DNA of 64,000 nucleotides from Loxodes magnus (taxonomy: Eukaryota > Ciliophora > Karyorelictea > Loxodida > Loxodidae). The DNA is taken from the NCBI GenBank assembly GCA_946699065.1, contig CAMPDV010000124.1:310001-374000 (forward strand), given 5' to 3'. The translations under genes were made by a program, and so were the position numbers. Numbering within the stretch: position 1 is the stretch's first letter; every line of letters begins with the position of its first letter. Below the pieces are notes generated by a model, which was not told the origin of the DNA, made no database searches, and saw only the letters and a program-made list of their open reading frames with translations. Below are positions 1 to 64,000 of the stretch, piece by piece.

Positions 1-3000
1 CTTTACCATAGTCTGTATAAATAATTATATACCTATAGCTTTAACTATCTTTTAGATTAAGTTTATTTTATTTATTACTATTTCCCCTTATCTTAATAGT
101 CTATTTAGAAGCAAATTAATGAGAAATATATAAATTAAATCTTTTAATGTTTCTAATTATTTTAATAATTATCTATGTTCTACCAAGTTTAATTGATAGT
201 CTGTTGCTCTTCCTGAAATATAATTATTCTAATTTCTTTTTGTTTATATATAAAAAGTCTAACTATGCATATCTTTTATTATTTATTAAACTTCAGGATT
301 TAATTCTTACATCATAAGTTTAAGTTTTAGATTGATTATCTTAAGTTATTTCCTACTATCTGTAAGGAGCATTTAAATTAGGGTTTTACTATTAATATTA
401 ATTTTGATATATTGAGATTAAATTAACTACCTTCATTAAATGCCTTATATCTATTTTAAGAGTTTACTCTTCTTCCTTTCTTTTCTATTGCTATTTAACT
501 ATTCTATATTAACTCTTTTATTTTCATACTCAGTTTTTATTTTAAAATGTGGTAAAATCTTCTTAATAGAGACCAAATACTCTATCTATTATTTATTTAA
601 TTATAAAGCGCTTTATTTTAAAGTATAATAGTAGATGCCTGTTAAAATACCTTAATTTCTTAGCAATAGTATCTTTCATATCTATAGTTACAAGTACTAT
701 TGACATAGATCACTTTAATTATATTTTAATTAATTTAATAACTTATCGCTTTAATATCGTTCTACTTTTGATATCCTATAGCAAATATAAGCTGTTTTAT
801 AAATAATAGGACTCTAATTTTAGTTTATTAATAGTTTATTTTAGCTTCTAAGTATTCTAAGGATAAGTTAATCAGAGAGAGGCATAAGCATTTTTACTTA
901 GGCTTAAAAGAGAGTCACTTTATTAAACTGTAAATGCTAAATAAAAGTAACTTGTTTGGAGTATTAAAGAAAGGGTGCAAATATATACCTAACGTTGCTT
1001 TGTATAAGAACTGAAAGAATTGATAAAACTTAGTATTTTTATAGTAAGCGAGAATACTCTTTAGATCATAAACAATAAGAACAAGTAGCTGATAAAATGT
1101 TATTCCTTAATGTGGAAAAGAGATGTTTTTAATAGCAGATATTATTAAATTCTACTATAAAGAATTTGATTGAAACGAAGTCAGAAACTAAATAAATGAT
1201 AATGTCTTCAACTCTAAAATATAATTCAGAATTTGAAAAATTAGAACTATTAGCTCCATAAACTACTAATAGCAAGCTGGAATATGGATTATTATTTGAA
1301 TGCATTAAGATTGCTCTAAATTACAAATGAAGATAAAATAGTTTGATTCCAGATGAAAGGCCAGATATATTTATTAAGAAATAAAGCAAATAGATTTTAT
1401 ATAATGCAATACTAAACTGACAAAGTGAACTATTAAACTTCTCAAAGTCTTGAGTAAGATAAAGATTTTGGTAGCATACCAAAATAAAGTAGCTTAATTT
1501 TCCTTTTAAGTTTATGATCTTAAAAGGAATAGTTATTAAACTTTATTAATATTGATTATTTGTATACTTAAGCATTAATTATTAAGTATAAATCTATTTT
1601 ATAACTACTATATTATCCTTCATTTAAATTAATCATTCTGTAATCTATAATCATAAAAATGTTTAAACTTACCAATTTAATTATATTATTATATCACAGT
1701 GGTAAATTTTAAGTATTAATGCTAACCTTTATAATAAATATTCTAGTAAGCCTATTTAGTATCTTATACTTTTGGTATTCAAACTATTAATCTACTTAAT
1801 TAATAATATTTGATATTATAGTTTATTAAGCTAAGTTTAACTTACTACTTTATAATTTAAATTTTTATAATTTACTTATCTTCTAAGCTAAACTATTAAG
1901 AAATGCTTTATATTTGTTTAATCACTTAAATCAAATATTTAATATACTCTTATAATTGCTCTTTTTAGTTTGTCTTTAAACTAAAAAAGATCAATAATAT
2001 CTATCATTTATTTCTTATATTCTTAGCTTATTTTTAAATATCTTAGAATTATATTTATATTTATCTATGTATTATATAACATCAAGCAAACTTAGGAGAT
2101 CTTATTGCTAGCCCTTTTTAAGTTAAGAAGTTAAAATTCTATTTTATAAAAATTCTTCTAGATAGTTCCCTGATTTTGTTAGCTATTTTCTTCTATATCA
2201 TTATCTTTTTATTCAATTTCTCTAATTTTATTAAGATAATTAATTTGTGTTTTTTTCTTAATTTGCGGCTTAATTTGTATCTTTTTTCTTAAGTATATTG
2301 TTTGTTCAATCTTTTTTAATATTCTAAGCAGTTAGAGATAAATATTTAGTATAAATTGCTTAGAATATATGCAGTTTATTAGTTCTGCTAATTAGATTTC
2401 TATTTTAAAAATCTAAAATTATTAAAGGCCTGATGCTATTATATATGTAATTACTTCTAAAAACTTTAAGAGCGCACTTTTATTCTTATCTCTTTATATT
2501 CCCTTTACCAAGATTCTTTTTTCCCTTAGTTTAAGTTTATTCTATTTCTTTAGCTACTTAGAAGTTTTCACAAATAATTCCTCCTTCTCTGGATTTTTTT
2601 ATGCTATTTGTTATTTCAGCTTTCTATTATATATCATTTTACAGCTTTTAATTCCTTTAGCTACTAATTATTTTGTTGAAAGTCTTAGATTTACTAGACA
2701 TAGATATTATTGATATTTGCTAATTAGTTCTAGATCTAAAAAGTAATCTAGAATTTTGCATTAATCTTTAGAAAATGAATCTGAGCGTTAAGAGATATAT
2801 CTAAAGAAACTTTTTTCAACTAAGATCAGTAGAGATCTAATTAATATTAGTTAATTTATCTATTTAGGATCTTTATTTCTTAATCTTTATTTAGCAGATT
2901 GAATAAGATCATAGGGTAGCTGAAAAGAATAAGCAATAAAGAATTCGTTTTTGTTAGCTTGACAAAATACTAAATACCATTTATATTTTTTCAATCTCTC

Positions 3001-3320
3001 TAAGTAAATCCTTTGTCATTTTAAGATTTGAAAATTTTGGGTTTTGCATTTATTACTCTGCCAAAGCTTAAGAATAATTCTTCATCGTTACCTTAATACT
3101 CTTATATATCTCCGTTAGTATAGTTTTGCTGCAGTATTATTAAACTTATTGAGAATGCTTTTTAAAGTTTTACCAAGTTTTCTTCTTTTTCTCATTAGCT
3201 TTAACATTTTTTGGAGCTTTTTCATTTTCATAATTAGATTTGTTTGCTTAATCAAGGTTTTAATCAACTTTCTAGCTTTATCCTAAAATTTTGTATTAAA
3301 TTCTTTTGCTATTATTAGTT
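1..3320. repeat. Copy 1 of a long dispersed repeat (second copy at 60.5-64 kb)
   Basis: Nearly the whole stretch can be matched, in the same order and orientation, to 60,545-64,000. Anchors include the block around 860-1,120 (matches 61,400-61,640), the block around 2,080-2,130 (matches 62,740-62,790) and 2,690-3,060 (matches 63,370-63,740). The copies differ by many substitutions and by insertions of tens to about 150 bases, for example an extra segment near 61,690-61,770 in copy 2. It is therefore an old duplication, not a recent tandem one. Short reading frames can be followed on either strand, but in a code where only UGA can stop and DNA is this A+T-rich, open frames prove little. I see no terminal repeats or transposase motif, so I do not call it a transposon. 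The left boundary lies outside the window. Confidence 0.8.
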
Positions 3321-4090
3321 TCATTATTATTGCCCTAGATTATACCCCATTCACTAATGATTAATATCTTAGATTTGAGAGTAAATGGATTATTTTCCTA
3401 GTATTTCAAAAACCTTATTTTATTAAAATGAACTTCTTAATTTTTAGATGATATTAGATGAAGAATCTAATATTTTAATTCTTTTTTCTCTAATCTACTT
3501 CTGTTAGACCAAAATTGTTTTAGGTTTCTTATTTAATATTTTAAAAGCTTTAGTAAACCTCTCAATTATTTATTATACTTTTACTACTTCCCTAAATGTC
3601 CTTAGTATTCTATGATTATAATACTTTGTATTAATATTAGTATTTTGCTGAACTATTTTTTCTATATCCACTTTCTAGAAATATCTTAGAAATTATTTGA
3701 TATTTTTAAGGATCATTATTGGTTTTTCTTAATTAAGTTTTAAAGCATTCAATAGCTTCTTAGTTGTTCTCTTTATGATTGAGAGATTCTTTTAAGTTTA
3801 ATGCTTATTAGTCGATTAGAATTTAAATATTTTGCAAGGTCAAGCATCAGATACTTCGTCACTTTTTATTGTTATCTAAGATTCTCTCTTATTGATGTAA
3901 GCTTCTGCTTTATTTTTATCTTATGCTGATTATATTTTCTAAACCTCCTATAGCTGGCTTACCATTTCTAGACTTAGCAGACCAATTTTATTATAAAGGT
4001 GCTAACAAATTTAAGAATTAAGTAATGATAAAATTACTAAAGCCAAATCTGGCTTTTTGTTATTACTAATCTCATCAGTCCTTTCTTAGG
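2420..4090 (-). pseudogene. Degenerate minus-strand coding-like segment, TPR-like helices in part
   Basis: Read on the minus strand with UAA/UAG as Gln and UGA as Trp, parts of this region have a protein-like composition. Near 3,740-3,800 there is a helical segment including NNQEAIECFKTQLRK that resembles a TPR helix. Near 2,950-3,000 the frame includes YLVFCQANKNEFFIAYSF. The corresponding part of copy 2 (63,600-63,740) differs largely at third codon positions in this frame, which supports former coding. At least one frame change is needed near 3,830, so I treat it as decayed. The family is not recognised. It lies downstream, in transcription direction, of the RNF213-like fragment at 4.65-5.91 kb and could be part of the same decayed locus. 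Weakly supported. Confidence 0.28.
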
Positions 4091-4649
4091 CATACATCAG
4101 AATAACAAATAAAATTTAGAAAATATAGGTAGTATATAGCATGTATAGCAAAGAGTAAGTATAGTAGATATATAATTTCTTTATTATCTAATACAAATAT
4201 TATAGAGAAGCTAATTAAGCCTTTTAATAATTAAAGCTTAGCTTAAGTAACTTTAAGTTTATAAATAAGTATAATACTTTAGAAATGCTATAGCAGTGTA
4301 AATATATTAGATATTAAGTTAATAAATTAGTTTATTTAGATTTAACCTATTATATTTTTAATTATCTAAGATTAATGCTATAGTAATATTTATATTGTTT
4401 AACCATTCTATTAGTCATTAAATATAAAACTAATGTAGATAAGTTAATTACTTAGTTATAGATATCTTATTAATTCATTTAATATCTTTTTATAGCTTTA
4501 ATTTTTATTATTTTTTTAGAAATAGCTTTGTATTTTATTCTTAATCTTAATTATCATGCTTTATTAAAAGTTTCTTCATGCTTACTAAAAATATTAAATA
4601 CTTAGATTTCAAATTTCTGAGCACTAATTAAATATTTTTTCTATCACTT

Positions 4650-5910
4650 CATATAAACTGTCAATGCTTTCTAGTTCTAAATCTTTGTTAGTCTATAAGC
4701 TTTTATTAATAATCCAATATTTTATTCTACTAACTATTGGCGATTTATTAGATTTTTATTTATGGTCTTAATTTCTTTATTTAAGTATACACATTTTATA
4801 GATAATAAGATAAAGTTATTTAAAGAATTACTCTGGAACTATTACTTTATGACTGCTCTTTTAAGATATTGTTATTACCTAGCACCAAATTATCTAAATA
4901 TATAGTTACATTATTTTCCATTTATTTTTAAGGATTTGCTTGTCTAATATCTAGAGTCTAATTTTGCTAAACTTCGTTTTAAATTTTAGTGTTCAAATAG
5001 GAAATTGATATTCTGCAAGTCCTATGCATATATAATTCTTTCTAATTAGGAGATTTAAGAATTCCTTTCTTTATTTTTCAAAATTGAATACCAGCTTTAC
5101 GGTAGTTTTTTCATATTCAGGATTACAAACTATTGTTTTATAATATTCAGAATCTAATAAATTAGCATTCAAATTGTGCTTTTCATGTATTTTTAAAGTT
5201 GAGCAAGGAATTTATCCTTCAAACCCAGAAGCTTTTTAATTATTTTCAGTAATTTGAGTTTATATAATTTATTTAACAACTTATTTTTTAGATTTGCAAA
5301 AGAGATCAAAACTCCAGTTTTATTTCTTTTGTTTCTTTATTGTATAAGAGTAATGAAGTTAATTAAGAACTCTCATTAGCCTTTTATATTATTTATTTTC
5401 CTAAAATTAGACATTCTCTATTCCTTATTTTTCTGTTAATAATTTAAATTCCTAGAATATATTATTATCTCTTGGTCTTCTTCACAAATCTCTATTTCCA
5501 TCATTTTTATATCTTCTCTTGCGATCATATAGGCAAATTTTAATTTTAAGTGTAAAACTAATGCTAAAATAGCTAAAAATGCTTATTTCTTAGTTGCATA
5601 TAAATGATCAGTGTTTATTTTCAGTAGTTTATTACCTAATTTGTTTCTTAGTTCTAAATCAAATTATCTTTTATCTTTCTAATTTAGTTTCTTTCTTTTC
5701 TTTAAAAACTCCGATGTTTCGAAAACTCTTTCCCATCAACCTAATTTAATTTTAAATGTCTGCCTTTCAGTTTCTATAATCTGTCTTATTAACTTATCTG
5801 AAAAATCCTTTAACCTTGTTAAGATATAATCAATATATCCAAATAAATATGTGATTTTAGATAAACTATTAGCATTAATTATTAAGCAAGCAGTTAAAAC
5901 TGAATTAGCT
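4650..5910 (-). pseudogene. RNF213-like C-terminal fragment, frameshifted
   Basis: The minus-strand frame from about 5,905 to 5,470 gives a segment containing FDLELRNKLGNKLLKI and YMIAREDIKMMEIEI. These align with FDLELRNQPGNKLLEI and YMISREDARMIKMQD in the intact gene at 7.11-21.15 kb (its 19.6-19.76 kb part). After a frame change near 5,210 the match resumes: DSEYYKTIVCNPEYEKTT aligns with DPEYYQLAICNPEYGNGK of the intact gene (about 20.1 kb). This is a paralogous RNF213-like C-terminal region that has lost its frame and most of the gene; no AAA+ motifs or RZ finger were found beside it. It is clearly diverged from the intact gene at the protein level, so it is not a recent copy. Its 5' end points toward the intact gene on the other strand. 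Confidence 0.72.
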
Positions 5911-7109
5911 ATAATTAGATAACTTCATACTAGTAATTTTATTAAATAGGGATATATTTATAAGACTTAGATTTAAGGATAAAGCAATTATACTAAATTA
6001 AAAGGTTTAAAAGTAGGTATCTTATAGATATAAGTAAGTATTAATACAAAAAGATAACTTTAGCTTAAAATAGCTTGAAGATCTATAAACTAATAATATA
6101 ATATTTATTATTAATTAAATCAAAAATCACCATCATATTAATTATGCTATATAAGGTAATAGATCTTTAGTGTCTTTATATATTTTTATTTTAGAATTAT
6201 AAGCCAAAATTTGCTAATTGCACCTGTTTAACTTTTTGGTAGCAAATTAAATTTTATTTTTATACTTTTGGTTCAATTTAAACTTTCATAAAAAGCCTTA
6301 ATTTTTCTAACTTACTTGTTTATTTTCAAATAAGTAATCCTTTCTTATTTCCTCTTCAAAAGCCTTTAAAATTATAGACAATTTATAGTTAAAAATTCCT
6401 AGCAAAACTTAGATTAAATTATTTATACGTTTTTACTTCTTTAGATTATATGGTTAATTGATTTCCTCAAGGTATTAATTTATATTAGTATATCAAACTA
6501 TCTAACTAGTTAACTAAAACTCTTCCTATATTTCTTTGATTTCCATATTTCAACCTTATACGCCTGATTTTAGCTTTAGCTTGACTAATATCACTATAAA
6601 ATAGATTTTTAGCACTGCCTTACTAGATTTCATATGTGAAGCGAGAAATTTTCCTTTAGTAAGTATGAGAAGCTTTAGATATAATCTTATTAAATACTCA
6701 TATAATTGTAAGATTTTGCTTTAAGTTGACTATATCATAATTTCTTTTACCTCTAGATTTAAGATTCTTTATATAATAAAAATTTTATAATACAATAATA
6801 TCATTCTAATGAAATAGCTTCAGAAAACACTACCTATAAAGTAATCAGTTTAGTTACAAAATTATTAAAATGATACTGTATCTAAATAATTTAAAAAGCG
6901 TATTAGAATTAAATAATTATAGAAAAAATGCTATATAAAGGAATTACTTTATAGTGATTAATAGAAAGTAGCTTAGTGAATATAATTTATACAAGAAATT
7001 ATAGTCAATTGTATAGCTTCTTTATTTTTATCTTGCTTTCTTTATTTTGCTACTTCATTTTTCTTGTCAAATGTGGTTTTAAGCGTTTAATTTATATGAA
7101 ATTTATAAA
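5911..7109. other. No gene recognised
   Basis: This is an A+T-rich interval between the minus-strand RNF213-like fragment and the start of the intact plus-strand gene. A short standard-code frame at 6,976-7,167 overlaps the true start in another frame and is not a gene. The promoter of the intact gene must lie here, but I see no motif I can name. Some minus-strand stretches (6,180-6,380) read like protein and may be decayed upstream parts of the 4.65-5.91 kb fragment; I could not align them to the intact gene. Confidence 0.5.
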
Positions 7110-10100
7110 ATGCTTGATTAAGCTGGGGAAGATGTTTTTGATTGAGATAGATAATAGAATTAAGTGATTTGAGACTATTATGAAGACTAAATATTTAAAG
7201 AGATTGAAGAAAAGAAGAAAGCCTAGTCTTCTCTCTCTAGTAGCAATCAAGTGAATTAAAAGCCAACCAACTAAATCTTTGCTCTATTTCAGTTTGATAA
7301 GAAAATAAATAAATGTGTCCTTTGTCTTTCCTTTTTGAATGGAAACAAAAATGAAAATTTTACATTTAGCAGTTAAGATATAAGTGTTACTGATCTTAAT
7401 AAAAGCGCGTAAACATATCAATTGTTTACTTTAAATCTTTAAGAATAATCAAAAGTCTAAAAGAAATATCGATTGCATTTTTCGAAAAGCGAAACTAATT
7501 TTATATTTTTTTCTAAGTAAAATTCTTATACGGAAAACGATTAGAAAGCAAGATTTACTTAAGTATAGTATGACTAGCAATACACATTTGACTTAAATAT
7601 AAACTAATATAGAAAGACTGAAATAGGTAAATCTATAACTAATCCTTTATAATAACTCTCTGTTTATCTCCAATACCTTGGATAGAAATCTGAACTTAAT
7701 GAATAAGAGCCTTACATCCTCTTAAACTAATTCTAAAACAATTTTTAAAGTCTTAACAGTGTAAAAAAAATAGATTTCGACATTTTTTTGAGTTCTCTTT
7801 AAATATTTGGGAAAACGTAACTATAAAGAGAATAAGCAAGTGTCATCTTACTAGTAGTTTTAGGAATGATCAAATAGTCTTATTAGTCTCTTAAGCCTCA
7901 TATTGAAAAAATCAAACAAGTTAATCTTTTTGACATAGATATAGACTTTTTAGCTGCATAGCTATAGAATTAAAATAATAGCAATCCATTTTATAATGAG
8001 ATAAAGTAGGGAATTTTACTATTACTGCGCTTTAATCTAGAAATGGGAGGTACCAACTTTATGACATTATTATCCAAATAATTCGACCAATAAACAAAGC
8101 ACTATCTATTTTAAACCATCTTTGACTTAATTAAGAAAAATCATATAGAGGAACTAAAAGATTAATAACTAATCGCTTTTAAAGCCTTAATCCAAATAAA
8201 TTTTGATGAGAAAAAACAAATGGAAACAGTTTTAAGTTTTCTAGAAGTTTACTAAAACCTTAATAGTTTTACTAAAGCTCTTTAAATATTTCATGATATA
8301 TTTGTGGATAAAAAAGAGTAGTCTAATAACTAAAATGTAGGAGAAAAGTAGTAGCAAATAAAAAAGCAATATATATAATAGGTTAGTTAACTTTTGAACC
8401 AAAAAACGAGGTATTTAAAGATTTCACTTGAATATATTTCAAGTTTCTTGAAAGACTTTAAAACTTATGATATTAGCCTGCAAGAGATATACATATAAAG
8501 TAATTTGACTAAATAAATAGGGGAGTTTATTAGCTATATAACTGATATTGAACATAACTAAGTTGAGATTTTATTGGATATTTTTATAAATAACTTTGAT
8601 AAAAGACTATTTAAGTAAGTATCTGATAAGGTTGGAGTGTTTAGAAAGATTATCCTTAATTAAAGAAACTTAAACTAGACTCTAAAGAAGTTATTAAAGC
8701 AACTAAGCACTGCTCTTCCAGTTTAAGAGTTCTAAGAGCTTTATTTAGCTTACTTTAATCAAAGAGTTTATTAATACAATACACTTGCAGATATGATAAA
8801 GGATTCCATTACTCTTATAGAAGATATAAAAAGTGACTAAGACAAAAACTATTTACTGGAAAAGATCATGAAGTTTATATATATATAGAAAGAAAGCAGG
8901 AATAAGGAAGAATTTCAATTTTTAGAAGATATTTCAAGAGCCGAGTCAAAGCTATTTATAAGGGCATATTCCCAGGTTTTTAGAAAGGAAATATTGTAAG
9001 AAAAAATTTAAAAGGATAAGTAGTTCCATTTCAAGTATCTGTATAAGATGACCGAAGAATGATATAATATCTTCAAAAATAGCAGAATATCAAAGCCGTG
9101 ATACTAAAGGTTGATTAAGAAGGTATTTAAAGTGACTATTGATTCTTACATAGGCAAATTGGATTTGACTAACCTATATTAGCAACTAATGTAAATAAAA
9201 GATCTAAGTACTAATCTATTTTATTTAATTTCAGAGTACCTGGAAAACTTTAAATCTCTCTATAAGAATCAATAGACTAAATAATTCTTTATTAACATAG
9301 AGATGAAAATGCGAGATGTATATAGACAGATTTTTTAAGGAGATCTAACTTTATATTAAGTCTAGTAATATAGATATAAAGACTACTATGACAAAAGCAG
9401 ATTTTGTGATTTTTTGACTAACTTTATGAAAGGAGACAAGAATTTCAACTAATAAGCAAAACTATCAGTCTAATTTGAAAGGCTAATTGAATAGGTAGAG
9501 TCTATTATACATCAATAGAAGTAACACTCAATCTTTTCTATTAAATTCTTGCATCCTATAAATCCTCTCTTAGCTGAAAACTTCAACACTTTCTCTTAAA
9601 ACTATATGAATAGCAAAGTTTAGTCCTTCTAGATTCCTGAAAGCCTTTAATAGTATTAATAGATTTCTTATTCAATATCATTTTTCGCTGAATCTGTTAT
9701 TTACTTAGACTTTGTCGATGGAGAAAAGAAGCTTTAATAGGAAGTGACAGAAAAAAATATTGTCTAGATTTGCTCTTAAGCTTTTGATAAATACAAGGCA
9801 GAAATGCTTAAAGTTTTAAACCTGGAAAATCTTACGATAAAATAGCTTCAGTTTTATAAGAAATATCCCTTAAACCAAGAAATCAAATTTTTCTAAAAAA
9901 TAAACCAGAATCTCGTAAGCAAATTTGAGAAGCTACAAGAAGTTCTGGATAAAATGGACTAAAACGAAGAATATTTGATGTTTAGTCATAGCTTAGTTAA
10001 ACTGCAGTAATTTGATAGATTATAATTCTAGTTCTAAGAGGAAATAAAAGTAGCTTAGACATTTATTTAAACCTATTAAACTAAGTAGAACTAGATAACT

Positions 10101-13100
10101 CCTTTAATTATAGAATAATAGAATTAATAGTTTAAAAACTAAGTGATTATTAAAATTGAGCAAGCAAATGTCAAAGCTGAGTAAATCATACTTATGATTA
10201 ATTCAATAGCTGATTCACAAGATCTTATCAAATTTGCTCTCACTTTGAATGAAGAAAATCTACAGTAGATGTAGGATAGTGTGAATTACTACGATGATTC
10301 CTCAATAGACACCTAAAAAGTACTAGACTTTATATCCTTATGGTATTTCATTTAAGAGCTTAAAAAGAACATTCAATAGTTTTAAAGATTTTGCTAGTTT
10401 ACTAATAAAATACTATAATCCAAGTAATTCAATAAGGTATTCTAGCAGATAAAGGCTTGTAACTTCCTAGTCAATAATTTAAAAGATTTGTTCGAAGAGC
10501 TAAACTTGAAGGAAGAGGTAAAGATAAAGCAAATCATAAGCATAATGAAGAACTCAAAAATACAGTTTCTAAAATATTAGCATGACTAGTATTACTATGT
10601 CTAAGTTAATTATCAGAACATATTCGAAAATAATGAATCTAAAGAGATTTTATTAAAAATAGAAAATCTAGAGGAGCTAAGAGATAGAGCTATGCTTATT
10701 GACTAAACTAGCAACTTCTAGAGTAATAATCAGGAGATCGAGGAGGAAAAAGAAGAGTACGAAGTGATTCAAAAGAAGATTAAATCATATATTTAAAGCG
10801 CTTAGGACTAGTAGTTTATTAAGTCCTATATAGAATTCTTTCATCATTTGAAGTATACTTTATAAGCAATCAACTACTTAATAGAATCAGGCTTTCCTAA
10901 TTTATAAATCCCTTAAGTATTCGATATTATTAACTGCTAATTTCAATAGCTTGCAAAATATGAAGAATAATGTATAAATAAACTAGATGAATGATAACTA
11001 ACACTCCTTAGAGCTAAGAAATAATGCTACTATCTTACTTTTCTTAATGGAGAGATGATTTGGATAATGGAAGATTATTTAGTCAAACGAAATAAAAAGG
11101 TTGAAAATATAGCTTTCAACTTCTTAAAGCTAATGAACAAGAAAGTTGAGTAGCCATTCTTTGATCAGCAGCTTTGTAAAATTGTAGCTTCTTTCCAATC
11201 TAATAGCATTGAAGAAAGACTATAGAACTTGAATCAAATAATAAGCTAGTTACCAAACGTTGAAATAGAGTAAGTAAACCTAAGTAAAAATATGGTATAA
11301 AAGAAGAAGTTTGTTCCAGGTAATCAAATTTCTTTTTTCTACGTTGAGAATTAAAACTACATTTGTTCTTTACTCTCAATGTTCTGTGTAGTTTGTAATA
11401 ATTTTAAACCTAGAGCTGATCTCATATTATTCTGCAATGATTCTACTACCTGAAATGAAGTTTATAGCTTTCTTTACAGAAGTAGGCTAAATTCAGATTA
11501 ACTACATGTGCTACTCAAGCCAGAGTAACTAACTAATAACGTCTAAGAATTTTTAATAGCTGAGCTTCAAAGCATTATCATAAAAGAACTATAAGTGAAT
11601 GAAAGATCTTTTAAACTAGGCTTTTTGACTTAAAATTCGAACTCCTAAATTTCATATTTTATTAAATATTCTAACTTTACTTACATAATGAGAAGCGACT
11701 AGCAATTATCACTAGAAGAGTTAACTTAAGTGATCTAATCTCTTGATTCAACTTCAGTTTTAGTTAAATCACAAATAGCAGGTTTAGGAAAGACAACTTT
11801 GATTAAAAAGAATTTATCTAAATAGTAAGTAATAGAGTTTCCTTTAAGTGGAGAGATAGATATCCTAGAGATAGGTGAGAGATTATAAAAGATTCAGTAG
11901 AGTCCTTACAATCTATTAGTACTTATTGACTTTAACAGAAAAAACGAACTAGTAAATGATATCATCTTCAGTTTATGCTTATTGAGAAAACTCTACTATC
12001 AATCTAATGTATTTACACTACCTAAAGATACAGTCATATTTATAGAACTAGCTAATGAAACCTATCAAGCTAAGCTGAATTACCTGAATTGTATGAAGCC
12101 AGTGTATGTGAACACCTTTGATATTAATAATTTAATAGTTGATACTAAAATTTCTACAGTTTGCAGCTATCTCTAATGCCTATAGCAAAATACTCTCGAT
12201 AGTGTATAGCCAGCTTCTAATAATATGCTTCAAAAATAAGTCTGCATTAATCTACTTAATTAATACTTTTTAGCTAAGTAGACTTAAAAGGGATAATAGT
12301 GTACTTATATTCAGCTGAATATATACATCAGTATCTTATACGAACTTATCGAAAATATGGAAAAATCTATTTTTAATATAAGTTTAAAGCCTTTATTAAA
12401 GTAAATCTAGCCTAATATCAACTTTTCTAAAATTAGAACTTTAATATTTCAAAGCTTTCTAGAAACTGTCGAAGAATTCACTACTAAAAGTATTCAAAAT
12501 GTTAGAAAATCTTAGAACTAGTCACTGAAGTTCTAAGAAGATCAGAATAATAAGGAAGATATTGATAAAGAGATATTAAGTGAAGAAAGTATAAAAGTAA
12601 GGTGGGAAAATTCAAACCATTTCATTTATCTAATTACAGAAACTTATAGTCCTATACCACTCTATAAAGAAAGTAATAAAATTCCAGCAGAAATAAAGTA
12701 ACTAATTCTATCTCAATAAGCAATAAATAACTAGTAGAAATTAGACGAATATTCTTAATTCAGTAACGAGTAGTTCATTAAGAAATTAGAGATATTCTGC
12801 AAAAAAGTTAACCCTCAGTTCTTAAAATAATGTACTGAAGCTAACTATGTTCTTACAGTAGATAATTTCTTGAAGATGGCTTTAATCTACATGAGAGTAC
12901 TAGCTAAAATACCTGTTATTATAATGGGCGAAACAGGCTGTGGAAAGACTTCACTGATTAAATTCTTTGTGGAAAAGGTTAGATAGGATCATTTTATGCC
13001 ATTTAATATTCATGCTGGTATTACTTGTGAGATGATCTGCTAAGAAATAGAAAAGTTAAAGCAAAAGGCAACTGAACTGAATGCTTCTAAATAGAAGCTT

Positions 13101-16100
13101 TGGGTTTTCTTTGATGAATTTAATACTACTGAAAATGTACCTCTAATATGTGAAATACTATGCTATAGGACATTCAAAGGGTAGAAATTACCTGAAAATG
13201 TGGTATTTTTAGCAGCATGCAATCCCTATAAAGTTAAAAGGAAACAAATAAACTTCGAAGAAAATGTAGGAATACGAAGAGATCGCTTTAAGTAATAGAA
13301 TCTGCTTTACACAGTATATCACATACCAGATGCAGCTATAGAATATATATGGGATTTCGGCTTCTTATAAAGAAATGTTTAGCTTGACTATATTTCTCAA
13401 ATTCTAAAAAAGGACATAAAGAATAAGTAATTGGAGCAATACTTAACTAGATTAATAGATGCAGCTCATGAATATTTCAGAGATAAAGAAGATTGTAGTA
13501 GTGTTAGCTTGAGAGATGTGAGTAGGTTTATTATTCTATATGTATGGTTCAAAGATTAGATAAAATAAAAGTATGAAATATAAAACAGGTAAAACTAAAG
13601 ATCTTATTATACATATTTCAACTTTTTTAGAAGCCTGTAAAGATAAATCTAATATAATGGTTCCGAAGAATAATGGGAATTAGAAGCAGGTCTGCTCTCT
13701 TTTTGTCATTGCTATTACTTAAGACTGGCTCATTTAGATTAGAGAAAATAATTCTTATAGGTCACTATTGATTAAATCAATTATACTAGATAGAAAATAA
13801 ATTCCTAGTATGTTATTGAATTAATGGAAAGAGAGCAATATGATTTACTTGCAAGAATGGAAATACCTAAAGAAACTGCTTTGAACTAGGCACTTAGAGA
13901 AAACATTTTTGCTATAATACCTTGTGTGGTCAATAGAATTCCTATATTTATATGTGGCAAACCTGGTTGCAGCAAAACTTTAACTATCAATTTGGTTTTC
14001 CAACACTTGAGAGGATTAAAATCCGTAGATCCTTATTTTAAATGTCTTCCTGAATTATAAATAGTTCCTTTTTAAGGATCTGAATCATGTACGTCTGAAA
14101 ATATACTGAAAGTATACGAAAGAGCATAAAAATATACATAAGCCAAGAACAGTTAAAACTAAAAGCTTCTACCAGTGATTGTTTTTGACGAGATAGGATT
14201 AGCAGAAATATCAAAGCATAATCCTTTGAAGGTATTACATAGCATATTGGAAGTAGAAAGCAGGGATATTGCATTTATAGGAGTTTCTAACTGGAGATTA
14301 GATGCCTCTAAAATGAACAGAGCTTTATACTTAGCTAGGCCTGATCCTGATTAAAAAGATCTTATTTTAACTGCTTAGACTTTGTATAAAAGTTGTGCTA
14401 ATTCTAAAACCACGATGCAGCATGAAAATGTAATAGAAGCATTAGCTAAATCCTACTTTGATATGAAATAAGATATTTAAAAAAAATTTCCAGAGTATAT
14501 TGACTACTATGGACTGAGAGACTTTTACAGTCTTATAAAAATGGTATCAAGAAGGTTTATCTAGTTAGATTAATAAAAGTAAAATACTTTAGATTATTTT
14601 ACTAAGGAAAAAGAATTATTTAAAATAGTAAAAAACTCTATTGAAAGGAATTTTAGTGGCAATAGTAAAATTAACGGAGTTTAAATATTTTAAAGTTATT
14701 TACTATAGAATTACGATTGCAGTCATGTTTATCCTCATATTGAAAATACTCCTACGTTATAGCTAATAGAAGAAAATCTTTAGGATAAGAATGCAAGATA
14801 CTTAATGCTTATTAGTAAAAGCGATATTGCTACTTACATTCTGGATAAGAGGTTGAAAAATTCTATTAAAGATAGAAGATTTCTCATTGGAAGTAATTTT
14901 GAAGATGATTAAAATTAAGAGCATTATGGTTTCAGAAGTCTGAGCGACTGCATTCTTTATATGGAAAAGGGAATATCAGTCATCTTCAGAAACATGGAGC
15001 ATATCTACAGCAGTTTATATGATCTATTTAACTAAAACTTTGCAATCTAAGTAGGAAAACGATACTGCAGAGTAGCTTTAGGAGCACTCTACAATCCAAA
15101 ATGTATAGTTCATGAAAACTTCCACTCTATAATATTTATGGAGGATAATGAAGATATCCTTAAGAAAGCAGATCCACCTTTCTTAAACAGATTTGAAAAG
15201 CATTACTTATCTATAGAATAAATACTTACATAAGAAGAAAATAATATTAAGCAAGAAGGAATTAGATTCATATAATAGCTAACTCAATTTCCACATAGGC
15301 CTAATTGCTTATTAGCCATTTCTTTAAATACTGCTTTTCCTATTTACAGTGAAGAAAACTTAGCCTTGCTAATCTTTTAAAATCTAGAATAGGTAAATTA
15401 GAAGCAATCTTTATAAGATTTAAAGAGAGAGTTAATTAGAAACAGCTCAATTGATATACTAGCACTTCTTTAGTTTGCTAATATTGATCAAAATGAAAAG
15501 GACTGAATTATACAGTAATATAAAGAACTACATTAAGCCTCTTTTAAAGATATAGTACTAGAATTTTTGCAGCCTAATTAAGAATAAACATCACAGAAGC
15601 TTATCGTGTATAGTTTCTCTAAATTATCCTCTTTCGACTTTACTCAAAATTTAGCAGAAAATGGAAATATTAACTAAGGCGAAAATCTTAGAAAGCAAAT
15701 TCATATAAAGAGGATAAGTGAGTTTAAGCAAGAAGAAGACTATATAAAGGATCTTTAGGCATTTCTCAGTTCTACAGAAAAAATCCTTTATATTTTAGAG
15801 CTAAATTTTGAAACAGAGCATCAACATTTATATTACTTAAAGTTTATGATTGAAAAACAAGAAAAAGAATGCAAAAAGAGCATCTCTATTAGGAAGTCAT
15901 TCATATTAGTTGTAAGGCTCTAAAGGTTCTAAGAATATGACAGCAATAACGCGAAGCTATTTTAAGGATGGAAATAGATGATGATTGAAAATTTTAATGA
16001 GAATCAGTTTGATATAATAAACCCTCTAATAAGCAAGCCTTCGTTAGAATTAATAAGAAATCAGTAATTTGTAAAGTTCAAGAATATCATAATAGATATA

Positions 16101-19100
16101 CTGGAGAGAGCTCTATTGAAGCTAAACTTAGACTAATAAAATTAAAATTAGAACAGTAAAATAAAGGATGGAATTAACTTCTTTATTGAATACATTAGCC
16201 AAGATTAATCACTTATAAATATCTTCTTTGGAAAATGCTTAAAGTTGCTAGAAATCCAGCCTTAGAAAAAAGATTGGAAAAAAGAAGTTTTATTCAATCC
16301 TCAGATTACAAAAGTAGCAATTTCTTTTAAAGAAGCCATTGAGATCTTTATTAAACAAGAGTTGGAAGTACCAATGACTACTATAACTAAATATTTAATC
16401 TAAGTTGGACTTATTACCAGTTTCTTTACCTTTTAAGATAAAGAAGAAGGATAGATAATCAGAAAAATCTGGATCAAGCTTTTTGAGCAGAAAAATCTTA
16501 AAGGTGAAATTCTTTAAAACCTTCCATAAGGAAACTAAGTCTATTTCCTTTCAGGTCTTAAGTTTCCTTTTAGCAAATTCGAAAATGAAGCTCTTAATAA
16601 AATTTACAATCAGCTGGCAAAAGAAAATACGTTTGACGAAGTAAATTTAGAAGAAAAATTCAGATAAGATTCAGAATTTAGAGAATTCTTAGGGGACTTA
16701 GAAAGTAACGAGTAGTTAGTTGATTTATATCTAGCAGATTTAATTAAATGCTATATCTAATAAGATTAGTTGCTGGACGAGAGTTATGAATAGATCTTCT
16801 TGAAATTTTTCAAGTAATGAATTACATTTCAAGTTCAATAGCAAAATATAGAAAATACTTTCTATAAGAAGGTCTATACCTTTTTAAGATAGCGATAACT
16901 AATTAAAATCATTTGTGAGGCTATCAAAATCATTCTATCTTTCACTTAAATAAATTTGGATTCACTTTTAGATATCTAGAGTTTGGTTTAAAAAGTTACT
17001 GTATAAGCTAATTAATGTGAAGGAGAAGATTAAAACTAGCAACTTCAAGAAGGGGAGGTAGAATCGAATTAACCAGAACAAACCTATATCTTTGTAAGTG
17101 AAATAATTTAAAGAGGACTATATTAAATGTTTTTATATCACAAGAAGGTTACCAACAATAATTTCAAGATATATGTGGCTGAGTTAGAAAGATTGGAATC
17201 AATAATACAGAAGATAACTCAAAGCCTATAAATTAATAACTTCAACTAGTTCCAATATTACATCCAATCTACTAGATTAGTCCTGTCTAGCAATTAAAAG
17301 GATGTTAATATACTAAAATCCCTATTTTAAAACTTTAAATCAGACTAAGATTATAGAAACATTATTTTGGATGATAATCTTAATAAAGCTTTAGACCAAA
17401 TTCAAAGTAATGAAAAATTGATTGCTTAGAGATTGCATTTTTTGATTAAAACAAGTAGCTCATAAATAATTAAAGTGGCTTAGATTCTAGAAAAGTAAAA
17501 AAATTACATATAATTCGATGAAATAGTTCAGGATATCATTTAATAATCAAACATAACATAAATCATTTTGCATAATGAATTTATAAATTGAAATGAGGGT
17601 GGAGTTTTATAGATCCCTTAGTTGAATCCATATATTTAAGATTTAGATTAGACATTTAATTAAGAGAAAGTAACTTGTAAACTAGGAGTATTATTATCAG
17701 ATAAAATAAAAGCATCTTATTTAAATGAGCTTTAAAGTGGAAGATATAATAATCCTTTTGAGAATTAACCTCTTTTTCTCTAGTTCTATTTAAGGACTAT
17801 TGTTGATTGTGAATAATAACAATAAAACGTAGAGATTAGAAATGTGAAAATACTTATTTCGTTAACAAGAATAAAAATGATACTGGACTTCTATTCTGAA
17901 TAGCTATATTATCTTAAACTATAACCTGATTAGCAGGACAATTGGCTATTAGAAGCTACTCTAGAAAGAATCGATGAAATTTTATATAGTTCAAGTTTAG
18001 TTTCTTTAATGTCAGTATACATAGCTAAAAAAATAAAGTATATATAAGATAATTAATTTAAGAAAACTTACCAATTGAACGAACAGCAAACACTCAAAAA
18101 GTTTATGTAAGATATACTAGAAAGATGCTAGAATTTAAGGTGAACTTAGTATCTTTTAACTTAAAATTTAGAAATAGATAAAAAGTAAATTGATCTTCCT
18201 ATTTTAGATTAATAGAATAATATGGATGTAATAATAATATAAAATTGACTATCTTAGCTTCATAATGCTGATTAAAATATATTATAAAGGATATAGCAAA
18301 TGGAATAACCTGAAGTCAAATTCTCTTTTGGAGTAGCTTTTATAGAAGTGATTTATATTAAGTACTTATAAGAAGAAAATCGAAACTTACTATAAGCATA
18401 AGATAAATTAGAAAAGCTATTTAAGCAAACAATACTATAAAAAGCAGGCCAAGAATATTATAATTTTTTGTACCAGTTAATTAGTAACTTTTAGGATAAA
18501 AAACTAATGCAGATGAAATATTAAATGAGCTTAGATGGCTACTAAGAGAAAATAGTAGTACTTTACCTTACTTTAATTCTTATTTCTTATAAGTAAAATG
18601 ATAGCTTAATTAACCTTTTCTTCAAAGGAGGGTAGTTTACTATATCATAATTTTAGTCTTCTTTCTTATTTGGAGTAGAAGATAATTTCAAGCTCTAATA
18701 TTTAAGAAATTTGTTTAATAATTTTGATACTCTTAAAAACAGTGGTTTCTGGTATCCAGGTGTTGTAGGTTCTGCCTGGAAATGCTCAAATGATTGTCCT
18801 TATCTATATTTTGTTATGAATTGTGGTGGTTAAGTAAATGAAAGAGAATGTCAATGGTGTGGCTAGAAAATTGGAGGTAAAAATCATACAGCTGTTTAGA
18901 GGCCAGGCCATGAAAATTTAACTGATTAACAAGCTAAAAATTATTTATAAAATCAAATTGAGAAAATGGAAGCTAACTAATTAAAAGGCTATTTCCATTT
19001 ACAGACACCAGGTATTGGAAAAGAACAAAATAAAAGTCTAAAGCCTATCTCCTTTTAGCTTTTAAGATTAATCCTCCATATACAAATTTTTGGACTATAC

Positions 19101-21149
19101 TAAATAAACATAATAAATTAAAAAGATTTAGAAGTAATAATACCACATAAATAAAGTTGCTAACAGCAATTACAAAAAGATCTTGAATAGTATCTATAAT
19201 GCCATATAGCAAAAGATCTTTAATCAATATACGAACTGTTATAAGATGATAGATCTTATGTATGAATATTCTAGGTAATTTAGCAAATATTAACCAATAT
19301 TTAGTAAAAATCCCCTATGATCATGTAGAATCTTAATTCAGAATAATAAAAAGAAAATTTTTAAATTAACTTTTAAAGCCAAATAGTTGATATCTTACTG
19401 AATAAGCAGTAAGAGATAAAAAAATAATATGATGTGAAGAAACTTGCTATTTAGAAAATGAAAGAGCCATTTGATGTAGTCATTAATGAAATTAGATGTA
19501 TTGATAACTAAGAAGGATTTAAATATTTAAAGCTATTCAGAATTACTAAGAAACCTACTTTCGAAAGTATGAAGTATTAATTTGATTTAGAGCTAAGAAA
19601 CTAACCTGGAAATAAGCTACTAGAAATATGCTTTAATGTTTAATAAAAAGCTTAAAAACTAAAAAAATTTTTCCCTATCTTAAGGCTGGTGAAGCTTTTA
19701 AAAGAGAAATATGATTATATGATATCAAGAGAAGATGCAAGAATGATAAAAATGCAAGATGTTTGCAATGAAGATGAGGAAATAAACGAAGCCTTTCAAA
19801 AATTTAAAGAAGCAATTAAATTTTTTGGTTCAAAACCTTTACGAGTTGGTTGTAAAGAATTGTAACCATTAAATTATGATGAAAGTTCTGATTTAACTTC
19901 GTTACTAATAGATGATAAGGAGTAAGGAGGAGCAATTTTTTTAGTAGCAGTTTTAATGTCATTAGGCAAAACTTAAAATAAATTATTATAAGCAATTTTA
20001 GAAAATTATCAGAGTGAGTATAATATAAAAGACCCATAAGAAATAGAAAGAATTGCATGCTCTATTTTAAAAATCAACGAAGAGCACATTTTAAATATAG
20101 ATTTAGAAGATCCAGAGTACTATTAATTAGCTATCTGTAATCCTGAGTACGGAAACGGAAAACAAAACATTATTTTCGCTTTTGATTAAATAAAAACCAA
20201 AATAATATCATCTCTAACCCAAAAAAAAAATTTAGATATAAAAAACATACAATTCATAAACTACCAATTTGAACTTCTTAGTTCAAAAGGCTCATAATCA
20301 AGCTTAATACTGGATATTAGATAAAAAATTCCTTAAAAACCTATGGAAAAAGATTTGAAAATATAAGTAGATACCTATTTAACAAATAGAAGTACTGACA
20401 GAAGAGATTAATTATAAGAGATAATGCGTCCAGAATAATAATTAAAACAGCTTCTAGGATCACTAGATAAAATTATGTGCTAATTGAAAGATTAAAAAGT
20501 TAACTCATAAATGAAGATAAACCAATTCTGTAAAGGATAGAATAAATAGATGTATGGTAATGTAAATGAATGCTTTAAAAAAGATTCAGAAATATTAGGA
20601 CAAATTACTCTAGAAAACATAATTAGCTTATATGAACTAATTGAAGGAAAATGCTTCTAGTTTATTTTCAAAAATCTAAGTCCTGATTATTGTTAGTAAT
20701 TAGAAAACATGGACAATCTTATTTTGAGTTACTTTAGTAAAGGAGAAAATGAAAAAGAAAGAATTTTTACTAAAAGGTAATTACAAGAAGCTATGAAAAA
20801 GTTTATTATAAGATACTTATAAGTAGAATTGGTACCAAAAGAATAACTTATTATTTACCTAAGTAATGAATAATTTTGGGATGAAAAGCAATTAGGAAAA
20901 ATTGAATTCTTAGAGGAAAATTTCAGTCCTGATATCTAAATTCAACATTCTAAGTGCGCTTATTAATCACTTGATAAGTTAATTTAAGAAGAACATATGA
21001 AATTAACTTAATAAACTGATTAAGTATCAAAAAGGAATGATAATACAAGTTAGATAAGAGGAGGAGGCACCAATAGAAGAGGCGGATTTAATGGAAGAGG
21101 TGGAAATGTATCAAGCAAGATAGGCCATAAAAACACTACCAGACTTTGA
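7110..21149 (+). CDS. RNF213/mysterin-like AAA+ E3 ubiquitin ligase, intact, 4,679 aa
   Basis: This is a giant dynein-like AAA+ ubiquitin ligase of the RNF213 (mysterin) family, which ubiquitinates proteins and, in animals, lipopolysaccharide on microbes. One frame runs from ATG 7,110 to UGA 21,147-21,149, exactly 4,680 codons; human RNF213 is about 5,200 aa. UAA/UAG are used hundreds of times as Gln. At least a dozen in-frame UGAs sit where Trp fits (e.g. 7,143, 7,170, 9,060, 9,099). I see none in the last ~600 codons before the stop. AAA+ landmarks: a degenerate P-loop AGLGKTT (~residue 1557), GETGCGKT (1940-1947) with Walker B FFDEF (D2002/E2003), and GKPGCSKT (2283-2290) with VIVFDEIG (D2360/E2361). 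The last two match the active AAA3/AAA4 pair of the family. An RZ-type zinc finger (about 3,890-3,925; C-x3-C, later C-x2-C, ending KIGG) follows the linker region. I saw no canonical RING, and the tail ends in a Gly/Arg-rich RGG-like segment (21,060-21,110). The start is supported by coherent coding right after it. No introns were needed. Decayed relatives are scattered through the window. Confidence 0.94.
18777..18884 (+). other. RZ-type zinc finger of the RNF213-like protein
   Basis: This sub-feature of the large gene encodes about residues 3,890-3,925. It starts with WKCSNDCP, continues to a CGG turn, and ends with ECQWCGQKIGG. The order (Cys pair, then a CGG, then a C-x2-C-G pair followed by an IGG) is the signature of the RZ finger shared by RNF213 and ZNFX1, which is required for RING-independent ubiquitin transfer by RNF213. 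A Cys stands at the second ligand position where His is usual in animal proteins. The decayed copy at 37.6-41.66 kb keeps an alignable version at about 40,745-40,850. Confidence 0.75.
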
Positions 21150-22550
21150 AAATTCTAATCTTTTATAACATATCTAAATTTAATTTTTAATCTTTAATAT
21201 TTTTTTAACTGTAAGTCTTAAAAAATTTAAATGCTTGAAAGAAGCAAGAAATAAAAAATGATAGTATCATAAAAGACTTGAAGATATATATATAATAAAG
21301 CAGTTATTAACTAAAAGTTCAGTTATAGAAAGCTAATTAAGATAAGTTTTTTATTTATTGTGTATAATTAAAATAATTATATAAGCATTTCTTATATCTA
21401 TATAAATATAAAAATATTTATCTTATATCATTGGCTTAACTAATATTTATCAATATTAACTAATAAATAGACTTTAACAAACTTATAAGCTTGGTTGTAG
21501 ATTGTTTAGAAGTTTTCAAAGCATCTTTATTTTATTTAGCCTTTTATTAGTCTTTAAGAATACCTTCTAGATAAATTTGAGCATTAAATGTAAAAATATT
21601 GAAGACAAAGCTGAAATACTTAAACAAACCACATTAGATTTCCAAATAATTCATAATATATTATTAGCTTAATGATATTCTATTTAACTTAATCTTGCAG
21701 ACTTTCAAATAGTTCTTTTATCTTTAATTAAAGATAAATCAAAGATTAGAAATAATAGAGTATTCTATAGTTTAGTTATAAATCATTGTTCTTATAGTTG
21801 ATATCTCAACTCCCAATTAGTAAATATTGCTTTTAAAAACTAACCTTAGATACAATTAAAAACTAATTTTATTATTACCTTATTTGCATATAGAATTCCT
21901 TGAATAACCTGGGATTCTTAGTTTCATTAGTGAAGGTAACTTTAATGAATCTTTTTATAAATACTGAGAATATTTTAGTGGATGTTTTTCGTTAATGGTA
22001 TTTACTTACTACTGATAAAGAAATTCTAATTATTCAATTCCTAATGAATAAGAAATTCCATTAGATAAAAATAAATGAATATCAGAAAGTTAGAATGCTT
22101 TTTATAATAGTGTTCCCCCATTTTTCTTCCTTAAAACCTTTTTTCATAAAATCGATTAATTTCAAAATACTATGCTTAATATCATTCTTTCAAGCAACTT
22201 AATTATACTAAATAAGCGAACAACTTTATATATTAAATAATATATAAAAAAGCGGGAAATTCAAATTTCTTATTTTAAAATTTATTAAAAATAACTTGAT
22301 CAAATGCTTTTTAATTAAAATGTTTATTATAAACTCTGGGATTATAGACATAATATTTCTATTTTATTATTTTTATAAAAGCATAAACTCTTTCAACTTA
22401 TTAGCTTACCTGCTAAGTAATTTATCTTTATTAAGATATTTTAATAATATATTTAATATTTATCTTCTAATTTATTCAAATTATTTTTATCATTTTTAAG
22501 TTCTTTAAATACTTTATATCATTTCAGTTTATACAATCTGGAAGTAGCTA
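21150..22550. other. No gene recognised
   Basis: This is A+T-rich sequence downstream of the large ligase gene. A short standard-code frame at 22,296-22,499 is low-complexity (Ile/Leu/Phe/Tyr) and has no supporting feature. It presumably includes the 3' UTR and terminator of the ligase gene just after 21,149. Decayed minus-strand RNF213-like sequence could extend down into it from 22.56 kb, but I could not align it. Confidence 0.5.
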
Positions 22551-22559
22551 TTTGTATTT

Positions 22560-22990
22560 TATTTTTATCAAAGCTGATTTTTCTTTTATTATGTCTTCAT
22601 ACTACTTCGAGATTTTTAAGAAAATAAAGCTTTAGTACAAAGTTAATCAGCTAAAATAAGATTTTTTAATTAGGCTTAGTTATGTAAAAATCTTAACTCT
22701 TTTAGAAGCATCTAACCTACAGTATAAACAGTTGAAAACAAAAAGAGTTTTTGCTTCTTAATTACTAGGCAATACTTTCAAGGATTTTGCTTTTATTTTT
22801 TCATAGTTCTATCTCATCATATACAAACATGTTCTAAGTATTCAGATATTTTATAGCTTTCTACAATACTTTAATATATTTTAAGAATCTTATACTTCAA
22901 TTTCTTAGCAGGTATTTTAGGAAGGTATTTTAATTTTTTATCTATGTATTTTTACCTCTAAAATGTTAAATTATATAATTAATAGTAGAG
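22560..22990 (-). pseudogene. Decayed RNF213-like fragment (AAA4 region)
   Basis: Read on the minus strand, this interval contains a segment (around 22,620-22,700) that aligns at the DNA level with 14,290-14,400 of the intact gene, the stretch encoding NWRLDASKMNRALYLARP and following residues. A matching GRLDASK can be read. Just upstream on the same strand, sequence resembling 14,090-14,140 is present. The fragment is strongly eroded, and the Walker motifs of this module cannot be read. It probably belongs to the same decayed copy as 23,390-24,030, which lies 5' of it on the same strand, although their order relative to the intact gene is disturbed. Confidence 0.45.
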
Positions 22991-23389
22991 AGTTATTACA
23001 TTCTGGTTTTACACTTAAAAATATATGGGAACTCTTCTGGTTATACAAATTATAACAGCAAAATTAATTTTTCTTATTACATATTTAATAGCTAATTCCT
23101 TAATTTTCCATCCTTGCAAATAAATCATAAAGTCTCTTTTCGCTTTATTTTATAGCACATCTAGAATTTATTTTATATATAGAATAATTGCCTTAATTGC
23201 TATAACCTACAGTTAAAATAATAAGAATTAAACCTAGAAACTAATAATAAAGATAGTTAGAAGTATTTTATAATAAGTGTTAAGCCTTTTATAATTATAA
23301 TAATAAGGTATTAAATGAACTTAAACTAAATAGATACTTGTATTTAACTAAGTTAATAGTTAAACTTACTAGTTTTATATTCTTTATTT

Positions 23390-24030
23390 CCATCCTTAAA
23401 ATAGCTTCGCGTTATTGCTGTCATATTCTTAGAACCTTTAGAGCCTTACAACTAATATGAATAACTTGCCTATAAGAATTATTTTCTCTAATCTAATGGG
23501 CGAGTATTAAGTATACATCAATGAAAAAAAGAGAGTAGACCTGCTTCTAATTCCCATTATTCTTCGGAATCATGATAGTAGATTTATCTTTACAGCTTTA
23601 AAAAAAGTTGAAATATATATAATAAAATCTTTAGCTTTACCTGTTTTATATTTCATATTTTTATTTTATCTAATTTTTTAACCATGTATAGAGAATCATA
23701 AATCTACTCACTTCTCCCAAGATAGCACTACTACAATCTTCTTTATCTCTGAAATATTCAAGAGTTGCATCTATTAATCTAGTTAAACATTGCTCCAATT
23801 AACCTTTCTTTATGTCCTTTTTTAGAATTTGATAAATATAATCAAGCAAACATTTCTTTATAAGAAGCCGAAGTTCCAGATATATTCTACAGTTACATCT
23901 GATATGTGATATACTGTGTAAAGCTGATTCTATTACTTAAAGCGATCTCTAATTATTCCTACATTTTTTTCGAAGTTTATTTTTCACTTTTAACTTTATA
24001 GGAATTGCATGCTGCTAAAAAAATTTAAAG
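23390..24030 (-). pseudogene. RNF213-like fragment with internal deletion, close copy of 13.2-13.76 and 15.9-15.97 kb
   Basis: The minus strand is a close copy of the intact gene. From 24,030 down to about 23,462 it matches 13,205-13,757, the AAA3 module after Walker B, including the LAACN-like strand and the QLEQ(Y/C)LTRLIDAA helix. It then jumps directly to sequence matching about 15,895-15,970. Roughly 2.1 kb present in the intact gene is missing at this junction. Similarity then stops abruptly near 23,390. Frameshifts and small indels are present, so no product is expected. Orientation is opposite to the intact gene. Its high similarity makes it one of the youngest RNF213-like pieces in the window. 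Confidence 0.9.
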
Positions 24031-24541
24031 AATCAGATTTATAATTCCAATCAGTAAATTTTAAATTAAAAATCTCTTATAATCTAAAATACTGAGCAAA
24101 AATGATTTAAATTTTTGAAATGTTTAACCTTATTCACATGGGTTTTGAATTTAATTTTTTTTATAAAACTTGTTTTGAAACAAAAATTGAGCCATTGATG
24201 CTTTCAATTCAAAAGAAATTTTAAAGCATTAATCTTTTTTTAATAAATACTATAAAAACAACTCAAACAACCCTTTTATAAATTGATTTTAATATACAAA
24301 GAAATAATCTTAATCAATTAATCTAAATAACTTAATATCCCTAAATACAAATACTAAACAATATAAAGACTTTTATAACTCAAAAACAATCCTAAACACA
24401 AAATGTTTAAACTTTTAATTAAAATCTTTTAAACCTTATAAATTCAAAAATATTAAAAATGTACTTATATTTGTCTACTTTTGACAATAGTTTCTAAAAT
24501 TGTAAAATTGTAAAATATTCTTAATAAGTTCATTCCTCCTC

Positions 24542-25854
24542 TCAACTTGCAATCTTCCACTTTCTCAAAGTATTGTCATTAGCTCCCGATACTAACCATC
24601 TATTATCCTTACTCAATGCTATAGATTTTATATATTATTTATGTCCTTATAGAATCTATATGCATTCACCTGTCTTAAAGTTCCATATTTTGATTGTATT
24701 ATCGTAAGATCCAGAAAATATAACACTTGAATCAGTACTAAGCTGAACACTTGTTACAACATCTTGATCTTGGAGATTATGAACTAGCTAGCCATTAGAA
24801 AAGTTCCATACTCTAATTGATTAGTCATAAGAACCTGATATTATGTAGTTATTATCCAAAGACACAACTACCGAATGTACATAACTTAAGTGCCCGAATA
24901 GAGTTCGAATAAGCTGACCAGTCTGGAAATTTCAGATCTTTATCGTTTCGTCTCCGGATGCTGAGCTAATTCATTTCTAGTCACTTGTTACTGCCACCGA
25001 TCAAACTGAATTCGTATGCTCAGCCAAAGTTCTCGTACAAGTTTCAGTCTGGAAATTCCAGATCTTTATCGTTTTATCTATACTTCCTGATACAATTCAT
25101 TCCTGTTACTTGTTAAAGCTAACGATAAAACTCCATCCAAATGTCCTATCAAAGTTTTCATGCAGCTTCCCGTCTCAAAATTCCAGATCTTTATCGTTTT
25201 ATCTACACTTCCCGATACAATTCGTTTCTGGTCATGTGTGATTGCTACCGATAAAACTGAACCATAATGTCCTTTCAAAGTACTTTTACAGCTTCCCTTA
25301 TTAAAATTCCAGATCTTTATCATTTTATCTACACTTCCCGATACAATTCATTTCTGGTCATGTGTGATTGCTACCGATAAAACTGAACCATAATGTCCTT
25401 TCAAAGTACTTTTACAGCTTCCCTTATTAAAATTCCAGATCTTTATCATTTTATCTACACTTCCCGATACAATTCATTTCTGGTCATGTGTGATTGCTAC
25501 CGATAAAACTGAACCATAATGTCCTTTCAAAGTACTTTTACAGCTTCCCTTATTAAAATTCCAGATCTTTATCATTTTATCTACACTTCCCGATACAATT
25601 CATTTCTGGTCATTTGAAATTGCTATCGAGTTAATGAAAGAAGTGTGTCCAGTCAATTTTTAATCTAAAATAATTAAAGAGATACCTTGAGATTAATTGT
25701 AGCTGATCCTTTTTACTAATTTATTTAAGCACAAATTAGGCAGGATTTCATATTTTAATACAAGAAGAGGGATTCTTCTAATAGAATGATTTCATTGTTT
25801 TAAGCATTTTCGTAAAAAAATAATTTTAGTAAATTGTGTTTCTTTTGTCTCCAT
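24542..25854 (-). CDS. WD40-repeat protein, about 437 aa, with one apparent base deletion
   Basis: The minus-strand frame from ATG at 25,854 (MET KETQ...) gives an ~85-residue N-terminal region and then a run of WD40 blades. Each blade carries the GH dipeptide (LTGH, LKGH, LIGH, LFGH, LQGH) and an IKIWNF strand end, as expected for a beta-propeller scaffold. Near 25,099-25,103 one base is missing relative to the sister repeats; after shifting frame the blades continue cleanly to the end. The gene is therefore a young pseudogene, or the deletion is a sequencing error. UGA encodes Trp at several conserved sites: DQK-W-IVSGS in the repeated blades, SV-W-SVA, and one IKI-W-NF where the other blades use TGG. 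The end is a UGA at 24,542-24,544 or the next one at 24,530-24,532. An N-terminal F-box was looked for and not seen. Substrate or partner unknown. Confidence 0.86.
25200..25640 (-). repeat. 126-bp tandem repeat encoding identical WD40 blades
   Basis: Four copies of a 126-bp unit (42 codons, one blade) lie head to tail, with the marker acttcccg recurring at about 25,207, 25,333, 25,459 and 25,585. Three are almost identical in DNA, while blades further toward the C-terminus share only the protein pattern. This indicates recent expansion by unequal exchange within the WD40 gene. Period is a multiple of three, so frame is kept. Confidence 0.88.
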
Positions 25855-27930
25855 TATTTGTTTTATAGCTTATTTTAATAATTTCTTTATTAAAATAGCA
25901 CATCTTAAGGAAATGGATTTTCCTGACTTAGGTTCAATATAATTAAATTCTTAAATTATTTATTAATAAAGTATACTTATAAGTACCTTATTTCAAAACA
26001 TCGAATTTAAAGTTTAATTTTTTACCTTAAATCAAGGCAAATATAAAGATAGTTTTAAATAGTAAATTTAAATTATTTTTTACTTATATTTAATTTTATT
26101 CTAAATAAAAATTGATTATATTAATTTGATAAATTAGAAAAATTTGCAGAAAGTATAGAAAGCTGATTCTAAATCTTAGAAGATCTAGCAATGTTTATAC
26201 TTCCAATATTATACTGCTTAGAAGGCTTGATAATCGTACAACCTATCAAGAAGCTGCAATATTTTATATTACATAACTCATTTAGTGATATTAATTAAAA
26301 AAACTTAAACGATAAAAATTATTAGCTTTTACTGCATTAGAGAATATCATAGACTACATTCACTAACTATTAACATTATATACCTATATTCTCTATCTTA
26401 TTTAAAAAATGAATAAGCTGTAGAGAGTAATAAGCATTTAATAGTAGAAAAAGTAAAACCACATGCAAATACTAACTATAGTCTCTTTTAATTTGCTAAT
26501 AAATTAAAAATATAAACCTAATTTAGTATCTTGATTACTTATACATTTTTAAAGAAAAATAAATATTATAATATTGAAGTATCTTATATAGCTTCGATTT
26601 AATGTACAAATTTTAAAATTTAGCCTTTTGATTATTTTAGAAGCAATGGAATATATCTTGATATGAGAAGAATTTCTATTTATTTTAAAGTGTCAAAAAA
26701 AGAAAGAATTTATCTATCTAATCATCAGCTCAAATAAATATAAATTAGATATTTGTTACGTGTTAGTTTAAATTTATTTTTGGAAGAAAAAATTTATTAA
26801 AAATATAAACCTAAGCAATATAGCTATAAGTTGCCTGTCTATTACATTCATTTTTTATATTCAAGCTAAAAATAATAAAGTATCTAAGATTTTTTTAAGG
26901 CTTTTAGTTTATTTCAAAATTGAATATTATACAGCTTCTTAATCAAAATTAAAATTTTGAAAATAAAATATTTTGCAAATTTTCCGTCTTCATAGTAAAC
27001 ACCTTACATTTCTTCTTAAATATTTAAAATTTAATTTAAATATAATTTTATATTTTTAATTAAGAAAAGTTAAAGATTGAGAAAAAATATTTTTTTATTA
27101 AACTTTTAGTTCTAAATCAAAGTATTATTTAAGGAGTCACTTATGAGTTAGTCCTTAAATCTAAATCAATTTAGATTTTAGATTTGTTAGAATTTTTAAT
27201 TATTTACTTCCGAAAAGTATAAAATACCTAAAGCTTTTCTTTCGTTTCTTCATCTAGTTAGTTATTTTTTAATTAGAAATAATCTATTTCAGCTAAATAT
27301 AACTAAATCTCATATAAATTTGCATTAATTAATGTATTTCTAAAAAAAGTTGTAAAAAAGATAAAAAATATTTTTTCAGTTAGAAAAGCATAATTGCCTA
27401 AATATACTTAAAGATAAATTTACTAAATAAATCATCTTAACCTCAGTTTTTTAACTCTTTTAAAAAAATTTTCATTTAATCTTTATTAATTTATATTTAA
27501 ATGAAGTTCTGTAATTTTGTTGTCTATCAATTTAATTTGCTAAGTTTATTCAAAATTTAGTACCAATGATATTTAATTCGAATGCTTCTTAATCTAAAAT
27601 TATCAAAATATAATAATTTTATTTAAAATTTTAGAAAAGTATAAAAACTAATTAAACAAGAAATAAAATGAGAGAAAAAAAAAGCTTTTGAAATAATTTT
27701 CAATAATTATTAAATATAAAACTTTCCTTTATATTTATTATATTTTTCAAACTATAATTCACTCTTATAAAATATTTATTTAAAAAAAAGGAAAATAAAT
27801 AAAACTGTCTTGTCCAATTAAATGTAATTTAATATGATAGATAATATAAAATAATTTAAAATTTAATTAATAAAGTAACAAGAATTTATAGTGCTTTTAA
27901 GGAAAAAATTTTAAAGAGTTGACTTGATGT
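25855..27930. other. No gene recognised; A+T-rich spacer
   Basis: This interval lies between the WD40 gene (transcribed leftward from 25,854) and the 3' end of the RING/micro-exon gene. It is mostly A/T runs with no coding segment I trust on either strand and no alignable similarity to other parts of the window. It should contain the WD40 promoter just right of 25,854 and the 3' UTR of the leftward-transcribed RING gene near 27,930. Confidence 0.55.
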
Positions 27931-27997
27931 CTCATTCACGACTTTAATAAAAAATTACACTCTATATAAAAAAATCTCACTTTGATAAAAATCTTAC

Positions 27998-30900
27998 ATC
28001 CTATAAATAAACAAATAAATAACAATCTAATAAAAAAAAGCCTAAATGATATAAAATATTTACATAAATTCTCTTCAATAAATTATTTACTTTCTTTAAA
28101 AATAGATCAATACCACCTTTGAAATTTAAACTTTTACCATCTATAAATAGTTGAATCAACTTACATTCTATAAATATTTAGAGTATCTTACCCTCTAGAA
28201 ATATTCTAAAATTTTACCGCCTATGAATATAAAAATAGCTTACTATCTAAATTAGTTATATTATCTTACCTTCTATGAATATTTAGAGTATCTTACCCTC
28301 TAGAAATATTCTAAAAGTTTACCGCCTATGAATATAAAAATAGCTTACTATCTAAACTAGTTATATTATCTTGCATTCTATAAATATTTAGATAATTTTA
28401 CTCTCTAGAAATATTAAAAAATTTACCGCCTTTGAATATTTAAAATAGCGTACTATCTAAACTAGTCATATTATCTTGCATTCTATGAATATTAAAAATA
28501 GCTTACCATCTAAAATAGTCATATTATTTTACCTTCTATGAATATTTAGAGTATTTTACCCTCTAGAAATATTCAAAAAGTTTACCATCTATGAATATTT
28601 TAAATAGCTTACCATCTATAAATAGTCATATTATCTTACCTTTTATGAATATTTAGAGTATCTTACCCTCTAGAAATATTCTAAAAATTTACCGCCTATG
28701 AATATAAAAATAGCTTACTATCTAAACTAGTTATATTATCTTGCCTTCTATAAATATTTAGATAATTTTACTCTCTAGAAATATTAAAAAAATTTACCGC
28801 CTTTGAATATTTAAAATAGCGTACTATCTAAAATAGTCATATTATCTTGCATTCTATGAATATTAAAAATAGCTTACCATCTAAAATAGTCGTATTATTT
28901 TACCTTCTATGAATATTTAGATTGCTTTACCCTCTAGAAATATTCAAAAAGTTTACCTTCTATGAATTTTTTAAATAGCTTACCATCTATAAATAGTCAT
29001 ATTATCTTACCTTTTATGAATATTTAGAGTATCTTACCCTCTAAAAATATTCTAAAAATTTACCGCCTATGAATATAAAAATAGCTTACTATCTATAAAT
29101 AGTCATATTATCTTGCATTCTATAAATATTTAGATAATTTTACTCTCTAGAAATATTAAAAAAATTTACCGCCTTTGAATATTTAAAATAGCGTACTATC
29201 TAAAATAGTCATATTATCTTGCATTCTATGAATATTAAAAATAGCTTACCATCTAAAATAGTCGTATTATTTTACCTTCTATGAATATTTAGATTGCTTT
29301 ACCCTCTAGAAATATTCAAAAAGTTTACCTTCTATGAATTTTTTAAATAGCTTACCATCTAAAATAGCCATATTATCTTACCTTCTATGAATATTTAGAG
29401 TATCTTACCCTCTAGAAATATTCTAAAAATTTACCGCCTATGAATATAAAAATAGCTTATTATCTAAACTAGTTATATTATCTTGCCTTCTATAAATATT
29501 TAGATAATTTTACTCTCTAGAAATATTAAAAAAATTTACCGCCTTTGAATATTTAAAATAGCGTACTATCTAAAATAGTCATATTATCTTGCGTTCTATA
29601 AATATTTAGAGTATCTTACCCTCTAGAAATATTCAAAAAATTTACCATCTATGAATAATTAAATTACTTACAGTCTATAGATAATTAAAATATCATGCCA
29701 TCTATAAATATTATAAAAATAAAACCATCTAATTATTTTAAAATACTTCCAATCTATAAATCTTTTAAATATCTCACCCTCTTTATATTTAAATAACTTA
29801 CATGCTATAAATATTTAAGATACTTTATCGACTATTATCATTTAGAATATATTACCGTCTATATATATTAAATCTATCGTACTATCTATAATAATTTAAA
29901 TTATCTTACTGACTTTTAATATTTAAAATTCCTTACATACTGTAAATATTTACATAGCTTACAGTCTATAATAATTTAAGATGAATACCGCCTATATATA
30001 TTTCAAATATCTTACTGTCTTTTGATTTTAAATAATTCACAATCTATAAAATTTTAAAATATCTTATCTTTTTTAATGATGAAATATATACCCTATTCTA
30101 ATTTTAAAAAATTAACTTTCTTAGTTTATTTAAATATCTTACTCTCTTTATAGATAGAAATTGCTAACCCTCTAATATATTTAAATATCTTACTTTCTTT
30201 ATAGATTTGAAATTGCTAACTCTCTAATGTATTTAAATATCTTACTTTCTTTATAGATTTGAAATTGCTAACCCTCTAATATATTTAAATATCTTACCCT
30301 CTTTAAAAATTTAAAAATGCCTACAATCTATAAATATTTAAATTACTTACTCACTAAATATTTGAAAGTATCTTACATTCTTTAAGTGTTTGAAATATTT
30401 TACAGTCTTTATGATTTTATTTTGGTTACATTCTAAATTTTAAATATCGCACCGACTGAAGTTAATTATTATATCTTACTTTCTGAAAATATTTAAACCA
30501 TCTAACTATCTATATTTATTGGAAATATATTACAATCTATAAATAAAAATGCTTACCAGCTAAAAATTTTTTAAATAGTTTACATTCTGCAATATATAAA
30601 AGTGCTTACCATCTAGAGAAATTTAAAATAGTTTGCCTTCTTCGAATTTTTAAATAAGCTTACCTTCTAATTCTATAAATGCTTAAAAAAGCTAACCCAC
30701 TTTAGCAATTTAAGAAATTACACTCTGCAAATATTTAAAAAAACATGCAGTCTATAAATTAATAAAAGATTACCTTCTATAAATTTTAAAAAGCTAACCC
30801 CCTATAATTTAAAATAATCTTACATTCTAAAAATATTTAAATTATTTAACCCACTAAAATATAAAAAATATACGCTCTTTAAATATTTAATAAAATTTGC

Positions 30901-31981
30901 TGTCTTTAAAAAATTAAAACTTTACAATCTGTATCAAATCAAATACCTCCTTTTTTATTATTTACTCCCTATTTTATAAAATTACTTCCTAAACATAGGG
31001 TATCTTACTTTCTTCATTTATTATTTTACTATCTTTTTTTATATGATTACAAACTTCTTTAATTTTTACATTCTAATTTGAATTTTTACTTTCTTTATTA
31101 GATATTTTATTACTATCTAATTTTAGATTGTTACATTCTTGTATTAAATGCATTACATTCTAATTTTTTAAATATTACTCTCTTCTATTAAATATAGTAC
31201 TGACTTTTTTAAAATTTACCTCCTATATATTTATTAATAACTTTCTTCGAATTCAAAACTGCCTTCAATTAAATTTTTTATACTTTCAACTAATTTATAA
31301 GACTATTATACTTTCTAATTTTTAAAAATGCTCTACGTTCTATTATTACATTATTTACTGTATTATTCACGCATTTTCTTCAAAACTGAATTGATTACTC
31401 ATTACTTTCTATCTTTAATTTTTTACAACCTAAATTTAATCTAATTTCTCACTTCCTAAAATTTGTCTTTAGTTACATTTGTTAAAAATCATTGTAAAGA
31501 AAACCTTATATTCACCTTCCATTTTTGCTATAATTTGCTAATTTTCTTAATAATTTCCTTATTGATAAAGTTCAAAAAATTCAGTCTTGATTTTATAAAA
31601 TCTTTCTATTTTATTTTTTAGTTGCTAAATTGTTCAGCCTTCCTCTATTTCTAAGTCTAATTTTGATTCATTTTAAGTCATAAGTAGAATTTTAATTTTT
31701 TTTAGTTTTGCCTATAAAGGTATCTCATTTTTTATTTCTTCGAAATTTTTTTATTTCTATTCGCTTTCACTTGAGATAATTGCTTAGTTAGCAAAACATT
31801 TTGGATCAGATAAGGTAATTTTTTAATTCTCTCTTAATGAATGAAAACATTAACTATTATATTCGTAAGATTCAAGAGAACAAAAATCACATGGTTAATG
31901 ATCACAAGGAAGAATATCGAAAATTCTTGATAGCGTATCTAAGTGACATAAACATGTGCCACAACTATTAGGAATAGACAT
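27998..31981 (-). CDS. RING / ubiquitin-like protein with an acidic tail encoded by ~125-130 single-codon exons
   Basis: Exon 1 (31,981 down to 31,477; 505 nt) starts with ATG and encodes 168 residues plus one extra base (phase 1). Residues 7-34 carry a RING-type pattern: C-x2-C, 15 residues, C-D-H-x2-C-x2-C, with the typical LPC(D)H(Q)PC block. The last two zinc ligands are atypical (C45, H47 or C62). Residues 95-168 have a ubiquitin-like pattern (KIKILL strand, TIQQLKNKIE helix, FELYQQGN turn, YKVFFTMIF last strand); UGA codes W116. The region to the left is an array in which AG, a triplet and GTAA recur about every 26-27 bases on this strand. Splicing every unit in the phase left by exon 1 gives pieces such as RDYKLEWEDQLEEDESDYK, then repeats of DEEDEYSEKYSEED, without UGA. 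The first UGA after the array would be formed across the junction into the triplet at 27,998-28,000; the true 3' end could lie as far as about 27,936. Likely a RING-type E3 with an acidic disordered tail. RING-Ubl exon confidence is high; splicing is inferred. Confidence 0.78.
28087..31460 (-). repeat. Array of ~125-130 tiny intron-like units separated by 3-nt exons
   Basis: On the minus strand almost every unit reads GTAA(G)-body-(T/A)AG, then three free bases, then the next GTAA. On the plus strand this appears as TTAC-NNN-CT. Unit length is usually 26-27 bases in the left part and often about 18-27 in the right part. The three bases vary freely in the older right half (AAG, TGG, ACA, GGG, CTG, TCG and so on) while the flanking AG and GTAA stay, with occasional GCAA, GTTA or GTGA donors. 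The few longer exons (30,090; 31,050; 31,180 areas) are 6 nt, still multiples of three. I counted about 57 units from 28,087 to 29,580 and about 70 from there to 31,460. A few units are damaged (for example near 30,065, and a GG donor near 29,750), so some introns may be merged. Confidence 0.85.
28261..29580 (-). repeat. 14-unit higher-order repeat of 370-371 bp within the micro-exon array
   Basis: The same series of 14 intron-plus-triplet units recurs with starts at about 28,261, 28,631, 29,002 and 29,373 (spacing 370, 371, 371), the last copy being partial. Copies are close to identical apart from scattered substitutions. Spliced in the inferred phase each copy adds 14 residues, DEEDEYSEKYSEED with Y/D variation. 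The genomic period is not divisible by three, whereas the spliced period (42 nt) is, so a change in copy number would preserve frame only if the units are spliced. Confidence 0.87.
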
Positions 31982-33437
31982 TTTTATATAGAAAAGTGGA
32001 ATTAAATTTAATTTAAACTAACTAATATCATTTTAATTTGAAAATTGAAACAAAAAATTTTAAAGCTCATATTGAGAAATATAAAAAAATTATAAAGATA
32101 AAGCTAAAATTAAGCAAAAAATAAAAAAAAAACTTAACAAGAAATTAAAAAATTATAAATAATTTATAAAGTTTAATACTAATATAAACTTAAAAATATT
32201 TTCAATTTTTAGAAAATTAATACATATTTTATTAAAAAAATCAAATAAGCATATTGAATCTAGCAGATTTAAAAACAGGAGTTAATTTTATATTTTTTAG
32301 TATTATTATATTTATAAAATATGATATTATTTCAATAAATTATTATATGATAAAAAATAAAATAAATATATTAATGTATAAAAATATTTATTTATTAATA
32401 TATAAATGATATAACTTGAAATTTAAATAGTAAAATAAAATTTAACTAAAAAATATTCTAATAATTAAATAAACATTAAACAAACAAATAAAAGATATAA
32501 TATTTACATTTTTGCAAAATAATAAAAGAAGTAATAGAATAAAAAAATATAATATAATATCATATTATTTAATGTTATAATTAAAGAAATCTAATAAAAT
32601 AAAATAATAACTCGATATTAAAATAATTAAAAAAATAAAAATTTTAATATTAGTATATATAAAATATAATAAAATATAAATATAAGAAAAATAAAAAAGT
32701 CTAACATAATTTAAATAAGATAATAAATTTAAAATAAAAGAAAAAATATAATAGGTGATTATTAAATAAATAAATGTAAAAAAATCAAAAATATAAAATA
32801 TCAGCTTTATAGCATTTTTTATAAAATTTCTCTAAATTAAATTAAAAAAGCTGCATAAAGACTTAAAATATAATTCATAATTTTAAATAAAAATATATTA
32901 AAATTTTAATTAAAAAAATATAATAGAATATTATTAAAGGAATAAATAAAGTGAAAAAAGAAAATAATATAAACTATATAGAAATTTAATATAAAATTAA
33001 AATTTTAAATATAATTAAATTATATTACACTAAAAAATAATTATTATAAATTATAAAGATAATAAAATAAAATAAAAGTAAATAAATAATATAAGATGTA
33101 TAAAGTCCAAAAAAAAGAATCTATAAAGAAAATAAAATATAATATCATACTTTTAAAAGGATAATAAAATTGTTAAAAATTTTTTTAAATAATAGATTTT
33201 TATTATTATAACAAAATAATTAAAATAGAAAATAAAATTATTTAAAAAATAAATATATAATTAAATTAAATTAAATTAAATTAAAAGAACTGAAGATCAA
33301 TTTAGATTTTTTCATTTTTTTTATTATTAAGAAAGAATTTAAAAATTTTTAATTCTTAAAATAGTAAAAATTAATAAATAATAATAATAAATAAAAATGT
33401 TAAGAAAATAAATGGAAATAGTAAATATTAATAAGCC
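31982..33437. other. Very A+T-rich gap; short (TTAAA)5 repeat
   Basis: This interval separates the start of the leftward RING gene from the rightward broken TPR-kinase copy. Base composition is almost entirely A/T from about 32,090. A perfect five-copy TTAAA repeat sits at 33,261-33,285. The RING gene promoter should lie just right of 31,981; no recognisable element is seen. No gene is supported. Confidence 0.6.
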
Positions 33438-34740
33438 AATAAAGGAAAGGCCATATATGTGTTAGGAAAGTTTGAAGAATCTATTGAAGACTATAACATG
33501 TTTATTTAAATAAATCCTAATTTAGATGTAGCATAATACAATAAAAGATTAGTTTTATAGGAGTTTAAAAAGTAAAAAGAAATTATTGAAGCTCATCATG
33601 TGTTCATTTAAATTAACCCTTAAAAAGATGAAGCATAAATCAAATAAAGAACTAATTTTAGATAATTTAGGAAAGTATAAAGAAGCTATTGAGGACCTTT
33701 AAATGTTTATAAAATAAATTCTAAATAAGATACAGCATATTACAATAAAGGGATGCTTTAGTACTGTGTATTAATAAACATAGATGGATTTTAGTATGCT
33801 CTCAAAGAATAAGAGAAATTGATAATCCTCAAAAACTATATGAAGACTTCTTTCTAGAATGCAAAGCTCTTTTGAGTGTTACAGTTAAAGAATAAAAAAC
33901 TTGTGAGAGTTACTTTGATACATCTTAACAAGGCAACTATAGTTTTTGCTTTTATACTGAGTACATGGATAAAGGAAACTTATTCAATTTAATAAAATCT
34001 TAGCAGTTATTTGCAGATTATAAGAGAGATCCTTAACTTAGATTTTTTAAAAAGCTTAAGTTAATAAGTGAGATAGCTGAAGGAGTATAAGCAATACACT
34101 AAAGAGATTTAGTTCATAGAGATATAAAATCACTTAATATTTTATTAGATAACAACGATTCCTCTAAAATAGCTGATTTCGGATTAGTTAGAGAAGCAAA
34201 TATTACTACTACTTTATAATAAAGAGGATCATATTAATGAATGGCTCCTGAAATCTTCAATAGCAAAGTTAATCAAAAAAGTGATATTTGATCTTTGGCT
34301 TGTGTAACTGTAGAAATACTTAACGAAAGGCTACCATATCCAAATTTAAAAACTAATGCATAAGTAATGAAATCAGTTTATTTAGATAAATGCTATCCTT
34401 GCTTTTCAAATGAGATAAATCAAGAACCTTAATTAGTTGATTTTCTAACATAATACTTCAGTTATGAACCAAATTAAAGGACTAACATTGGTACATTCAA
34501 ATATAAAATAGATATTTTGAATGAAGAATGAATTTTTAAGATAACCGAAATATATAATAGAATATAAATGAAGAAAATTTAAAGTCATAAAATATATTAA
34601 AATAAGATTAAATAGGTTAAATAACTTTCTAAGAGAGTAATCTTAAAATCCGTTCATAATAGACAGAAAGAGGGATTTATTAGTAAGGAAACAGTATTCT
34701 AAAGGTTCAAGTATAAATGAAGATAAGTAATGAAGAAGAA
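33438..34740 (+). pseudogene. Broken TPR-kinase copy, inverted relative to 45.68-48.60 kb
   Basis: It starts with degenerate TPR units (33,438-33,760; for example NKGKAIYVLGKFEESIEDYN followed by IQINPN). It then passes with frame changes straight into a protein kinase domain from about 33,760 (GCFSTVY loop). The kinase core reads cleanly from 33,800: catalytic loop LVHRDIKSLNILL, DFGLVRE, QWMAPE and SDIWSL, with UGA at both Trp positions. Compared with the intact gene the ~70-residue linker between TPRs and kinase is missing. Frame changes are also needed within the TPRs, between TPRs and kinase, and in the N-lobe around the YALKE lysine. The similarity to the intact gene continues past the kinase to about 34,700. 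Kinase-core DNA is close to identical between copies. Probably not functional as a single frame. Confidence 0.88.
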
Positions 34741-34849
34741 TGGCTTAATATATTTTAAATTAAGATTAGTTATAAAATTAAAATTTTAATAGTCATAATG
34801 TTATTATAAAAGAAGATGGAAAATGTTAAAGTTTATTTGGCTTTAGCCA

Positions 34850-36250
34850 TAAATTTACAATAAATTTAAATAAGCTTCTTATCATTTAACTAATACTAAA
34901 TAATTTACACTAGCAGCTTTGTCATTGATTAATTATCTATTCTCCGTCTAAATCTTATTACTAAAGATCACAACAATAGAAGGTACTTTATTAAATAGTA
35001 AAATGTAAGTTTTATAAATTGAGTAGATTTAACTAAAAAATTAGCTTTAATTTATAAACGATAATAAAGTTTAAAGGATGATTAATGAGTAATCTAAATT
35101 AATTAATAAAAAGATCTTTAATTAAATCTTAGCTTATTTAGCAAGTTGTTTATGGTTAGATTTATTATAAAGAAGTAATCATAAATAGATAGTTTAACTT
35201 TTTAAATTTAATCTTCCTTATTTAATTTAGTTTATTTATCTATTATTTTCTTAAGGAAACTTATTAACAAAGATATCATTATAGCTATTAAAATAAGTTT
35301 ATCTTAAAAAAACTTTATTTGTATGATATACAGGAATAAGAAGGAGAAATTAAATTAGTAGTTTGTTAATATCTTTAGCTAAAACTTAAAATAACAGATT
35401 ATAACTATATTCAGAAAGTCACATGATTAAGTATAAGAAAAATACCTTTAAGAAATAGAAAAAATTCCATGCTCTATAATAAAAATTAACTAAGAACCTA
35501 TTTGATTGTATATTAGAAGATCTAGATTATTAAATCTAGCTGAATGTAGTACTGAGTATGGAAATCAGAAAGTAGAATCTTTATCTGTCTTTGATTAAAT
35601 ACAAAACAAAAAATCAGATCTCTAAGACAAAAATAGTAGGAATTGAAAATATTCATTCCATAAATTACCAAACTAATATAGATATTTAGTTAGATAGCTC
35701 TTAATCAAGCTTAAGTATCGATATTAGAAAAATACCTTGATAACGAATGGAGATAAGATGAAAAATAATAATAGAACATTAATAATCTAACTAAAGTATT
35801 AGCAGAAGATATTTCTACTAAATTAAATTATTCCAAAATTTTATTTTAGTAGTTCTAGATGCTATTAGATTATATTCGTACACTGAAAACTTAAAGAGTT
35901 ATATAATATTAAGATAGAATGGATACTTGTTATCGCAAAAGGAATAATTTAAAAATGTATGAGATAAAATAAAGAATGCTTAATAATACCTTGAACATGT
36001 CCCAGAATTTCTTTTGAAAAAAGCTAATAAGCATGAATGATATTATGGTTATTACTTACAATGCTGAAAAAGTAAAATTTCTGAAAAAAGTCACAATAAT
36101 CATATAATTAGATATTATAATAAATTTTAAATGAAATCCTACCCAAATGATTGCTATTTACTTATTTAAGTGATATATAATTCTTATGTAAAAGATATTA
36201 GTACTTTCTTGATAGATTTGGATAATCTCTTGTATAAAGAAAAAGAAATA
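34850..36250 (+). pseudogene. Decayed RNF213-like C-terminal fragment
   Basis: The best block is 35,340-35,790, which aligns with 19,925-20,345 of the intact gene: the region of LEDPEYYQLAICNPEYGNG appears as LEDLDYQI and a nearby VLSMEIRK in shifted frames, and SSKGSQSSLILDIR as DSSQSSLSIDIR. Frame must be changed several times. The segment before it (34,870-35,280) has counterparts at 42,400-42,600 and 50,200-50,470, so all three are members of one decayed paralogue lineage distinct from the intact gene. It follows directly after the broken kinase copy. Confidence 0.68.
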
Positions 36251-37599
36251 GATTTAATCTTAATCCTTTTGTCTTTTCTCTGTTACTGTATCGACTTTTC
36301 AAAAGCTATTATAACTTGATAATTTTTTATGAGTTTCTTTATTTTTGATTAACTCTAGTCTGAAGCTATTCTACCAATTTAACTTTTTCTTATCTTCTCT
36401 GGTAAGTTGTTAAAGTGTTATGTGAACTCTTCTTAATTATTTTTGCTTAAGCTTAGCAATATGAGTCATACAGATGTGAGATGATTAAATATATGGATTA
36501 GTAAATAATAATTACATAAGCTGCTAAAATGATTATTTAAAGGTAATTATTTAATAAAGTTAAAAATTTCTTCTTAACTACTTAAATAATTTTCCCGCTT
36601 AATACAAATAAATCTTAAATATAAAAGTTTGAATTTAAATATTTGATGCTTAGTTATAAGCTAAAGAATGATAATGATGGATGATAGAATTAATTTTAAT
36701 TAGTTACTTTTATAACTTTAATTTTATGCTTATACTAGATTAATAATTTCACTCTTCTTGTTGAAGCAAAATATTTCCATTATTAATAAGTTTCTATAAT
36801 TTTATTAAATAAGTTCAAATGAGCTATCTATTAACTTAAGACAATATTAGCTATCTATGTATTCATTTTTTTAAATTAAGAAGGTAGAAAATTATCTTTT
36901 TATATCTTGTTCTAACTAGTTCTTAAGGACTATCTCTTTAAAAATTAAAATTGTTTTAATTATAAAAACTTTATCTGATCTAACGTTTAAAATTCTTAAT
37001 ATATTAAGAAATATATTTAAATAAATGCTTTTAATCAGGCTAAAATTTATTATTTATCTATCTTTATAGAAATATTCTTTGCTTTATATAAGAGACTATT
37101 TAAAATAAAAAGAACAACAATCATGATGAGTAAATATCTAACAACTTAGCTATTATATTTACGTTTTAGTGTGCTGCTAACAAATTTAGTAAGTTAAATA
37201 ATATTTTTCTATTTATTCAATATATCTGCTAACCAAAATCTAACCTCTTTTCATTTTAGGTTATTATCTTAATGTGAGATGCTTAAGATACTAGTCTCAT
37301 TTCTTTAAATAATGCTAATATTTGGGTAAGAACTCTTTTACTTTTATCTTTTTCTTGCTTTATTTAAAATTATAGAGTAATTTTTAGGATTAATCTAAAA
37401 GGATATCACTCAATATGTATAAAAAAGATAAATAGCTATTTAGTGCTAATCTAATTTACCTTAAAGAAAAAGATAGTGCATATAGTTATTTAGTAAATCA
37501 AAGTGATTTATCCTTATAAAATTATAATATTTTGGGAATTTTCTTTTATAGCTTACAAGCTTTTTTCACTTCATAATAGAAAAGGTTTTAAAGAAAGTA
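36251..37599. other. Decayed sequence, weakly paralogous to 43.6-44.7 kb
   Basis: No reading frame can be trusted. Several blocks (near 36,380-36,440, 36,640-36,840 and 37,080-37,200) resemble 43,700-43,750, 43,930-44,100 and 44,470-44,600 in order and orientation. This shows that 34.9-37.2 kb and 42.4-44.7 kb descend from a duplicated unit about 7.4 kb apart. Function not recognised. Confidence 0.45.
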
Positions 37600-40500
37600 T
37601 TTAAAAGCTTCGCTTTAATGTTCAGTTACTTCTTCATTTGGACTCTGATAATATACTTAAAGTTTATGAAAAAACTAAACAATATTTTAATACTCAGACT
37701 AAAAAACTCTTGACAGTGTTAGGATTTAAAGAGATAGGATTAGCAGAAATATAAAAGCATAATCCTTTGAAAGTATTACATAGCATATTGGAAGTAGAAA
37801 ATAGGGATATTGCATTTATAGGAATTTCTAACTGAAGATTAGATACCTCTAAAATGAACAGAGCTTTATACTTAGCTAGACCTAATCCCTATATTAAGAT
37901 CTTATTTTAACTGCTTAAACTTTATACTGAAGTTGTGCTAATTCTGAAACCTTGAAACGGCATGAGGATATAATAGAAGCATTAGCTAAATCCTACTTTG
38001 ATATGAAATAAGATACAAAGTAAAGATTCCCAGACTATACTGATATAGAGTGAGAGATTTTTGTGGACTTATAAAAATGATATAAGAAGATTAATTTAGT
38101 AAGAAGATTAATAATAAATAAGTAGATTAGAAGATATTAATGAAGAATAAGAATTATTAAATAGTAAAAACTCTATTGAAAGGAATTTTGGTGCTAATAG
38201 TAAATTAATGGAGTTTAGATATTTGAAACATACTTCTAAAGAACTATGATTGTAGTCATATTTATCCTTATATTGAGAATACTACTACGTTATAATAGAA
38301 GAAAATATACATTATAAGAATGCTAGACATCTAATGGTTATGAGTAAAAGTGATATTGCAATTTACAATCTGGATTGAAAAGTTCTATTAGAGATAGAAA
38401 ATTCCTCATAAAAATTAAGAGCAATATGGTTTGAGAAGTCTAGGTGATTGCATCCTTTACATAGAAAAGAGAATATCTGCAATTTCAGAAACATGGAACA
38501 TATCTACAGTAGATTGTATGATTTACTTAATAAAACTTTGTAATATAGTAATATGAAGAGCTATTTTAAACCTCATTTAAAAATTAAATGCTAGAAATAT
38601 AAGAGTAGCAATAAGGATTTGTACCTTAGATGCTTATTCTAAATGATGAAGTAAACTTCGAAGAAAACTTTAAGTAAATTTCAAGACTTCTTAGGATATA
38701 AAGAAATAACAAATAGTTAGCTGATATATACCTAGAAGATTTAATAAAATGCTATATCTAGCAAGATTATTTTATGGATGAGAGTTATAATAGAATCTTT
38801 AAATAGTTCTTTAACCACTTATTTTAGTTCTTAGTTAAGTAGCAACATATCTAAAATAACTTTTATCGGAAGGTATATGTATTCTTAAGATAACAAGCAT
38901 TAATTATAATTATTTGTGAAGCAATCAAAATCATTCAAACAGTCACTTAAATAAATTTGGATTCACTTTTAGATATCTAAAGTAAGGTTAAAAAAGAACT
39001 TAATTTCTTAGAAAAAGAAAGCAAGAATTAATAACTCCAAGAAGTAGCAATTAATTAATCAGAGCAAGCAAGTAGTTTCGCAAGTGAAATACTTCAAAGA
39101 GGACTTTTTTATATATTTTTATATCACAAGCAGGTTACCGACGATAATTTCTAGATTTATATAGCTGGGCTAGAAAGATTGGAATCAATAATACAAAAAA
39201 TTACTTAGCATTTAAAGCTTAACAACTTCAACTAGTTCAAATATTTCATTCAATCTGCTAAGTTAGTCCTATCTAGTAATTAAAAAGATGTTAAGATACT
39301 AAAATAGGTATTTTAAAATTCTACATAAGAATAAGATTTTAGAAGCATAATATTGGATAAGAAGCTTAATTAAGATTTAGACTAAATTAAAAGTAGTAAA
39401 AGCATGATTGCTTAGCGATTGCTATATTTAGTGAAAACAAATAGCTCATAAATAATTAAAGTGGCTTAGATTCTAGAAAAGTAAAAAAATTACATTTGAT
39501 TCGATTAAATAATAAAGGAAATCATTTAATAAACAGATATTATTGAAATCATTATACACAACGAGTTTAGAGAATGAAATGAAAGTGGAATTTTATAGGT
39601 AACTTAGTTGAATCAATACTTGAAAGATTTAGATAATGTATTTGAACAAGAGAAAGTAAGCTGCTTATTAGGAGTATTATTATAGGATTAAATAAAAGCA
39701 TCTTATTTAAATAGACTGTAGAGTGAAAAGATTAATGTACCCTATTAATTTTAAGCACTTTTTCTCTAGTTCTATTTAAGGACTATTGTTGATTGTGAAT
39801 AATAAAGATAAAACATAGATATAAGAAATGTGAAAATACTAATTTCGTTAACCAGAATAAAAATGATAATGGACTTCTATTCTGAATAGCTATACTTGCT
39901 TAAATTATAACCTATCTAGCAGAACGATTAAGGGTTAGAAGCAACTCTAGAAAGAATCGATGAAATTTTATATAGTTCAAGTTTAGTTTCTTTAATGTCA
40001 GTATACATAGCTAAAAAAATAAAGGATATATAAGATAATAAAAGTAAGAAAATAGACTAAATGAATAGATAGCAAACACTCAAAAAGTTTATATAAGATC
40101 TACTAAAAGATGCTAGAATTTAAGGTGAACTTAGTATCTTTTAACTTAAAATTTAGAAATAGATAAGAAGTAAATTGATCTTCCTATCTTAGACTAATAG
40201 AATAATATGGATATAAAAATAATACAAGACTGGTTATCTTAGCTTCCTAATGGTGATTAAAATATGATATAAAGGATATAGCAAATGGGACAACCAGAAG
40301 TAAAAGTCTCTTTTGGAGTAGCTTTTATAGAAGTGATTTATATTAAGTACTTATAAGAAGAAAATCGAAACTTACTATAAGCATAAGATAAATTAGAAAA
40401 GCTATTTAAGCAAACAATACTATAAAAAGCAGGCCAAGAATATTATAAGTTTTTGCAGCAGTTAATTAGTAACTTTTAGGATAAAAAACTAATGCAGATG

Positions 40501-41660
40501 AAATATTAAATGAGCTTAGATAGCTATTAAGAGAAAATAATAATACTTTACCTTACTTTAGGCTTGATTTCTTATAAGTAGAATAATAGCTTAATTAACC
40601 TTTTTTTCAAAGGAGGGTAATTTACTATACAATACTTTTAGTCTTCTTTCTTATTTGGAGTAGAAGATAATTTAAAGCTTTAATATCTAAGAAACTTGCT
40701 AAATAATTATGATACTCTTAAACACTAAAGCTTTAATATGAGTGCAAGAGCTTGGAAATGTTCAAATGATTGCCCTTTCTTATATTTTGATATGGGCAGT
40801 GGAGGCTAATAAGTTGAATAAAAATGTCCATGGTGCAACTAAAGAATTGGGGGAACTGGATATGCAGCTATTTAGAGACCAGGCCATGATAATTTAACTG
40901 ATTAGGAAGCTAAAAATTACTTATAAAATATGATCTCGAAGATGGAAGCTAATTTATAAAGAGGCTATTTCAAATTAATGATACCAAATAATAGAAAAGA
41001 ATAAAATAGAAGTTTAAGACCTATCTCTTTCTAGCTTTTAAGACTAATCCTCCATATATAAATATTTGGGTTAAACTAGATCAACATACTAAAACAAAAC
41101 GATTTAGAAATAATAATTCCACATAAACAAAGTTGTTAAGTACAATTAAACAAAGATCTGGAATAATATCTTTAGTGTCATATTAATAGAGATCTTTAGT
41201 CAATATACGAGCAGCTAGATATTGATAAGCCTTATGTATGAATATTCTAGCTAATTTAGTAAATATTTAGCAACATTAAGAAAAATTTCCCTATGATAAC
41301 GTAGAATGTAAACTCATAATAAAGAGACTAAATTGAAAATAACTTCTAAAACCAAATTGTCGACAATTTACTGAATTACAAGTTAGAAATATTAAGATAA
41401 TATGAAATGAAGAAACTTGCTAATTAGAAAATGAAAGAACCATTTGATGTAGTCATTAATGAAAGTAGATGTATTGATCATTAAGAGGGGTTTAAGTATT
41501 TAAAGCTTTTCAGAATTACTAAGAAACCTACTTTTGCAAGTATGAAAAATTCATTTTATTTAGAGTTAAGAAACTAACCTGGAAATCAACTTCTAGAAAT
41601 ATGCTTTTACTTTTAGTAAGAAGCTTAAAAGCTGAAATATTTGGCTTTTAATAATAGCAT
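37600..41660 (+). pseudogene. Long RNF213-like pseudogene (AAA4 to RZ finger and beyond)
   Basis: From about 37,727 the DNA closely follows the intact gene from 14,189 (Walker B EIGLAEI region) to about 15,035. It then skips about 1.6 kb near 38,540-38,640 and resumes at the equivalent of 16,640, continuing to about 19,660. Similarity is high through 39,400-40,700, where whole lines are nearly identical. The RZ-finger region (40,745-40,850) is recognisable but altered. Many 1-2 base indels break the frame, and the P-loop modules upstream are absent. It cannot encode a working ligase. It lies in the same orientation as the intact gene, about 23 kb downstream. Confidence 0.92.
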
Positions 41661-43480
41661 ATAAACCCTTTTTATTAGGACAGTTATTATATATAACTTG
41701 GAATAATTTTTCTTTAGATTATGTTCAATCTAATAAAAAGAAGCTTAAAATATTAAAGTGATAATTATATATCTTAGAAGAAAATATTAACTATATGATA
41801 TTAGTAAGAACTAAGAATTAAATTAAGCTAAAGTACTACTAAATTAATTTAAGAGTTATATAAGGAAGCTATTTATTAGTTTATTGCTACTTATATTTAT
41901 ATGAAATTAGACTTTTCTTTGTTAAAGTTCTAATACCATTTAATAAGTATATAAATTAGTCTACTTTAAAGGTATTTCTACCTGTTTTTAGTAATAAAGA
42001 TATTAATTTAATTTATAATAATAAGAGTCTTTTTGTTCCTTTCTTATCTTGATTGCTGCTAGATATATTAAAAGAGCTATTTCATATAAATAAACTATCT
42101 TTCTGCTTATGACTAAGATTTAGAAATAACTCTATTATTTGAAAGTAAAGCTTATTTTAGTTTTATTATCTAGATTTTATGTATTTTATTATATTTAAGT
42201 CTGCTACTTAATCTAAATATCTCTTCAAACTATTTAGTTAATATTATCCTTATAATTCAGAAAAACTCCTCTCTATACTTTGAGATAACTAAATCATTAG
42301 AGAATAGATTAATATATTTAGGAAATTAATAGTGCTGATTTATTTTTAAGCTTTAGTTAATATTTTGCAAAAGCTAAGCATTCTAATAACTACTATTTAT
42401 CACTAAGCCATTAAATAAACTAATACAACAAAGGAATAATAGTTTTATTAGGTACTTAGGAACTAAGAAGGTTAATAACTAAACTTATAGAAGGATTATA
42501 TTTATTTTAGCATATTAAGATTAATCTTCCTTATTTACTAAAGTTTGTTTCACCTTTCTTAAAGAAACTTACTAGCTTAAATATCAATTTTCCCAGTCTT
42601 TTTGTGATTGCTTACCTTAAGATTTTCTTGTTTAATTTTAAAAATATTTAATAAGATAAAAGGAAAAGAAGAAAGTATTTAGTAGTGCTGCTTAAATATC
42701 CTTAAGCAATACTTAAAATAACTTACATTTAACATTTTTAGAAAATTATGTGATTTAGCTTAAGATATCAATCGATAATAGATAGAAATCCATACTATAT
42801 ACTTAAAAGAAATTTAGAGAGAAACCAAAATATTATAAATAGCTGCTTGCTTGCCTGAGTATGAAAAAGGAAAATAAAATCTTGATTTACTTTAATTAAG
42901 ACCAAAATAATAAAATCTACAAGCCAAAAATAAATTTAGACAAAGACAGCATGCAATTAGTTAATTACCAATTAGAATTATTTATTTAGATAGATTATAA
43001 ATCGAATTTAAGTCTTGATAAAAGAAAAGAACCTTAAAAGACAATGAAGAGAGATTTAAAACTTGGATCAGAACGATAATAATTTAACTAAATGTTAGCA
43101 GAAGATAATTAACTAGAGATTATATTACTACAAACTATTATATTAGTAGCTCTAGAGTATATTAACCTTATATCTGCACATTGGCAACTGAAAGAGTTAT
43201 GTTAAAATAATGACACTAAATTTTAATGGGTAAAAATAGATACTTGAAGGTACAAAGAAACACATTAAAAAGTAAATTGCTATGATATAAGATAAATTAA
43301 TCTAAAGCTTATGATAAATTTGTACAAGATGAATTAAGAAAATGCTTAAAAATATCTTAAATGCTTTAAGGCATAATTATGAAAATAGATCATTAGCATG
43401 AACAATATTATTGTTAAACATTTACAAAAGATGAAAAGCAAATCTTAAGAATCATTTCAAGATTTTTTATTAAATCATAA
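41661..43480 (+). pseudogene. RNF213-like C-terminal remnant continuing the 37.6 kb pseudogene
   Basis: After a poorly alignable stretch (41,661-42,330) the region 42,330-43,450 resembles the C-terminal remnants at 34.9-36.2 and 50.2-51.2 kb. It also shares residues with the intact gene's 19.9-20.6 kb part; for example a CLPEYEKGK frame near 42,850 corresponds to CNPEYGNGK. It may be the natural continuation of the 37.6-41.66 kb pseudogene or a separately placed paralogue. Frame is lost repeatedly. Confidence 0.55.
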
Positions 43481-45682
43481 GCTAAATTTAAACTAAGCTT
43501 TATTTTATCTACTTATCTAAATGAAGATTTATCCTGAGATAAGTTTAGAATCCAAATTTTCTGAAATCTAAAGTTGGATTTATTTTAAATGTATTATATC
43601 TTTATCTGCTATTATATAAATTTTTCAAAAATATAAATTTTTATCGTTTTCCTTATTTTTATTTACATCAATCTGAAACTATTCTAGCATTTAACTTTTT
43701 CTTATCTCCCCAGGTAAATAATTAAAAGGTCTTGTGAACTAGTCTGAGATGTTTATAAATTTCGTTATTCAGTCATTTAGATATTAGATGATTAAGATTT
43801 AAGGTTTATTACATAAGAAATGAATTCTCAAATCAGTTTGTAAGTTAAGAATTTTTGCTTAATAGTAAATGAATTTTGGCGCCAAATAGAATAAATGTTA
43901 AACTTAAAAAGTTTGAATTAAAATAAATGCCTAATTGATAAATAATGATAATAGTAGCTAGTTAACTACAGATTAGATTTAAATAATTATTTTAAACTTA
44001 ATATTTTATATTTAATTAGGATGATTCCTTATTCTCTTCTTATTAAAGGAAACCTCTTCCATTATTAATTTGTTTACTTTTTAAACTTAGATAGTAGTTA
44101 TTAATTCTTATCCTTATCTTTAAGATAATATAATATCCTTTATAATTTTTTCTAAATATATAAAAATAAATTATCACTTGATAATAATGAAGTGCTAGCT
44201 AAATGCTTATAATTAAGTTTAGAATTAAAAAATTAAGAAAGTAGAAATTATTTATTTATACTATAATAGATAGATCTTCGAAGAATCTCTCTTTAAAAAA
44301 TTAAAAACTGTCTTAAGAATAAAAATTTAGCCATTTTTTATATAATCTGGATTTTAGCATTTCTAGCTTAGATTCATGAAAATTATTAATCATTTGTTAG
44401 AGATTTTCCTAAATAGGTTTAAATTTACTTCTAATCTATCTTTCTAGAAATTTTCTACGATTTATATAAGAGAAGATTTAAAGAAATTAGCAAAGAGGTA
44501 GAAAGATGATGAAGATATCTATCAAACTAAGCTATTATTATTATACAGTTTAGTATATTGCTTAAAAAGTTATTAAGTTAAGTACTCTTTTTCTAATTTT
44601 TCTTGTATCTCTGTTTAGCAAAACTTAAGCTGTTTTAACTTTCTGATTTTTGTCTTAAGAAGAGATGGTTAAGATACAATAATGATTTTTCTAAGTTGAA
44701 AATAGGGAAAGCTTTGTGAACTTTTGAAATGCATAAATATCCTTAATTTATATTTGGTAAAATAGTTTAGATATTGAATTAAATATGATCTCCTTTAAAA
44801 TAATATAATATTTAGTTAGATTTTGACTTAAGATATATTGGATTATATATGAATAGATTTAGACTTTACAAATATGTGTTTCCCTTTATGAAATTTAATC
44901 TATTATAGTTTACTTTAAATTTATGGTTATTGGTACTTTCAAAACGAGGAATTCGAATAAAAAGTTAAGCAACATCTATTAATAAAGACTTTTATACTTT
45001 TGAGTACTTGTTTATCTAATTTTATTAAAGGTTGATTTTACTAAAATGTAAGATATAATTATAATAATTTGATTTATTTGGATTTTGCTCTTAAATATCT
45101 AGCTAACTTCAAATAATTAAGAATAGCTTTATACTATTTTTAGTCTTTCTACTTAATAGTTAAAGATTCAATTAAAGTAATCTCTAGATTAATTATCAAG
45201 TCAATTAAATAGATTCTCTTAATTATAACTGACTTACTTTTATTTTACTTAAAGCTTTAACTTTCGATAACTTAGCAGTAATTAATAAAATATAAAAATG
45301 TATAGGGTTTAATAATAATAAAGGTGTTTATTTAGATAGATTATAAGGTAACTATATGGTGTATAATAATGGTAAAAGATATAAACAAATAGTAAAATAT
45401 GAGAATTTAGTAATTTTAGTTATTTAAATCTATATTGCTTATAATAGTTCTAACAACACCTTACTAAATCAATCTAAATATTCAACGCAAATTAATTCAT
45501 TAATATAATAACAAGCTATTAGTATAAATTATACAACCATTAGTCAAAAACAACCTTATTTCAATTTATTATAACTTTATGCTTAAAGACAAATAAGCTT
45601 CAGCATCTATCTTCCTTTATAATAACATTATTACTATTAAAAGATAAATTATTAATCTTAATTTAAAATATATTCAAATTCT
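43481..45682. other. No gene recognised
   Basis: 43.6-44.7 kb is weakly paralogous to 36.3-37.2 kb. The remainder to 45.68 kb has no alignable partner and no supported frame. The 3' UTR of the leftward TPR-kinase gene must fall just left of 45,683. Confidence 0.5.
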
Positions 45683-48598
45683 TCAAAAATATTTATCTTC
45701 ATTTATACTTTAATCTTCAGAACTACTCTTCTCTTATTAATAAAGCCCTCTTTCTGTCTATTATGAACAGATTTCAAGATTACTCTCTTAGAAAGTTATT
45801 TAACCTATTTAGTCTTATTTCTATATCTTTTATGATTTTAAGTTTTCTTCATTAATATCCTATTATTCATTTTTATTATCTACAACACTTCATTTTTCCT
45901 TCAAAATATCTATTTTATATTTGAATGTACCAATGTCAGGCCTTTAATTTGGTTCATAACTGAAGCATTATGTTAGCAGATCAACTAATTAAGCTTCTTG
46001 ATTTATCTCATTTGAAAAGCAAGGATAGCATTTATCTAAATAAACTGATTTCATTACTTATGCATTAGTTATTAAATTTGGATATGGTAGCCTTTCGTTA
46101 AGTATTTCTACAGTTACACAAGCCAAAGATCAAATATCACTTTTTTGATTAACTTTGTTATTGAAGATTTCAGGAGCCATTCATTAATATGATCCTTTTT
46201 ATTCTAAAGTAGTAGTAATATTTGCTTCTCTAACTAATCCGAAATCAGCTATTTTAGAGGAATCGTTGTTATCTAATAAAATATTAAGTGATTTTATATC
46301 TCTATGAACTAAACCTTTTTAGTGTATTGCTTATACTCCTTCAGCTATCTCACTTATTAACTTAAGCTTTTTAAAAAATCTAAGTTAAGGATCTCTCATA
46401 TAATCTGCAAATAACTGCTAAGATTTTATTAAATTGAATAAGTTTCCTTTATCCATGTACTCAGTATAAAAACAAAAACTATAGTTGCCTTATTAAGATG
46501 TATCAAAAGTAACTCCTTTTAGTTTTATTATTCTTTAACTGTTAACACTCAAAAGAGCTTTGCATTCAAGAAAGAAGTCTTCATATAGTTTTTGAGGATT
46601 ATCAATTTCTCTTATTTTTTTGAGAGCATACTAAAATCCATTTATGTTTATTAAATAAACAGTACTATATCCTCCTTATCCTATTACTTTTAAGCTATTC
46701 ATATATTCTTAGTTAGGAATCAAATCTTTATAGTCTCATATACGAATTTAGGATTTAATATCTTTACTTGCTCCATTTGATTATAGTAGTTAGTAAATAT
46801 CATCCATTGTTATTATCTTTTAAAAATTATTCATTTATACTTCTGAAGGAACTATAAAATTAGGATTAAGTTGATAAGCTGAAGCATAACATTAAATAGC
46901 TTCTTTAAATCTTCCTAAAGCTTTTAGAGAGTTTCCTTTATTTATGTGTCGATTAGAAAAAAGAGGATTAATTTAAATGGCTTTGTTAAAACAATCTATA
47001 GCTTCTTCGTACTTTATTAGTTCGGCTAAAGAATATCCTTTGTTGTTATATGCTGAATCAATTTTCGGATTTATTTGAATAGCCAAGTTATATGCTTCAA
47101 TGGCTTCTTCGTATTTTTTTAACTCGGCTAAAGCTATTCCTTTGTATAAATATGCTGAATCATCTTTCGGATTTATTTTAATAGCCAAGTTAAAAGCTTC
47201 AATGGCTTCTTCGTACTTTCCTTATTTCCGCAAAGCATTTCCTTTGTTGATATATGCTTTATCTTTTTTCGGATTTATTTCAACAGCCAAGTTATAAGCT
47301 TCAATAGCTTCTTCGTACCTTTTTAATTCGTCTAAAGCTATTCCTTTGTTGAAATATACTTCATCTTTTTTCGGATTTATTTTAATAGCCAAGTTATAAG
47401 CTTCAATGGATTCTTCATACATTCCTTATTTCTGCAAAGCATTTCCTTTGTTGAAATATACTTCATCTTTTTTCGGATTTATTTCAATAGCCAAGTTATA
47501 AGCTTCAATGGCTTCTTCGTATTTTCCTTATTTCCGCAAAGCATTTCCTTTGTTGAAATATGCTTTATCTTTCGGATTTATTTGAATAACCAAGTTAAAA
47601 GCTTCAATGGCTTCTTCGTATTTTTTTAACTCGGCTAAAGCTACTCCTTTGTTGTTATATGCTGAATCATATTTCGGATTTATTTGAATAGCCAAGTTAA
47701 AAGCTTCAATGGCTTCTTCGTACTTTCCTTATTTCCGCAAAGCATTTCCTTTGTTGATATATGCTGAATCATATTTCGGATTTATTTGAATAGCCAAGTT
47801 AAAAGCTTCAATGGCTTCTTCGTACTTTTCTTATTTCCGCAAAGCTACTCCTTTGTTGTAATATGCTGAATCATCTTTCGGATTTATTTGAATAACCAAG
47901 TTAAAAGCTTCAATGGCTTCTTCGTACTTTCCTTATTTCCGCAAAGCTACTCCTTTGTTGTAATATGCTGAATCATATTTCGGATTTATTTGAATAGCCA
48001 AGTTATAAGCTTCAATGGCTTCTTCGTATTTTTTTAACTCGGCTAAAGCATATCCTTTGTTGAAATATGCTGAATCATCTTTCGGATTTATTTGAATAAC
48101 CAAGTTAAAAGCTTCAATGGCTTCTTCGTACTTTCCTTATTTTCCCAAAGCTATTCCTTTGTTTATATATGTTGAATCATATTTCGGATTTATTTGAATA
48201 GCCAAGTTAAAAGCTTCAATGGCTTCTTCGTACTTTTTTAATTCATCTAAAGCTATTCCTTTGTTGTTATATGCTGAATCATTTTTCGGATTTATTTGAA
48301 TAGCCAAGTTAAAAGCTTCAATGGCTTCTTCGTACTTTCCTTATTTTCCCAAAGCTATTCCTTTGTTGTTATATGCTGAATCATTTTTCGGATTTATTTG
48401 AATAGCCAAGTTAAAAGCTTCAATGGCTTCTTCGTATTTTTTTAACTCGGCTAAAGCATATCCTTTGTTGAAATATGCTGAATCATATTTCGGATTTATT
48501 TGAATAGCCTAGTTATAAGCTTCTGTTGCTTCAAATTATTTTTTTTATTTCCTAATAACATCACTTTTTTTTATTTGACGAGATTTACCATTTCCCAT
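45683..48598 (-). CDS. TPR-repeat protein kinase, intact, 971 aa
   Basis: The frame runs from ATG 48,598 (MGNGKSRQIKK...) to UGA 45,683-45,685, 972 codons without a shift. Residues ~20-590 are about 17 TPR units of 34 residues with the consensus KYEEAIEAFNLAIQINPK-D-SAY-NKG-AL. A linker of about 50 residues follows, then a kinase domain (~640-905): GQGGYSTVY glycine loop, YALKK (Lys ~660), LVHRDIKSLNILL (Asp 767), DFGLVRE (Asp 785), QWMAPE and SDIWSLAC. Both of the last Trp codons (46,181-46,183 and 46,130-46,132) are UGA, as is residue 903. All catalytic residues are present, so an active Ser/Thr-type (possibly TKL-like) kinase is expected, with the TPRs as a protein-binding platform. An N-terminal MGNGKS could be an N-myristoylation signal (M-G-x-x-x-S); this is inference. 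Stop choice: UGA at 45,683 is the first UGA after coding character declines. No intron needed. Confidence 0.93.
46860..48540 (-). repeat. 102-bp tandem DNA repeats encoding the TPR units
   Basis: The TPR-coding DNA consists of about 17 units of 102 bp, many differing by only a few bases, with the marker cttcaatggcttcttcgta on the plus strand recurring every 102 (once 99) bases. Several units alternate between two versions (ALAELKKYEE and ALRKQGKYEE), suggesting that blocks of two or more units were duplicated together. The C-terminal three units are more divergent and presumably older. Short plus-strand frames here are antisense shadows. Confidence 0.92.
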
Positions 48599-50180
48599 TT
48601 TTTTAATTTTTTTAGAGTAAGCTATTTTAAATTTTTTTTATCTTTTAAAGAAATTATCAAATTAATTTATCTATTTAGTTTTATCTTTTTTTCTTACATT
48701 TTTTTTTTATTTTTTTTATAATTAAAAATAAATTTTATTGTTTTGAGCTTTTAGATTCAATAATTAACTTTTAATTTAAACATTTTTTTAAATTTTATTT
48801 TTTAATCTTTTAACTTCTTTTTTCTTTTAGCTTTTGTTTTATTATTTTTCTAAAATTTTGATATGATATTTATATAAATTTATATGTTTGAATCATTTAA
48901 TATTAGTTATAATTCGTTAAATGATATTAGCATTAAATATTGAATAAACTTAGGAATATAATTAAATGGATATTCAAATTAAAATTCTTCAATTTGAACA
49001 TAAATTTAAAGCCTTATAGTGTAAAAGTTTTTTTAATTCAGTTAATGAAAAATAAAGCTAAGATTATTATTTAGTAAAATAGTCTTTAAGTATATTTATG
49101 AAAATATCCTTTGCTAACCTATTTATTTAGATTTTATCTTATTTACTATTTATTTTTTGAATTTCATTAATTAATGCTTAGACTATTTAGATTTATATTT
49201 ATTTTAATTGAAAAAAGATTGGTTATATTTAAAATTTAACAATTATTTATTTAGTAAAATAGTCTTTAAGTATTCTATTACAGAAGTAAATAATTTAGTT
49301 ATAGAAATATAAAGATTAAATATATTTTTTGTTAATAAAGTAACTCATAAATGTCTACTAGAATTATGCTTTGATAGTAAGCTATAAATTTAGTAAATAT
49401 CTTCTTTATATAAATTTTTCTATCATTTTAATATAAAATTACATTAAATCGATAGAAGTCTTTATATATTAAATTGCTTCTAAAATAATAAAAATGCTTA
49501 GTTTTTAAGCATTTTGGATTAATTCTAAAGCTAGATAAGATATTTCAAAGATATACTATTTATTTTTATTTAAAAAGGTAAAAGTAACTAAGAAAATAAA
49601 ATTAGGTTACTATTTTTAATTTATTAATAAACTAAAAGAAATATACCAAAAGTTACATTTTTATCTTTAGAGTTTATTGGATTATTAATAAGAGATAGAA
49701 AAGGCTCTTTGCAGCTATTATCTAGATAAATTCCCCCTTTTTATGATGCTAGACTTCTTTAAATTAGTTAAAAACTATGATAAACTATGCTATTATTACA
49801 TCAACAATTAGCTATTTTTTTAGTTATTTTCATTCTCTAGATTAAAAAAGATAAATTAAAGATATTCTTGCAAGTTTTTCTACTGTTGGCTTAATAAAGT
49901 TATTATACTTAAAGGACTAAAGCTAAATAAATTATACAAGTAAATTATTTATTAAAATACTCATTTTCTGGTTTAGAAGGTTAAAAATTAAGAAAAATCA
50001 TTCCTATTTAAAGGAAAGAAGCAGATTGTTTACTAATAATTCACTTAAACATAGATCTTTAAAATACTAAAGTAAATTAATTTATTATATAAATAATTAG
50101 ATGCTTAATAATTTAAATATAACTAGCTTAAAGCAAGAAAATAAAGAATACTAACTATTTATGTTTAAACTAATAATAAA
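48599..50180. other. No gene recognised
   Basis: This stretch lies upstream of the TPR-kinase start, so it should hold its promoter; no motif is identifiable. A/T runs dominate 48,600-48,900. Some blocks after 49,000 may be extremely decayed members of the lineage seen at 41.7-42.4 kb, but I cannot align them securely. A short plus-strand frame at 48,500-48,721 is antisense to the N-terminus and low-complexity. Confidence 0.5.
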
Positions 50181-51180
50181 TACATAAGCAAAAGAAGAGT
50201 AGAGTAATATATTAAAGTAATTTAAACATTTTAACTAATTTTAAGCTCTAGTTAATATAGTAAGAAAGATAAGCATTCTAATAACTATTATTTAACTTTA
50301 AGCCATTAAATAAACTAATAAAGTATTATATTTTTATTAAGAACTAAAGAAATAATAAGGCTAATAACTAATAATATTAGAGGATTATTTTTAGTTTAAC
50401 TTTTTAAATTTAATCTTCTTTATTTAATTTAGTTTATTTATCTCTTATTTTCTTAAGGAAACTTAATAACAAAGATATCATTATAGCTATTACAATTTGT
50501 TTATCTTAAAAAGCTTTATTTGTATTATATACATGAATAAGAAGGAAAAATTAAATTAGTAGTTGGTTGATATCTTTAGCTAAAATTTAAAATAGCAGAT
50601 TATAAGTAATTCAGAAAGTCACATGATTAAGTATAAGAAAAATACCTTTAAGAAATAGAAAAAATTCCATGCTCTATATTAAAAATTAACTAAGAACCTA
50701 TTTAATTGTATGTTAGAAGATCTAGGTAATTAAAAACTAGCTGATTGTAGTACTGAGTATGGAAATTAGAAAGTAGAATCTTTATCTGTCTTTGATTAAA
50801 TACAAAACAAAAAATCAGATCTCTAAGACAAAAATAGTAGGAATTGAATATATTCATTCCACAAATTACCAACTTGATGCAGATATTTGGTTAGATAGCT
50901 CTTAATCGAGCATAAACATCGATATTAGAAAAATACCTTGATAACGAATGGAGATAAGATGAAAAATAATAATAGAACATTAATAATTTAGCTAAAGTAT
51001 TAGCAGAAGATATTTCTACTAAATTAAATTATTCCAAAATTTTATTTTAGTAATTCATGAAGTTATTAAACTAATATCCACACATTAAAAACTGAAAGAA
51101 TAATGTAAATTTAAGATAAAACGGATATTTGATATTACCAAGGAATAATTTAAGAACTATTAGATGAAATAAGAAAAAGA
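50180..51180 (+). pseudogene. Decayed RNF213-like C-terminal fragment
   Basis: This is closest to 34.9-36.2 kb: 50,390-51,050 matches 35,170-35,860 almost line by line, with the same frame-breaking features, and 50,220-50,340 matches 42,340-42,420. It is therefore a duplicate of an already decayed fragment, made after decay began. Similarity to the 34.9-36.2 kb copy fades soon after 51,050. Confidence 0.75.
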
Positions 51181-53059
51181 GTTTAAAAGTAAGTTTTAAG
51201 CATTATTACTTATGATATTAATCTTAATAGTAAACTTTATTCTTTTATTTTTCTTTATTATTAAGAACTCTTTTTATCTCTATTATTCAATTAAATAAAT
51301 TAAATAATTATATTATAGAGTCTTTCAAAAATTGCTATTATAATCCTTTCTTAATTCTATAACTCTTTTAGTATTTATAATTTAGTTATTATTGAAATGT
51401 ATATTTTTAGAATTATAGTATTTAAATCCTTCTTTTATTCTATGCACTCTTTATCTTTTTACTTCTATTACCTTGTTATAAGGGAACATTATAAAACTTA
51501 AGTCTAAAATTAATTAAGGAACTTACTTTTCTAATTTTTTCATATTAAATATGATATTATATTATTATTTTCTTTGTTAAAATTAATTCTTAGTTTTAGA
51601 AATATCAAATAGAATGCTTTTAAAGGTATTTGTATTTTTTATAATAATAATAAAATATAAGAGTTTCAATATTTAGTAATATTATGACGTATGCTTAATT
51701 ATTTGGAGTAATCATGTAGATCAGCTAAAAATAAAAGTTTATGTTCATCAAATTTCTTAGTCTCAATCATTTTGTCTTATAACCCATTCATAAATTTCTT
51801 CATCGTATCTCTCTTCATCTAATGGATTTATTTATCTTTAAAGATTTTCAATCTTTAGTTGCCTCATAAACAATTACTTGCAAAAATTTTAATAAATTTA
51901 TCAATTTAAAGAATTTAATTTTTAGTATAATTTTTGTTAGAGTACTTTTAGTCATTAGATACATTTAAAAATAATAATAAAATAAGAAAATATAAAAATA
52001 TAAAAGATACATATCTATAACTAATTATTTCTGTATATTATTATTTATAAATTAAAAACTTTAAATCTAAATTATTACTTTATTTAAGCTTTTTATTTAA
52101 CTTTAAATTTTTATTAGATGCTATATCATAATTAATACTAATCAAGATTTTTATTATTTATACTTAAATTAAAATAATTCATCATTAAGTTTTCAATTAT
52201 AAAATCTTTTTGAAGTTAATAAATTATTCAATCTTAGAAAACTAAAATTTCTTATTTAAGAATATTAAATATTTAGAATTAAAGTTTTGTTTATATATAG
52301 GATATTTAAGATTATAAGGCAATATAAAGCATCTATAATTTAATTTATTACTTTAAATTCAGATTAAAGTAATCTTCTTGATAAATTAAAGAGTAAATTA
52401 AATTTAGCTTTTTTAATAAACTAATAAATGATTATACTTTATAATTTTCACAGTTCCTTTAGTTATAATTAATTATTTTAACTTCCTTGCTAGTTATTAA
52501 TATATTTTGATAAAAGACTTAAAAATGTTTCTTTATAATAAAATAAATAATATCTATAATTTTTAATGAAAATCAAGTCTTAATTATAAAAAAAGAAAAC
52601 ATTTTTATTTTTTAGTTTGTTATTAATATTTCAAATAAAGATTCTGATTATTAAGTTTAATACTATCGAAAAAGGAAGATATACCTATTTGTGTTAATTT
52701 AAAGTAAAAAGGAATAAATTAGATAAAAGTGATTTAATATCTTATTAAAGAAATAAATATTTGTTATTTTTAAAGAGATAAGCAATTTAAACTAATCTTA
52801 ATAAATTAAAAAGTTACTTTGAAAATATTTATTAGATAATTAATAAAATAAATCTTAATAACTAAAGGATAAAATTATTTAGGTTTAATTCATTGAATGA
52901 GTAAACTTTAGTAAACATTGCTGCAAGATATTAAAAAGCATTAAGATTGATGGAATTTTTTGACTTTTTTAATAAAAAAACACTGATTTATAAGATATTA
53001 AAATTTTAAATTGCTTACATTTTTTCAAGTTCATTAGATTTTAACTTTTAGAATGCAAA
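51181..53059. other. Mostly no gene; one short minus-strand coding-like segment
   Basis: Minus-strand 51,930 to 51,690 contains a frame with mixed composition (DTMKKFMNGLQDKMIETKKF, then DEHKLLFLADLHDYSK) that stands out from the surrounding A/T-rich DNA. I do not recognise the family, see no clear start, and cannot exclude that it is a pseudogene scrap. The remainder of the interval shows nothing I can name. Confidence 0.3.
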
Positions 53060-53880
53060 AAACCTTATGAATTTTCCGATTTTTACGATAAAATGATGCT
53101 TCATTACTGGTTTATTCCTTATTCTATGAATTATAATCATAAATTCGTTGTTTTAAAAATCATAATTATTTCCTCAATTTAGTTAACCTTGTTAGAATCG
53201 AGTTTCCAACGCTTAAAAATTAATTCGGAAAATTTTTTACGGACATCTTTCGGGGTTTGTTTCTTTTTTCCTTAATTTAACGTTTAGAGCAAGTACTTTG
53301 AATAAAGTTTATTTCTCAAGATATTTTCTAGAAGTTGTTTCAACTCTATAGAATATATTTCCTATTATTTGATATATATGATTTTACTAAAATATCTCAG
53401 AAACCATTCATTATAAAGTATCTACTTGGCTTGTATCCCTTTATTTAGATTCTTTCTTAATAAAAGAAAATCCGAAATCAGAAGTTATGGCTCATTTTCA
53501 TTGCTCATAATTATATTCTTATTTTTTAAATCTCCATTGATGATGTTTTTACTATGAAGATACTAAAAGTCTTAAGCGATATCAAAGACAATTTAATATC
53601 TTTTTAATCATTTAGCATCCTTGTTATTTTATAAAAAGTCAATAGAGAGCATTTACTGAGTTCTAGTATCAAGCAATAGGGTTAAAGAAATATTCCATAA
53701 AGATTGATTATATTTTCATGACTCATTTATGTTTCTTTCTGAAATTCTTCTTTTACTTCTTTACTTAATCTTTAATTATAAATATTTTATTACTACTTCT
53801 TTTTAGCTTCTTTTCCCCTTTTGTTTCCTAACCAAGTTTTTCTTATTAGATAAATCTTGATTTGCAACTTCTTAAATATT
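53060..53880 (-). pseudogene. Broken protein kinase (TKL-like) with NGD in place of HRD
   Basis: Minus-strand pieces in kinase order: EEFQKETQMSHENIINLYGIF (alphaC-beta4, about 53,700-53,760), then after a frame change FQYLHSKNIINGDLKNKNIIM (catalytic loop, about 53,520-53,580), then after another change ITSDFGFSFIKK (about 53,460-53,490) and LQWMVSEIF (about 53,400), the last with UGA at the Trp of the APE-motif region. The HRD motif reads NGD and APE reads VSE, so even before the frameshifts the enzyme was atypical. It is diverged from the TPR-kinase pair, so it is a different kinase family member. Confidence 0.62.
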
Positions 53881-56800
53881 TAAAAATTCTGATAGCGATT
53901 CTTGTGATTTATTATACTGATCCTTTATTTCTACTTTATTTTATAACTTTATATTACTTACAATTTTTAAAGATAAATTTTTCTGATCATTTTATTAGCA
54001 ATTTTCGCAGTAAAAAAAGCTTTATCATCTATTATACTTCCACATGCTCCTTTTTAATTTTTTGGTGATCTTTTTTAGTAAAATTTATTTTCATGAAATT
54101 CTTTCGTGGGTTTTCTACAAAATTATCTTACTTCTTATAAGTAGTTCTATTTATTTTTCTAAATATAGATTTTAAATTATATCCTTGTTAAACATAATAT
54201 AAATTTTACAAAATTTTGTTTTTCAAAGTTTTTATGATGATATTTTAAGTTAAGTTACTCGTTTTAAAATTTAAAATATTCTGAAGAAGACATATCCTAC
54301 AAATTTATATTTTTTAATTATTTTAAATAACTTTTAACTTTTATGTATAATTTAATAGCTTTTATGTGTTATAATAGATTTTTTGTATAAAGATTTTATT
54401 GTTAAATTTAATAATTTCATTTTACTTAAACGTAAAAGAATTCTGTAGATATAAAATTTAATCTAAAGCTTGATTAGTTCTAGATATCAATGTTCTTTCA
54501 TCTATTTAGCTGCTTTTATTTTTACTAAAGCAAAGAAATAACTAAAAGATTATCTTTAAATTAAAAATTTTATAATTTTAATTAAATGCTCTATTGACTT
54601 TCTAGTTTAAGTTTGGTACTTATTTATTTTATTTACCTTATAACTTATAGATTTGATTATAAACATCCATTAGATACAAATTTTAATTACTATATCGTTT
54701 CAATTTTTTATTTTATTCTCTAAATTATGAAAATTAAGTTAAAATAATCATTTTTAAGATTTAACTTCTTGTGATATTCTTATTCTAGAAATATAAGGTA
54801 AAAAATATTTAGGACTAAGATGCATGCTGAACTATGATAGAGAATACTAACTTTAATTATCTCATTGAAGTAACTTTTTATTCTTAAAACAAAAACCCTT
54901 AGTACTTAATAATATCTTTTTAAGACTTTCACTTGATTTATAACTAAAAGAATGATAACTAATATATTTGAAATAATCTTAAAATAATAAAGCTTCTCAT
55001 TAATAGTAAAAGTTTTAAATTTTTAGTTTTATTTTTGTAAGAATATGAATAAAATGCATTTGTTTCGTGAAATTCTTAGAAGAGTATGCTATTATTAAGA
55101 TTTATTCAAGTTATCAAATAAAAAAAATCTGAAATCTTAAATTTAAGTTAAAGTACTCTTATCCCATACTAAAATGATTTAATATTTTATAGTTCTTCTA
55201 ATAGATAAATAGCTTATTTTAATTTTTCTTTTATTCGATTACTAGAAACTTAATTCTAACAAAAATGTAATTTTTTCTTTCGCTGATACAAGTTAAATTT
55301 TTAAATTATGTTTGATTTATTATAAAATTAGATTTATTATTTATAACATACATTATATTGAAAATTTTTTATTAAACGGGAAAATAAGATAGAAAGTCAC
55401 CAAAAATGCTAATATTTTTATATCTATATTAGAAAAGTTAGCAAATTGAATAAGCTATTAAGTTAAATCTAAAATTAAGTTATGCTGAAGAATATATTTT
55501 TAAAGTATTAGACCCTAATCATTTAAATAATTAGCTAGATTTAGATTCTTATTCGGTAAACTTTTCTAAGAATTGTTTTACCTTTCATTTAAAAAAGTAT
55601 TTAAGATAGTGATTCATAGAATTAAAAAACCTTTTTTATGTAAATAATAATTATTTTTTACCTATATTGACTTTAAAAAAGATGGGAAGCAATTTCTCTA
55701 TCTTTTCCTTTTTAAAAAGTATTTATTTTATAATAAATTTAAATATAAGTATTCAAATTTTTAATTTATTAAGTTGGTGTAAATAATTAGAAGTAATTGG
55801 TCTCTAACAAGCAACTAAGTCTTTAATACCGAAGTAAATTAATTTAAATAAAGATAATTTACTTAGCAGACAAATAATAAGGATTATTAACTGGAAGAGG
55901 AACTATATCTAAGATCTAAAATTTAGTATTATAAATTAATTTGACAAATCTAATTCAGATTATACAATAAACTAATTATTCAAGCTATTTACTAGTTAGT
56001 ATAATTATATAGTATAAAGACCTTTTCTGTTGACTTAGCAATAGTTCAAATCTTAATTTATTATTTTAGACATTTAATAATCTTTTAAAATTAAAGGTTA
56101 ATAACTAAGGCTAAAATAGTAGTAATAGTAAATAATAAAGATAATCTTTCTACTTTCTCATTATTTAAAGAAGAAAGTAAAATTAAACTTAATAAATCTT
56201 TATGGAATAATAGATGCATATTGCTATAATTAAATAAGATGTAGATTAATATTTGCACTTATTACTTATATTAGTCATAAATAATAACCATAAAAAACTT
56301 AACTAACTATAAAATCACATTTTGATAACTTTCACTATATTATCTGATAAACAAAACATTTTATTGGTTTTATAGTGAGAGCAAGAAAAAATCTTAAAGA
56401 TGACAGTTAAAGATTGGTAAAAGGAAATTAAAGACACAAATATTTTATAATTAGTATACACAAGGAAGCTTACATCTAATGAAGGTAGTTGATTTTAGAT
56501 TTAACTAGAGGACTTTATTATTTTAATGCTTGGAATTAAGACTAATAAATTAAATTAAAGAGTTTGAAAGAAATTTAACTAAACCATAGTAATATTCTTC
56601 ATTATTCTTTGTGATCTAGCGATTGATATATAGCAGCAATTAAATTTGACCCTTACTATTTATTTTACTATTAAATAGATTAATATTTGCAGATCTAGGA
56701 TTGATATAAGAAAAAATAAGAAGCTTTAATATTTAATAATATCTTAATAAATCCTACATCTATCATCCAATTTATAGGGAATTTTCTCTAATAGACTAAA

Positions 56801-59800
56801 GAAAAAAGGGAATAAGATAAAGTTATTAAACATAATTATAAATGCATACTAGATATATGCGATTGCTCAATACAGCTAAAGGCTTTCTTTAAGATATCTT
56901 AGTTAAACAAGGCAGAAATTGTTTTTTTAAAATTCATATGTGTTAAGTCGAATGCAGGTACTTGCTTAGATAAAGAATAAAATGAGAAATTTAGAAAGAA
57001 TAAGGAAACATAATTATAATATGATATCATGATATAATAATATCTTAATATCTTAATATTAGTAAAGCAGATCTTAGAGCTTTTAATGTAATTTAAATTT
57101 ATTCTAATTATACCTATTTCTACTCTATGCTTAAATGTTTAAGAATCTTGGTATTATTTATTATAAAATATCTTCATTATATTTAAAATCCAAAATTAAA
57201 AGAATCTAGAACATTTAGCAAAAGTTACTTATTACAAGTTTAAATAAGAAGGATTTAACTAAAGTTTTTGGTATTTATAAATAAACTTAAACAAAAAGAT
57301 TAAACCAAAATTAATTGATAAAATAGCAAAAGCCTATCTATTTTTTTGAGATCAAACTGGATGGCAAGTGAAGGGAAAGGCACTATTGAATAAAAGTATT
57401 AATAACATTTTAAAAACTTAAAGTTATAAAAGCAAGATAGGAAGTAACTTCACAGAAATTTCAAATAAAAAATAAAGGAAACTTAAAATTAATTTTATTA
57501 AGTTTAGTAAATTGTTTAACTATAAATGATTTGAAAAATAGATAGAAGAGAGCTTTAATCAAATCGCTAAAGTAAATTTTCAGTCTAAAATAAATTCTAA
57601 AATTGCGAAAAATTAATAGGTAAATATATTTTAAAATTTTGAGTTATAGATTAACTTTAGTATGCATGAAGCAAATTAATAAATCTCATAAATTGCTAAG
57701 CAGTATTTAAATAGATTTTCAATTGAAAGATCTTCATTAAATGTATATAGTAAGCTCTAAATCAAAAAATCTTAAGTTTATATAATTTAAAATTGTTCTA
57801 AAATCTAAGTACTTAAATAATACCATTAGTTTAAATTAAAGATCTCATTATATAATTAAGTAGCTTAGTAGTCTCTTAGTAGATATTAAAGGGTCTACAA
57901 TCTTATTTAACTTAAATCACCTTACGAAGTAATTTTCTATAGTTAGGGAATATTTTAGTTATTAATAAATTATACTTATGATTTTACTATCTTTCATTGC
58001 TATCTTAATCTAATAAACATAATAAGATAAGAGTTATTAACTAAATATTAGTTTGTTCTCTATAATTAAGCTAAACTCATAACTAATAAATTATAGATTA
58101 TATCATAAGAATAAAGCATCGATATCTCCTCTTTTATAAAATAAGTTAAGGTCTATGCAATCTATGATAAGATCTAGTAGTTACTCAGTTTAAATTCTAC
58201 TAAATATAATTAAGATAGTGAAGAGGATAGACAAGTAAGCTTTATATATAATATAAAAGGATTTTCTACAAAGGAATATTATCAACAATATAGATCTAAT
58301 AGTATAAGAAGCTATTACAGAATAAAGCTTAATAAAGCAAGATAAGATAATATAAGGAATTTAAAAAAGAAAAATAAGTATAACAAATTTATTATTAGGA
58401 CATCATTTATAATATAGTCAAGCCTTACTAGAACCTTATAAAGGATTAAATAATCTGCTTTAAAGTGATTATTAGTGGTAGTTATTAGCTAAGAACTGTA
58501 AGATAGACAGGAAAAGGCATATTTATAAAATTGAAAGTATATTCAAAGAATATAATATCAAATATCTAAAATATCTTTAGCCAAAGACAGTTTTATAATA
58601 TGCAGAAGTATAACTTTGAACTTAAGAAATAATATTTATAAATAATATCTTTTAGGGTGTATTACAATAATTCTATTTAAGATTCTATTTTTATTTTAAA
58701 TTTAACTAACATATTATAGATAGTTGTTCTATATGCTTTTTGCTAGAGTTAAATGAAGGTTTTATACTTTGCGTAATTATTTGGATTTATATTTATATAA
58801 CTTAGAGTTATCCAGTTTATAGATAAAGCTTCATTTTATTGCTATAGTGTTTAGCGTAGTATAAGAGAGATCTGATATTTTAATTTTAATTTGGCTTTCT
58901 AAACTCTATTTATAATGCTGTTCACTATTATTTATTAAGGAAAGCTTTTATATTTTATATTATAAAACTGAAGATCTATTAAATAAGACATAATAGGTAG
59001 GTTAGACAAAGATAGGAAACCAGATTAAGTTATTAGTTCATTTGAAATGCATTTAAATGTAAAAGAATCAAAAATAACTTTAAGAAACTACTAATATGAT
59101 ATTGTAGGCTTTCCTTAGAATAATAATATGCAGATAAAGATAATTTTGCTAGTATATTAAGAGCTTTATTTGAACATAAGGAATTAAAAGAATAACATTG
59201 CTTGATTAAGCTTTTAGACAGAAATATAAATTTAGTAATCATTTCTATGATAATTTTACAATCATTTAAAGCCACTTAAAGTTTTCTAACTAGAAATAAA
59301 TTACCTTATCTTACAAATTCAGATGCTTTTTATCTTATTTTAAGTAAAGCAGTTTGATGGGCTCTATTCCAATTATGTTAATATAGTTTCAGTAATAATA
59401 TTACATAAAATAGTAGTTAAGTTCTCTTCTACTTATATTGTTTAAAGTATTTTTGTAATCAGCTCGTCAGATATTTTTAGATATTCTAATTATAAACTCT
59501 TGAGTCAGTTTAGTGTTCTATTAATAAGAGTTAATCTTCGAACTAATTAAATAATTTGTAATCCTTAATATAAAAGTTATATAAAGCAGTCTTAAATTCC
59601 ATTGCTTTGGTTTAAGATAGAAGTATAGATTTATGTAGCTTCTCTAGATTAACAGATCTACAATTCAAAATTAATGGGGATATATTTTGTTAAAAGAATA
59701 TATCAGTACATGCTTTTGCTGTTTTTGTTTTTGAGCTAGATTTAATATACCTTTTATCAATTTACTCTCTAAGTTATTCTCGTGCAGTGCTTTTTAAAAC

Positions 59801-60544
59801 TTATATTTTTGAAAAAATTGGTTTGCTTTTGACTTTCTTTTCTTAGTTAACGTTAATTCTTATCATTTAGCTTAATTTTTTTGGCGGTAAGATTATCTTT
59901 GCTAACAAAATTTTTAAATTAAGGATAGTCCTTCAGTATTATTAAAACAAAGGCTTATTGTTTAATTATCAAGGTAAATTTCCTTTTTTAAATACTTATG
60001 CCTATCTGTAGTTAGAATCTTTAATTCATTTTTATAATTTTTTTAATTAAAAGTTTTACTCTTTTAAGTTGCTCAAATTATCTAATAGTTTTTTTTTCTA
60101 AATTATGACCTTAGTTTCCAATGTTTTGAAAAAATCTTTATTTAGGGACTTATTCAATATCTCTTGACTTATTTCTAGCTTGATTAGCAATTTATAATTT
60201 TCAAGATATTAATCTTAGGCTTTGAGTTTCAGATTTTATTATCATTCTAATAAAACTCCTATCAAGAATGATTCAATCAAATAATTTTAATCCAATCAAG
60301 TTTTAATTACACCTATAACAATGAATCTTCGCTTCATGTCAATGCTCTTAAAAAATGTAAATCAGAATGTCTACATTTTGACAAATTAAAAGTACTATAT
60401 TGCTAGTATAAAACTATTTCTTGCTTAACTTCTCTGTATTTTCTTATAACTTATGATTCTATTTTACTTAATTGTCGAAGAATTATCTTTTTAGAGTCTT
60501 GCTTGCAATATTTTTCTATTAAAATAACTTCAATAATTTTGCCA
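53881..60544. other. No gene recognised in 6.7 kb
   Basis: One plus-strand frame (position mod 3 = 2) stays free of everything but UGA for kilobases, notably 56.4-58.4 kb. The peptides (Lys/Asn/Ile/Leu/Phe/Gln-rich) look no better than those in the other two frames, and no domain is recognised. No alignable partner was found elsewhere in the window. Decayed coding sequence is possible. Confidence 0.4.
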
Positions 60545-63500
60545 TAGTCTTTATATATTAATATACTTATAGCTTTAACTATCTTTTAATTTAAGTTTAT
60601 TTTATTGCTATTAACCTTTATCTTAATAACCTATTTAGAAGTAAATTAATGAGAAACACATAATTTAAAACTTTTTAATGTTTCAAATTATTTTAATAAT
60701 TATCTATGTTCTACCAAGTTTATCTGGTAGTCTGTATCTCTTCTTGAAATATAATATTAATAAGTTCTTTTTGTTTATATATAAAAAGTCTAAGTATGTA
60801 TATCTTTTATTATTAATTAAGCTTCAGGATATAGATCTTACTATATAAGTTTAAGTTTGCAGATTAATTATCTTAAGTTGCTTCCTACTATCTATAAGGA
60901 GCATTTAAATTAAGATTTTACTATTAATATTTATTTTGATATATTGAGATTAAATTAATTACCTTCAACCTTCATTAAATATCTTATAGCCTCTTAGAGT
61001 TTACTCTTCTTCCTTTTTTTTATATTGTCTATTTAACTATTTTACTATAACTCTTTTATTTTCATACTCAGTTTTTATTTTAAAATTTGGTAAAAGCTTC
61101 TTAATAGAGCTCAAATGTTCTATCTATTACTTATTTAGTTATAAAAAGCTTAATTTTATAGTATAATAGCAGATGCTTGCTATTATACCTTCATTTCTTA
61201 GCAATAATATCATTCATATCTATAGTCACAAGTACTATTGATACCAGATCACTTTAATTCTGTTTTAATGGATTTAATAATTTATCGTTTTATTATCGTT
61301 CTACTTTAGATATAATAAAGCTAAAATTAACCGCTTTTCAATAGATATTTGTAATTTTAATTTATTAATAGTTGGTTTTAGCTTCTAAGTATTCTAAGGA
61401 TAAGTTAATTAGAAAGAAGCATAAGCATTTTTACATAGGCTTAAAAGAGAGTCACTTTATTAAACTGTAAATGCTAAATGAAAGTAACTTGTTTGGAGTA
61501 TTAAAGAAAGGATATAAATGTATACCTAACGATGCTTTGTAATAGAACTGAAAGAATTGATAAAACTTAGTATTTTTATCGTAAGCGAGAATATTCTTTA
61601 GATAATAAACAATAAGAACGAGTAGCTGATAAAATGATATTCAATAATGTGGAAAAGAGATATTCTTTGTAGGAGATATTATTAGATTCTACTACTATAC
61701 ATCTAATAATGCTAATTTAAGGTGTCTAAATATTATAAAAGACACTAATTATCAAGAAATTTTTAAGCTCAAATAAAGAATTTGATTGAAACGAAGTCAG
61801 AAACTAAATAAATGCTTAAGGAGCAATATTCAATGTCTTCAGCTCATTAAAATATAAGTAAGAAATTTGAAATATTAGAATTATTAGCATCATAAACGAT
61901 TAATAGCAAGCTGAAATATGGATTATTTTTTGAATGCATAAAGATTGCTCTAAATTACAAACTGAAGATAAAATAGGTTGATTTCTAAGGAAAGGCCAGA
62001 TAGATTTGTCAAGATAATTAAGCAAATAGATTTCATGTAATGCAATAATAAGCCTAACAAGATGGAACTATAAAAATCCTCAAATTATGGAGTAAGACAA
62101 AGGTTTTGGTAACATACTAAAAAAAGTAGCTTAATTTTTGTATAAACTTAAAACCTTTTTACAAATATATTAATAACTATTAATAATGCTATAATTTAGT
62201 AAGTTCAAACAGTAGTAAAAAGCGTAGTGTTATCTTAATCTCATTTAATAATATCTAGGTTCTTTAACTTTCAAAGTTCTTTAATAATTTAAAATTAACT
62301 AATTTAATTTTAATTTGATGCTTATGATCTTATTTATTAAACTTTATTAATATTGATTTCTTATACAATTAAGCATTAATTATTAAGTGTAAATCTACTT
62401 TATAACTATTATATTATCCTTCATTTAAATTAATCTATTAATTAAGAATATTTGATATTGTAGTTTATTAAGCTAGGCTTAACTTAACTATTTTATATTT
62501 TTAATTTTTATTATATACTTATCTACCCAGCTAAAAGTATTAAGACATGTATTATATTTGTTATTAGTTGTATATCACTTAAATAAAATCTTAAAAATAC
62601 TCCTATAATTTCTCTTTTAGTTTGTCTTTAAATTAAAAATAGATTAATATTATCTATATCTAACTTCTTATATTCTAAGACTTAATTTTAACTATCTTCG
62701 AATTATTTTTTTACTTATTTATATATTATATAGAATAAAACAAGCTTAGGAGCACTTTATTGCTTACCCTTTTTAAGTTAAGATGATTAAATTCTTTATA
62801 AAGTTAGCTTTTATAAAATTACTCTGCAGAAAGTTCCCTAACTTTTAACCATTTTCTTCTATATCATTATCTTTTTATTCAACTTCTCTAGACTTATTGC
62901 GGTTATTATTTTGTATTTTTTGTTTAATTTATGGCTTAGTTTTCATTCATTTGTATCTTTATTCATAATTATATCATTTTTCAATCTTTTTTAATATTCT
63001 AAGCAGTTAGACATAAGCATTTAGTATAAAATTACTAGAATCTATACATTTTATTAGTTCTGCTTATTAGATTTGTATTTTAGCTTCTAAAATTATTAAA
63101 GATCTAATGCTATTATATAGTCAATAATTTCTAAAGCTTTAAAAGCGAGGTTAATTTCTTATCTCCTTATCTAGCCTTTGCTAAATTATTTATTTCTACT
63201 CTTATTTACAATTTTTTAAAGATTATTCTTTTTCTTTCTTTACTAAGAAATTTTCCCTATTAATTCATCATCTCTCTCTGGATTTTCTTACTCCATTTGT
63301 TATTTCAGCTTTCTATTATATATCATTTTTAGCTTTTTATTCCTTCAACTAATAATAATTTTGTTAAAAGTCTTAGATTTACTAGACATAGATATTATTT
63401 ATATTTACAAAATTAGTTCTAGATTTAAAAAGTAATCTAAAACTTCGTATTATTCTTTAGAAAATGAATCTGAGCGTTAAGAGATAAATCTATAGAAATT

Positions 63501-64000
63501 TCTTATCCATTAGGATTAGTAGAGATCTAATTATTATTAGTTAATTTATCTATTACATTTTTAATTTCTTAACTTTCATTTAGTAGATTGATTAAGATCA
63601 TAAAGTAGCTGTACAAGAATAAGTAACGAAGGATTCGTTTTTATTAGCATGGCAAAATACTAAAGGCCTTCTATATTTTTTCAATCTCTCTAAGTTGATC
63701 CTTTGTAATTTTAAGATCTGAAATTTTTTAGGTTTTGTATTTATTACTCTGTCAAAGCTTTAGAATAATTCTTCAAAGTTGCCTTAAATACTCTAATATA
63801 TCTCCTCTAATATAATGTATTGCAACATTATTAAGACTTAATAAAAAATGCTTTTTCAAGGTTTTATCAAGTTTTTTTCCTTTTACTCATTAATATTAAT
63901 AATATTTTTGGGAGTTTGATAATTTATATAATTAAGATCGATTGCTTAGTCAAGGCTTAATCAACTTTCTCGTTTTATCCTAATATTTTATATTAAATTC
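60545..64000. repeat. Copy 2 of the long dispersed repeat (runs off the window end)
   Basis: It matches 1-3,320 in the same orientation, with diverged indels (extra segments near 61,690-61,770 and 62,160-62,330; a segment of copy 1 near 1,640-1,790 is missing). Distance between copies is about 60.5 kb. The match is still running at 64,000. Content is described under copy 1. Confidence 0.8.

Follow-up and report, generated by a model that had tools for sequence, protein, structure and literature searches.

Arrays of putative single-codon exons between tiny introns in a RING/ubiquitin-like gene family of Loxodes magnus

Introduction

In Loxodes magnus, introns identified by RNA-seq have a mean length of 19.3 and a mode of 17, with 93% at 25 bp or less, and lengths that are multiples of three are depleted (PMC11441545). 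As in heterotrichs, these spliceosomal introns are mostly 15-25 nt long and lie in ordinary genes, and chains of single-codon exons do not feature in the account of short introns given there (PMC11441545). The same work describes a genetic code in which UGA is sense (Trp) when far from the 3' end, and names 'orphan introns' in a figure legend that leaves the term unexplained (PMC11441545). The putative array introns described here share the borders (GT/GC...AG) and the length range (16-25 nt) of L. magnus spliceosomal introns.

The micro-exon genes (MEG) of Schistosoma mansoni resemble these arrays in that very short symmetrical exons occur in runs, so that skipping keeps the frame, and in that they form gene families encoding variable proteins (PMC4015677). 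According to a further account, MEG exons measure 3-81 bp and introns reach 5 kbp (PMC10526429). Whereas MEG exons as described there come in various sizes with long introns separating them, the putative exons of the Loxodes arrays are nearly all one codon long and are separated by introns of mostly 16-25 nt. Unlike MEG, young Loxodes arrays have the character of minisatellites, the introns being nearly identical and the codons variable, and they belong to a gene for a RING and a ubiquitin-like (Ubl) domain. MEG typically encode secreted proteins that carry a signal peptide and form isoforms through exon skipping; exon 1 of the Loxodes gene starts with a RING.

Exons of three nucleotides have been reported in other eukaryotes, namely two in Dactylellina haptotyla lipS (PMC5639578) and one in human RPS24 (PMC12686416, PMC11162997). 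As presented in these reports they are isolated, whereas those of Loxodes form arrays. In TAL-effector repeats and CRISPR arrays, the information resides in a short variable segment attached to a repeat unit that stays constant. The Loxodes arrays are analogous, no homology being claimed, with a putative intron as the constant part and a codon as the variable part. Introners, like intron gain by tandem duplication, multiply one intron sequence many times; unlike that of introners, the multiplication in Loxodes is in tandem inside one gene and nearly always at one-codon spacing. A literature search for a gene layout with a tail of single-codon exons found no counterpart, and we know of no precedent for about 130 consecutive introns separated by 3-nt exons.

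Results

Anatomy of the array gene

The window, a stretch of 64,000 nt of the L. magnus genome, contains an array gene with the following predicted parts.

31477..31981, minus strand: exon 1, encoding a RING-type zinc finger and a ubiquitin-like domain; 505 nt, ending in phase 1
30929..31476, minus strand: 5' constant zone, alignable among paralogs; right border approximate
28134..30928, minus strand: variable array of tandem units, each one codon plus an intron of mostly 22-24 nt
about 29,700-30,928, minus strand: older, diverged portion of the variable array
28,134-29,669, minus strand: younger portion of the variable array, with a 371-bp higher-order repeat
27998..28133, minus strand: 3' constant zone, holding the final short exons and the candidate stop UGA
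27942..27997, minus strand: possible additional intron(s) in the 3' UTR or end region; the parse runs on to 27942 and is ambiguous here

As proposed in the preliminary description, the array begins directly after the 505-nt exon (31981-31477), with the start codon ATG at 31981 and the first donor at 31476. The 5' constant zone holds about two dozen short introns and mainly single-codon exons, together with a conserved 27-nt exon (31385) and a conserved 21-nt exon. We read the 371-bp higher-order repeat as 14 units of 26-27 bp; in one parse, where two units are merged, its period appears as lag 13. The candidate stop codon is split by an intron, T being contributed by ATT (28026-28024) and GA by GAT (28000-27998), and the paralog L010 has the same ATT|GAT arrangement at its 3' end. 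In L029-type paralogs a stop codon was sought and none could be placed. L010 and L029 carry a homologous segment of 36-38 nt for the region 27942..27997.

The periodicity by which the array had been noticed on the minus strand was confirmed, as 86 of its 94 GTAA motifs are preceded by AG with exactly three bases between. Outside the array each strand has 287 GTAA, of which 17 (minus) and 16 (plus) show this spacing, and the distribution is roughly flat across spacings. A chain parser that has no frame preference and charges a small per-base cost on exons longer than 3 nt returned 134 introns, with 122 of 133 exons exactly three bases long. When only 3n exons were allowed, 132 introns and 122 three-base exons among 131 were obtained; forcing all exons to 3n+1 or to 3n+2 lengths gave scores of 85 and 20, against 1042. 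We chose the splice-site weights by hand, having already seen arrays of this kind; harsher weights in two earlier window parses yielded 84 and 99 three-base exons, and the final weights are looser for GC donors and for C preceding the acceptor. Run as a null on 20 dinucleotide shuffles, the parser found 2-12 three-base exons; it found none on the opposite strand and at most 8 in 34 other 3.5-kb segments of the window. A coding-potential profile across the window was uninformative for the array.

The spliced 3n parse recovers exactly the acidic peptide that had been predicted, RDYKLEWEDQLEEDESDYK. Other details of the preliminary description have to be relaxed. Donors are mostly GT, but not GTAA in every unit, as the 132 introns of the 3n parse divide into 118 GT-AG, 13 GC-AG and 1 GG-AG; in the any-length parse, 130 of 134 introns are 16-25 nt long. 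Besides the 122 three-base exons there are not just rare 6-nt exons but also the conserved 27-nt exon, the 21-nt exon (assigned by homology) and a few pieces of 9-30 nt at sites of splice-site loss. UGA is rare rather than absent in the exon-1 phase: one in-frame UGA lies in exon 1 (31636-31634) and is read as Trp because UGA is sense far from the 3' end, another is the first junction codon, T|GA, and a third, the UGA split between ATT and GAT near the 3' end, is probably the stop.

Spacing and orientation across the genome

The AG-NNN-GTAA scan suggested earlier was carried out on the L. magnus assembly (705.7 Mb, UGA = Trp/stop code). Three-unit chains at spacing 3 numbered 49,911 versus 775 in the reversed control, compared with 1,044 versus 406 at spacing 4 and 1,072 versus 1,731 at spacing 2. 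A rough extrapolation gives about a thousand arrays in L. magnus. Chance pattern matches, judged on both strands, were excluded from the array counts: no chain in L001-L008 was longer than 2 units, and the longest had 3 units in L011 and 5 in L012.

An array was present in 21 of 22 family loci examined. Two family copies lack an intact array: L040, which an insertion has cut short, and L046, which has decayed. In L046, which has a damaged RING and inserted elements, 34 intact units were counted per 2,040 bp, whereas ten other copies have 43-72; the insert itself accounts for some of this drop. All seven further loci with a visible 5' start (L009, L045, L048, L049, L051, L053 and L054) have differing intron monomers, and their arrays follow a ubiquitin-like domain, beginning within about 150 bp of its end. 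L050 and L052 also carry arrays, the start of which lies outside the examined stretch.

Nineteen loci were parsed from exon 1 without frame preference. Among 1,924 internal exons 1,633 were exactly 3 nt and 1,746 were multiples of 3, so the Loxodes arrays share with MEG the property of having much of their coding sequence in very short 3n exons. For 17 of these 19 loci the parse assigned the first donor to phase 1; L024 and L028 were given phase 2, but their aligned first donor nonetheless lies at the homologous site. The 3n-only parse scored lower in L039 (594 against 944) and collapsed in L032 (27 against 1261), where an interruption of ~700 bp follows the second unit. L036, L040 and L041 were excluded from this parse and from the alignment, as no start codon passed the filter; on later inspection, L036 and L041 were found to have a Ubl followed by an array.

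Conservation among paralogs

For the main alignment, 12 paralogs were picked from the 19 to span divergence. Exon length was variable in 0 of 23 exons and intron length in 22 of 24 introns, the latter taking all values mod 3. The acceptor AG was kept in 285 of 288 cases and the donor GT/GC in 282 of 288. Pairwise differences amounted to 1.6% for AG, 3.9% for GT, 24.3% for intron interiors and 20.5% for triplets, and the conserved 27-nt and 21-nt exons had no indels.

If the array were an ordinary satellite or minisatellite, its monomer would contain AG-N3-GTAA by chance and splicing would play no part. Tandem repeats do account for 231 Mb of the L. magnus MAC assembly (PMC11441545), and young arrays are near-perfect 26-27-bp tandem repeats. 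However, no positions are better conserved among diverged paralogs than AG and GT, at which the preliminary description had expected random drift in a genome-wide satellite; that comparison, carried out in part, did not refute the single-codon reading. In addition, loci with unrelated monomers keep the three-base spacing, and spacings 2 and 4 yield little besides low-complexity matches. Among the loci inspected, all 28 in which both an array and its start could be seen (21 of the family, 7 others) have it in sense orientation behind a Ubl exon. Orientation, AG/GT conservation and spacing led us to reject satellite DNA as very improbable.

An equally improbable reading is that the array is translated unspliced into a solenoid-like nine-residue (27-nt) repeat with one hypervariable residue each, the constant 24 nt reflecting protein constraint. 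It would suit several young arrays in which a 27-nt unit makes up nine codons, eight constant and one variable, and the 24-nt consensus, as we read it, has no UGA in any frame. In contrast, the window, L010, L025, L026, L032, L037 and L041 have units of mixed length that do not divide by three, as do the 12 aligned paralogs in their 5' constant zone, so that no unspliced frame could be maintained; moreover, the window frame hits several UGAs shortly after exon 1. This candidate was rejected on the unit lengths. DNA elimination of the IES type is also unlikely, since the genome agrees in size with the MAC assembly, from which eliminated DNA would be expected to be missing.

Reading phase of the joined triplets

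Changes in the spliced peptides had a mean BLOSUM score of +0.04 in the exon-1 phase versus -0.65 and -0.64 in the others. pN/pS was 0.55 in the exon-1 phase versus 0.72 and 0.66, and 0.46 versus 1.03 and 0.59 in the single-codon stretch, a modest contrast in which one wrong phase (0.59) comes near the predicted one. The control on the exon-1 tail was not clean either (0.69 in frame versus 1.36 and 0.67). In 16 representative loci, UGA made up 9 of 966 codons in the exon-1 phase, while the other phases contained 87 and 92; shuffling the order gave a mean of 18.8, with 1 of 500 shuffles as low as 9. This recount excludes L009 and L045, whose phase was assumed and which the first count had included. 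The BLOSUM and pN/pS values point to a modest amino-acid constraint in the exon-1 phase.

On another reading the units are spliced, but the region stays untranslated or is mostly excised in one block, the triplets being by-products in a 3' UTR or regulatory RNA. Consistent with this, no stop codon could be assigned in many paralogs, and triplets differ between paralogs nearly as much as intron interiors do. We consider it unlikely, though less so than the two readings rejected above: all 23 exons keep exact 3n lengths across the 12 paralogs even as intron lengths shift mod 3, the depletion of UGA and the amino-acid constraint are specific to one phase, and the 27-nt and 21-nt exons are free of indels. 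Individual removal of the introns, with single-codon exons read in the exon-1 phase, is supported by parsing, spacing, length constancy, splice-site conservation, UGA depletion, the modest amino-acid constraint and the recurrence of this layout behind a ubiquitin-like domain in loci whose intron monomers are unrelated, all of them features of the genomic sequence.

Hypervariable triplets and a proposed mechanism

Triplets varied more than introns in all 22 arrays measured, up to 188-fold; among 31 window units with 24-nt introns, triplet pi was 0.51 versus 0.37 for introns. The predicted codon string is hypervariable between paralogs while the introns are homogenised, which suggests diversifying selection on the tail codons.

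From the anatomy, genome-wide spacing, conservation, phase signal and hypervariable codons read off the assembly, we consider it highly probable that the array consists of single-codon exons that are spliced and translated, and that it grows as a coding minisatellite whose unit is a codon plus an intron. It would form the C-terminal coding portion of a RING/ubiquitin-like multigene family, nearly each tail codon being its own exon between tiny GT-AG introns (mostly 16-25 nt). These introns would be taken out singly by intron definition, presumably in sequence because adjacent introns are too close for simultaneous spliceosomes. The triplets would join in the exon-1 phase, so that a codon is made of the last base of one triplet and the first two of the next. 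The earlier proposal that intron plus codon is a frame-safe duplicating unit accords with constant exon lengths and intron lengths that vary mod 3. As each unit comprises an intron and three coding bases, duplication, loss, recombination and exon skipping would alter the protein by whole codons, and the tail would consequently evolve as a coding minisatellite. Counting against this explanation, the commonest intron in homogenised arrays is 24 nt, which exceeds the modal 17 and is divisible by three, a length class depleted among the RNA-seq introns of L. magnus; the 13 GC-AG introns and the one GG-AG intron of the window also weigh against it. More tentatively, the arrays might be a codon-level diversification device, with around a thousand genes rewriting their tails under diversifying selection and single genes perhaps producing many in-frame isoforms by stochastic skipping.

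If transcripts confirm the proposed splicing, this would be an extreme gene architecture, with more than 100 one-codon exons in a single gene and about a thousand arrays by rough extrapolation, and would set a new lower bound for spliceosome work in series. Intron definition could then be studied in a natural setting where exon definition is absent, and introns would be seen to act as frame-keeping spacers that allow coding sequence to grow and shuffle like a minisatellite. Triplets varying more than introns would be an unusual, directly testable sign that single codons are under selection or undergo targeted change. We speculate that the arrays account for part of the genome's tandem repeats and 'orphan introns', and that they show why standard gene prediction would miss such tails.

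Domains encoded by exon 1

Against Pfam, exon 1 of the window matched ubiquitin (E=1e-4) and, weakly, zf-C3HC4 (E=0.036); by alignment, its RING is without the last Cys of the zinc-ligand pattern. RING models matched L029 (1.1e-5), L010 (4.6e-6), L009 (4.9e-5) and L045 (0.0043). Pfam ubiquitin E-values were 3.5e-5 for L029, 6.7e-7 for L009, 2.3e-11 for L049, 3.8e-7 for L054, 5.1e-4 for L053, 1.1e-9 for L051, 4.8e-6 for L045 and only 0.012 for L048, several of the ubiquitin-domain matches falling under Pfam's own cut-off. A search for protein-database relatives returned 45 candidates, none at E<=0.001, which is unsurprising because UAA and UAG are sense in the host code. From its RING and Ubl domains, our guess is that the protein acts as an E3-type ligase with a variable tail. 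An AlphaFold model of the window exon 1 was of low confidence (mean pLDDT 47, RING part <50); its Ubl part, at about 70, was predicted as strand-strand-helix-strand.

Genome-wide occurrence of the array pattern

On the minus strand of the window, the preliminary description placed an exon encoding a RING and a ubiquitin-like (Ubl) domain before 125-130 single-codon exons separated by tiny introns. The number of units, the reading phase set by exon 1 and the peptide proposed were all reproduced, and the underlying AG-N3-GTAA pattern proved real and far from chance. Beyond that account, the old part of the array harbors conserved exons of 27 and 21 nt, and GC donors occur among its introns.

The pattern was counted in the whole assembly (7,843 contigs, 705,730,643 bases). 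Two consecutive units gave 63,956 matches compared with 5,251 for the reversed pattern, and three consecutive units gave 49,911 compared with 775. Altering only the number of bases between AG and the next GTAA nearly abolished the signal (four instead of three: 1,044 vs 406 reversed; two: 1,072 vs 1,731 reversed). The matches listed for these two spacers were largely low-complexity repeats, e.g. on contigs C165, C272 and C55. A longer-unit pattern (28-44 nt) was found 18,242 times compared with 61 reversed, a count in which many of the matches listed are two short units merged into one. With each sampled array contributing some 45 matches to the three-unit pattern, the genome may very roughly hold 1,100 arrays, an estimate that is inflated by redundant contigs and relies on a sample drawn mostly from one subfamily.

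Predicted exon lengths are fixed while introns vary

Twelve paralogs, picked from 19 alignable ones, were compared over the early part of the array, using an intron map drawn on L029, a RING-Ubl paralog of the window gene, and transferred to the others by alignment. None of the 23 exons differed in length between paralogs; 22 of the 24 introns did, and each of these varied modulo three. Splice borders were retained (AG in 285 of 288, GT or GC in 282 of 288 cases). Pairwise difference was lowest at AG (1.6%) and GT (3.9%), followed by donor positions 3-4 (11%), triplets (20.5%) and intron interiors (24%); gaps were absent from exons and made up 2.2% of intron interiors.

A parser without frame preference, the splice-site weights of which were hand-set after inspection of these arrays, assigned exactly 3 nt to 1,633 of 1,924 internal exons at 19 loci. 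When only exons of multiples of three were allowed, the score dropped in L039 and the parse failed in L032 (G000:C256:98700-107000), where the chain is broken by ~700 bp after the second unit. In L024 and L028 a phase-2 first donor was chosen, and in L009 the introns hold an inner TTAG that permits 15-nt exons. Overall, the comparative evidence supports the interpretation as tiny introns and single-codon exons well. The predicted spliced tail of L032 contains a long Asp-Leu dipeptide run from alternating single-codon exons.

Genes that carry arrays

The RING-Ubl exon had at least 150 matches in the genome at E<=0.001 (150 of 394 candidates scored). Among 22 family loci used for array work (the window, L010 and L023-L042), 21 carried an array downstream in sense orientation, the exception being L040, which is interrupted by an insertion. 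In a further copy, L046 (G000:C6:135500-141000), the RING is damaged, elements are inserted and splice sites have decayed.

Loci found by the pattern alone have different introns, which are either about 26-34 nt long or a mixture of short ones. In all seven with a visible start (L009, L045, L048, L049, L051, L053, L054) the array begins at or within ~150 bp of the Ubl domain end, the Ubl of L048 being only weak by Pfam. L009 (G000:C2:2784000-2789000) and L045 match RING models; L053, for which the examined stretch is incomplete at its start, is RING-like by eye, and the coiled-coil-like middle parts of these loci were likewise assessed by eye. Since arrays with other introns still start at or near the Ubl end, the layout appears to have survived complete replacement of the intron sequences. 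L050 and L052 carry arrays with no visible start. L049 (G000:C10), L050 (C16) and L052 (C23) are non-homogenised chains of mixed introns with no single monomer, in which parsing yielded 61, 49 and 85 exons of three bases, respectively. The array genes L046 and L009 are both preceded by a sequence resembling a short interspersed element, which begins GATGGTGGGAGC or GATGGAGGGAGC and also occurs within the decayed array of L046.

Evidence for translation

The spliced peptide of the early array in the exon-1 phase is recognisable between L029 (WEEIFEIMRKQYEQRESQNDFEKRALKKYWKYYETRDE) and the window (WSQILKKMREQYKQIESSFEFEERVKKQYKKFYKRRKD). Changes were mildest in this phase (BLOSUM +0.04 vs -0.65 and -0.64), and pN/pS was at its minimum (0.55 vs 0.72 and 0.66; single-codon stretch 0.46 vs 1.03 and 0.59). 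This signal is modest, as the exon-1 tail control was not clean (right frame 0.69 vs 1.36 and 0.67). With the triplets read in the phase of exon 1, UGA accounted for 12 of 1,246 codons compared with 114 of 1,331 and 122 of 1,246 in the others, near-identical paralogs included; 200 shuffles of triplet order gave a mean of 24.8 (span 16-33). With 16 representatives the count was 9 of 966 compared with 87 and 92, and one of 500 shuffles was as low.

The absence of UGA, put forward in the preliminary description, carries less weight than supposed, since UGA is read as Trp in L. magnus except near the 3' end, according to part of a published account (PMC11441545). The window fits this code, as judged from in-frame codons of the first of its other genes:

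7173-21149, plus strand, RNF213-like giant E3 gene (a single ORF with E ~1e-104 against RNF213 structures)
24616-25629, minus strand, WD40-like ORF, adjoining a 126-bp repeat (25053-25629; 4.6 copies, 93% matches)
40129-41238, plus strand, ORF encoding a weak RZ-type zinc finger (E=4.5e-5), which may represent a second gene or fragment similar to RNF213
46739-48892, minus strand, TPR-repeat protein with a 102-bp repeat (47001-48523; 15 copies, 86% matches), an expanded coding repeat

The RNF213-like gene, ~7 kb from the array gene end, maintains a single frame over 14 kb, apparently without introns, with 266 TAA, 126 TAG and 11 TGA codons; in-frame UGAs are read as Trp and the last TGA is perhaps the stop. 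In the array gene the likely stop is a UGA split by an intron, with a candidate of the same kind in the paralog L010; at the end of L029-type arrays a stop codon was sought and none could be placed. The predicted window tail is acidic (58 D/E and 33 K/R per 194 residues in the multiples-of-three parse, which extends past the likely stop). Taken together, the sequence comparisons make it very probable that the array is spliced and translated.

Relation to known systems and a probable mechanism

Among the titles and abstracts listed for micro-exon genes, introners, ciliates and the introns and exons of Loxodes (mainly open-access work), none reported arrays of single-codon or 3-nt exons. Schistosome micro-exon genes are among the closest known systems but, in the accessible parts of their descriptions (PMC4015677, PMC10526429), differ from the L. 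magnus arrays in the intron-length test. The other closest case is that of isolated 3-nt exons elsewhere (accessible part of PMC5639578), and the 3-nt exon of RPS24, likewise from a partial source, is a further isolated case.

A unit of one codon plus intron most likely duplicates in tandem with the frame unaffected. Each intron would be excised through intron definition, and splicing mistakes such as skips would likewise stay in frame, so that the tail would behave like a minisatellite that codes for protein and whose frame is inherently protected. The RING plus Ubl domains suggest a ubiquitin-related activity with a variable tail.

Triplets are hypervariable

Variation was compared at 23 loci, 22 of which had arrays with enough units, using units of modal intron length. 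Triplets were more variable than introns in 22 of 22 arrays (pi 0.51-0.66 vs 0.003-0.37, ratio 1.4 to 188), and the consensus intron was an identical 24-mer in 21 RING-Ubl arrays. The 58 units of L039 comprised 11 triplets yet 5 intron types. In ten arrays with intron pi <0.1, distinct types per site, a floor on mutations, were about eight to nine times as many for triplets as for introns. As sites within a unit would share one genealogy, we infer that neutral tandem duplication alone cannot split them. Either diversifying selection acts on the codons, or each intron is homogenised as a unit, or intron sequence is constrained in young arrays in a manner not evident in old ones; in the old arrays of the window and L010 intron pi was 0.34-0.37. 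Whole-codon insertions, losses and block duplications were detected between the near-identical paralogs L029 and L030, and the same kinds of change among the near-identical L025, L026, L036 and L041.
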